Shown one piece after another: positions 1 to 38,146 of a stretch of DNA of 38,146 nucleotides. The position numbers were made by a program, and so were the translations under genes. Numbering within the stretch: the first letter of the stretch is position 1; each line of letters opens with the position of its first letter. The notes beneath the pieces were generated by a model. It saw only the letters and a program-made list of their open reading frames with translations, searched no databases and was not told where the DNA came from. Origin of the DNA: a virus; the IMG/VR virus record IMGVR_UViG_3300029319_006593, positions 1-38,146 of that record; one strand, 5' to 3'.

Positions 1-8
1 AAAATAAT

Positions 9-1895
9 ATGGCAAATGCAAACCTAGAAGGTCTTGGACAAGAAATTTTTGAAACTCGCTACGCTTACCCAGGCGAAACAAAATGGGCAGAAAGAGCTAA
101 AGTAGTCGCAAAGACTATGGCTTCGGCTGAGAACGATGAAGACAAGGAAAAGGTCGAGAAACTCTTTTATGATTCTATCGGGTCTGGAGATCTTATTCCT
201 GGTGGTCGTATCATTTATGGTTCTGGCCGTAACCGTGGTAGACACAATCTGCTCAATTGCTATGTCATTATTCCAGAAGATAATGTAGACAGCATTGGCA
301 AAACAGTGATGGATATGTATCGCATCTCCTGCGCTGGTGGAGGTGTTGGTTTTAATGTGTCCAAGATTCGCCCCAAAGGCGACCACATTGGCAGTGTCAA
401 GAACTCTGCCCCTGGTGCTGTTTCTGTCCTCAAGATGATCAACGAGGTGGGTGAGCATGTCCGCGCTGGTAAGAACCGTCGCACAGCCCTCATGGGTATT
501 CTGAATGTGACTCACCCAGACCTCCTTGAGTTCCTTTCTGTAAAGCTTGATCACGGCCAACTAAACAACTTTAACATCTCTGTTGCTATTACTAACAGGT
601 TCCTTGAGGCTGTCGAGCTAAACGAGCCTTGGTATTTCACTTTCGGCAACAAAGAGTATCACTCGTATGATATCTCTCGTAATGGAGATGAGGTTATCAG
701 TGTTCTTGGTCTTGATGAAGAGGATGCAATCACTCGCGCAGAAAACTTTCACAAAGTGAAGTGGACTGACACCTTCGAGATGATCGGCCAGCGTGACATG
801 AAAGCTCGCGAGCTTTGGGATCTAATCTGGAAGAACTCTGTGGAGTCTGGTGATCCTGGCATCTACAATATTGATCTAGCCAACAGCTATACCAACGTCT
901 CCTACTTCGAGAACCTTGACAGCACCAACCCTTGTGGTGAGATCTCTCTCCCCTCTTATGGTAACTGCTGCCTCGCCAACATCAACCTGAACAATATGGT
1001 TCTTGAGGATGGTTCTGATCTAGATTGGAAGCGTCTTGCTAAGACTGTTCGCACTGGTATTCGATTCCTGGATAATGTTCTCACCGTCAACACATTCCCA
1101 ACTGAGGAGTGCAAGACCGTCGGTGAGCGTTCACGCAGGATCGGTCTAGGCGTCACAGGGCTGCACTACATGCTTATCAAGCTCAACATCAAGTACGGCA
1201 GCGAGAAGTGCCTAGAGTTCCTTGAGAGGCTGTTCAGCACCATCAGGGACGAGGCATACAAGATGTCTATCTACCTTGCTAGAGACAAGCAGCCCTTCCC
1301 TGAGTTTGACTACAAGAAATATCTAGATGAAGACTTCGCAAAGACCCTCCCTGCACGGATACGAATGCTTATCAAGCGTCATGGAATTAGAAATGCAGTC
1401 ATGCTCACTATTCCTCCTTGCGGAACTATTTCAATGCTACACGGAGTATCAAGCGGAATTGAGCCTATCTTCTCTGCAATGTACAACCGCCGATGGAGAA
1501 GCGCCAACACCTGGAAAGAGCAACTCGTAGTTGATCCACTCTTTCAGCAGTATTATGATGAGGGTAAATCTCTTGAGCCTTTTGTAGGATCCTATGATAT
1601 TCTTCCTGAAGATCATATCAAGGTACAGGCAACTGTTCAGAAGTTTATTGATTCTTGCATCAGCAAGACAATCAATCTTCCTGGCACCTCAACACCAGAG
1701 GAATTTTCTCAAGCAGCACTTGACTATGCACCTTACCTGAAGGGCCTGACGGTTTATCGCGCAGGATCTAAAGGCAACGAACCTCTCCAGGCTATCGCTC
1801 TGACTGAGGAAAATATTCTGAAATACATGGGTGTTCCTGTAGAGTCTGCTGTCCAGTCTGGTGACGCTTGCTCAATGGAGGGCGGCGACTGCTGA
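9..1895 (+). CDS. nrdJ: Class II (adenosylcobalamin-dependent) ribonucleotide reductase
   Basis: Reduces ribonucleotides to deoxyribonucleotides for phage DNA synthesis. The single 628-aa chain shows the RNR barrel signatures: C84 in LLNCYVI, the catalytic N307-P-C309-G-E311 motif, C320 in NCCLANINL as the likely disulfide partner of C84, and a C-terminal redox pair C621/C628 (CSMEGGDC). With no companion small subunit or activase nearby, and with the class II-style motif layout, B12-dependent NrdJ is the best call. There is no ATP cone at the N-terminus, so allosteric activity control is probably absent. The ATG at 9 has no visible ribosome binding site because the window begins there; the true start could lie upstream. 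The stop overlaps the next ATG (TGATG). Confidence 0.9.
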   Translation: MANANLEGLGQEIFETRYAYPGETKWAERAKVVAKTMASAENDEDKEKVEKLFYDSIGSGDLIPGGRIIYGSGRNRGRHNLLNCYVIIPEDNVDSIGKTVMDMYRISCAGGGVGFNVSKIRPKGDHIGSVKNSAPGAVSVLKMINEVGEHVRAGKNRRTALMGILNVTHPDLLEFLSVKLDHGQLNNFNISVAITNRFLEAVELNEPWYFTFGNKEYHSYDISRNGDEVISVLGLDEEDAITRAENFHKVKWTDTFEMIGQRDMKARELWDLIWKNSVESGDPGIYNIDLANSYTNVSYFENLDSTNPCGEISLPSYGNCCLANINLNNMVLEDGSDLDWKRLAKTVRTGIRFLDNVLTVNTFPTEECKTVGERSRRIGLGVTGLHYMLIKLNIKYGSEKCLEFLERLFSTIRDEAYKMSIYLARDKQPFPEFDYKKYLDEDFAKTLPARIRMLIKRHGIRNAVMLTIPPCGTISMLHGVSSGIEPIFSAMYNRRWRSANTWKEQLVVDPLFQQYYDEGKSLEPFVGSYDILPEDHIKVQATVQKFIDSCISKTINLPGTSTPEEFSQAALDYAPYLKGLTVYRAGSKGNEPLQAIALTEENILKYMGVPVESAVQSGDACSMEGGDC

Positions 1896-2413
1896 TGCCA
1901 ACTTACTCTTGGAAGTGTGATGATTGCGAGATCTCTTGGGACAGAGAGTGTGATATTGGTAAAGCACCAGATCGCACTCGCTGTCCTGAGTGTAACAAAT
2001 TGTGTGATCGAGATTGGGAAAGCCAGAACGTAGCCGTCAGCTTTAAAGATGATGGTAAGGGAAATGAAAATAATCCAGGTGTTAATGATTTCCACACGAT
2101 TAGAAAAAGATATAGAAAGTTTGCTGAAAAAGGATGGGATAAAGACTCTGCTAATCGCTTTTTAAATAATAGTATTAAACAATCTAAAGAAGTAATGAAT
2201 GATGATAGCTATCGTTATCGCTCTTTGCATCTAAATTATGAAAAGATGGAGAAAGATGGATTGTGTAAAAGACTTTCAGAGAAGGAGTCTAGAGAAAAGG
2301 TTGAAAGAGCTAGAAAACTGACCGAGCAAGCCTATGATAATGCAAACAAGCGGGGCTACAAAGATGCTGGCTCCGACAAGTTAGACATCGCCAAACCCCA
2401 AAAACAACAATAA
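1895..2413 (+). CDS. FmdB-like zinc-ribbon protein
   Basis: This 172-aa protein begins MPTYSWKCDDC and carries CxxC pairs at about residues 8-11 and 29-32 (CPEC), the FmdB-type zinc-ribbon pattern. The rest is charged and probably helical, with no recognised domain. Such small zinc ribbons are common in phages and are often called putative regulators; the actual role is unknown. The start codon overlaps the stop of the reductase by one base, so the two are probably co-translated. A second, shorter FmdB-like gene lies at 19837. Confidence 0.6.
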   Translation: MPTYSWKCDDCEISWDRECDIGKAPDRTRCPECNKLCDRDWESQNVAVSFKDDGKGNENNPGVNDFHTIRKRYRKFAEKGWDKDSANRFLNNSIKQSKEVMNDDSYRYRSLHLNYEKMEKDGLCKRLSEKESREKVERARKLTEQAYDNANKRGYKDAGSDKLDIAKPQKQQ

Positions 2414-2415
2414 CA

Positions 2416-3720
2416 ATGGCTTACGATTTTTCTGAGAACATTCAGAGAGGTATTCTGTATCTCCTGAAGTCCAACAAGGACTTCTACCTTCAGATTGTCA
2501 ATCTGGTTCAACCAGAGCATTTCGAGTTCCCCAGCCACTCAAAGATCTTTGAGCGTGTCCGTGGTCACTATGAGAAGTATGGCAAGCTGCCTACCGATGA
2601 TTTCATCGTGCAGGATATCAAGCCCACTCTTACTGCTCGTGAGTCTGCTTCGGACTACGAAGATGAGCTTTCGTATATTAACAATGTGGATACCTCCACT
2701 GTTGGTAACACGGATTACATGCTCGACCTTGTGGAGAACTTCGCTAAGAAGGAGGCTATGAAGGCTGCCATCGCTGACAGCATTTCGCTTATCAAGGAAA
2801 ATCGTATGGATGAGGTTGAGGCTCTCGTCAAGAAAGCCCTCCTCATCAACCGTGATGTGGACACAGGCCAAGATTACTTCGCAGATGTAATGGGTCGGTG
2901 GGATCGCATCTTTAATAAAAAGCAAGAGGAAAAGTACAAGACCTTTCTCCCCAGCATCAACAAGTCCCTAGAAGGAGGTTTGGGGTCCAAGGAATTGGCT
3001 ATGGTTGTTGCCCCTCCTGGGGTCGGCAAGTCTTTGTTCCTAGTGAACCAAGGCGTGCATTCGATGATCGAGGGACGGAAGGTTTTGTATATCTCTCTTG
3101 AGATGAGTGAGGATAAGATCGCGCAGCGTTTTGATTCCGTCATGACTCTCATGCCTCAGTTTAAGCTCAAAGATCCTGCTAACCAGCTTACCGTCAAGGA
3201 GCGTCTTGATATGTTCAAGAAGGAATTCCCTGGCAGCGAACTGGTTATCAAAGAGTTTCCTACGGGGCAAGCTTCTATCAACACGATCAGAAACCTACTG
3301 GTGCAGCTAAAGAACTACGACGAGTTTGAGCCTGACCTTCTGATCGTGGACTACCTTGAACTTCTTCGCCCCTCCAGGGAGATTCAGCAGGAGTATCAAG
3401 CCCAGCAGAAGATTGCTGAAGAGCTTCGAGGTGTAGCCATGGAGTATAACTTCTTAACTTGGACTGCAACACAGACCAACAGGCAAGGCAGGATGGTGAA
3501 GATTATCACTGATGCCGAGCTAGGAGACTCTTATGGCAAGATCAGGACATGCGACTTCGCCATGTCCCTGAACCAATCTGAGGAAGAGTTTGATGAGGGT
3601 AAGATGCGAGCCTATGTCATCAAGTCTCGGAATGGTAGACCCAGGTTCACCGTCCCCATGGAGGTGGACTACGGTGTGCTCCGAATGTCCGAAGGGGACG
3701 AAGTGTTCTCAGGAGAATGA
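2416..3720 (+). CDS. DnaB/gp41-type replicative DNA helicase
   Basis: Unwinds DNA at the replication fork. The 434-aa protein has a helical N-terminal domain (about residues 1-150) and a RecA-type ATPase domain: Walker A APPGVGKS with K205 and Walker B LLIVDYLEL with D312. The length and layout fit T4 gp41 and other phage DnaB-family hexameric helicases. It starts 3 bases after the zinc-ribbon gene. With the gp32-like and UvsX-like proteins in this window it indicates phage-encoded replication and recombination-dependent replication. No separate primase is visible here. Confidence 0.85.
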   Translation: MAYDFSENIQRGILYLLKSNKDFYLQIVNLVQPEHFEFPSHSKIFERVRGHYEKYGKLPTDDFIVQDIKPTLTARESASDYEDELSYINNVDTSTVGNTDYMLDLVENFAKKEAMKAAIADSISLIKENRMDEVEALVKKALLINRDVDTGQDYFADVMGRWDRIFNKKQEEKYKTFLPSINKSLEGGLGSKELAMVVAPPGVGKSLFLVNQGVHSMIEGRKVLYISLEMSEDKIAQRFDSVMTLMPQFKLKDPANQLTVKERLDMFKKEFPGSELVIKEFPTGQASINTIRNLLVQLKNYDEFEPDLLIVDYLELLRPSREIQQEYQAQQKIAEELRGVAMEYNFLTWTATQTNRQGRMVKIITDAELGDSYGKIRTCDFAMSLNQSEEEFDEGKMRAYVIKSRNGRPRFTVPMEVDYGVLRMSEGDEVFSGE

Positions 3721-3721
3721 T

Positions 3722-4054
3722 ATGACCAAGCCAGTGCATCCCATGCAGCTTTTCACAGGTGCGAAGACCTTTACTATTGAACAAAAGTCTTTATCTAAAG
3801 ATAATCTGCATGGCGAGGTAGATTTTGCGAAAAGCATAATTAGACTGGATCCGAACCAAAGCTTGGAAGATTACAAGAATACTCTTTTGCATGAGATTTT
3901 GCATATTGGTTACGAACTGTTTGGTCTAGGTAATGATGAAGACATGCCTACTATTCAGAATGAGTTCCTAACAATGGTCACAGGAAACATGCTAAGGTTA
4001 TTTACAAATCTTAACCCTGAACTATTTGAATATATTTTCGAGCGCCCTAAATAA
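3722..4054 (+). CDS. Small HEXXH putative zinc metallopeptidase
   Basis: A 110-aa protein with the zincin motif HEILH (in TLLHEILHIGYELFG, around residues 59-63), a candidate two-His zinc site with catalytic Glu. A further acidic residue about 30 positions later (NEFLTMVTG) could complete the site. Similar short minimal metallopeptidases of ImmA/SprT-like appearance are frequent in phages, but substrates are unknown. The ATG at 3722 is preferred over an earlier in-frame ATG inside the helicase gene because AGGAG lies just upstream and it abuts the helicase stop. Confidence 0.55.
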   Translation: MTKPVHPMQLFTGAKTFTIEQKSLSKDNLHGEVDFAKSIIRLDPNQSLEDYKNTLLHEILHIGYELFGLGNDEDMPTIQNEFLTMVTGNMLRLFTNLNPELFEYIFERPK

Positions 4055-4067
4055 TTAGGGTGTTATT

Positions 4068-4613
4068 ATGAAAGACTTAGAGTTAAGAGACATTTTTCCA
4101 CGGAGACCATCTCCCCTAGTAAAGGTAGCATTTTATTCTAATGGCAGATGGCAGTTTGGCCCTGTGGTGGACACTGCGGGCATGTCAGATGAGGATCAAC
4201 TTATTTATAAAGTTCCTTTTAAATTTTCTTTGGTGGCTCAGAATCAAAATGATCCAAGCCGAGGAACACTGATTGGACAACCTGGAGATTATTTTGGAGT
4301 TGATAGACTGGGGCACCTCAGTTTAATCACTCAAAAACAATATGACTACAGGTTTCCTAAAAAAAGAAAACCAGGATACGCAGCGGACAACTCAACTAAA
4401 TTGAGAGAAAAAAATTATATCACAGAAATTGTGAGAGGATCTACCGTAGCGACCTCTAATACTGCGCCTATAACAACATACACTCCCTCTACTAGCAGAT
4501 CAAGTGGTGGGACCTTTGGTGGAACTTATGGTGGTTCTACTGGAGGTTCTACTGGTGGTTCTACTGGCGGCTCCACTGGTGGAGGTGGAGGTGGAGGGGG
4601 TGGTGGTTACTAA
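4068..4613 (+). CDS. Hypothetical protein with glycine/serine/threonine-rich tail
   Basis: A 181-aa protein of unknown function. Residues 1-125 form an ordered-looking basic region; residues about 145-181 are low-complexity, with repeated GGST units followed by an almost pure glycine run ending in Tyr. The repeats are encoded by near-identical 12-nt units, so the length may vary by slippage. Glycine-rich tails occur in phage adhesins and in linkers; nothing here decides between them. It sits between replication genes with a short 13-nt upstream gap. Confidence 0.6.
   Translation: MKDLELRDIFPRRPSPLVKVAFYSNGRWQFGPVVDTAGMSDEDQLIYKVPFKFSLVAQNQNDPSRGTLIGQPGDYFGVDRLGHLSLITQKQYDYRFPKKRKPGYAADNSTKLREKNYITEIVRGSTVATSNTAPITTYTPSTSRSSGGTFGGTYGGSTGGSTGGSTGGSTGGGGGGGGGGY
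4530..4577 (+). repeat. Four 12-nt tandem repeats encoding GGST units
   Basis: Four consecutive near-identical 12-nt units (pattern GGTGGTTCTACT with third-position changes), followed to about 4610 by GGTGGA-type glycine codons. They lie in frame, so gain or loss of a unit would change protein length without a frameshift. Confidence 0.85.
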
Positions 4614-4622
4614 AAAACTACT

Positions 4623-5054
4623 ATGGAAAACCTTACCGAATTACTAGAAGATTTTACCTGGGAAAACTACAAAGACATCAGCGATGCTGTTGTTAAATTT
4701 GATGAGTTCAACATCGACAACGAGATGTTTCGTCAGGCGTCAGTTTACTCGTACTATTATGGACTAATGGGTGCTGCAAAAAAGCGCATGAACGATCTTG
4801 ACACTGAGCTTGTTCGTCTTCAGTCCACGCTTCGTCGGGACTATAAGGACGCATCTACTACCAAGCTCACTGCCAAAGATCTGGATGATCTTGTGTACGC
4901 TCACGCAGCGTACATCGAGGCTGTCGGACATTGCAATGAAGCAGCATTCAAGTACGAACTACTCAAGGGACTTGTCCGCGCTCTTGAGCAAAAGAAGGAC
5001 ATGATTCAACAGGTCTCCGCAAATAAGCGGGAAGAGACCAAACTTTACAAGTGA
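4623..5054 (+). CDS. Putative UvsY-like recombination mediator
   Basis: A 143-aa all-helical, charged protein. Size (T4 UvsY is 137 aa), helical layout (YYYGLMGAAKKRMNDLDTEL, then a Lys/Asp-rich middle, then a C-terminal helix with ALEQKKDMI) and position directly before the gp32-like gene resemble T4 UvsY. UvsY loads UvsX recombinase onto gp32-covered ssDNA. There is no diagnostic motif, so this is inference from architecture and context; a generic coiled-coil protein is the alternative. UvsX is encoded at 20409. Confidence 0.4.
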   Translation: MENLTELLEDFTWENYKDISDAVVKFDEFNIDNEMFRQASVYSYYYGLMGAAKKRMNDLDTELVRLQSTLRRDYKDASTTKLTAKDLDDLVYAHAAYIEAVGHCNEAAFKYELLKGLVRALEQKKDMIQQVSANKREETKLYK

Positions 5055-5074
5055 TCACACTATCATACTATACT
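5044..5074 (+). promoter_or_regulatory. Possible promoter upstream of the gp32-like gene
   Basis: TTTACA (5044-5049), a 16-bp spacer and TACTAT (5066-5071), overlapped by TATACT at 5069-5074, lie before an AAGGAG ribosome binding site at about 5080 and the ATG at 5095. An added promoter would suit a protein needed in stoichiometric amounts, but the match is weak. Confidence 0.35.
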
Positions 5075-5094
5075 AACTAAGGAGAACTACTACT

Positions 5095-5835
5095 ATGGCT
5101 ATTGATCTAGACGCACTACGCAGAAAGCACGAGCAACTCAACAACCCTGGAGGGGCTAAGACCAACAACTCAGATTTCCTCAACAAGTTCTATCAAATTC
5201 CTGAAGGCACTAACTCTGTCCGCATCCTGCCCTGGCGTGATGACGAGAAAGAGTTCTATGCTGAGACTAAGATTCACCGCGTCCCCACGGGCGATGGTCA
5301 GGTGAAGAACATTCACTGCCGCAAAGTGCATGGGGAGAACTGCCCCATGTGTGATCTTTACTACGCTCTGTGGAAAACAGGGCGCAAGGAGGATGAGGAT
5401 CTTGCTCGCCAGATCAAGCCTCGTGCTCGTTACTACATGAACATCATGGATCGTGAGTCTGGTGACATCAAGATTCTATCTGTGGGTGTCATCCTGTTCA
5501 AGAAGATCATCGGCGCTATGCTTGATGAGGACTTCGGTGACATCACTGACGTTGAGTCTGGTCACGACTTCAAGATCGTGAAAGAGATGGAGGGGCAGTG
5601 GCCTAAGTATGATCAATCCGCACCCAGGCCCAAGTCCTCGCCTCTAGGTTCTAAAGCTGAGGTTGCTGCCAGCATGGACAGCCTCCATGAGATCCACGAT
5701 CTCGTCAAGCTTGAGGACTACGAAGAGGTTAAGCAAGCGGCCCAAGCACTCACTGGTGTTTCGGCTCCCCAAGGTAACACCAAGCAATCCGAAGAGGTTT
5801 CGGACGGTGATTACCTATCCAAACTTCAAAGTTGA
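5095..5835 (+). CDS. gp32-like single-stranded DNA-binding protein
   Basis: Coats ssDNA during replication, recombination and repair. The 246-aa protein has the T4 gp32 plan: a short basic N-terminal arm (LDALRRKHEQL) for cooperativity, an OB-fold core with a zinc site, and a Ser/Asp/Glu-rich acidic C-terminal tail for partner binding. Visible zinc ligands are H61 or H74, C75, and C83/C86 in CPMC. It is shorter than T4 gp32 (301 aa). A strong ribosome binding site (AAGGAG) precedes the ATG. It follows the UvsY-like gene. Confidence 0.85.
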   Translation: MAIDLDALRRKHEQLNNPGGAKTNNSDFLNKFYQIPEGTNSVRILPWRDDEKEFYAETKIHRVPTGDGQVKNIHCRKVHGENCPMCDLYYALWKTGRKEDEDLARQIKPRARYYMNIMDRESGDIKILSVGVILFKKIIGAMLDEDFGDITDVESGHDFKIVKEMEGQWPKYDQSAPRPKSSPLGSKAEVAASMDSLHEIHDLVKLEDYEEVKQAAQALTGVSAPQGNTKQSEEVSDGDYLSKLQS

Positions 5836-5839
5836 AATT

Positions 5840-6412
5840 ATGAAAAGTATTCTAAATCTTGCAGTCGTTGCAGTCCTGGGTCTCGGTGTTGCCTCTTGTG
5901 CCGCTCTGGAGTCTATCTTCGGAGAGGGCACAGTAGTTACTACTGCTGACCAACTAGCAGAGGGTGAAGTAGCCCCTGTCATCCCTTGGCAACAACTTCC
6001 TGAAGAGATCAAAGCTCAGATTCCTGAAGGCACTGAGGTAGTAATGGCTAACAAAGATCAGCTTGTTACCGACGCTGCTTACGTTCCTCTCGGTGGGGAG
6101 CTTGATGGAAACTCTATCGGCGGGATCATCGACGCAGGGTTTGGAGTTGCAAGTACTTTCATCCCTGGCCTAGCAGCGTGGGAGGGTATTGTTACTCTGT
6201 TCTCCCAACGTAAACGTCAAAATTATGCCAAGGCTATCAAGGCTGTCGTTCCAAGTGATAAGAACATCGACCTTGCTGGTGCTGTTACAGGCGTAGCCGC
6301 TGCTCTTGGCATGTCTCATACTTCTGAGGGATCCAAGGCCGCCGCTGAAGACGATGACGCCGCCGTGGCTGCAACAGATGCTGTGGCTGCAAAAGCCGCT
6401 GAAAAAGCTTGA
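5840..6412 (+). CDS. Putative lipoprotein
   Basis: A 190-aa protein with a lipoprotein signal peptide: MKSI, a hydrophobic stretch, and lipobox VASC with C20 as the lipidated residue. The mature part has two Gly/Ala-rich segments around IGGIIDAGFG and a charged, Ala-rich tail. It is predicted to be exported and membrane-anchored. Phage lipoproteins may act in superinfection exclusion or lysis; neither is shown here. The ATG at 5840 is chosen because the signal peptide begins there, 5 bases after the gp32-like stop. The TGA stop lies inside the next promoter's -35 box. Confidence 0.65.
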   Translation: MKSILNLAVVAVLGLGVASCAALESIFGEGTVVTTADQLAEGEVAPVIPWQQLPEEIKAQIPEGTEVVMANKDQLVTDAAYVPLGGELDGNSIGGIIDAGFGVASTFIPGLAAWEGIVTLFSQRKRQNYAKAIKAVVPSDKNIDLAGAVTGVAAALGMSHTSEGSKAAAEDDDAAVAATDAVAAKAAEKA

Positions 6413-6437
6413 TACTTTAACACACTCAAGCTATAAT
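6409..6437 (+). promoter_or_regulatory. Near-consensus sigma-70 promoter of the glycan island
   Basis: TTGATA (6409-6414), 17-bp spacer, TATAAT (6432-6437). The expected start site is about 6444, inside the 5' arm of the following terminator hairpin. The stop codon of the lipoprotein gene lies within the -35 box. Confidence 0.8.
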
Positions 6438-6438
6438 A

Positions 6439-6473
6439 AGAGGACATCCGTTTTGGATGTCCTCTATTTTTTT
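6439..6473 (+). terminator. Rho-independent terminator overlapping the promoter start site
   Basis: An 11-bp perfect stem (AGAGGACATCC, 6439-6449, with 6455-6465), 5-nt loop, then A and seven T. It terminates transcripts arriving from the replication genes. Transcripts starting at about 6444 would lack half of the 5' arm and keep only about 6 bp of stem, so they should read through. Confidence 0.85.
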
Positions 6474-6476
6474 ATC

Positions 6477-7652
6477 ATGAAAGAGAAATTAAAAATCTTA
6501 GCGGTCCCAGCAAACGAGGGAGGCTGCGCCTATTACAGAATTATCTCTCCAATCAGGAAGCTAGAAGAGCTTTACGGAGATCATATAGAAGTTCGCTGGA
6601 ATAAGAATCCCTTGGGTGTAGAAGAGGAAGGCGAACGAGCAGGACAATGGAAAGAGAACTGGGACTTTGAAGACATGAAGTGGGCCGATATTGTGTTCAC
6701 TCAAAACCTTAGTAACTTTGGCGGAAACTACACCGCCAGAATTGTTGGCAAGGCAAAAGAGTTTGGCAAGATTGTTCACTACGATACAGATGATCTTTTG
6801 ACTAACATTTATGAAGGTCACCGTCTTTACAATGTGTACAAAGAGAAAGGACTTGAAGAGATCACAAAGTTCATCTATAACAATGCTGATCTGGTCACAG
6901 TAACACAGAGAAAGTTTGCTGCTAGAGTTGCCCCATACTGCAATCCAAAGAATACTTTGGCTATTGTTAAGAACTCAATTGATTACAATCTTCCTTGCTG
7001 GAATATGGAGCGAGTTAAAAAGCCTAAGAAAAATTTCACTCGTTTTGGCTGGGTAGGAGGTATCCACCACGAGCAGGATCTTAAATACTTTAGTGGAGTC
7101 CCACATTTTGTTAATCAGAGAATTGGTAGAGAAAATTGTAGATGGGATTTTTATGGACACCCACCTCCACAAACTCCCAAAGACGATTGGCAGCTTGATG
7201 TTTGGAAAAGGTACAGGCAGATCATCCTAAGAGGATTCAAGGGTCAGGCCAATTGGAGAATTCACTACGCTATGCAAGCAGATAGGTATGGACAGTTCTA
7301 CACGGACATGGACATCGCTTTAGCGCCTCTTGAGATGAACGAGTTTAACGACTCCAAGTCTGAGATCAAGGTAGCCGAATGCGGTCGATATAAGATCCCT
7401 CTTGTAGCCACCAACTGCGGAGCATATGATGAATGGATCGAGAATGGTGAGACTGGGTTCTTGATTGATCCCAAGAAGCCCATCGCAGAGTGGACTAAGA
7501 TCCTCACAAAGTGCGCCAAGAATCCCGATATGGTAAAACGTATGGGAGAGAATCTTCACCAGAAGACAGAAGAAGCATTTGACATGAACAAGGTAGTAGA
7601 AGAGCGCCTCAACTTATACAGGGAGCTTTTAGTTGCAAGTCAAAATAGTTAG
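6477..7652 (+). CDS. GT-B fold glycosyltransferase (GT4-like)
   Basis: A 391-aa glycosyltransferase. The N-terminal Rossmann half begins KILAVPANEGGCAYYR, and the C-terminal half carries the nucleotide-sugar region (LAPLEMNEFNDSKSEIKVAECGRYKIPLV split by an E-x7-E-like pattern, then GETGFLIDP), typical of GT4-type retaining enzymes. Donor and acceptor are unknown. It is the first gene of the glycan island, starting 4 nt after the terminator T-run, with no Shine-Dalgarno sequence. The upstream in-frame ATG at 6306 lies in the lipoprotein gene and is rejected. Confidence 0.75.
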   Translation: MKEKLKILAVPANEGGCAYYRIISPIRKLEELYGDHIEVRWNKNPLGVEEEGERAGQWKENWDFEDMKWADIVFTQNLSNFGGNYTARIVGKAKEFGKIVHYDTDDLLTNIYEGHRLYNVYKEKGLEEITKFIYNNADLVTVTQRKFAARVAPYCNPKNTLAIVKNSIDYNLPCWNMERVKKPKKNFTRFGWVGGIHHEQDLKYFSGVPHFVNQRIGRENCRWDFYGHPPPQTPKDDWQLDVWKRYRQIILRGFKGQANWRIHYAMQADRYGQFYTDMDIALAPLEMNEFNDSKSEIKVAECGRYKIPLVATNCGAYDEWIENGETGFLIDPKKPIAEWTKILTKCAKNPDMVKRMGENLHQKTEEAFDMNKVVEERLNLYRELLVASQNS

Positions 7653-8397
7653 TGGGTGGTCAAACCCTGGCGGCAGCACCTTACACCACATTGGTCTAAC
7701 TAATCTGCTAAATGCCAACGGGATTGATTGTACTTTTTATGGACCTCACGAGTGGCACATCGGCAAGTGTAAGTCGAGGCATATTAGTGAGTGTAAACTT
7801 ACGGTTCATGATACACTTATCAGTCACTTCATACAGGTGCCAACCAGAAATGTAAAGAAACATATCCTAAGCTGTCACGAGACTAATCTATTTCCTCTGA
7901 AGGACATTCCTACGAGCGGCTACGATGTAATTCAGTATGTAAGTAAGTTTCAAAGAGATTGGCAGGGAGTTCTTGATCGTCCACATGTAATTATTCCTCC
8001 TCGCGTGGAGCAAATTGACTGGATGAGTCCTAAAAATAATACTGCTGGGGTCATAGGAAGTATTGATGAGCACAAGCAGACACACAAAGCCATTGAGATG
8101 GCGTTTAAAGACGGCTTTGATAAGGTTGTTTTATATGGAGAAATCACAGACTTACCTTATTTTGAAAAACACATTCAGCCACTCATGCATCGCATAGAGA
8201 TCCGTAATCATGAGGATGATAAGACTGTCATGTACGGCTCCGTAGAGGCTGTCTACCATGCTTCGAAGCGAGAGACCTATGGACTTGTGGAGGCTGAGTG
8301 TAAGGCCGCAGGAGTGCCTTTTAGGGGCGCAGAAAACAACCCTAAGATTATGACTGATGAGGAGATACTAGAGAGATGGCAAAAAATATTAAATTAG
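7633..8397 (+). CDS. Glycosyltransferase, GT-B type
   Basis: A 254-aa protein beginning KIVSGWSNPGGSTLHH, with a Gly-rich N-terminal loop and a C-terminal signature (HASKRETYGLVEAECKAAG) like the donor-binding E-x7-E region of GT4 enzymes. The predicted start is TTG at 7633, preceded by AGGGAG 8 nt upstream and overlapping the previous gene by 20 nt; no ATG fits the conserved N-terminus. It is shorter than typical GT4 enzymes. Specificity is unknown. Confidence 0.65.
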   Translation: MQVKIVSGWSNPGGSTLHHIGLTNLLNANGIDCTFYGPHEWHIGKCKSRHISECKLTVHDTLISHFIQVPTRNVKKHILSCHETNLFPLKDIPTSGYDVIQYVSKFQRDWQGVLDRPHVIIPPRVEQIDWMSPKNNTAGVIGSIDEHKQTHKAIEMAFKDGFDKVVLYGEITDLPYFEKHIQPLMHRIEIRNHEDDKTVMYGSVEAVYHASKRETYGLVEAECKAAGVPFRGAENNPKIMTDEEILERWQKILN

Positions 8398-8969
8398 AAG
8401 ATACAAGAAATATAATAATCAACTTAGATCGTGATCCCGAGCGGCTAGAACAAAGCAAAAAAGTTCTAGATAATTTACAAATACCTTTTGAACGGTTTAG
8501 CGCGATTGAACACGAGGAGGGGATAGTTGGTTGTGGTTTATCTCATAAAAAACTTTTATCTGAGATAAAACCTAACACCTTGATCTTAGAGGATGATATT
8601 GAGCGCACGAGAGCCGCTACAAACTTTGTTTTTAATATTCCTGAAGAGGCTGATGCCATATATTTAGGAATTTCTAACCATGGATATATCAATAAGCCCA
8701 TGGGTGTTGCTGGCACAGTTCTTGCCGCGCAGTATGACGAGAACTATAAGAGGGTATTTAACATGTGTTCTGGTCATGCTATCCTATACTTGAGTCAGAA
8801 ATATATTGATGCCGCTCATGATGTCACAGCTAAGTGTTTGGAGCAAGGCGCTCCTTTTGATCTTGGTCTCGCTGCACTACATAGGTATTTCACCATCCTA
8901 ACGCCTAACGACCCTTACTTCTATCAAACACCACAAGAAGAGTTTACTAATTTTTCTTTACAAGCATGA
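8376..8969 (+). CDS. Glycosyltransferase family 25 protein
   Basis: A 197-aa protein with three GT25 signatures: IIINLDRDPERLE near residue 13, GCGLSHKKLL near residue 52, and LILEDDIE near residue 69, the last giving the metal/donor-binding acidic pair. GT25 enzymes typically add galactose or similar sugars to lipopolysaccharide or protein glycans. It overlaps both neighbours (22 nt and 4 nt), indicating translational coupling within the island. Confidence 0.75.
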   Translation: MAKNIKLEDTRNIIINLDRDPERLEQSKKVLDNLQIPFERFSAIEHEEGIVGCGLSHKKLLSEIKPNTLILEDDIERTRAATNFVFNIPEEADAIYLGISNHGYINKPMGVAGTVLAAQYDENYKRVFNMCSGHAILYLSQKYIDAAHDVTAKCLEQGAPFDLGLAALHRYFTILTPNDPYFYQTPQEEFTNFSLQA

Positions 8970-9682
8970 TTACCTTTATACCAGGATATTTTGGTTGGCT
9001 AGGAAATCAAATGTTTCAGTACGCTGCAACATTTGCCGCTAGTAAAAGGCTTGGCGTGGGCTGTGCGTTCCCAGAGAACGAGCCCAACTTATTTGATATA
9101 TTTAATTTGTCAGCGTCTAGAAGTAAAGGTTCAACACGATATATTTATCAAGAGCCCACCTTTGAATACTCACTCATTCCTGAGATGGATGAACTCACGC
9201 TCTTTGGGTATTTTCAATCAGAAAAATATTTTGAGGATTTCGCTGACGATTTGAGAAAAGAGTTTACATTCAAAGAGTTAGGAGAATCAGCAAATGAGAA
9301 CGTGGTCTCTGTGCATGTGAGACGGGGAGACTACACAAAGCTACAAGATCATCACCCACTATGCACCGTAGAGTATTACGAAAAAGCAATGGCTATGTTT
9401 AAGGACCATTCTTTTTTGGTGTTCTCAAATGATATTGAATGGTGTAAAGAAAATATTAAAGGTCCAAGAGTCATGTATTCGGAAGAGGAGTCTGCTGCAA
9501 AAGATCTTCAACTAATGGCCTCTTGTGATCATAATATTATTGCAAATAGCTCTTTTAGTTGGTGGGGCGCTTGGTTGAATGACAATCCAAATAAGAAAGT
9601 TATAGCTCCCAAGGAGTGGTTTGGCCCAGCTAAACCAGTAGAGACAAAAGATATTTATTGTAAGGACTGGATTATACTATGA
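8966..9682 (+). CDS. GT11 alpha-1,2-fucosyltransferase-like enzyme
   Basis: A 238-aa protein with the GT11 motifs: GWLGNQMFQYA at residues 10-20, H117-V-R-R-G-D-Y123 (the GDP-fucose-binding HxRRxDY motif), and SSFSWWGAWL near residue 195. Family members transfer L-fucose from GDP-fucose; related enzymes use GDP-colitose. It is somewhat shorter than bacterial WbwK/FutC-type proteins. The donor could be made by the dehydratase and reductase genes at 17643 and 18527. It has ATGA overlaps at both ends. Confidence 0.85.
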   Translation: MITFIPGYFGWLGNQMFQYAATFAASKRLGVGCAFPENEPNLFDIFNLSASRSKGSTRYIYQEPTFEYSLIPEMDELTLFGYFQSEKYFEDFADDLRKEFTFKELGESANENVVSVHVRRGDYTKLQDHHPLCTVEYYEKAMAMFKDHSFLVFSNDIEWCKENIKGPRVMYSEEESAAKDLQLMASCDHNIIANSSFSWWGAWLNDNPNKKVIAPKEWFGPAKPVETKDIYCKDWIIL

Positions 9683-10497
9683 TTGTAAACCTTTTTGATG
9701 AGGCATTTCGTCATCTACCCATCTCTGTTCACGGCAAAAGAAGTGAACTAATCGAATATAGGAGAGATTTGAGAGAGTGGGATGGTGTAACAATATTTAC
9801 AGATAACTATGTGTGTTCCCCCGTACCAGCAAAAGTAAAATCAAAATATAAAATTGGATGGCTACTCGAATCCAGACCATGGATCCCACACATTTACGAT
9901 GCGCTACCACATTTCATAGACCAGTTTGATTTCATCATGACTCACGATGAAGACTTATTGAAACAGTTTCCTGAAAAAACTAAGAAGGTAGTATTTGGTG
10001 GATGCTGGATAGATGAATGTAATTACGCTGTCCATTCAAAAACCAAAAACGTGTCCATGATTTATTCATCTAAAAATACCTTAGATGGACATCAACTAAG
10101 ACACGAGGTGGCGAATAAAGCTCCTTTTGATCTTTTCGGAGTAGGGGCAAACAATCCGATTGATAAAAAAGAAGAGGCACTAGTTGACTACAGATTTTCA
10201 GTTGTCATAGAAAATACAAAGAGAAAAAACTATTTTACAGAGAAGCTAGTGGATTGTTTTGCCACAGGAACAATACCTGTGTATTATGGTTGTGAAAATA
10301 TATCGGACTACTTTGATACGGAGGGCATCATCACCTTTAGTTGCAAGGAGGAGTTTGATAGTCTGCTACCAACTCTAACAAAAGAGTTGTATGACACTAA
10401 ATTAGAGGCCATCCAGACCAACTTCTCAAAATTCAAAGAGTACGCTGTAACTGAGGACTGGCTTTACTATAACATACTAAAGGAATATGAAGCATGA
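9679..10497 (+). CDS. GT10-like (alpha-1,3/1,4) fucosyltransferase
   Basis: A 272-aa protein whose C-terminal half contains the GT10 motif: FSVVIENTK, NYFTEKLVDCF, GTIPVYYG (about residues 173-205; E178, N179 and T187-E188-K189 are the conserved positions). The N-terminal half contains the acceptor region (WLLESRP). Together with the preceding GT11 enzyme this gives two distinct fucosyl/colitosyl transfers. The overlaps with its neighbours are 4 nt each. Confidence 0.75.
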   Translation: MIVNLFDEAFRHLPISVHGKRSELIEYRRDLREWDGVTIFTDNYVCSPVPAKVKSKYKIGWLLESRPWIPHIYDALPHFIDQFDFIMTHDEDLLKQFPEKTKKVVFGGCWIDECNYAVHSKTKNVSMIYSSKNTLDGHQLRHEVANKAPFDLFGVGANNPIDKKEEALVDYRFSVVIENTKRKNYFTEKLVDCFATGTIPVYYGCENISDYFDTEGIITFSCKEEFDSLLPTLTKELYDTKLEAIQTNFSKFKEYAVTEDWLYYNILKEYEA

Positions 10498-11675
10498 CGA
10501 TACATCTAGCAGAAGCAACAATTGACGAGCAAGACATGCTTGCTCTAGCAGACTGGGTAACTGGATTCCCTAGACTTACAAAAGGGAAACTGACGGTAGA
10601 ATTTGAGAACAAGTGGGCAGCCTGGATCGGAACCCAGCACGCAACATTTGTAAACTCAGGATCATCGGCAAATCTACTAATGCTTTCAACACTCATGGAG
10701 GCTGGAGACTTGGAACCTGGGGACGCAGTGATTGTCCCTGCTCTTTCCTGGGCAACTGATCTAGCACCTGTCATGCAGCTAGGACTTGTTCCTCTTCTTT
10801 GTGATTGCAATCTAGAAGACTTCTCAGTTGATCTAGATCACTTTAAGAGCATCATATCTGACGGTGTAGTTAAGAATAAAGACGGTATCAATATTAGGCT
10901 CCGACCCAAGGCTGCAATTTTGGTTTCTGTCTTGGGGTTACTGCCCAAAATGGATAAGGTTGTCAGAATTTGTGACAGAAATAATGTCATTCTTCTAGAG
11001 GATTGTTGTGAGTCTCTGGGTTCTGCTATGCCTGATGGTAGAAAATTAGGAACCTTTGGAGCCATGTCAACCTTTTCCACTTACTTTGGACACCACATTT
11101 CGACAATTGAAGGAGGTATGGTATGCACGAATGATGCTCGTTATGACATGATAATGAAGTCTGTTCGCAGCCATGGTTGGTGTCGGGATTGGGATAAGGA
11201 AGATCAGAAAACTATTTGTGATATCTGGGAGGTCTCAGACTTTGATGCCTTCTATACGTTCTTCCATGCTGGGTATAACCTACGGTCTACAGACTTGCAA
11301 GCCTTTATAGGTCTGCGGCAGCTAGAAAAACTTGATGAGGTCTGTACCAGTAGGTGGAGAAACTTTAACTGGTACAATACTTATCTTCAAGATGAGTATC
11401 AGAGAAACAATGAAGAGTGTTTTACTTCCAACTTTGCATTTCCCATAGTTTCTAAAGATAGAGATAAGATTGCAAAAGCCTTAATAGATGAAGGTATTGA
11501 ATGCAGACCTCTAATTTGTGGATCAATGGGCAAGCAACCTTTTTATGTCAAAAAATATGGTGAGGAGGAACTCCCTAACGCTGAGATTGTTAGGCGATAC
11601 GGAATGTATTTGCCCAATCACCATCTCCTTTCAGAAGATGAGATCAAAAAAGTATGCGAGGTTGTAAATGGATAA
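10494..11675 (+). CDS. ColD-like GDP-4-keto-6-deoxymannose 3-dehydratase
   Basis: A 393-aa member of the DegT/DnrJ/EryC1 PLP family. In aminotransferases of this family the PLP lysine precedes an EGG motif; here the segment reads STYFGHHISTIEGG with H200 at the lysine position. That Lys-to-His change is the mark of 3-dehydratases such as ColD (colitose pathway, about 388 aa) and the E1/RfbH type. Since GDP-mannose 4,6-dehydratase is encoded in the same island, the substrate is most likely GDP-4-keto-6-deoxy-D-mannose, giving a 3,6-dideoxy sugar. The protein lacks the N-terminal extension and cysteine cluster expected of RfbH. Confidence 0.75.
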   Translation: MTIHLAEATIDEQDMLALADWVTGFPRLTKGKLTVEFENKWAAWIGTQHATFVNSGSSANLLMLSTLMEAGDLEPGDAVIVPALSWATDLAPVMQLGLVPLLCDCNLEDFSVDLDHFKSIISDGVVKNKDGINIRLRPKAAILVSVLGLLPKMDKVVRICDRNNVILLEDCCESLGSAMPDGRKLGTFGAMSTFSTYFGHHISTIEGGMVCTNDARYDMIMKSVRSHGWCRDWDKEDQKTICDIWEVSDFDAFYTFFHAGYNLRSTDLQAFIGLRQLEKLDEVCTSRWRNFNWYNTYLQDEYQRNNEECFTSNFAFPIVSKDRDKIAKALIDEGIECRPLICGSMGKQPFYVKKYGEEELPNAEIVRRYGMYLPNHHLLSEDEIKKVCEVVNG

Positions 11676-12513
11676 TATAGCAGGAGTGCCTTGTGAGGAT
11701 GTAAAACCTAACTGGCAGTCGTCGGTGCCTCACCCAGATACGCAGCTTCAGTTAAACGGTAGACAAGGATTTGTTTCGGAATATAGAGACTATGTGTCTG
11801 ACCCTATATTAGAAAAGTTAGTTGAAGGCAAGTCTTTAGCATATGTCTGTCCATCTCCTCATTTAGTAGGAAAGGGTATGGGAAACTATATTGACTCACA
11901 TGATATCGTTGTTAGGGTCAATCAAAATTTTGCTCCAACTGAGGACACTTGGGAGGACTATGGAAAAAGGACAGACATTTTAGTAAATTGCACAAACGTG
12001 CATAAGAGACATGCATTATCTAATAACTTGAACTATGTTAGATCTCTAAAGTATTTTCTTTGTCCTATGGTATCGGTCCATGAAAAGCCAATGGTGGACA
12101 GCTTTCTAGAAGATACTAAAGTTCCTTATCAAAATGTTTGCGATGGTTATCTATTTAAAATGTTTAGAGAGGTTGGAACTACCGTAAACACAGGATTAAC
12201 TGGTCTTTTAACTCTGCTCAACTATCCAATCAAATCCCTGTACGTCACAGGAATGACATTCTTTAATATGAATAAGATGGGTAGAATTTACTATGACAAA
12301 TATCATGATGAAGCTGTTAAGTACGGTAACTTCTCTGACACTGAGAACAAAGCCCCTTCTGTGGCCCAGCTAAGAATGGACATTCATGAACAGCAACCTC
12401 AGATAGATTACTTTAAAAAGGTTGTTGCCATTCACCATCCTAAAACTTTGAAACTCGATGAGTTTCTCACGGAGAATTTTGTAAATGAAAATAGTGTGCA
12501 TGATCCCAGCTAG
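11668..12513 (+). CDS. GT29/sialyltransferase-like glycosyltransferase
   Basis: A 281-aa protein with two stretches resembling sialyltransferase motifs: an L-motif-like region at residues about 56-85 (SLAYVCPSPHL, then IDSHDIVVRVN) and an S-motif-like region at about 171-200 (TTVNTGLTGLL, then LYVTGMTFF). GT29 enzymes use CMP-sialic acid. The next gene encodes a CMP-sugar synthetase, which supports a CMP-activated donor. The exact sugar is not determined. It overlaps the previous gene by 8 nt and the next by 29 nt. Confidence 0.6.
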   Translation: MDNIAGVPCEDVKPNWQSSVPHPDTQLQLNGRQGFVSEYRDYVSDPILEKLVEGKSLAYVCPSPHLVGKGMGNYIDSHDIVVRVNQNFAPTEDTWEDYGKRTDILVNCTNVHKRHALSNNLNYVRSLKYFLCPMVSVHEKPMVDSFLEDTKVPYQNVCDGYLFKMFREVGTTVNTGLTGLLTLLNYPIKSLYVTGMTFFNMNKMGRIYYDKYHDEAVKYGNFSDTENKAPSVAQLRMDIHEQQPQIDYFKKVVAIHHPKTLKLDEFLTENFVNENSVHDPS

Positions 12514-13159
12514 AGCGGGGAGTAAAAGAATCAAGAATAAGAATCTCAGGGACTTGGGGGGCATCCCTATGATGGCCCATGCGATCCGCGCTGCCAAGCA
12601 AGCAGACTGCTTTGACGAGATTTATGTTAACTCTGAATGTGATCTCATAGGTCAGGTCGCTGAAAATGAGGCCGTGCGTTTTTATAAGCGACCTGAGCAC
12701 TTGGCTTCCGATGAAGCAACCAACGATCAATTCATGGAAGACTTCATGAACTTTGTTGATTGTGATTATGTAGTTCAGCTTCTTCCCACATCACCGTTTA
12801 TCACACCAAAAGAGATCCAAGATTTTACCAGCTTAGTAGCTAAAGGTGATCAAGACACTGTGGTTTCTGTGAAGGACGTTCAAATAGAATGCGTGTATGA
12901 TGGTGAGCCCATAAATTTTGATCAAAGAAAGCCTACCCCGCCCTCTCAAGATTTGAAACCAATCCAGGCGTATGCATGTAGCTTGATGGGTTGGAGAAAA
13001 GACAACTTCTTGCAAAATATGATTGATTTAGGTTGCGCCTATCATGGTGGGGAAGGTAATATTCTGTTTGTTCCAATCAAAGGCTTTTCTGAGATTGATA
13101 TTGATAATGAAGAGGACTTTGAATTAGCTGAGAGTGTATGGAGGCATATAAATGGATGA
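12485..13159 (+). CDS. CMP-sialic acid/CMP-acyl-sugar synthetase (NeuA-like)
   Basis: A 224-aa cytidylyltransferase. The signature IPARAGSKRIKNKNL (residues 7-21) is the CTP-binding loop of the NeuA/KdsB family, and LLPTSPF plus SEIDIDNEEDFELAE are further family motifs. It activates a nonulosonic-type acid with CTP. No NeuB or NeuC is encoded in this window, so the acid must come from the host or from genes outside the window. It pairs naturally with the sialyltransferase-like gene that it overlaps. Confidence 0.8.
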   Translation: MKIVCMIPARAGSKRIKNKNLRDLGGIPMMAHAIRAAKQADCFDEIYVNSECDLIGQVAENEAVRFYKRPEHLASDEATNDQFMEDFMNFVDCDYVVQLLPTSPFITPKEIQDFTSLVAKGDQDTVVSVKDVQIECVYDGEPINFDQRKPTPPSQDLKPIQAYACSLMGWRKDNFLQNMIDLGCAYHGGEGNILFVPIKGFSEIDIDNEEDFELAESVWRHING

Positions 13160-13568
13160 AAGAGTAGAAGTAGACGTTCCCTCAATCCTACAAAAGGATG
13201 GCGTAAAGAGCAATTCGTTATTTGAAAGCAATCAAGAGGTGGTTAGCCTAGACCACATTCTAAGCACTAGCCCAGAGCCTAGCTGGAGTTATCGTGTAAT
13301 TGACACGGATAGCAACTCAGCAACTATAATTTGTCAAAATCCAGGCGAGGGAAATCGAGAACATTACCATCCAGATTGGAATGAGTGGTGGTACATTCTT
13401 GATGGTGAATGGGAGTGGTTTGTTGAAGGCAAGACCACTCGTGTCAAAAAGGGAGATTTTGTCCTAATTAAAAAAGGTCTTAGACACAAAATTACCGCCG
13501 TAGGTGACAAACCTGCAATGAGGCTTGCAGTTAGCAGAGCGGATGTAGAACATGTATATGCCGTTTGA
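13152..13568 (+). CDS. Cupin-domain protein
   Basis: A 138-aa single-domain cupin. The metal-binding motif is visible: H71-Y-H73, E78 and, in the second motif, H112 (GLRHKIT), with the glycine turns DGEWEW and KKGDF between. Such proteins in sugar clusters may be isomerases, epimerases or sugar-binding regulators; nothing singles one out. It sits between the CMP-sugar synthetase and the SDR, overlapping both. Confidence 0.65.
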   Translation: MDERVEVDVPSILQKDGVKSNSLFESNQEVVSLDHILSTSPEPSWSYRVIDTDSNSATIICQNPGEGNREHYHPDWNEWWYILDGEWEWFVEGKTTRVKKGDFVLIKKGLRHKITAVGDKPAMRLAVSRADVEHVYAV

Positions 13569-14235
13569 TGGGAAGACCGTGCTTGTGACTGGTGCCAGCC
13601 GAGGCATAGGTCAGCAGATAGCGAAAGACTTCAAAGATCAGGGCGCTGATGTCATAGCCACTGATACAAGATCCCTGGATTTTACAAACCGTGAGTCTGT
13701 AAGTAATTTCCTAAAAAGCATAGAAGATAAAACGATTGACATTTGCGTTAACAACGCTGGGATCAATAAGATCAATCTTGTTGATGAAGTCACTGATTCT
13801 GATTGGGAAAAGATCTTGGACGTAAATCTAACAGGACCATTCAAAATTACTAAGGCTGTCCTGTCGGGCATGATGGATCGCGGTGCAGGTAAGATCGTCA
13901 ATATATCCTCCATCTGGTCACACAGGGCTCCGAGAGGCCGTGTAGCGTACTCTTCGACCAAGTATGGTCTACGAGGGCTGACGTTTGCCGTCGCAGCAGA
14001 GGCAGCCTCTAGGGGCGTCCTGGTAAACTCCGTATCCCCAGGGTTTACCAGGACAGAACTCACGGAGAGAACTTTAGGAGAGCAAGGTATGAGAGATGTA
14101 GAAAAACTTATTCCATTAGGTCGATTAGCAACCCCAGAGGATATCTCTAATGTAGTGATGTTTTTGTGTAGCGATATTAACACTTATATATCTGGCCAAG
14201 ACATTGTTGTTGATGGAGGATTTTTAAATGCTTGA
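13552..14235 (+). CDS. Short-chain dehydrogenase/reductase
   Basis: A 227-aa classical SDR: cofactor loop TGASRGIG at residues 13-20, NNAG near residue 68, catalytic Y133-S-S-T-K137, and the C-terminal SGQDIVVDGG motif. NAD(P)-dependent oxidoreductase; it looks FabG-like, but the context suggests a sugar or cyclitol substrate. It may act with the adjacent cyclase and aminotransferase. The ATG at 13558 is an alternative start two codons later. Confidence 0.8.
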   Translation: MYMPFDGKTVLVTGASRGIGQQIAKDFKDQGADVIATDTRSLDFTNRESVSNFLKSIEDKTIDICVNNAGINKINLVDEVTDSDWEKILDVNLTGPFKITKAVLSGMMDRGAGKIVNISSIWSHRAPRGRVAYSSTKYGLRGLTFAVAAEAASRGVLVNSVSPGFTRTELTERTLGEQGMRDVEKLIPLGRLATPEDISNVVMFLCSDINTYISGQDIVVDGGFLNA

Positions 14236-15250
14236 GATAAAATCACATAGGGGCACTTACTCAGTTGAATTTACGCCTGTTGAAGACGCTGAGATACCAA
14301 AAGGTAGCGTAGCAATTATTGATGAAAAAGTCTATCAAATTTACAAAGATAGATTTCTTGATAAGTTTGAGTCTTTCTTTGTTGTTGAGGCGAAAGAAGA
14401 AAATAAGGACTTAGCGAATTGTATTGAGGTAATGAATAAACTCCTCAGCATGGATCCCCCTGTGAAAAAGAACACTACTCTAGTTGCCATAGGTGGTGGT
14501 ATTACTCAAGACATTACCTCTTTTATAGCTTCGATACTGTACAGAGGTTTGGATTGGTGCTTCATCCCAACCACGTTGCTTGCCCAGGCTGATAGTTGTA
14601 TAGGAAGTAAAACTTCAATCAACCACGCAGGAATAAAAAATGTTGTAGGATCGTTCTATCCCGCTAAAAAAGTCTGGTGTGATGATAGATTTCTAACAAC
14701 ACTGCCAAAAAGTGATATCGACTCTGGCATAGGGGAGATGCTACATTATTTTATGATTGATAATAGTCCAGCGTTACAGTCACCATTTACCATGGAATAC
14801 ATCAAAAGGCTAACGAGGGAAAGTTTAAGAATCAAAAAAGCCATGGTTGAGATTGATGAGTTTGACCAGAAAGAAAGAAGAGTATTTAACTATGGTCACA
14901 CATTTGGGCATGCTTTGGAAGCTTTGACCAACTACAGTATCCCGCATGGCCTTGCAGTGACGCGCGGCATGCACCTAGCTAATTATATCTCTTATAGATT
15001 GGGATATATTGATGAGTATGTTCTTAAACACTTGCAAAAATGTATAGAGTTTAATTTACCAAACTATCTTGTTGAAGATGTAGAGGGTTACGTTAGTAAA
15101 CTTATGAAAGATAAGAAGAATACGGATTCTAATTTAGTTTGTATTCTACCGCGCGATATAGGTAGGTACGAGGTCACTACGATCAGAGACATAGATAATT
15201 TGAAAAGCATAATACAAGACTATTTCGATGAATGTAAGCAGGAGCAATAG
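14228..15250 (+). CDS. Sugar-phosphate cyclase (dehydroquinate synthase-like)
   Basis: A 340-aa member of the AroB superfamily: NAD-binding GGGITQDITSF, PTTLLAQADSCIGSKTSIN, and the metal-binding N221-Y-G-H224-T-F-G-H228. Family members cyclise 7-carbon sugar phosphates with NAD and zinc or cobalt. The usual AroB loop GGKTGVN reads GSKTSIN here, and the gene sits among sugar genes, so a specialised cyclase is more likely than housekeeping AroB. It overlaps the SDR by 8 nt and the aminotransferase by 23 nt. Confidence 0.7.
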   Translation: MLEIKSHRGTYSVEFTPVEDAEIPKGSVAIIDEKVYQIYKDRFLDKFESFFVVEAKEENKDLANCIEVMNKLLSMDPPVKKNTTLVAIGGGITQDITSFIASILYRGLDWCFIPTTLLAQADSCIGSKTSINHAGIKNVVGSFYPAKKVWCDDRFLTTLPKSDIDSGIGEMLHYFMIDNSPALQSPFTMEYIKRLTRESLRIKKAMVEIDEFDQKERRVFNYGHTFGHALEALTNYSIPHGLAVTRGMHLANYISYRLGYIDEYVLKHLQKCIEFNLPNYLVEDVEGYVSKLMKDKKNTDSNLVCILPRDIGRYEVTTIRDIDNLKSIIQDYFDECKQEQ

Positions 15251-16376
15251 ATTTAATCTAGTCATAGATTTTGATAAAAGCAAGAATCTGTCTTTGTATG
15301 ATAAGAATACAAACAGATTCTTCTTAGATTTTGTAGGAATGTTCGCCTCTCTCCCCTTGGGGTATAATCACCCAGCATTTCACACAGAAGAGTTTAAAGA
15401 AGAGATCCTGCGAGTTTCCCACACAAAGATTACTAATTGCTTCATGGGGTCAGATGAAAGTCGCGAGTTTGATAAAGTGTTTTCTAAATTTGCTCCCAAA
15501 GGTTATGATAACATATACTATTGCTGCACAGGCTCTTTAGCTGTAGAGTCAGCTATAAAAGCTGCCCTAGAAACTAACAGTCTCGCAGATCCTAAAGTAA
15601 TAACCTTTGGTAAATCTTTTCATGGACTAAATGGTTGGGCTTCTTTTGCCACATCTAGAGACTATCCTGTTGGTAAGAGATTAGGCTACTCTCCTGATAA
15701 TTTTATAATTGAATGCGACGAAACTTTAGAGGCTCTTGAGTTAGCAGTTAAAAACAATAATATTTGTGCAGTGCTGGTTGAGCCAATCAGAGCGACTCAT
15801 GGGGATGTCTACTTTGATAAAACTTTGCTACAACAAATAGACAAGTTTTGTCATGATAATAATATAATATTTATTGTTGATGAGGTGCAAACAGGTATGG
15901 GTGCTACAGGGACTTGGTGGTATCATGAGCAGTTAGGAATAACTCCTGATATCATAGTCTTTGGAAAGAAAACTCAACTTTCAGGAATTATGGCTAACGA
16001 GCGAGCGTCAGCTATATTTAAACAAAAGGAAAAGAAGCTGGAAGTAACCTGGGATGCCAACCTAATAGACATGATCCGCTGTAAACACATCTTAAAAGCC
16101 TACGAAGATCATATGATTCTTGAAAATGTAAGAGATAGATCTAAACAATTTATGAGTGGAATCAATAATCCCAGGCTCAAGAATGTTAGGTGTGCAGGGC
16201 TATTAATAGGGTTTGACCTAGATTCAGAGCAGGAAAGAGATGAGTTTCAGCAAGAATGTTACAACGATGGACTTCTAATAAATTCTGGTGGAGAAAGATC
16301 AATTAGACTAAGGCCCAGCTTATCTGTGAACTATGATGAAATAGACAGAGCCCTAGACATACTTAACAGTAAATGA
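15228..16376 (+). CDS. Class III PLP aminotransferase, lysine 6-aminotransferase-like
   Basis: A 382-aa fold-type I class III aminotransferase. The segments FIVDEVQTGMGATGTWWYHE and PDIIVFGKKTQ match the class; the Schiff-base lysine is most likely K248. The FGKKTQ context and flanking residues are closest to L-lysine epsilon-aminotransferase as I know it. In this island it could aminate a keto sugar or keto-cyclitol made by the neighbouring cyclase and SDR; that is inference. Confidence 0.7.
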   Translation: MNVSRSNRFNLVIDFDKSKNLSLYDKNTNRFFLDFVGMFASLPLGYNHPAFHTEEFKEEILRVSHTKITNCFMGSDESREFDKVFSKFAPKGYDNIYYCCTGSLAVESAIKAALETNSLADPKVITFGKSFHGLNGWASFATSRDYPVGKRLGYSPDNFIIECDETLEALELAVKNNNICAVLVEPIRATHGDVYFDKTLLQQIDKFCHDNNIIFIVDEVQTGMGATGTWWYHEQLGITPDIIVFGKKTQLSGIMANERASAIFKQKEKKLEVTWDANLIDMIRCKHILKAYEDHMILENVRDRSKQFMSGINNPRLKNVRCAGLLIGFDLDSEQERDEFQQECYNDGLLINSGGERSIRLRPSLSVNYDEIDRALDILNSK

Positions 16377-17080
16377 AGAAGACAGCATACATTATAGGCA
16401 CTGGTCCTAGCTTGAAGAACGTGGACATGTCCTTGCTTAAGGATAAGGATACGATTACATTTAATAGAGCTTACGTCGCTTTTGAAGATTGGGGTTTTGA
16501 GCCCACATATTTCTTGGCAATTGATGGCAATGATTTAAGATCTGTATACAAAGATATTAATCAGTTAGTCACAGACTCCAATATTAAAAAGTTTTATCTG
16601 TTGAATCCCACAGATAATGCCATCCATGAATCTGATTCGTTTCAAGATAACGAAAAGGTAGACAAACTATTCGAGGACTCAGATAAAATACATTTTCTAC
16701 ATGATCATGAGATTGTCCCTAACGCAGGGATCATGGGCCTGTACGTTTTGAAGCAAATGGGATATGAAGAGGTTGCTTTTCTGGGATGTGATGCTCGTTA
16801 TAAAGATGACGAGGAGTCTAATAAGCATATCACCATGAAAGGGCGCGAATACATCTCTCATGCGGATTATGATGTCAATCATTTTACTGATAAATACTTT
16901 GGTAAAGGGATTCATTTTGGAAAACCTAACGAACAAGAAATCATTAATTTATGGAGAAGCGCAAAGCAGGAGATTGACGCCTCAGATGATTTCAATGTAT
17001 ACTCTTGCACAGAAGGATCTAACTTAAACGAATTTTATAAATACATAAAGTTAGAAGATTTTATTAATGGAGAACGATAA
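16373..17080 (+). CDS. DUF115/GT42-like putative glycosyltransferase
   Basis: A 235-aa protein starting with a nucleotide-sugar-like loop (YIIGTGPSLKNVDMSLL) and ITFNRAY, followed by NAGIMGLYVLKQMGYEEVAFLG. This pattern is shared by Campylobacter GT42 sialyltransferases and the DUF115/Maf-like group. A second CMP-sugar-using transferase is possible. It has 4-nt and 1-nt overlaps with its neighbours. TATAAATA occurs near its 3' end at 17037 but is not called as a promoter. Confidence 0.5.
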   Translation: MKKTAYIIGTGPSLKNVDMSLLKDKDTITFNRAYVAFEDWGFEPTYFLAIDGNDLRSVYKDINQLVTDSNIKKFYLLNPTDNAIHESDSFQDNEKVDKLFEDSDKIHFLHDHEIVPNAGIMGLYVLKQMGYEEVAFLGCDARYKDDEESNKHITMKGREYISHADYDVNHFTDKYFGKGIHFGKPNEQEIINLWRSAKQEIDASDDFNVYSCTEGSNLNEFYKYIKLEDFINGER

Positions 17081-17646
17081 TGGAACGTATTGATTTTGAA
17101 AATATCGAAGATAAATTAAACAAAGCATTCGACTCTAAAGAGTATGCCTCTTTGGGTGAAAAACTCAATAAAGCTAAGAGAGTTTTTCTGATAGGTAATG
17201 GAGGTCTACACTTTGTTGCTTGTCATGCTGCAACAGATATGACTAGACTAATCGAGGGTAAATCTGTACAAAGCTTCGATAGCGTAGGGTTCATCACCTC
17301 TAATGCAAATGATCATCCTTACGACAAGCTCTTTATTCGTTGGCTTGAAACTCTATGTCATGGTGAAGACTCTGGGGAGTCTTTAGTCATAGGAATGTCT
17401 TGCTCTGGTAAATCAAAGAATGTTCTTGATTGTCTTGTTTGGGCAAACGAACAAGGCATGGATACGTTCATGATCAGCGGCAAAAGTGCTGGAGTTCTAC
17501 CAGAAATCATCGAAGAGCTTGATCTAGACTGTCAGTATTTTCACACCGTGGAAGTAATGTCTTTGATGCTGTTCTATGATCTAATTCATGTGACTGGAAA
17601 CAGATGCCCATCTATTAACCAAGAGATTAGAAGAAAGTTTAAATGA
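17080..17646 (+). CDS. SIS-domain phosphosugar isomerase (GmhA-like)
   Basis: A 188-aa single SIS domain: VFLIGNGGLHFVACHAATD and the phosphate-binding Ser-rich loop IGMSCSGKSKNVLD. Length and layout fit sedoheptulose-7-phosphate isomerases (GmhA, DiaA group). Since AroB-like cyclases can use sedoheptulose 7-phosphate, a shared seven-carbon sugar route is possible. No GmhB phosphatase or heptose kinase is visible. The start is a TAATG junction with the previous gene. Confidence 0.7.
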   Translation: MERIDFENIEDKLNKAFDSKEYASLGEKLNKAKRVFLIGNGGLHFVACHAATDMTRLIEGKSVQSFDSVGFITSNANDHPYDKLFIRWLETLCHGEDSGESLVIGMSCSGKSKNVLDCLVWANEQGMDTFMISGKSAGVLPEIIEELDLDCQYFHTVEVMSLMLFYDLIHVTGNRCPSINQEIRRKFK

Positions 17647-18530
17647 AAGTTGTAGTAACTGGTGGCACTGGTTTTGTGGGTACAAGACTACAAAGGGTTA
17701 AACCTGATTGGATTTACGTCGGATCAAACGATGTCAACCTGTTTAACAAAAACCAAACATACAAGTACATCAGTAGACAAAAGCCTGACGCAGTTGTTCA
17801 TCTAGCTGCTCTCGTTGGAGGTATCAAAGACAATGCTAATCATCCTGCTGAGTTTTTTGAACACAATGCAGTGATGAACATGAACATTGTTGATGCTTGT
17901 AGGAGGGCAGGGGTGCCTAGACTCTTGGCAGCTTTGAGCACCTGTGCCTTTCCTAATGAAGTTTCTTCTTACCCTTTTGATGAATCAAACTTCTTGGATG
18001 GCCCTCCTGCTGAAACCAATATGGCATATGGATTCACCAAGAGAATGCTGTGGGTGCATATCAACTCTCTAAGAAAACAATACGGCTTAAATTACTCTTG
18101 CTTCTCACCCTCAAATCTCTATGGGCCAGAAGATAATTTTGATCTAGAGACATCCCACTTTGTAGCTGCGGCAATTCGTAAAATTCATGAGTCGGATGGT
18201 GATGTAGAGTTTTGGGGAACAGGGAAGCCTTTGAGGCAGCAGCTATTCGTTGATGATCTGTGTAGAGCCATTCCACTCCTGTTAGAGCGTCATCACGATT
18301 CCGACCCAGTGATCGTGGCTCCTCAAGAAAATCTAAGCATAGAGTCCATGGTAAATACCATATCCTCTATAATAGGCAAGCAGGGTAATATTACCTTCAA
18401 TGGCAAGCTTGATGGACAGTATAGAAAGGATGGAAGCAATGCCAAGTTCCTTGGGCTGTGCCCAGATTTTGAATTTACGCCATTTGAGCAGGGAATAGCC
18501 GAGACTTACTCTTGGTACAAAGAACTATGA
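17643..18530 (+). CDS. fcl: GDP-L-fucose synthase-like epimerase/reductase
   Basis: A 295-aa extended SDR. It has TGGTGFVG (residues 6-13), AALVGGIKDN, LSTCAFPNE, catalytic Y129-x3-K133, LYGPEDNFD and the C-terminal FTPFEQGIAETYSWY, all characteristic of Fcl (WcaG/FX). It converts GDP-4-keto-6-deoxymannose to GDP-L-fucose by 3,5-epimerisation and NADPH reduction. The related ColC, which makes GDP-L-colitose, cannot be excluded given the ColD-like gene at 10494. It overlaps its neighbours by 4 nt on each side. Confidence 0.85.
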   Translation: MKVVVTGGTGFVGTRLQRVKPDWIYVGSNDVNLFNKNQTYKYISRQKPDAVVHLAALVGGIKDNANHPAEFFEHNAVMNMNIVDACRRAGVPRLLAALSTCAFPNEVSSYPFDESNFLDGPPAETNMAYGFTKRMLWVHINSLRKQYGLNYSCFSPSNLYGPEDNFDLETSHFVAAAIRKIHESDGDVEFWGTGKPLRQQLFVDDLCRAIPLLLERHHDSDPVIVAPQENLSIESMVNTISSIIGKQGNITFNGKLDGQYRKDGSNAKFLGLCPDFEFTPFEQGIAETYSWYKEL

Positions 18531-19492
18531 AAGCTTTTATTACAGGAATTAGCGGTCAAGATGGCTCTTATCTTGCCGAGTTTTTACTAGAGAAGGGGTA
18601 TGAAGTTTGGGGTCTTCTACGGAGACACTCTGTCCCTGAAAACCAAACAAGCAGACTGGACGACATTGGTATTGTTGATAACCCTAACATGCACCTAGTG
18701 TATGGTGATCTTTGTGATATGCCATCCTTGATTCATATCCTCAGAGAGGTGCAGCCTAATGAAATTTATAACCTAGCTGCACAGTCGCATGTTCGTGTCA
18801 GCTATGATCAACCTGCATTCACCACGATGACAGACGCTAATGGTGTTCTAAATCTTTTGGAGGCGATGCGTACAGTTTGTCCAAACGCTAGGATGTACCA
18901 AGCTGGTTCATCAGAGATGTTTGGTAATGAGTTCGACGATGACGGCTACCGCAGAGAAACTACGCTCATGCGTCCAGTGAGTCCTTACGCTTGTGCAAAG
19001 CTCTATGCATACAACCTGTGTCGTGTATATCGTTCTAGCTATAACTTGTTTGTCGCCAATGGTATTTTGTTCAATCATGAATCACCACGCCGTGGTCTAA
19101 ACTTTGTAACAAATAAGATTGTAGACGGCGCAGTTAAGATTGCTCGTAAAAAGTCGGACACCTTAGCACTGGGTAATCTTGACGCAACAAGAGACTGGGG
19201 ACACGCCAAGGATTATGTGAAAGCTATGTGGATGATGCTGCAACATCATACACCAGACGACTTTGTTTGTGCTATGGGGGAGTCTCACTCTGTTCGTGAT
19301 CTATGTGAGATGGTGTTTGGTAAACTCGGTCTGAACTATGAAAATTATGTTAAGATTGATCCACGATACTATAGACCAACAGAGCTTGATGACTTGAAAG
19401 GTGATTGCTCTAAACTCAAAAATACTCTAGGTTGGGAGCCCGAATACACTTTTGAGAGTATGGTGGATGAAATGATCAAGGCGAGGCTATGA
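18527..19492 (+). CDS. gmd: GDP-mannose 4,6-dehydratase
   Basis: A 321-aa extended SDR with ITGISGQDGSYLAEFLL at the N-terminus, the GMD-typical LRRHS loop, NLAAQSHV, GSSEMFG and catalytic Y154-x3-K158 (SPYACAK). It makes GDP-4-keto-6-deoxy-D-mannose, the branch point for fucose and, through the ColD-like enzyme, a 3,6-dideoxy sugar. The ATG at 18527 (ATGA overlap with fcl) is preferred over an in-frame ATG 15 nt upstream. It is the last gene of the island. Confidence 0.9.
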   Translation: MKAFITGISGQDGSYLAEFLLEKGYEVWGLLRRHSVPENQTSRLDDIGIVDNPNMHLVYGDLCDMPSLIHILREVQPNEIYNLAAQSHVRVSYDQPAFTTMTDANGVLNLLEAMRTVCPNARMYQAGSSEMFGNEFDDDGYRRETTLMRPVSPYACAKLYAYNLCRVYRSSYNLFVANGILFNHESPRRGLNFVTNKIVDGAVKIARKKSDTLALGNLDATRDWGHAKDYVKAMWMMLQHHTPDDFVCAMGESHSVRDLCEMVFGKLGLNYENYVKIDPRYYRPTELDDLKGDCSKLKNTLGWEPEYTFESMVDEMIKARL

Positions 19493-19498
19493 TAGACC

Positions 19499-19837
19499 AT
19501 GAACTTCAACGATTATCAAGAGCAAGCACAGATGTTCGCGTTCTACCCCCAAAGCAAGGAGTGGGACCTGCCTCTCTACCCAGCCCTCGGCCTCGTGGGC
19601 GAAGCGGGTGAGGTAGCTGAGAAGATTAAGAAACTAATGCGAGATGGTGACGCGAAATTTTTGACCGACGAACAAAAGGCTGAGATTGCTAAAGAGCTTG
19701 GCGATGTCCTTTGGTATGTTGCGAATCTTGCGGATGACATTGACTACGAGCTACAGGAAGTTGCTGAGATGAACCTGAACAAGCTGCAATCAAGAAAAGA
19801 TCGTAATGCCCTGAAGGGGTCTGGAGATAATCGCTGA
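19499..19837 (+). CDS. MazG-like nucleotide pyrophosphohydrolase
   Basis: A 112-aa all-alpha NTP pyrophosphohydrolase domain: GLVGEAGEVAEKIKK and, about 45 residues later, ELGDVLWYVANLADD supply the Mg-binding Glu/Asp set. Phage MazG proteins may hydrolyse (d)NTPs or alter host nucleotide signalling. It lies 6 nt after the glycan island and overlaps the next gene by one base. Its codons are more GC-rich than those of the island. Confidence 0.85.
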   Translation: MNFNDYQEQAQMFAFYPQSKEWDLPLYPALGLVGEAGEVAEKIKKLMRDGDAKFLTDEQKAEIAKELGDVLWYVANLADDIDYELQEVAEMNLNKLQSRKDRNALKGSGDNR

Positions 19838-20046
19838 TGCCTATTTATACTTACGAATGCTCAGAATGCGGCAGACGCTATGAAGAGTTTGCCTCCATGA
19901 GTGAGTACGACCCTAATAACCTGCCTCACTGCCCTCACTGTGACCCAGAGGAGCTAGAGGAAACAACCCTGTTTCGATACATGGGTGACGTTCGTCCCGC
20001 ATTTCAAGTAAGAGGCGAGGGCGCATATGATAATGGATTGAAATGA
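19837..20046 (+). CDS. Short FmdB-like zinc-ribbon protein
   Basis: A 69-aa protein starting MPIYTYECSECGRRYEEF with a second CPHC pair (residues about 32-35), the compact FmdB regulatory zinc ribbon. The four cysteines should bind one zinc. Function is unknown. It is a smaller relative of the gene at 1895. It overlaps the MazG stop by 1 nt and the deaminase start by 4 nt. Confidence 0.7.
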   Translation: MPIYTYECSECGRRYEEFASMSEYDPNNLPHCPHCDPEELEETTLFRYMGDVRPAFQVRGEGAYDNGLK

Positions 20047-20372
20047 AAGAACTCCCGCCGATGAGGGCAGCCCGAAAAGCGTCTGAAAAATCACAACACA
20101 GATTCCAACTCGGTGCTGCCATAGCAAGAAAGAAAAAAGTTTTAGTCACAGCCTGTAACACATGCAAGACGCATCCTACCTTTGGTTCTGGGAACTACAA
20201 TACCCTGCACGCGGAAAGCAACGCGATATACAAAGCGGTGAGGCAAGGTATAAACATAGAAGGCGCAACGATCTATGTGTACCGCAAGAACAACAACCTT
20301 GCGAAGCCCTGCCCTTGCTGCATGGGACTGATCCACAAACACGGGATCAAAGAAGTAATTTACAGCAAATAG
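20043..20372 (+). CDS. Cytidine/dCMP deaminase-family protein
   Basis: A 109-aa deaminase with zinc motif H-A-E (NTLHAESNAIYKA) and P-C-P-C-C (KPCPCCMGLIHK). The Glu is the proton shuttle; His and two Cys bind zinc. Phage enzymes of this fold usually deaminate dCMP to dUMP for dTTP supply. It is shorter than T4 dCMP deaminase (193 aa), so nucleoside or tRNA substrates cannot be excluded. Its neighbours are MazG and UvsX. Confidence 0.75.
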   Translation: MKELPPMRAARKASEKSQHRFQLGAAIARKKKVLVTACNTCKTHPTFGSGNYNTLHAESNAIYKAVRQGINIEGATIYVYRKNNNLAKPCPCCMGLIHKHGIKEVIYSK

Positions 20373-20377
20373 AAGGG

Positions 20378-20403
20378 ACCAAAAAGTCAACACATTCTAT
20401 AAT
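20378..20403 (+). promoter_or_regulatory. Promoter of uvsX with an ACCAAAAAGTCAA box
   Basis: TATAAT at 20398-20403 lies 5 nt before the uvsX ATG, with no TTGACA-like -35. Instead ACCAAAAAGTCAA (20378-20390) lies 7 nt upstream of the -10. The same box occurs three times at 32278-32396. An activator-type site replacing the -35, as in T4 middle promoters, is an inference. Confidence 0.5.
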
Positions 20404-20408
20404 AAGGC

Positions 20409-21407
20409 ATGGACAACGCAGTATTGAATAGACTCAAGAACGCTGGTCTTCTGTCCGAACACATCACTGACATGGGGTTCGTATCGACAGGCAGCTATGC
20501 GCTTAACAAGGTCATCTCTGGAGATTACACCAAAGGCATTCCAATCGGAATGATCACTCAATTCCATGGCGAGGCTTCCACAGCCAAGACAGTTTTCGCC
20601 ACGCACATTCTCAAGGAGGCGCAAGCAGAAGGTTATTACACCATGCTTGTGGACTCCGAGAATGCATATAATCCTGAATTTGCTAGAAGCCTGGGCATTG
20701 ACCCAGAAAAGCTTATTTATGCAGCGCCTGAAACGCTTGAAGATTGTTTTCAGGTTATTGAGGATACGATCGTAGCCATTCGAGAAACTGATAAAGATAC
20801 ACCTATTGTTGTGGCTTATGATTCGATTGCTGTTTCACCATCCAAAGCGGAGTATGAAGCAGAAAACTACGAGGGCAACAACATGCAAGGTGCTGTGCGA
20901 GCAAAGTCTACTGGTGCCTGTCTGAGAAAGATAAACCCCCTCATGCGTAAGCACAAGGTTGCATTAATTGTAATCAACCAAATCCGAAACAAGGTCGGAG
21001 TTATGTATGGCAGTCCAGATACAATGGCTGCTGGGGGTAAGTCGTTAGAGTATTACTTGGGAGTAAACTTGAAGACTATCTCGAATAAAACCAGCGACCT
21101 GATTCGTGACGAGCACAAGAATGTGAAGGGGATCAGAGGCACAGTTCGTAACACAAAGAACAAGGTGTCTGTGCCTTTCCGTGAGTGTGAATTCGAACTG
21201 ATGTACAACGAAGGTCTGAACCAATTTGCTGGAACACTCAAGCAGGTTGAGGCAGACGGTCTTGTGAACCGTAACGGTGCATGGTACACCGTCAAAGAAA
21301 CAGGAAAAAAGTTCCAAAGCAAGGAGTTCAATGAGCTATTACTGGACCAGAGCGAGGAGGGCTTCGAGCCACTCCGCAAATTTTTTGGCCTTTCCGCTTG
21401 CAACTAA
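20409..21407 (+). CDS. uvsX: UvsX/RecA-like recombinase
   Basis: A 332-aa strand-exchange ATPase. Walker A is GEASTAKT with K60; Walker B-like VVAYDSIAV follows; VALIVINQIRNKVG and GGKSLEYYLGV resemble the UvsX/RecA core and DNA-binding loops. It catalyses D-loop formation for recombination-dependent replication and repair, with the gp32-like and UvsY-like proteins. The start ATG is 5 nt from a -10 box, so the mRNA may be leaderless. It is somewhat shorter than T4 UvsX (391 aa). Confidence 0.85.
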   Translation: MDNAVLNRLKNAGLLSEHITDMGFVSTGSYALNKVISGDYTKGIPIGMITQFHGEASTAKTVFATHILKEAQAEGYYTMLVDSENAYNPEFARSLGIDPEKLIYAAPETLEDCFQVIEDTIVAIRETDKDTPIVVAYDSIAVSPSKAEYEAENYEGNNMQGAVRAKSTGACLRKINPLMRKHKVALIVINQIRNKVGVMYGSPDTMAAGGKSLEYYLGVNLKTISNKTSDLIRDEHKNVKGIRGTVRNTKNKVSVPFRECEFELMYNEGLNQFAGTLKQVEADGLVNRNGAWYTVKETGKKFQSKEFNELLLDQSEEGFEPLRKFFGLSACN

Positions 21408-21425
21408 TCAGCGAAGTGGTATAAT
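21398..21425 (+). promoter_or_regulatory. Sigma-70-like promoter of the DUF932 gene
   Basis: TTGCAA (21398-21403), 16-bp spacer, TATAAT (21420-21425). Start site about 21432, followed by a clear Shine-Dalgarno sequence AAGGAGG (21436-21442). The -35 lies in the last codons of uvsX. Unlike most promoters here, it produces a short leader. Confidence 0.7.
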
Positions 21426-21451
21426 AGGGGGACCGAAGGAGGCAGTACGAC

Positions 21452-22339
21452 ATGGATGACAAGTTCTACGAAGATCTGAGCCGACTCATCAATGGTGCGT
21501 TTGACGCTACCTTCGGTCGCAACATCACCCCTACAGAAAAGGAAAAACCTATGGTCGCTATTAAGAACGAAGAACTTATCCGCCAGTACGCTCCCGCAGC
21601 CTTTGCTACGGAGCCCGAAGAGGGTCGCGTCTCTGGTCGATACTCTTTCCTCCCCACTACGGAGATCCTCTCCATCCTTCAGGATGAGGGCTGGACTGCA
21701 TGGAAGGCTCAACAGGTGAATGCTCGCAAGTGGAGCAAGGACCACGCCAAGCACATTATTCGTCTCAAGCACGAAGACATGAACATGGACAAGTTCGGTG
21801 TCGGTGACAGCTTCCCTGAGATGCTGCTCATCAACGCCCACAATGGTCTCGGAAGCTACACCCTGCAAGGGGGCATCTTCCGCATGATCTGCTCCAACGG
21901 AATGGTGATCTCCGAAGAGGACTTCGGTAAGATCCACATTCGTCACATCGGCTTCGAGCCCAAGCAGATTCAGGAAGCCTCTCGTGAGCTTATCACGAAC
22001 TCGTCCCGAATTGCGGACAAGATCGGTAGCTGGCAGGAGACTGAGATGTCTGAGCGTAGCCGCAAGGATTTCTTCGCTGATGCTGCGAAGCTTCGCTGGG
22101 AGAATCCTGATGACGGTCTGATCCTCGATGTCGCTACCCCTCGCCGTGAGGCAGACAAGGGTAATGACCTCTGGCGTACTTTCAATGTCGCACAGGAGAA
22201 TCTCCTGCGTGGCGGATTCCGCAACGGTAGTACGCGCCGAATGGTTCGTCCCATCTCGAATATTCAAAAAGATGTGAATTTGAACCAGCAACTGTGGGAG
22301 CTTGCCTCTACATACAGTGAGGGAATCTCTCTCAACTAA
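21452..22339 (+). CDS. DUF932 family phage/plasmid protein
   Basis: A 295-aa protein resembling DUF932 proteins found in phages and plasmids: RYSFLPTTEILSILQDEGW at the N-terminal part, LLINAHNGLGSYTLQGGIFR, MICSNGMV, and a basic C-terminus. The biochemical role is unknown, though family members often sit beside recombination genes, as here beside uvsX. It has its own promoter and a strong ribosome binding site, suggesting abundant expression. Confidence 0.7.
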   Translation: MDDKFYEDLSRLINGAFDATFGRNITPTEKEKPMVAIKNEELIRQYAPAAFATEPEEGRVSGRYSFLPTTEILSILQDEGWTAWKAQQVNARKWSKDHAKHIIRLKHEDMNMDKFGVGDSFPEMLLINAHNGLGSYTLQGGIFRMICSNGMVISEEDFGKIHIRHIGFEPKQIQEASRELITNSSRIADKIGSWQETEMSERSRKDFFADAAKLRWENPDDGLILDVATPRREADKGNDLWRTFNVAQENLLRGGFRNGSTRRMVRPISNIQKDVNLNQQLWELASTYSEGISLN

Positions 22340-22345
22340 TTCTTA

Positions 22346-22380
22346 GAGGGAGGGGTGTTTCCCCCGTCCACTCCTCCCTC
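22346..22380 (+). terminator. Possible terminator hairpin after the DUF932 gene
   Basis: GAGGGAGG (22346-22353) pairs with CCTCCCTC (22373-22380); an alternative inner stem GGGG/CCCC also exists. The following T-run is weak (GTTTATT), so it could be a weak terminator or an mRNA-stabilising hairpin. Confidence 0.45.
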
Positions 22381-22390
22381 GTTTATTACT

Positions 22391-22741
22391 ATGCTAGAAG
22401 GCGACTACAGAGAACCTCTTATGGAGGATGAGCTAGGGCTGTATATCACCATAGCTCAGATGGACTTTTTCTTGAACAGAAAGCATGGCGATCAGATGGT
22501 AAACCAAGGTTCGCCAGAGTTCATGAAGTATTACCAAAACTGTTGTTTATACAATCTTGTATTCGACATGATGGAGGAAGATCCCGAATGCGGAAAAATG
22601 TATTGGGATCATAAAACTGAGTCGGTAGCTATGTCTTTTCCCATGAACGGGAAGGTAGCTAAGGCTCTGGCATCTGTTGCTATTCATTTTGCCGAAGATG
22701 ATGACGAGGCAGATGAAGACGAATTTGGACTATTTAGCTGA
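22391..22741 (+). CDS. Hypothetical acidic protein
   Basis: A 116-aa protein of unknown function with an acidic C-terminus (EDDDEADEDEFG). It begins MLEGDYREPLMEDELG; no domain is recognised. The ATG at 22391 follows the hairpin; an earlier in-frame ATG at 22355 lies within the hairpin and is less likely. It is closely followed by a basic small protein gene. Confidence 0.6.
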   Translation: MLEGDYREPLMEDELGLYITIAQMDFFLNRKHGDQMVNQGSPEFMKYYQNCCLYNLVFDMMEEDPECGKMYWDHKTESVAMSFPMNGKVAKALASVAIHFAEDDDEADEDEFGLFS

Positions 22742-22742
22742 T

Positions 22743-22931
22743 ATGGGACGCACATTCAGAAAAGACGATGATCACCAGTCCTCTGCAAACCGTAGGGGCA
22801 AACCCAGGAATAAACAACGTAAACCCAAAAACAACTTCTCACTTCAGAGCTATAATGTAGCAGAGAGCTATGAGGACTACTACTCCGATGAGAGTTTTGA
22901 GAAGTTCGAAACAAAGCGTAAAAAGAAATGA
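22743..22931 (+). CDS. Small basic hypothetical protein
   Basis: A 62-aa protein with a strongly basic N-terminal half (GKPRNKQRKPKNN) and a Tyr/Glu-rich middle ending in KRKKK. Probably disordered and possibly nucleic-acid-binding. The ATG at 22743 follows the preceding stop directly and is preferred over an upstream in-frame ATG. It overlaps the next gene by 4 nt. Confidence 0.5.
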   Translation: MGRTFRKDDDHQSSANRRGKPRNKQRKPKNNFSLQSYNVAESYEDYYSDESFEKFETKRKKK

Positions 22932-23182
22932 GTTGGATCTGGAAAGACAAACCACAGAAAAAGACCAAGCTAGACTTCACTGCCGAGACAAGGCAGCCAC
23001 ACCTGCAAAAGCGAGTGATCAAACTTCACCTTGAGGTAGACATGGAGTATCCATACGCTACCGATATCGTCAAGGCTATTCGAGAGACTAAGACTTCTTT
23101 TGAACTGCCAGAACATGTTCAGATGCTTGATGCTCGACTTGCACATGTAGAAATTTTAGGAGAGCCCGATGTTCGACTATGA
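22928..23182 (+). CDS. Hypothetical protein
   Basis: An 84-aa protein with no recognised domain: a lysine-rich start (WKDKPQKKTKL), then a region that looks beta/alpha (VIKLHLEVDM). It is part of a run of small overlapping genes between DUF932 and the Clp-like ATPase (ATGA overlap upstream, 14-nt overlap downstream). Confidence 0.6.
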   Translation: MSWIWKDKPQKKTKLDFTAETRQPHLQKRVIKLHLEVDMEYPYATDIVKAIRETKTSFELPEHVQMLDARLAHVEILGEPDVRL

Positions 23183-23327
23183 GTATATTGGCTGGGAGCC
23201 TTTTGGCCTCAAGGGTCTAACTTTTCGCGATTGGGATCGTCTTGTCACTTGGTATGTGCAAAAGAAGATGTCTGAGCGACTAGATACTACGGAGGAAGAC
23301 AACAATGCCTTCAAACTATATTCCTAA
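23169..23327 (+). CDS. Small hypothetical protein
   Basis: A 52-aa reading frame beginning MFDYEYIGWEPFGLKGLTF and rich in aromatic residues (four Trp or Phe within the first 20). It overlaps the preceding gene by 14 nt and the next by 23 nt, the same spacing style as its neighbours, which supports it being real. Function unknown. Confidence 0.55.
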   Translation: MFDYEYIGWEPFGLKGLTFRDWDRLVTWYVQKKMSERLDTTEEDNNAFKLYS

Positions 23328-23643
23328 AAATTCTTTACTCGGACCCACTAGAGTCCAGAGGATTGCTAAAAAGCTGATTGATGAGGCTGGTGAGGATCGC
23401 AGACTTGCACTCGAAGCCCATCGGTTTTTCAGAAACATGGTTGATGAAAACCCACAAGACTCTACAGCAAAGGGTCTGATGGTTGATTCCTTGAAGGTTG
23501 CCCAGGCATCCAAAAACAATGTAATCAAAATTCTAAACCTTGTAGTGAAAATGGAGGAGGTCAAAGATGAGAACATCACCAAGGCTTCCAAAGGTTCCGA
23601 AAACTCTGTATTCAGCGAATTAGACAATCTATTAAATGAGTGA
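23305..23643 (+). CDS. Hypothetical helical protein
   Basis: A 112-aa, mostly helical, charged protein (RIAKKLIDEAGEDRRLALEA). No family recognised. Its stop overlaps the start of the Clp-like ATPase gene by 8 nt, so the two may work together, for example as an adaptor; that is inference from position only. Confidence 0.6.
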   Translation: MPSNYIPKNSLLGPTRVQRIAKKLIDEAGEDRRLALEAHRFFRNMVDENPQDSTAKGLMVDSLKVAQASKNNVIKILNLVVKMEEVKDENITKASKGSENSVFSELDNLLNE

Positions 23644-24982
23644 GCGCAAAACATATCGTGTCGTATGCCCAGACCTGAACGCAGTTCTATATGTCAAGGG
23701 TTATTCCATGGAGGAGGAGCACAAGCTTTACACCTCCCTTCGTACCAAGATTCAGGACTCAGAGAAACCCATCAAGATCGACGAGTACAAAAATTTTGTC
23801 GTTCGTAAGTTCTTAGTCGATGTTGACGGTTTCTTTGACCTGTTTCCTGACGATGATATTGAGGAGATGCTTGATGGCATCAACTCGGCTTACGAAGCGA
23901 TTATCAATCTGTATCCGCCTTTCTCTCTGGACTTCATTTGTACCGACCTGAACAGCGAAGCGTTCTTCTCTGGTATCGAGAAGCGTATGCTGAACAAGCT
24001 CAAGGAGCAGATTACGGGCAAGACTCCACAGGCGCAGCCTGAAGGCTCTGTGGCGCTCTCCTCACTTGAGGAGCTTGAGCTACTGGAAGAATACTTCGGG
24101 GACAATATTGTGGGACAGAGAGATGCCATACGCGCTCTCATGCGCTCGCTCAAGCTCATGGCATCTGGTCTCGCTAACCACTCCTCGTTCCTTTTCGTAG
24201 GACCAACTGGTGTGGGCAAGACACAGATTGCCAAGCTACTGGGTGAGAAGTTCAGTGGTAATTTCTACAAGGTGAACTGCGCTGAGTATGCTGGAGGACA
24301 TGAGTATGCCAAACTAATTGGCTCTCCTCCTGGTTATGTGGGGCACAGTGAGAAATCTCTTCTGGGTGAGAAAGCAGAGCAATCTAACTCGTGGGTCTTC
24401 TTGTTCGATGAGATCGAAAAGGCACACCACAAGCTGTATGATTTCCTGTTGAGCCTACTAGATGATGGTACTTGCACAGATAACATGGGGCAGGTTCTGG
24501 ATTTCACTCAATCAATCTTTATCTTCACATCTAACCAAGGTATGTCTGAAGTTAAGCGTGAGTCTGTAGGCTTCGATCGCAACACTAATCGTGAGGTCGA
24601 GGACTCTGCCACGGAAGAGACAGTTCGTAAGTCTATCAAGCGTCACTTCAGTCCTGAATTTCTGAACCGTATCGACGAGGTTGTGGTATTTAAATCACTC
24701 ACCAAGAAAGATATTAGAGAGATTGCAGAGATTCAACTGGAAGATCTACCCATCAAAGCTACGAAGCCCCTGATTGATTTTGTTGCAGAGAATGGATACT
24801 CGCAGGAATACGGAGCACGGAACATCTCAAGGTTCATCAAGAACAATGTTTCCGATAAGATAGCTGATGCCATCCTAAACCGACTTGTGCCCAAGAAGGA
24901 GGAGGACTATTATACTCCCCGAATCGTGGACAATCAGGTGAAGATCGTGGACACCAAAAAATTTAATGTGTCTTCGATGTGA
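23636..24982 (+). CDS. Clp/HSP100-like AAA+ ATPase with phage-specific N-terminus
   Basis: A 448-aa protein. Residues about 150-440 form one HSP100 D2-type AAA+ module: Walker A GPTGVGKT with K195, pore loop GSPPGYVG, Walker B LFDEIEKAH with D258/E259, sensor region TSNQG, arginine finger in FLNRID, and sensor-2 GARNISRFI. Residues 1-130 (TYRVVCPDLNAVLYVKGY...) are unlike Clp N-domains. It should unfold proteins as a hexameric ring. No ClpP partner and no clear ClpP-binding IGF/IGL loop is seen, so disassembly rather than proteolysis is possible. Confidence 0.75.
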   Translation: MSERKTYRVVCPDLNAVLYVKGYSMEEEHKLYTSLRTKIQDSEKPIKIDEYKNFVVRKFLVDVDGFFDLFPDDDIEEMLDGINSAYEAIINLYPPFSLDFICTDLNSEAFFSGIEKRMLNKLKEQITGKTPQAQPEGSVALSSLEELELLEEYFGDNIVGQRDAIRALMRSLKLMASGLANHSSFLFVGPTGVGKTQIAKLLGEKFSGNFYKVNCAEYAGGHEYAKLIGSPPGYVGHSEKSLLGEKAEQSNSWVFLFDEIEKAHHKLYDFLLSLLDDGTCTDNMGQVLDFTQSIFIFTSNQGMSEVKRESVGFDRNTNREVEDSATEETVRKSIKRHFSPEFLNRIDEVVVFKSLTKKDIREIAEIQLEDLPIKATKPLIDFVAENGYSQEYGARNISRFIKNNVSDKIADAILNRLVPKKEEDYYTPRIVDNQVKIVDTKKFNVSSM

Positions 24983-25000
24983 GAACTGTAGAGGTAAGGC

Positions 25001-25006
25001 TATAAT
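25001..25006 (+). promoter_or_regulatory. -10 box upstream of the tRNA cluster
   Basis: A perfect TATAAT, 70 nt before tRNA-Ile, with no convincing -35 (a TGTGAG-like sequence at the right distance). It may start the tRNA transcript or use a phage-modified polymerase. Confidence 0.4.
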
Positions 25007-25012
25007 GTAATG

Positions 25013-25075
25013 TCTGGGTGGAGCGAGCAGGTAACTGCCGCTGCCAGAACACATCACCTAGATTATACCGACCCA
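25013..25075 (+). other. Non-coding leader before tRNA-Ile
   Basis: This 63-nt stretch has a GCAG-GTAA-CTGC hairpin and no T-loop consensus, so it is not a recognisable tRNA. A reading frame beginning at 25010 continues through tRNA-Ile and is therefore not believed. It is probably tRNA precursor leader. Confidence 0.4.
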
Positions 25076-25151
25076 CCTCCAGTAGCTCATTGGTCAGAGC
25101 AGTGTTCTTATAAAGCATTGGTAGGTGGTTCGATTCCACCCTGGAGGACCA
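25076..25151 (+). tRNA. tRNA-Ile(UAU)
   Basis: Cloverleaf with 7-bp acceptor CCTCCAG/CTGGAGG, D stem GCTC/GAGC, anticodon loop CTTATAA giving anticodon UAU, T stem GGTGG/CCACC with TTCGATT loop, and encoded ACCA. It reads AUA, a codon rare in many bacteria. The anticodon stem contains two G-U pairs. Confidence 0.9.
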
Positions 25152-25172
25152 TACACCCAAAGGAGAAATACT

Positions 25173-25382
25173 ATGGAAGAAAAAGCAGAAAAATATCTAT
25201 CGTCCGCTCTCGAAGGCGCAGAGCAAGCCCAACAACAAATTGATCAAGCAATCGCCCAACTTGAGGCACAGCTTGAGAAGATGCAGGAGCAACGCTCTGA
25301 AATCTCTGAAGCCGTCGTCGATCTCAAGGAGGTTCTTGGTCTGGAGGAAGAAGAAGATGGCGATCAGGAATCGGAAGTCTGA
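25173..25382 (+). CDS. Small coiled-coil protein
   Basis: A 69-aa acidic protein dominated by a helical heptad pattern (QAQQQIDQAIAQLEAQLEKM), likely a coiled-coil oligomer. The ATG at 25173 is supported by a strong AAAGGAGAAA ribosome binding site; the longer frame starting at 25125 would run from inside tRNA-Ile. It overlaps the next gene by 26 nt. Function unknown. Confidence 0.65.
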   Translation: MEEKAEKYLSSALEGAEQAQQQIDQAIAQLEAQLEKMQEQRSEISEAVVDLKEVLGLEEEEDGDQESEV

Positions 25383-25554
25383 TAAAGTTACCTTCGGGTA
25401 TTTCAAAAACGAAAGCAAAGCTCAAGCCTTTATCGACCATCACAAAAAGTTTCGCATGAAGAAGGACATTGATCCTAAGTTCTTCGTGGTGAAGCGTGAT
25501 CGTAAAAAGGCTGGACAAAAAACCTATGAGGCGTATTGCCTGATTCCCCGATAG
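25357..25554 (+). CDS. Small basic protein ending inside tRNA-Asn
   Basis: A 65-aa Lys/Arg-rich protein (KVTFGYFKNESKAQAFIDHH, then KKFRMKKD). The start has CTGGAGG upstream. Its last codons and TAG stop (25552-25554) lie inside the tRNA-Asn gene, whose first base is 25545. Transcript processing to release the tRNA would remove its stop codon. Function unknown. Confidence 0.6.
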   Translation: MAIRNRKSDKVTFGYFKNESKAQAFIDHHKKFRMKKDIDPKFFVVKRDRKKAGQKTYEAYCLIPR

Positions 25555-25620
25555 CTCAATCGGTAGAGCATTTGGCTGTTAACCAAAGGGTTGTAGGTTC
25601 AAGTCCTACTCGGGGAGCCA
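25545..25620 (+). tRNA. tRNA-Asn(GUU)
   Basis: Acceptor TCCCCGA/TCGGGGA, D stem GCTC/GAGC, anticodon loop CTGTTAA giving GUU, T stem GTAGG/CCTAC with TTCAAGT loop, encoded GCCA end. Its 5' ten bases are shared with the coding end of the preceding gene. Confidence 0.95.
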
Positions 25621-25621
25621 T

Positions 25622-25698
25622 GGGGATATAGCCCAATCGGCAGAGGCAACAGACTTAAAATCTGTCAAGTGCGGGTTCGAATCCCGCTATCCCTACCA
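25622..25698 (+). tRNA. tRNA-Leu(UAA) with a short variable loop
   Basis: Acceptor GGGGATA/TATCCCT, anticodon stem ACAGA/TCTGT with loop CTTAAAA giving anticodon UAA, T stem GCGGG/CCCGC with TTCGAAT loop, encoded ACCA. Bacterial leucine tRNAs have a long variable arm, but here it is only about 5 nt (CAAGT), so charging specificity is uncertain. Confidence 0.85.
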
Positions 25699-25709
25699 AA
25701 CACTGCATC

Positions 25710-26237
<528 letters not shown>

Positions 26238-26242
26238 TACAT

Positions 26243-26354
26243 GGGGATGAACTGGTTTCGACAAGTTAAGCAGCGCAAGCAGGACGATTAAAGCCCACTG
26301 TTTAAAGTCCCACGCTTCTCTTGGACGCGAGTTCGATTCTCGCCATCTCCACCA
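26243..26354 (+). ncRNA. 112-nt minimal tmRNA-like RNA
   Basis: Starts GGGGATGAACTGGTTTCGAC, the tmRNA 5' signature, and ends with T arm GCGAG-TTCGATT-CTCGC, acceptor strand CATCTCC and ACCA. The acceptor pairs 7 bp and includes G3-U70, the alanine identity pair, with A73. A P2-like helix joins CAAG (26262-26265) to CTTG (26320-26323) and AAGC (26268-26271) to GCTT (26314-26317). Inside is one hairpin, GGAC...GTCC. Standard tmRNAs are 230-400 nt with a tag and pseudoknots; these are absent. A 10-codon frame (26273-26305) ends in TAA but encodes no LAA-type tag. Confidence 0.7.
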
Positions 26355-26365
26355 ACACACTTATT

Positions 26366-26557
26366 ATGTTAGAAGCTATTCAACAATATCTTAACCATCA
26401 CAATGAACGATGGTTAAACATCTATAATGAAGATCGTCAAACTGATGAGGGTAATGCTCTGAAGGAGCACGCTCAGGGACGTATCGCTGCTTACGCTGAA
26501 CTGCGAACCTTTCTACTGGAACTAGAAAAAAATTCTTTCTACTGGAACGAGAAATGA
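26366..26557 (+). CDS. Small hypothetical protein
   Basis: A 63-aa helical protein starting MLEAIQQYLNHHNERWLNIY. No family recognised. The ATG at 26366, just after the tmRNA-like RNA, is preferred; an earlier in-frame start at 26321 lies within the RNA. It overlaps the next gene by 4 nt. Confidence 0.55.
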   Translation: MLEAIQQYLNHHNERWLNIYNEDRQTDEGNALKEHAQGRIAAYAELRTFLLELEKNSFYWNEK

Positions 26558-26853
26558 AAAAGGAATGTGATGGAACTTTTGAAAGTATTGGCTGGAATGT
26601 GGGGGAACTCGTCCAGCAAAAACAACGAGCGTATGGAGATTCCTTCGGAAGAAGTGGGGAGTGCCTTCGTCAAATGTTTCCCGATGGTATACGCCCAGAG
26701 CAATATGATGACCTTCTCACCATCGCACGGATTCTAGATAAACTATTTAGAATCGCTAACAACAAGGATGCTTTCAATGAGAATCCTTACCAAGATATTG
26801 TAGGGTATGGCCTACTAGGAATGAAACGACATGCTGAACACAACGATTCCTGA
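26554..26853 (+). CDS. DUF1599/MazG-like nucleotide-associated protein
   Basis: A 99-aa protein whose C-terminal part (YDDLLTIARILDKLFRIAN, then YQDIVGYGLLGM) resembles the DUF1599 group, which is linked to nucleotide metabolism and has a MazG-like helical layout with conserved Asp/Glu. The exact reaction is unknown. It fits the nucleotide-handling genes elsewhere in the window. Confidence 0.5.
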   Translation: MKKECDGTFESIGWNVGELVQQKQRAYGDSFGRSGECLRQMFPDGIRPEQYDDLLTIARILDKLFRIANNKDAFNENPYQDIVGYGLLGMKRHAEHNDS

Positions 26854-27415
26854 ATTTTATTGTCTAGCTCGTAAAGAGTTTTTTTACAACCAAGAGAAAG
26901 GGCACGGTGAATTTGTGCCTGTCATGCTTTTCGGTGCAAGATCTCGTGGGGGCAGAGTGCTAGAGTTTCATGCTGTAACAGATGCGGGAATGCAATTCCT
27001 GGGACTGCCTCCACATGCGATCTGCCACAAGCCTTGCGAAAAACCTCTGATCCAAGACTCTCAACTGTGGGACTGTTTCGGTGATGAGGTTACCGTGGAG
27101 AAGTTTGATTATCTTGAGGGAATGCGCTGCAAGTACAAACGAGAAAGTGATGGCAAGTGGCTTTCTGGTAGATACATGATGACATTCGACTGGACAGATA
27201 ATGCATTCTCTGATGATCCCTCACAGCGCAAGAATGGTCATCTCATTGAGCTAGACTCTGGCAACTACACAGTTCAACCAAACAACAGGACTCTCTGGTT
27301 CGATCCTTCTTGGACCACGAGTGAGCCCGACCTAGACTGGAAAGTAAACGAGCATGTGTGGTCATCAGAAAACCAACATGCTCGTCACAAGGAAAACAAA
27401 TTCTTCTACGATTAG
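26831..27415 (+). CDS. Hypothetical protein
   Basis: A 194-aa protein with no recognised domain; mixed alpha/beta appearance, Trp-rich C-terminus (TLWFDPSWTT, DLDWKVNEHVW). It overlaps the preceding gene by 23 nt and is convergent with the next minus-strand gene, sharing 4 bases at the stop codons. Confidence 0.65.
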   Translation: MLNTTIPEFYCLARKEFFYNQEKGHGEFVPVMLFGARSRGGRVLEFHAVTDAGMQFLGLPPHAICHKPCEKPLIQDSQLWDCFGDEVTVEKFDYLEGMRCKYKRESDGKWLSGRYMMTFDWTDNAFSDDPSQRKNGHLIELDSGNYTVQPNNRTLWFDPSWTTSEPDLDWKVNEHVWSSENQHARHKENKFFYD

Positions 27416-27897
27416 CAGTTCCACTTACGGAGTGCCTTGTTAATCCGTGAATCGGGATCGTTAGCAGTCTTCGAGCTTGTAAGTCTTTTCTTCATGCCGC
27501 TCATACGAGCACAGAAAGACTTTCTACGCTTGGCTGATTTCGATCCCTTTTTTAATTTGCTAGGTTTCGTGGTGACCGCAGTCTTGAGCTTAGAACCAGG
27601 GTTGGCTGCACGGTATCGTTTGACACCTTTTGCAGTCAGACCACCAGCAGCAGACTTGTCACCACTTTTGACAGAGAAATTCTTGGGCATGGTGCCTTTC
27701 TTTCCCTCTGCAAGAGCGTAAGCCATGGTAGCATAAGTGTTGATAACAGACTCATTCTTCTTCTTGCTTTTGTTACCCCAGTTAGCAGCACCAACCTTTC
27801 TACACTTTACGAGCGCACCAGAAGCATAGGCTGAGGGCCAAACACTGTAACGGGACTTGACCTTGTTGTAGCAAGCGTCTTTCTTTTCATTAATCAT
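27412..27897 (-). CDS. Very basic protein, DUF6321-like
   Basis: A 161-aa Lys/Arg-rich protein with two parts: an N-terminal CYNKVKSRYSVWPSAYASGAL motif and a C-terminal SAKRRKSFCARMSGMKKRL motif, both recurring in marine phage proteins (DUF6321-type). Conserved cysteines are spaced through it. Possibly DNA-associated or virion-packaged, by charge only. It overlaps the upstream minus-strand gene by 4 nt, so the two form an operon. Confidence 0.65.
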   Translation of the reverse strand: MINEKKDACYNKVKSRYSVWPSAYASGALVKCRKVGAANWGNKSKKKNESVINTYATMAYALAEGKKGTMPKNFSVKSGDKSAAGGLTAKGVKRYRAANPGSKLKTAVTTKPSKLKKGSKSAKRRKSFCARMSGMKKRLTSSKTANDPDSRINKALRKWNC

Positions 27898-28721
27898 TTG
27901 GACTTCTTCTTAGGTTTATCTGTAGGAACATAGGTAGGCTTTGCTGCCCCTGTTTTTTGTGGCTGACCTGGATCAGCCTTGCGTTTTCTTCTTTGTGCAG
28001 AAAGGCGTTCGGACTTAGACATAGATGCTCTTTTTGCAGAGGACACACACTTTGGAGTGGTCTTTTGTCCAGGCTGACGAGCACAGGGCTTACCAGATAC
28101 AACTTGTACCCATCCTGGTTTGCCTCCCTTTGATCGTGATTTGCCAAACCAATCACGGAGTCCTTCTTCACGAAGTCTTTCCAAGCTTTCCTTGAGTTTT
28201 GCTTTCTTTTTTACGCAGTTAGGATACCGCTTACCGAACATGGTCTTCATGCCCTTCTTCTCGTATCCAGGCCAGCACTTTTCAACTAAGCTTTGTCTCA
28301 ACCCCTCAGACACTGATTTCTTCTTATTAGAGTCGATGAACTTTCTATAAACTGCGGCTGCTCCACTTTTCCCCATCACCCTAGCTCTCTGCTCCATGGA
28401 CACCGCAGCTTGAGTTTTGTGTGCTTTGCTTCTCCCTGACTTGCGTATTTTTGTTACACTTGAACGAGCATCGGAGGGAGTCTTAAATCCTAAACCTTTG
28501 ATTGTTCCCTTTGGGTTCTCATCTGTGTAGAGGTCTGAGTGTTTCTTTGATCCAGCAGGTTGGCCCTTCTTTCTAGGTATTCTGGGGTTATCTTCTTCTG
28601 AAACAGGCTCCCCTTTACTCAAGGAAGCGGATAGCTTCTCAAGAGCTTTGGCCTGACTTGCATGCATCTTGGCTGAACCTTTGAGTTGTTTCGTAATTTT
28701 TGTTAGCTTTCGTCTTGACAT
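27894..28721 (-). CDS. Very basic multi-domain protein, DUF5872-like
   Basis: A 275-aa, highly basic protein. Visible segments are a Lys/Ser-rich N-terminus; VSMEQRARVMGKSGAAAVYR; KCWPGYEKKGMKTMFGKRYP; and the C-terminal RDWFGKSRSKGGKPGWVQVV with conserved Cys, as in DUF5872. These modules recur in different orders in marine phages. Possible condensation or virion protein; inference only. The start could also be GTG three codons upstream (28730); neither has a ribosome binding site. Confidence 0.6.
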   Translation of the reverse strand: MSRRKLTKITKQLKGSAKMHASQAKALEKLSASLSKGEPVSEEDNPRIPRKKGQPAGSKKHSDLYTDENPKGTIKGLGFKTPSDARSSVTKIRKSGRSKAHKTQAAVSMEQRARVMGKSGAAAVYRKFIDSNKKKSVSEGLRQSLVEKCWPGYEKKGMKTMFGKRYPNCVKKKAKLKESLERLREEGLRDWFGKSRSKGGKPGWVQVVSGKPCARQPGQKTTPKCVSSAKRASMSKSERLSAQRRKRKADPGQPQKTGAAKPTYVPTDKPKKKSK

Positions 28722-28743
28722 TATACGCACACTCTGGTATTAT
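28715..28743 (+). promoter_or_regulatory. Sigma-70 promoter for the 28779 gene
   Basis: TTGACA (28715-28720), 17-bp spacer, TATTAT (28738-28743). Start site about 28750, with a short leader lacking a clear ribosome binding site. It overlaps the beginning of the divergent minus-strand gene. Confidence 0.7.
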
Positions 28744-28778
28744 GTAGGGCTCTAGGACACTCTTTCCCGAAACTTATC

Positions 28779-29309
28779 ATGAACATTTTCTACCTCTCCC
28801 CTCTCCCTGAGTTCGCTGCAATGGACCACTGCGACCAGCACTGCTCCAAGATGATGATTGAGTACGCTCAACTCATGTCTACCGCACATCGTTTGACGGA
28901 CAGTCCTTGGGCAGAGCAGTGCTACAAAACTGCTCACAAGAACCATCCCTCGACCATCTGGACTCGTGAGTCTGCGGAGAACTACAAGTGGCTGTACAAA
29001 CTTTGGAGCGCGCTCGCTGGAGAGTTCTACAACCGTCGAGGCAAGGACCATGCTTCATGGACGAAGCTCAAGGATGTGCTCTGCAACGTCCCTCCCAGGC
29101 TCCCTGCGCGTCCTTTCGAGCAGCCCCCTCAGTGTATGCCCGACGAGTACAAGCGTCCTGGTGACTCCATGGAGGCGTACAGAGCCTACTACAAGGGCGA
29201 CAAGGCTCGCTTCGCCAAGTGGGACTGGCCCAACGCTGAGACGCCTTTCTGGTGGAATCGCGAAAAAGACTCAAGTGAGGGCTTGACATCTGCCGATAGT
29301 ATGGTATAA
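28779..29309 (+). CDS. Putative pyrimidine dimer DNA glycosylase-like protein
   Basis: A 176-aa protein of a phage family often annotated as pyrimidine-dimer DNA glycosylase: MNIFYLSPLPEFAAMDHCDQ, HCSKMMIEYAQLMSTAHRL, NHPSTIWTRESAENYKWLY and QCMPDEYKR are its recurrent blocks. If correct, it would repair UV damage; the assignment is from family resemblance, not from catalytic residues I can prove. Its TAA stop lies inside the -10 box of the next promoter. Confidence 0.5.
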   Translation: MNIFYLSPLPEFAAMDHCDQHCSKMMIEYAQLMSTAHRLTDSPWAEQCYKTAHKNHPSTIWTRESAENYKWLYKLWSALAGEFYNRRGKDHASWTKLKDVLCNVPPRLPARPFEQPPQCMPDEYKRPGDSMEAYRAYYKGDKARFAKWDWPNAETPFWWNREKDSSEGLTSADSMV

Positions 29310-29310
29310 T
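29283..29310 (+). promoter_or_regulatory. Consensus sigma-70 promoter, leaderless arrangement
   Basis: TTGACA (29283-29288), 16-bp spacer, TATAAT (29305-29310), then 6 nt to the ATG at 29317. The preceding gene's stop codon (29307-29309) is within the -10 box. Confidence 0.85.
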
Positions 29311-29316
29311 AGGGGC

Positions 29317-29640
29317 ATGATCAACATCAGCATCGAATTTGATTGGGAAGCTGCCAAGCTGGATGTCACGGACTATGTACTAGATCCTGTCGTCGGCGCA
29401 ACGCTTCGGTACAAGAACGAGGATGGTGAGGCAGCACACCGCTACCTCTCCACACAATATTTTGACCAGACGGGTCTGCGGTTCTACGAACTGGAGAATC
29501 AGGCTATCAACTATCCAAACATCGCACAAGATACCATGCGGAAGCTTATGACCGTCTGGCTGGCGCAGAAAGCAGTTTACGACGAGGCCACTGCTAACAA
29601 TGCTTTTGGTCTCTGGCGCGAAGGCAACCATGACACCTGA
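29317..29640 (+). CDS. Hypothetical protein, leaderless
   Basis: A 107-aa protein of unknown function (INISIEFDWEAAKLDVTDYV). No domain is recognised. It has no ribosome binding site: the ATG is 6 nt after TATAAT, so translation must begin on a leaderless or almost leaderless mRNA. The next gene has a normal ribosome binding site. Confidence 0.65.
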   Translation: MINISIEFDWEAAKLDVTDYVLDPVVGATLRYKNEDGEAAHRYLSTQYFDQTGLRFYELENQAINYPNIAQDTMRKLMTVWLAQKAVYDEATANNAFGLWREGNHDT

Positions 29641-29654
29641 TTAGGAGAAATACT

Positions 29655-30056
29655 ATGGGACTCGACATGAACATGTACGCTACTCAAAACAGCGAAGCCA
29701 ACGAACAAAACCTTTTTGAGGAGGAGTATTACTCTGATCTCAAAAGCTGGTACTGGCGCAAGGCTAACCAGATCCACAACTGGATGGTGAACAATGTGCA
29801 GGACGGCAACGATGATTGTGGTCTGTATGAGGTGAGTATCGACCACATTCTGGAACTACACAAGGAGATTGTCTTTGCCTTGGCTACCAAGGACACTTCT
29901 GGATTGCCTCCGAAGGCTGGTTTCTTTTTCGGATCAACTGATACTGACGAGTGGTATTGGGAAGATCTAGCAGACACCAAGAGGTACTTGGAGGAGATGC
30001 AGGATATGTTTGAAAACAACGGTGACACGCAGTTCTTCTACTGCTCTAGCTGGTGA
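29655..30056 (+). CDS. Conserved phage hypothetical protein
   Basis: A 133-aa acidic, Trp/Tyr-rich protein beginning MGLDMNMYATQ, with YWRKANQIHNWMV and PPKAGFFFGSTDTDEWYW. I recognise the pattern (GLDMxxY, WRKAxxIHxW, GFFFGS) from phage hypothetical proteins but no function. The ribosome binding site TAGGAGAAA is clear. Confidence 0.65.
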   Translation: MGLDMNMYATQNSEANEQNLFEEEYYSDLKSWYWRKANQIHNWMVNNVQDGNDDCGLYEVSIDHILELHKEIVFALATKDTSGLPPKAGFFFGSTDTDEWYWEDLADTKRYLEEMQDMFENNGDTQFFYCSSW

Positions 30057-30061
30057 TAATT

Positions 30062-30271
30062 ATGAAAGTACTAAACGACCACAACGGAGACATCAACGGT
30101 CTCGTAAAACTATCTTACCTGGATTGCAAGCAGCTTGAGTCTGCTCTCTTCTACCTAATGCGCGAAGAGAAGCAACCAGAATACCTAGCAAACGCCAACG
30201 AGATGAGGAGAAAATTCAAGGCGATGATTGCTGTTCTCGACGAAGACTTCGATTACTCAGATTTCTCTTGA
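30062..30271 (+). CDS. Small hypothetical protein
   Basis: A 69-aa helical protein (MKVLNDHNGDINGLVKLSY) without recognised family. The ATG at 30062 is preferred to a GTG three codons upstream. Its TGA stop lies within the -35 box of the following promoter. Function unknown. Confidence 0.55.
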   Translation: MKVLNDHNGDINGLVKLSYLDCKQLESALFYLMREEKQPEYLANANEMRRKFKAMIAVLDEDFDYSDFS

Positions 30272-30296
30272 CATACTGTAGCAACTCTGCTATAAT
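30268..30296 (+). promoter_or_regulatory. Perfect consensus sigma-70 promoter, leaderless arrangement
   Basis: TTGACA (30268-30273), 17-bp spacer, TATAAT (30291-30296), then 7 nt to the ATG at 30304. The preceding stop TGA (30269-30271) lies inside the -35 box. Confidence 0.9.
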
Positions 30297-30303
30297 AGAC
30301 CTC

Positions 30304-30861
30304 ATGAACGACAAGCAGCTAGAACTCATCGAAGAGAAGTACGGCAAGCTCATCCACAAGATCGGTCACTGGATCTCTGGTGACACTGCCATCTCTTCGC
30401 ATGATGACAACACGCAAGACATCTGGATCGCAGCCATGGAGGCAATTCGTGGCTACGAGAAGAAGGAGAACATGACCTTCGAAGAGTTCTGGGGAACCAA
30501 GGGCTTCGACAAGTACATCAAGACCTGTCTGTGGAACGTGAAGAACAGCAAGGGTGCAAAGATCACCAAGAAGTTCAACATCACGCGCAACACTGTGGAC
30601 ATCGCGGACAACGAGGAGGTGCTACAAAAGGAGGATCCCTCTATCTCATGCCCTGACACTGAGATCTTCCTTGAGGACATTCAGCCCATGCTGAACGACG
30701 ATCAGCGTACTCTTGTGCGTGCGATCCTTGAGGACCCTACATACATCAAGCCTTCGGGCAAGGTGAACATCAATGCTCTTGCCAAGACTGTGGGGAAGAG
30801 TTGGAACGAAGTGAGCATCCTGCTCAAAGACCTTGGACGAGCTATCGGTAACGAACTATGA
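30304..30861 (+). CDS. Putative sigma factor-like protein
   Basis: A 185-aa protein. The N-terminal part (YGKLIHKIGHW, DDNTQDIWIAAMEAIRGYEK, FDKYIKTCLWNVKNSKGAKI) resembles sigma region 2, with the acidic-aromatic helix and basic DNA-contacting stretch. The C-terminal part (QRTLVRAILEDP, INALAKTVGKSWNEVSILLK) looks like a helix-turn-helix. Function would be to redirect host RNA polymerase to phage promoters, as T4 gp55 does. It is itself driven by a perfect host-type promoter, as expected for an early or middle switch gene. The ATG at 30304 is preferred over an earlier in-frame start. Confidence 0.5.
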   Translation: MNDKQLELIEEKYGKLIHKIGHWISGDTAISSHDDNTQDIWIAAMEAIRGYEKKENMTFEEFWGTKGFDKYIKTCLWNVKNSKGAKITKKFNITRNTVDIADNEEVLQKEDPSISCPDTEIFLEDIQPMLNDDQRTLVRAILEDPTYIKPSGKVNINALAKTVGKSWNEVSILLKDLGRAIGNEL

Positions 30862-31079
30862 ACATCCACCAGCACATTCTCAAACTGTACAACGAGGTTT
30901 TCTTTATGGACCCCGACTTCAAGGGGACGGTCAATGATCTACCCATGTCCTTGCAGGAGATGATCACCGACTGGGAGCATGGATACAAAACGCTTGGGGG
31001 CAACCTCAACATGTGCTCTCGTCAGATTGCCTCACTTCTTTTCATCACCTGGGAGCAGACACATGAACGAGAAATTTGA
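30858..31079 (+). CDS. Small hypothetical protein
   Basis: A 73-aa protein starting MNIHQHILKLYNEVFFMDPD. No domain recognised. It has a 4-nt overlap with the sigma-like gene and a 17-nt overlap with the next, so the three are probably translated together. Confidence 0.6.
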   Translation: MNIHQHILKLYNEVFFMDPDFKGTVNDLPMSLQEMITDWEHGYKTLGGNLNMCSRQIASLLFITWEQTHEREI

Positions 31080-31407
31080 CGAGGACATCTATGCTGTGTA
31101 CATCAGCGGATCCATCTCGAAGCGCGGAGAGGAGGAGGCCAGACCTCATTTCAAAGAGGTGCAGACTCTGATCGAGCGAGGAGAAGGTGACCGCTTCGCT
31201 TACAACCCAATGGAATTCAAAGAGAGAGACTGTTGGGAAGACTACATGCGCGATGGCATTGCAGCCCTTGTGGACTCAGATGCAATCCTCATGCTTGATG
31301 GATGGCAAGACAGCAGAGGCGCTTGCCTAGAAAGAACTATTGCCTTTGAACTCAACATTCCTATTTATTACGAACACACATCACCATGGGATTCTTCAGG
31401 AAACTAA
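31063..31407 (+). CDS. DUF4406/nucleoside deoxyribosyltransferase-like protein
   Basis: A 114-aa protein with AVYISGSISKRGEEE, AYNPMEFKER and AILMLDGWQDSRGACLERTIA, the pattern of DUF4406/nucleoside 2-deoxyribosyltransferase-like proteins. The Glu after ACL is the candidate nucleophile. It may hydrolyse or exchange nucleobases on nucleosides, which fits the phage's nucleotide-handling genes. The ATG at 31063 is preferred over an earlier in-frame start at 30979. Confidence 0.6.
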   Translation: MNEKFDEDIYAVYISGSISKRGEEEARPHFKEVQTLIERGEGDRFAYNPMEFKERDCWEDYMRDGIAALVDSDAILMLDGWQDSRGACLERTIAFELNIPIYYEHTSPWDSSGN

Positions 31408-31502
31408 TTTATGCAACGCTTGTCTCTAAAGAAGTGAGAGAGGCGGTTAAGATCGACGAGCTAAAGAAGCTCAATGAAAAGAAAAAGAAAAAAAAGAAAT
31501 GA
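31386..31502 (+). CDS. Small lysine-rich protein
   Basis: A 38-aa protein: a short hydrophobic start (MGFFRKLIYATLV), then an amphipathic helix ending in seven consecutive lysines. Possibly membrane- or nucleic-acid-associated. It overlaps the genes on both sides (22 nt, then ATGA). Confidence 0.5.
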   Translation: MGFFRKLIYATLVSKEVREAVKIDELKKLNEKKKKKKK

Positions 31503-31828
31503 AAAATCTACCCACCACAATCGTAGGTCTGCTCCTCATCGGAATCACCATCTTCCTTTGCTTTGGATTCAAACCTATTTCGCGCAAGATCAGGTTCCCT
31601 GATGGATACATTCCCATGTGGGAATCACAGACGAGTGATGCCATTGCTACTGTGCTCAACACAAGGAACATCACACGCATCACTCCCAAGTTCAATGATG
31701 ATGCCATCGAGGTCATCGAAGAACCAGAGATTGCTGAGTACCTTGAGGTGAGATTCAATGACGGACAGGTCATCGAAGTCTTCGAGCCTCTCGATGAGTT
31801 CCTCAACAGGATCAGGAGTAGCCAATGA
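31499..31828 (+). CDS. Membrane protein with one N-terminal helix
   Basis: A 109-aa protein with one predicted transmembrane helix near residues 6-24 (TIVGLLLIGITIFLCFGF) and a soluble acidic domain behind it. The positive-inside rule is ambiguous. Unknown function. It has an ATGA-type overlap with genes on both sides, so it is expressed in the same operon. Confidence 0.6.
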   Translation: MKNLPTTIVGLLLIGITIFLCFGFKPISRKIRFPDGYIPMWESQTSDAIATVLNTRNITRITPKFNDDAIEVIEEPEIAEYLEVRFNDGQVIEVFEPLDEFLNRIRSSQ

Positions 31829-31920
31829 CATATCTTCTGATTGCACTCTTCTTCGGTGTTATTGCTGCCGCGATATGGGAGGTCGTCTACTTCTGCAAAA
31901 ACACAGGAGATGACGAATGA
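31825..31920 (+). CDS. Small single-pass membrane protein
   Basis: A 31-aa protein: TYLLIALFFGVIAAAIWEV forms one transmembrane helix, followed by a polar tail. It begins at an ATGA overlap with the previous gene and ends at an ATGA overlap with the next, which argues that it is translated. Confidence 0.55.
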   Translation: MTYLLIALFFGVIAAAIWEVVYFCKNTGDDE

Positions 31921-32240
31921 AGGTTGTAGAAAAACCGTGGGGAAGAGAGGAGTGGCTAGTCGTCACAGGAAAGTACTGTGTCAAAAGACTGTACATCAAC
32001 GAAGGTCATAGACTCTCTCTCCAGTACCATAAAGTCAAAACAGAAACCATGTTCCTCGAAGAAGGTGAGTGTGATATTACTATTGTTGGACTCACCAAGA
32101 ACATGAGGAAAGGACAAGAGTATACAGTCCTCCCACATCAAGTGCATAGACTCAAAGCCATCAAAGATTCTGTCATCCTGGAAGTCTCCACTCCCGAACT
32201 CAATGACATAGAACGAATCCAAGATGACTACAATAGGTAG
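31917..32240 (+). CDS. Stand-alone ManC-type cupin (mannose-6-phosphate isomerase type II domain)
   Basis: A 107-aa cupin matching the C-terminal isomerase domain of bifunctional ManC/AlgA: VEKPWGREEWLVV, EGHRLSLQYHKVKTE, PHQVHRLKA, ILEVSTPELNDIERIQDDY. The metal-binding histidines and Glu are present. It may convert fructose-6-phosphate and mannose-6-phosphate, feeding GDP-mannose and the fucose/colitose branch at 17643-19492. It lies outside the island. No guanylyltransferase domain is present. Confidence 0.75.
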   Translation: MKVVEKPWGREEWLVVTGKYCVKRLYINEGHRLSLQYHKVKTETMFLEEGECDITIVGLTKNMRKGQEYTVLPHQVHRLKAIKDSVILEVSTPELNDIERIQDDYNR

Positions 32241-32277
32241 GGAAAAAGTATACAAAAAGGTACAAAAATAAGGCAAT

Positions 32278-32396
32278 ACCAAAAAGTCAAATTAGGTACT
32301 GCATATATAGCCTTTGTATGAAAAGTAAACCAAAAAGTCAAATTATGCACTTTTGATATGTAAATCACCCTACCCCCACATCCAAAAAGTCAAATT
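32278..32396 (+). repeat. Three direct repeats of CCAAAAAGTCAAATT
   Basis: Copies begin at 32279, 32330 and 32382, spaced about 51-52 bp apart, in an AT-rich intergenic stretch. The same core is found at 20379 upstream of uvsX. On the minus strand each reads TTGACTTTTTGG, which is -35-like, but no good -10 follows. Possibly protein-binding sites; function unknown. Confidence 0.7.
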
Positions 32397-32474
32397 GGAA
32401 GTTGTTTGCTTGACCCACATCGGATTCAAAACAAATTCCAATCGCCCAACCAAACCAAATTCTGAATTTTTATT

Positions 32475-32549
32475 ATGCCACGCCGAGTTATTAGAACTAT
32501 TCTGATTTTCTTTTTGGTGGGGTTTGTGGTAGGAAATTACTCCAACTAA
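32475..32549 (+). CDS. Possible 24-aa membrane peptide
   Basis: A short frame encoding a basic N-terminus (MPRRVIR) and one hydrophobic helix (TILIFFLVGFVVG). No ribosome binding site is seen. It lies in the intergenic stretch between the plus- and minus-strand gene blocks, so it could be chance. Confidence 0.3.
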   Translation: MPRRVIRTILIFFLVGFVVGNYSN

Positions 32550-32663
32550 CCACAACATGTAGTGGCATGGTTTAAAAAATCCCCGATAAATAAAAAAGCC
32601 CACCACAACATATTGTGATAAGCTCTAATTAATCCAAAGCTACGCCTCACTGTAGGTATAAAG

Positions 32664-32697
32664 AAACCCTCTAAGCTAATGAAAGCTTAGAGGGTTT
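32664..32697 (+). terminator. Strong bidirectional terminator
   Basis: A perfect 14-bp stem (AAACCCTCTAAGCT, 32664-32677, with 32684-32697), 6-nt loop, and T-rich sequence on both sides (TTTTCTTATTT on plus; the A-rich flank gives T-richness on minus). It separates the convergent blocks. Confidence 0.9.
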
Positions 32698-32699
32698 TC

Positions 32700-32876
32700 T
32701 TATTTGGTTTTCTTTCCATTGTGTACCCAATAGTCGTACCAATCTTTTGTTGTCCACCATGCTGAACAAACTTTTGGCACTGGAAAGATAGCGTTATCGG
32801 GTAGCTTATAGGGTTCCTTAGTGGCTTCAATAAGTTCCACACTAGGGGTTGCCCATTTATCTCTATAGTCTTTCAT
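32700..32876 (-). CDS. Small Trp-rich protein
   Basis: A 58-aa protein starting MKDYRDKWATPSVELIEATK with CSAWWTTKDWYDYW near the C-terminus. Unknown function. It overlaps the start of the upstream minus-strand gene by 14 nt, and its stop meets the bidirectional terminator, so it is the last gene of the gp88-like transcript. Confidence 0.6.
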   Translation of the reverse strand: MKDYRDKWATPSVELIEATKEPYKLPDNAIFPVPKVCSAWWTTKDWYDYWVHNGKKTK

Positions 32877-33048
32877 TCTTTATCTCAATGCAAAGATCGG
32901 GATCGACTTCCAGGGTATGAGAATATTCCATGTAAGGGTCATCATCTTCACCATCTAATGCCAAACGGATAGCTTCTTCTTTTGTTTCAGCCTCCACGGA
33001 ATGCACTACCTCATAGACTTCCATGATGCTAACAGAGAACTTCTTCAT
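32863..33048 (-). CDS. Small acidic hypothetical protein
   Basis: A 61-aa protein (MKKFSVSIMEVYEVVHSVEA) whose pattern, a beta strand then EAETKEEAIRLAL, is common in small phage proteins of unknown function. A TATAAT lies 3 nt before the ATG, which is too close for standard leaderless initiation, so it probably relies on the gene upstream. Confidence 0.6.
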   Translation of the reverse strand: MKKFSVSIMEVYEVVHSVEAETKEEAIRLALDGEDDDPYMEYSHTLEVDPDLCIEIKNERL

Positions 33049-33059
33049 TTTATTATAGG

Positions 33060-33707
33060 TTAGTGTGTTGCGAATCGGACGGTTTTACTAGTGGTCCAGC
33101 ATAGGCCACATGATGCACAATCTTTGACCTTACCAGTTTGTTCGGGACAATCGAAAGACTTCCCTTCAAAGGACTCTTCTGCGGCGAACCATTCGCCCAA
33201 GTCTTCGGTAGCTTGTGACGATGAATAACGAATAACACACCGATCGGAATAGCGAATATTCATCAGCCAAATAGCATCGCCGATGGTAGTACCCCGCATG
33301 TTGGCAGTGTAACCGAATAGCGTGAGCTTAGGGTGAGTCAATAGCATACGCTCCCAAAAGCTAACATAGTCTACAGAATAGAAATCACCGAGAACATGCA
33401 AGCGAATAGTGATACCATTCTTGTGTTTGTTCAATAGTGTGATGATCTCTTCTTCCAGCTTAGGCATAAGGCCATCGGTGGAAAAGCGATGCGCGAACGG
33501 CATGTTGTTACCATAGCAATCATCCCAATGATGACAGGTACGCGGACAGGTTTCCCTTTCCACTAGAGTAAGCGAATAAAGGCGAGAACCATTCCACCGC
33601 TTAGACGTTACCTTGTAGCCTAGTTTCTTGTTACCGCTTCCCTTCTTCAATAGAGTAAAAGAAGCGGGATCCTTGATGGACCGCTGGTAGATCGTAGAGA
33701 CTTTCAT
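33060..33707 (-). CDS. Cys-rich gp88/radical-SAM-like putative Fe-S protein
   Basis: A 215-aa protein with CPRTCHHWDDCYGNNMPFAH near residue 54, a barrel-like middle (IRLHVLGDFYSVDYVSFWERM), and a C-terminal cysteine set (FDCPEQ, DCASCGLCW). The three N-terminal and four C-terminal cysteines suggest a metal or Fe-S site. It recalls phage gp88-type and radical-SAM-like families, but no CxxxCxxC is present in exact form. The start lies 6 nt after a -10 box. Confidence 0.6.
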   Translation of the reverse strand: MKVSTIYQRSIKDPASFTLLKKGSGNKKLGYKVTSKRWNGSRLYSLTLVERETCPRTCHHWDDCYGNNMPFAHRFSTDGLMPKLEEEIITLLNKHKNGITIRLHVLGDFYSVDYVSFWERMLLTHPKLTLFGYTANMRGTTIGDAIWLMNIRYSDRCVIRYSSSQATEDLGEWFAAEESFEGKSFDCPEQTGKVKDCASCGLCWTTSKTVRFATH

Positions 33708-33713
33708 GCCCCT

Positions 33714-33722
33714 ATTATATCA
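33714..33722 (-). promoter_or_regulatory. Extended -10 promoter, leaderless arrangement
   Basis: On the minus strand TGATATAAT is an extended -10 with no TTGACA-like -35; 6 nt separate it from the ATG at 33707. Confidence 0.6.
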
Positions 33723-33773
33723 CAGGACGAGCGAGAGGCGAGAGGATTTCCCGAAATAATTTGGAGTGCCTTT

Positions 33774-33802
33774 CCTAAGTGGTTGGAATTACTAGACTTA
33801 GG
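33774..33802 (-). repeat. 29-nt stem-loop element, copy A
   Basis: An imperfect palindrome: CCTAAGT and ACTTAGG pair over 7 bp. On the plus strand it is followed by a GC-rich run, then AAATTTTTGTT and a CCCCC-GAA-GGGGG hairpin (33849-33861). It lies upstream of the 33707 gene's promoter. Confidence 0.8.
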
Positions 33803-33901
33803 AGCGCGCGGGCGGCGGCCAAAAAAATTTTTGTTTTTTTCTTGACACCCCCCGAAGGGGGAGCTTGCTTCCCGAGGTTAGCTCACCCTCGCTTTCTTTA
33901 G

Positions 33902-33929
33902 CCTCGCCCCCTCCGAAGAGAGGACGAGG
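33902..33929 (-). terminator. Possible hairpin terminator after the 33941 gene
   Basis: CCTCG pairs with CGAGG (33902-33906/33925-33929), extended by GG/CC pairs. A T-run is lacking, so termination would be weak or factor-dependent. The surrounding 33803-33940 stretch is non-coding. Confidence 0.35.
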
Positions 33930-33940
33930 GACCTACCCGA

Positions 33941-34201
33941 TCAGGTGGCGTACTGGGACAGCATGGGGAGCAGTTCCCCCTGCGTGGCCTTGTGGGCAGC
34001 CTGTCGCCCGATGTGGCGATTGTCGGGATGCTCACCCTCGCGAGGGAGGCAGCGGCGAACAGCCTTGTAGGCTTCGAGCACATCGTCCACCTCGCTCGCG
34101 TCGGTGCTCCGATCACGGTAGAGGCGAGCGAAGATGTCGCCAAGTTCCACGGAGATGCCCTGAAGCTGGGCAAGAGTAGCGTCGTTGCTGAAATCTTTCA
34201 T
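33941..34201 (-). CDS. Small hypothetical protein, leaderless
   Basis: An 86-aa protein beginning MKDFSNDATLAQLQGISVEL, helical and charged with a basic middle (AYKAVRRCLPREG). Unknown function. It starts 6 nt after a TATACT -10 box, with no ribosome binding site. Confidence 0.6.
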   Translation of the reverse strand: MKDFSNDATLAQLQGISVELGDIFARLYRDRSTDASEVDDVLEAYKAVRRCLPREGEHPDNRHIGRQAAHKATQGELLPMLSQYAT

Positions 34202-34207
34202 GCGTAT

Positions 34208-34236
34208 AGTATACCTCAGTAGGTGGTGAATGTCAA
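34208..34236 (-). promoter_or_regulatory. Sigma-70 promoter, leaderless arrangement
   Basis: TTGACA, 17-bp spacer, TATACT, 6 nt to the ATG at 34201. Confidence 0.85.
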
Positions 34237-34255
34237 GGGGAAAGGGCGGAAAAGA

Positions 34256-34450
34256 TCAGCCCTCATAGCGCCACTCGGCCTCAGCGTCAGCCTCAGCGGC
34301 ACCGAAGTAGTCGTCAAACTCCTCCTCGAAACCAGTGGCTTCGTGGTAGCACTCGGACTGGTAGTCGGCCATGAGTTCGCGCTCCTCCCACACGTTGTAG
34401 TCGTCGAGGCGCTCGAAACGGTCATCTTCAAAGTAGAGGTCTTCGTTCAT
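34256..34450 (-). CDS. Very acidic small protein, leaderless
   Basis: A 64-aa protein with 24 Asp/Glu (MNEDLYFEDDRFERLDDYNV), a DNA-mimic-like composition. Unknown function; an anti-restriction or takeover role is speculation. The ATG is 7 nt after TATAAT. Confidence 0.6.
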   Translation of the reverse strand: MNEDLYFEDDRFERLDDYNVWEERELMADYQSECYHEATGFEEEFDDYFGAAEADAEAEWRYEG

Positions 34451-34457
34451 GGAGTCT

Positions 34458-34486
34458 ATTATAACCGCACTGCCACAGGATTTCAA
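34458..34486 (-). promoter_or_regulatory. Sigma-70 promoter, leaderless arrangement
   Basis: TTGAAA, 17-bp spacer, TATAAT, 7 nt to the ATG at 34450. Stem-loop element copy B lies just upstream. Confidence 0.8.
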
Positions 34487-34512
34487 GGGGGTAGTCAAAG
34501 AAATGTGCCCTT

Positions 34513-34541
34513 CGTAAGTGCTTGTCGTTACTAGGGTTACG
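34513..34541 (-). repeat. 29-nt stem-loop element, copy B
   Basis: CGTAA and TTACG pair (5 bp), a compensatory change relative to copies A and E. On the plus strand it is followed by a GC-rich run and AAATTTTTCAAGAG, the same module as in copy D. Confidence 0.8.
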
Positions 34542-34569
34542 AGCCTCGCGGCGGCGCCCCTCAAATTTT

Positions 34570-34779
34570 TCAAGAGGTTTTGGTGGTTTTCTGCCAGACC
34601 CAGTTGTCCAGGTACATGGTCCAGAGGAGCCAGCCACGAGGGCCACCGAGTTCCTCGGTCTTCCATTTGCGTCGGCGCTCGACGGTGGCCTTCATGACCT
34701 CATCGAGCACCCAGCCCCTCTTCGGTCCTTTCGGAAGATTGGACACAAAGAGGCAGCGGAGTGCCGTTCGTTTGTTCAT
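34570..34779 (-). CDS. Small basic protein
   Basis: A 69-aa Lys/Arg/Trp-rich protein (MNKRTALRCLFVSNLPKG; WLLWTMYLDNWVW). Unknown function. Its start overlaps the stop of the next gene upstream (ATGA), so it is translated in an operon with the 93-aa protein. Confidence 0.55.
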   Translation of the reverse strand: MNKRTALRCLFVSNLPKGPKRGWVLDEVMKATVERRRKWKTEELGGPRGWLLWTMYLDNWVWQKTTKTS

Positions 34780-35057
34780 GCGGTTGCTTCCTTTTCATCC
34801 CAGCCCCAGAGGGGCATCCAGAGCCAAAGGTGATCCTCCATCTCGGAGAGGCTGAAGTAGCCTAGCTCAGTCTCGTATCCGCTGACCTCGCCAAACATGA
34901 GCCAGTCACCGTTGTCTTGCATGTCGGCCTCGTAGATCTCGTAGTGCCACATGTTCGTGAGCATGACGGAGAGAGCTTTCGGCTTGTCCTTGCCATCGGT
35001 AGTACCAAGGCCAGGGAGTTGCTTGAGCGAGTTCTTGAGTCCTTCGATGTTCTTCAT
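34776..35057 (-). CDS. Hypothetical protein, leaderless
   Basis: A 93-aa protein (MKNIEGLKNSLKQLPGLG...) with a Trp-rich C-terminus (DHLWLWMPLWGW). Unknown function. The ATG at 35057 lies 6 nt after TATACT; a longer frame starting further upstream would cross the promoter and is rejected. First gene of a two-gene unit. Confidence 0.6.
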   Translation of the reverse strand: MKNIEGLKNSLKQLPGLGTTDGKDKPKALSVMLTNMWHYEIYEADMQDNGDWLMFGEVSGYETELGYFSLSEMEDHLWLWMPLWGWDEKEATA

Positions 35058-35063
35058 GCGTGT

Positions 35064-35092
35064 AGTATACCAGAGGGGAGAGGGTCTGTCAA
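35064..35092 (-). promoter_or_regulatory. Sigma-70 promoter, leaderless arrangement
   Basis: TTGACA, 17-bp spacer, TATACT, 6 nt to the ATG at 35057. The -35 directly follows the stop codon of the upstream gene. Confidence 0.85.
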
Positions 35093-35272
35093 TCAGAATC
35101 CCATTTCTTTGTACTCCTCGCACTCCAGACGCCATTCGCCCCAGTCGATCGTGTCGAAGGTCGTGTAGCCGTCAGAGTAGAACTCCTGAAGCTGCTCCTC
35201 CTCAAAGGGGTAGTCAGTGCTGCTGAGGACTTCGGAGCGGAAGATGTCGTAGGTGATGTCGAGTTCGTTCAT
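35093..35272 (-). CDS. Small acidic protein, leaderless
   Basis: A 59-aa acidic protein (MNELDITYDIFRSEVLSSTD). Unknown function. The ATG at 35272 is 7 nt after TATAAT; an in-frame ATG three codons upstream overlaps the -10 and would not be in the mRNA. Confidence 0.6.
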   Translation of the reverse strand: MNELDITYDIFRSEVLSSTDYPFEEEQLQEFYSDGYTTFDTIDWGEWRLECEEYKEMGF

Positions 35273-35279
35273 GCTGTGC

Positions 35280-35308
35280 ATTATATCAGCAGGAGATGAG
35301 GATGTCAA
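35280..35308 (-). promoter_or_regulatory. Sigma-70 promoter, leaderless arrangement
   Basis: TTGACA, 17-bp spacer, TATAAT, 7 nt to the ATG at 35272. It abuts the stop of the upstream gene. Confidence 0.9.
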
Positions 35309-35422
35309 TCAGAAACTGGCGAAAAGAATCACACCCAGCAGACTGGCAAGGAGAGTCATCGAGAGCAGGTAGGCTCCAAGAAAGAGCGGGTCAAAGGGCA
35401 TGTCAGGATCGTTACGCTTCAT
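35309..35422 (-). CDS. Small membrane protein, leaderless
   Basis: A 37-aa protein: polar MKRNDPDMPFDP start, then one transmembrane helix (LFLGAYLLSMTLLASLLG). The ATG is 6 nt after TATAAT with no ribosome binding site; the reading frame fits exactly between two promoters, which supports it. Confidence 0.6.
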   Translation of the reverse strand: MKRNDPDMPFDPLFLGAYLLSMTLLASLLGVILFASF

Positions 35423-35428
35423 GTGTCT

Positions 35429-35456
35429 ATTATAGCACGCTGTCGGATCATATCAA
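35429..35456 (-). promoter_or_regulatory. Sigma-70 promoter, leaderless arrangement
   Basis: TTGATA, 16-bp spacer, TATAAT, 6 nt to the ATG at 35422. Stem-loop element copy C is upstream. Confidence 0.85.
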
Positions 35457-35481
35457 GAGGTCGAGGAGAAAAATTTCAAAT

Positions 35482-35510
35482 CGTAAGTCGTTGGCAGCAC
35501 TAGACTTAGG
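35482..35510 (-). repeat. 29-nt stem-loop element, copy C
   Basis: CGTAAGT and ACTTAGG pair with one mismatch. On the plus strand it is followed by a GC-rich run and a CCCCC-GTA-GGGGG hairpin (35524-35536). Confidence 0.8.
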
Positions 35511-35542
35511 GCGCTCGCGCCGCCCCCCGTAGGGGGAAACCC

Positions 35543-35647
35543 CTAGACGAAGATATAGACCACGATTGCCCAGAAAAGGATTGACCAGGGCAGCGCATAG
35601 AAACACCCACGCGCTGCCCCTAGTTCATCAGAACTTCGGATCGACAT
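35543..35647 (-). CDS. Small membrane protein overlapping the upstream gene
   Basis: A 34-aa protein: MSIRSSDELGAARG then a hydrophobic helix (YALPWSILFWAIVVYIFV). It begins 20 nt before the end of the upstream gene, in another frame, with GAGGGA as a ribosome binding site. Similar in kind to the membrane peptides at 35309 and 37098. Confidence 0.45.
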   Translation of the reverse strand: MSIRSSDELGAARGCFYALPWSILFWAIVVYIFV

Positions 35648-35843
35648 AGAAGTCCCTCGCGCACTCCTCTTCGTCGAAAGCATAGGCGTCTGCCTCGTCG
35701 ATGTTCATGTCCCACTCGCTTTCGGGAAGATCAGCGTCCCCCAGGAGGGAGTCGCCAAAGTCCTGGCGAAGGATGTCCATGGCCTCTTCGTACAGTTCGC
35801 CCATCAGGTCAGGGTGCTCAGTGTAGTTGCTGTCGTAGCTCAT
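35628..35843 (-). CDS. Small very acidic protein, leaderless
   Basis: A 71-aa protein with about 23 Asp/Glu (MSYDSNYTEHPDLMGELYEE). Unknown function; the composition again recalls DNA mimics. The ATG is 6 nt after TATAAT. Confidence 0.6.
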   Translation of the reverse strand: MSYDSNYTEHPDLMGELYEEAMDILRQDFGDSLLGDADLPESEWDMNIDEADAYAFDEEECARDFYVDPKF

Positions 35844-35849
35844 GCGTCT

Positions 35850-35878
35850 ATTATACCTCGCTCAGTTGATGTTGTCAA
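35850..35878 (-). promoter_or_regulatory. Sigma-70 promoter, leaderless arrangement
   Basis: TTGACA, 17-bp spacer, TATAAT, 6 nt to the ATG at 35843. It lies inside the 3' end of the upstream gene, whose stop (35862-35864) falls in the spacer. Confidence 0.9.
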
Positions 35879-36050
35879 GGGCTTCTTTGATCTTTTCTGC
35901 CGAGGTGGACCACTTGGCAGCGTCAATGATACTCCTGGGGCTGTCAACCTGGACAAGCCCCATAAGCGCGTGCAAGAACACAACGCGATCAAACTCGTTA
36001 AGGGTGCGAACGGCCTCGATGATCTTTCCAGCTTTCTTGGTATCGCTCAT
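35862..36050 (-). CDS. Small hypothetical protein, leaderless
   Basis: A 62-aa helical protein (MSDTKKAGKIIEAVRTLNEF). Unknown function. The frame is open to 36215, but the ATG at 36050 lies 7 nt after a TACAAT -10, so the upstream part, which crosses stem-loop copy D, is probably not coding. Confidence 0.6.
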   Translation of the reverse strand: MSDTKKAGKIIEAVRTLNEFDRVVFLHALMGLVQVDSPRSIIDAAKWSTSAEKIKEALDNIN

Positions 36051-36057
36051 GGTGTCC

Positions 36058-36086
36058 ATTGTATCAGAGGGGAGGGAGGATATCAA
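36058..36086 (-). promoter_or_regulatory. Sigma-70-like promoter, leaderless arrangement
   Basis: TTGATA, 17-bp spacer, TACAAT, 7 nt to the ATG at 36050. Copy D lies 25 nt upstream of the -35. Confidence 0.75.
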
Positions 36087-36111
36087 GGGGATGAAGAGAA
36101 AACTTCCAAAT

Positions 36112-36140
36112 CGTAAGTCCTTGTCATTACTAGACTTAGG
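36112..36140 (-). repeat. 29-nt stem-loop element, copy D
   Basis: Same fold as copy C (CGTAAGT/ACTTAGG, one mismatch). On the plus strand it is followed by a GC-rich palindrome and AAAAATTTTTTCAAGAG. Confidence 0.8.
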
Positions 36141-36378
36141 GCCGTGGCCCCGCCCGCCAAAAATTTTTTCAAGAGAAAAGGGTGGGATCTGGCCTAGCCC
36201 CAGTCCCGTTTTCATAATATGTCACTGCCTCGTTCTAGGCTATCGTTTGCAACCGATAGGGTTACGGGGTGAGCGCGTCCGCTCTCGTGTCCCCCAGAGG
36301 GAGAGGCTTTCGCCTTCAATCCCAAGGGGCGCTCAGGGCCTAGTCACCTGTTTAGCCTCGCCCTGTCGAGGATGGGTA
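36141..36378. other. Non-coding structured stretch
   Basis: No convincing gene in 238 nt. Several stems are visible, for example CTATCG/CGATAG (36240-36245/36254-36259) and GAGAGGC...GCCTTC-like pairs around 36301-36316. This is the longest non-coding gap of the minus-strand block and might encode a small RNA; no promoter fitting it was found. Confidence 0.4.
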
Positions 36379-36609
36379 TCACGCCCCCATGTAGCGGTGG
36401 TTCGAACCGTTGGGCGTCACGAACTGACGCGAGTTGGCATAGTGCTTGTTCCACGCCTTTTTGCAGGCGTTGAGCGTACCACTGTAGGTCGTGGTGTTGC
36501 TGCGAACATCCTGAATGGCGTAGAGCGCCGACTTGCTGTTGACACCGCTGAAGCGGAACATAACCGCGTTCTGGTTCGAACGCACAATCTGAGTAGTCGA
36601 GTTGAACAT
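36379..36609 (-). CDS. Small hypothetical protein with normal leader
   Basis: A 76-aa basic protein (MFNSTTQIVRSNQNAVMFRF). Unknown function. Unlike its neighbours it has a leader of about 38 nt and a ribosome binding site (TAGGAGAAA), so it is probably translated strongly. Confidence 0.65.
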   Translation of the reverse strand: MFNSTTQIVRSNQNAVMFRFSGVNSKSALYAIQDVRSNTTTYSGTLNACKKAWNKHYANSRQFVTPNGSNHRYMGA

Positions 36610-36653
36610 GTGTTGTTTCTCCTATTAGGAATAAAGGTGGTGAACGAGCCCCC

Positions 36654-36682
36654 ATTATACCATGGGGGCCGTGTGCTGTCAA
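36654..36682 (-). promoter_or_regulatory. Consensus sigma-70 promoter with leader
   Basis: TTGACA, 17-bp spacer, TATAAT, start about 36647, then a Shine-Dalgarno leader. The upstream gene's TGA stop lies in the -35 box. Confidence 0.9.
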
Positions 36683-37053
36683 GCGTTGGCTTCGAAGTTT
36701 TTCACGATGGTCGAGACTCGCTCGTTGATCTGAGCGTCGATCGCCGCGATCTCGTCGCCGTTGGTCTCAAGGATGCGGGTAGCCGCAACCTCCTCGTCGT
36801 TGATGCGAAGGATCCACGCCTCATGCTTCGCGATGCGAGCCTGTGCGGACTGGGGACCGTTGCCAAGGATCTTCTTGGCCTCTCGGATCTCCTTCTGGAG
36901 TGCAGCCTTGGCTTCGAGGAGCGAGGCAACCTCGGGGTTGCTCTGGGCGTCCTTCTTGGCCTGCTTGATGCGGAGACGCTCCAGCTTGGCCTCAGTCTCC
37001 GCGATGATCTCGGAAGGGGTGCGCTGCGTGCGCTTGCTGTTGGTGTCTTTCAT
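36679..37053 (-). CDS. Coiled-coil protein, leaderless
   Basis: A 124-aa, Ala/Glu/Lys-rich helical protein (IIAETEAKLERLRIKQAKKD) predicted to form long coiled coils. Unknown function. The ATG is 6 nt after a perfect promoter's -10. Its stop TGA lies in the -35 of the next gene's promoter. Confidence 0.65.
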   Translation of the reverse strand: MKDTNSKRTQRTPSEIIAETEAKLERLRIKQAKKDAQSNPEVASLLEAKAALQKEIREAKKILGNGPQSAQARIAKHEAWILRINDEEVAATRILETNGDEIAAIDAQINERVSTIVKNFEANA

Positions 37054-37059
37054 GGTTGT

Positions 37060-37088
37060 ATTATACCCTAGTGCAGGGTGATTGTCAA
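37060..37088 (-). promoter_or_regulatory. Perfect sigma-70 promoter, leaderless arrangement
   Basis: TTGACA, 17-bp spacer, TATAAT, 6 nt to the ATG at 37053. Confidence 0.95.
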
Positions 37089-37097
37089 GGGGTTATC

Positions 37098-37208
37098 TCA
37101 GAAAATGTTCGGAATGTAGTTCAGCACCTGAAGGACGCAGAGCAGGGCCACCTTGATGGCAGGGAGGAACACGAGCGTGAGGGCGATGATCAGTGCTGCT
37201 TTCAACAT
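37098..37208 (-). CDS. 36-aa membrane protein, leaderless
   Basis: MLKAALIIALTLVFLPAIK followed by VALLCVLQVLNYI: almost wholly hydrophobic, one transmembrane segment or a short hairpin. The ATG is 6 nt after TATAAT. Unknown function. Confidence 0.55.
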   Translation of the reverse strand: MLKAALIIALTLVFLPAIKVALLCVLQVLNYIPNIF

Positions 37209-37214
37209 GGATAC

Positions 37215-37242
37215 ATTATACCACACTTCGGAGCGATGTCAA
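37215..37242 (-). promoter_or_regulatory. Sigma-70 promoter, leaderless arrangement
   Basis: TTGACA, 16-bp spacer, TATAAT, 6 nt to the ATG at 37208. Copy E is upstream. Confidence 0.9.
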
Positions 37243-37267
37243 GGGGGTGGACAAAAAAAGTTTGAAT

Positions 37268-37296
37268 CCTAAGTGCTTGTGGTTACTAGGTTTAGG
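37268..37296 (-). repeat. 29-nt stem-loop element, copy E
   Basis: CCTAA and TTAGG pair, with G-U pairs possible beyond. On the plus strand it is followed by a GC-rich run and a CCCC-GAA-GGGG hairpin (37311-37321). Confidence 0.8.
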
Positions 37297-37332
37297 GCTG
37301 CGGCCCCGCCCCCCGAAGGGGCCCTGTCAAGC

Positions 37333-37563
37333 CTATTTCATGATTTTGCGCTCTTTGATCTCGATGTAGTCGCAGCCACCAGCCCATGCACGAAGCTGGC
37401 TACCGTGGGGCGTAACACGCTCCCACTCGAAGGTGCTCTCAGAGATCCACTTTTTGGCTTGCTTCACAGCACCCTCCAGAGTGTAGTGCAGCGAGGTGTA
37501 GCCGATGCCCTCGTAGTTCTCACCCATCGCAGCCATGTAGACCTTCATGCTCTCTTTCTTCAT
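37333..37563 (-). CDS. Small hypothetical protein, leaderless
   Basis: A 76-aa protein (MKKESMKVYMAAMGENYEGI). Unknown function; a beta-rich start and an amphipathic helix (EGAVKQAKKWISES). The ATG at 37563 lies 6 nt after TATAAT. Confidence 0.6.
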   Translation of the reverse strand: MKKESMKVYMAAMGENYEGIGYTSLHYTLEGAVKQAKKWISESTFEWERVTPHGSQLRAWAGGCDYIEIKERKIMK

Positions 37564-37569
37564 GCGTGT

Positions 37570-37598
37570 ATTATATCCTGTGCTACGGGCTGTGTCAA
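37570..37598 (-). promoter_or_regulatory. Perfect sigma-70 promoter, leaderless arrangement
   Basis: TTGACA, 17-bp spacer, TATAAT, 6 nt to the ATG at 37563. The upstream gene's TGA stop (37595-37597) lies in the -35 box. Confidence 0.95.
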
Positions 37599-38035
37599 CC
37601 CTTGGCCTTGAATTTTTTGGTGTAGTGAGAGACGTTCTTGATCCAGTGCTTGTTCAGGCCACCCTTGTCACGGGGGTCATTTAGGGGGCAGTAGCGACCA
37701 CCCAGGAACGTGATGAAGTCCCCTTTGCTGCCAGCCTTGACCCACCGATCATAGTTCTTCTGCACAGTGGCTGCACACCACCCTGCTTGGCTCCTATATG
37801 TGGGTTTCACACGAGGATGCAGGATGCCATACTCACGACCCTTACCACCGTTCTCAGCGTAGCGGATGGCTGCCACGATGGGGGCCAGCTTGTCCACACA
37901 CTCAGGTCTCACGTTCACCTTGATGGCATCATCAAAGGAGGCTGCACATGCATCACCATCCTTGGCCTTGATGGCTTGGGTAGCTTGACCAAGTGCGGGA
38001 GCGGTGAGCATCATCATCACGAGCAGTGCTTTCAT
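37595..38035 (-). CDS. Exported lysozyme-like protein
   Basis: A 146-aa protein with a signal peptide (MKALLVMMMLTAPALGQA) and a domain with AAIRYAENGGKGREYGIL, a Glu in a lysozyme-like context, then QAGWCAATVQKNYDRW and FLGGRYCPLNDP. Four or more cysteines could form disulfides. It may cut peptidoglycan, but catalytic proof is lacking. The ATG at 38035 is preferred over ATGs at 38041-38044, because it lies 7 nt after the -10. Confidence 0.45.
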   Translation of the reverse strand: MKALLVMMMLTAPALGQATQAIKAKDGDACAASFDDAIKVNVRPECVDKLAPIVAAIRYAENGGKGREYGILHPRVKPTYRSQAGWCAATVQKNYDRWVKAGSKGDFITFLGGRYCPLNDPRDKGGLNKHWIKNVSHYTKKFKAKG

Positions 38036-38042
38036 GTTCATC

Positions 38043-38071
38043 ATTGTACTCTATTTATCGACCAGATGCAA
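38043..38071 (-). promoter_or_regulatory. Sigma-70-like promoter, leaderless arrangement
   Basis: TTGCAT, 17-bp spacer, TACAAT, 7 nt to the ATG at 38035. An alternative upstream ATG overlaps the -10. Confidence 0.7.
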
Positions 38072-38146
38072 GGGGTAGCTGTAGAAAACTTCTCGGAAAA
38101 TATCGCGTGTTTGGGACTCCGACGACCCCCCAGCGCACCTATAGGT

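Follow-up and report, generated by a model that had tools for sequence, protein, structure and literature searches.

What does a phage do with a gene for an RNA that has the tRNA-like domain (TLD) of tmRNA and no room for a tag? Bacteria rescue stalled ribosomes mainly by trans-translation. Alanyl-tRNA synthetase (AlaRS) recognises a G3.U70 pair, EF-Tu and SmpB bind the TLD of tmRNA, and the complex enters stalled ribosomes; to our knowledge, direct phage counter-measures against this process are hardly known beyond one mycobacteriophage RNA. The question arises at positions 26243-26354 (+) of the window, by which we mean the whole 38,146-nt stretch of IMG/VR virus record IMGVR_UViG_3300029319_006593. 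This 38-kb record encodes a ribonucleotide reductase, a gp41-like helicase, a gp32-like SSB and a UvsX-like recombinase, and relatives of its neighbour genes are found in cyanophages, so that the window is best assigned to a T4-like marine phage. A sequence-only reading had proposed a 112-nt tmRNA-like RNA without the tag/pseudoknot domain, and Infernal places one at exactly these coordinates: the Rfam tmRNA model (RF00023) matches with 71.0 bits (E = 7.5e-26, the same call on repetition), against a gathering cut-off of 47 bits for this curated covariance model. Model positions 1-374 are spanned end to end, with about 260 interior nucleotides missing. The other Rfam tmRNA families have no match within the window, itself a fragment, and ARAGORN makes neither a tmRNA nor a tRNA call at the locus. 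The folding energy is not unusual (z = -1.42), and the case for the RNA thus stands on the covariance-model match and on conservation.

The RNA, which lies on the plus strand with all its parts, begins with the acceptor strand GGGGAUG (26243-26249), contributing G3 of the G3.U70 pair. It continues with a D-like segment, AACUGGUUUCGAC (26250-26262), which has no D stem and matches the RF00023 consensus in the tmRNA signature; by sequence and RF00023 alignment the D segment is GGUUUCGAC, as in tmRNA. A long P2 helix replaces the anticodon stem, according to the fold, to the pairs left unchanged in a relative and to covariation in the wider class. Its two strands (26262-26271 and 26314-26323) pair in two stretches of 4 bp, separated by a UU/CU internal loop, and close a junction with two hairpins, a small one, GC-GCAA-GC (26273-26280), found in the folds and identical in the relative, and a larger one closed by GGAC/GUCC, with AAAGCCC in its loop (26282-26310). 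The earlier reading had rightly seen a P2-like helix and was slightly mistaken in letting only one hairpin join the parts. A tmRNA-like GGAC linker (26323-26326), placed by the RF00023 alignment, leads from P2 to the T arm GCGAG-UUCGAUU-CUCGC (26327-26343), on which alignment and fold agree, and the 3' end (26344-26354) comprises the acceptor strand CAUCUCC with U70, then A73 and an encoded CCA. The acceptor with G3.U70, A73, D signature, T arm and CCA that had been noticed by eye are therefore all present in both the sequence and the alignment; with the GGAC linker and the 5 bp of the T arm they make up the TLD of a tmRNA.

The message domain is another matter. None of the internal reading frames inspected holds a tag-like peptide, a tag frame after a resume codon is absent, only about 42 nt lying between the P2 strands, and with some 260 nt gone there is too little sequence for pseudoknots PK1-PK4, hairpins alone being predicted. 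A two-piece or permuted tmRNA with its partner in the window was rejected, as both acceptor strands lie in one RNA and the window contains no second tmRNA family match; a tRNA-Ala was rejected as well, the anticodon arm and D stem being missing from the predicted fold and ARAGORN calling no tRNA. What is left is a phage-encoded TLD without a message domain, a kind represented by mycobacteriophage DS6A, whose TLD-only tmRNA (tmRNA Website tmID 11587; Mao et al. 2009) is cited in PMC4131195 and PMC11915505 and likewise has no tag frame. It is described as little more than a TLD, of the class of about 65 bp, whereas the window RNA, compared with it by description, measures 112 nt, has a branched insert after P2 and, unlike DS6A's as described, belongs to a group of tRNA genes in a T4-like marine phage. 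PMC11915505 counts 79 phage sequences in the 2025 tmRNA database, DS6A being the one marked out as CDS-less. The kind is thus already known, and the window RNA is a further member with a branched insert.

Related forms differ in instructive ways. The mitochondrial tmRNA of jakobids and oomycetes (RF02544) also keeps the TLD and lacks a tag reading frame, but is organellar, usually has a permuted gene, works with a nuclear-encoded SmpB and is thought to help rescue. The CDS-less tmRNA of Mallomonadaceae plastids shares the TLD-like form of about 65 bp and the lack of a tag, and differs in its plastid location and in having no known activity (PMC11915505). Full-length phage tmRNAs (Bxz1, Wildcat, Streptomyces phages), along with the two-piece ssrA genes of Melnitz and Stenotrophomonas phages, have the same TLD and differ by their message domain and tag. 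BLAST matches of the window RNA in Stenotrophomonas, Acinetobacter, Achromobacter and Tunturiibacter phages were set aside as permuted forms, the Stenotrophomonas matches checked being permuted two-piece genes, and a Lactococcus match was set aside as a full-length tmRNA.

The 112-nt RNA is the last member of a cluster in which it follows four tRNAs, all called by ARAGORN and Rfam: tRNA-Ile (25076-25151), tRNA-Asn (25545-25620), tRNA-Leu (25622-25698) and, 5 nt upstream of the RNA on the same strand, tRNA-Arg(UCU) (26161-26237). Promoter- and terminator-like sites around it are not above chance, so that co-transcription with the neighbouring tRNAs is something we infer. A DUF4385-like gene (25710-26183) overlaps the tRNA-Arg by 23 nt, as it does in two further contigs, L080 and L081. 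It is missing between the same two tRNAs in the relative L363, as one would expect of a gene inserted into the cluster.

Whether the RNA gene is maintained can be judged from that relative, which encodes a protein 99% identical to the one at 26831-27415 of the window. At L363:659-770 lies a 112-nt homologue (67.4 bits), identical at 106 of 112 positions, and all six substitutions avoid the base pairs of the predicted fold (hypergeometric P = 0.0066), a comparison of two sequences, few as they are, beside which class-level evidence weighs more. The two RNAs share one predicted fold, with energies of -31.5 and -32.0, and only 0.5% of random six-substitution mutants keep the structure energy equally well, which leaves the notion of a truncated copy with random substitutions unsupported. 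Identity is 94.6% for the RNA and 94.8% for the adjacent tRNA-Arg; two long flanking matches stand at 78% and 88%, and the DNA directly downstream is unrelated. The earlier argument against simple decay is strengthened by this conserved copy, with its pairing intact, its changes confined to unpaired positions and its conservation like that of a tRNA. The RNA is missing from four other relatives (L364-L367) and from L080 and L081; on the pattern of substitutions it is an accessory gene, evidently under selection where present. One of these relatives carries a group I intron-like match (L365:1110-1332; 33.9 bits, under the Rfam cut-off of 50).

Viral contigs from IMG/VR were scanned with patterns in which the tmRNA D segment, the GGAC linker and the T loop lie close together, and a structural filter required a 7-bp acceptor and a 5-bp T stem, P2 not being required. 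A strict first pattern gave no matches, because the D segment of L363 differs; looser patterns succeeded. At least 118 distinct RNAs pass the structural filter, 86 of them left after removal of near-duplicates, and the pattern and structure searches yield at least 123 distinct tag-less tmRNAs of about 66-140 nt in diverse phages, a large class of which most members lack annotation. Among the matches listed, most members have 75-82 nt and no CCA, a smaller group of 104-137 nt includes the window RNA, and CCA is encoded in 42 of 118. For the 86 non-redundant members among these matches, 5.31 of the first six P2 positions pair, against 2.61 +/- 0.13 when the 3' strands are dealt out at random, a test that kinship can inflate and in which the gap amounts to about 20 standard deviations. 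A script tallied covariation over structural positions (n = 86), since MAFFT, in aligning the short class, had put the 5' acceptor strand in the wrong place. The P2 helix covaries strongly across unrelated phages. G3.U70 and A73, which form the identity set for AlaRS, occur in all 123 members among the matches listed, neither having been required by the search, and G.U pairs take up 9 of 738 positions elsewhere in the acceptor of the same members.

Of the 47 class contigs searched in full, 43 contain a match that exceeds the Rfam cut-off. Seven of 16 members of 104-137 nt, against 0.5 in shuffles, share a hairpin that combines an A-rich loop with GCCY and resembles the larger hairpin of the window RNA. 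A hidden tag in these longer forms was considered and rejected: short frames run from GCAAA in some, and neither their stops nor their C-termini are conserved. In 257 Gb of bacterial and archaeal genomes a somewhat stricter pattern found 15 matches, at least four with the tag-less fold, from which the class seems mainly viral. It is probably under-counted as well, since ARAGORN missed the window RNA and the other members checked. A named carrier is Streptomyces phage LuckySocke, which has an unannotated 78-nt member inside a tRNA cluster. The permuted tmRNA that ARAGORN does call at L043:8516-9249 overlaps a 74-nt tag-less RNA and is probably an artefact of a forced tag. A match to an inner-motif pattern (L368) was discarded, being a terminator-like hairpin that fits the pattern by chance. 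The breadth of the class and its invariant alanine identity appear to be unreported in the open-access literature that we searched.

The genomic surroundings bear on where such genes come from and on what they work with. An SmpB gene is present in none of 50 contigs, window included, which makes host SmpB the probable partner, though a gene for SmpB or for a partner RNA with the message may lie in the phage outside this 38-kb fragment. Location in a tRNA cluster does not hold as a general rule: 18 of 82 members lie within 1 kb of a tRNA, against 7.4 expected, and most stand alone. Many short members adjoin genes for major capsid protein, portal or terminase on the same strand; protease genes are also among the neighbours of the short class, in place of an integrase. 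This matters for the suggestion that the RNA is an attP for integration, made of part of a host ssrA gene. An attP carries the 3' piece of its target and not a complete TLD with its own 5' strand; the window encodes no tyrosine integrase, and an integrase occurs in four of 47 class contigs, adjacent to the tag-less RNA in none. Even though tmRNA genes are described as common integration sites in PMC11915505, we give this explanation hardly any credence.

Two T4-like relatives from marine contigs carry full-length tmRNAs (L099:6632-7063 and L102:2696-3135; 97-99 bits) about 1 kb downstream of a DUF4385 gene. Presence near the same gene makes an internal deletion plausible as origin, and these positions suggest, without showing it, that the tag-less RNA may have arisen through loss of its message domain. 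They also lend something, together with the patchy presence of the RNA, to the view that it is a decayed or truncated tmRNA gene without function. Such a remnant would hardly have changed in structure-neutral fashion only, as in L363, nor does decay fit with P2 covariation, with an invariant alanine identity and with recurrence in unrelated phages, and we consider it very improbable. The two full-length genes receive no ARAGORN call and may encode a tag ending in ...QQSYAYA. One record (G017, the record of L132) has both a 392-nt tmRNA-like gene (77588-77979) and an 82-nt tag-less one (46486-46567), and another contig (G026) has two tag-less tmRNAs.

The comparisons establish, at the level of sequence, that the TLD is intact, has the complete set of alanine identity elements as well as P2 and CCA, includes no tag frame and is kept under selection. 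As to function, we favour, with confidence somewhat better than even, an alanine-chargeable decoy that would vie for SmpB and stalled ribosomes and so block trans-translation. The RNA would be transcribed with the neighbouring tRNAs. Once trimmed, it would receive alanine from host AlaRS and associate with the EF-Tu and SmpB of the host, and as Ala-RNA.SmpB it would be a rival of host tmRNA both for SmpB and for stalled ribosomes. Since there is no resume codon or tag, trans-translation could not be completed, and host tagging and degradation of unfinished proteins would be damped during infection. The decoy idea, already put forward by the sequence-only reading, gains backing from published work: PMC4131195 reports strong inhibition of tmRNA in E. 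coli by a similar molecule, whether or not it can be charged, with titration of SmpB as a possible cause.

Inhibition independent of charging, as in that passage (PMC4131195), is what one would expect if the RNA merely soaked up SmpB, or a host defence protein with an SmpB-like domain (type II and III-A CoCoNuTs bear such domains, predicted to bind tmRNA in PMC11090510), charging being irrelevant. Pure titration would not predict an invariant alanine identity, found in 123 of 123 members among the matches listed, or a CCA encoded by 42 of 118, and we regard it as rather improbable. The invariance suggests that charging matters in nature and is kept by selection, that titration of SmpB probably does not explain everything, and that the true function may lie in some later step, once the RNA is charged. 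This would place its action at the ribosome, whether as a blocking decoy, which we prefer, or as an RNA that rescues without a tag.

As a minimal rescue RNA, Ala-RNA.SmpB would enter stalled ribosomes and take over the nascent chain, after which drop-off, a release factor or peptidyl-tRNA hydrolase would free the ribosome without a tag. The phage would then have its ribosomes recycled, and proteins would be left unmarked for degradation. Rescue needs the alanine identity, which titration does not. We know of no step, however, that releases a ribosome from a tag-less peptidyl-TLD, and the full-length tmRNAs of L099 and L102 indicate that the complete function is within reach of a phage that needs it. 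According to PMC11915505, tag-less tmRNAs of mitochondria occur together with SmpB and presumably assist where an mRNA is incomplete; the similar molecule examined in the passage of PMC4131195 is an inhibitor in E. coli, and minimal rescue seems to us unlikely. The blocking decoy remains our preferred reading. Its extension to the class, by which alanine-chargeable tag-less tmRNAs would be a widespread and mostly unannotated phage device for blocking or rewiring ribosome rescue in the host, gained or shortened on several occasions among unrelated phages and acting charged on the ribosome and not as mere SmpB sponges, we hold tentatively, at a little less than even confidence.

Should this be true for many unrelated phages, blocking or rerouting ribosome rescue would be a common phage strategy, testable by one short gene; the roughly 120 other phage DNAs with similar RNAs among the matches listed suggest that such interference is common. 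The sequence data predict that charging through G3.U70 should matter during infection, unlike the published titration idea.

The carrier phage has further features of note. The protein encoded at 23636-24982 (+) joins the C-terminal half of a ClpA-like ATPase (phrog_4871) to an unrelated N-terminal part; the tag-less tmRNA here shares its phage with a protease-unfoldase relative. A long sugar cassette (6306-19492, +) contains glycosyltransferases and aminotransferases, by PHROGs matches, and dehydratase/epimerase-like and cytidylyltransferase-like genes, judged by eye. At 36286-36371 (-) lies a Pistol self-cleaving ribozyme (RF02679), with 39.5 bits against a cut-off of 34.5.
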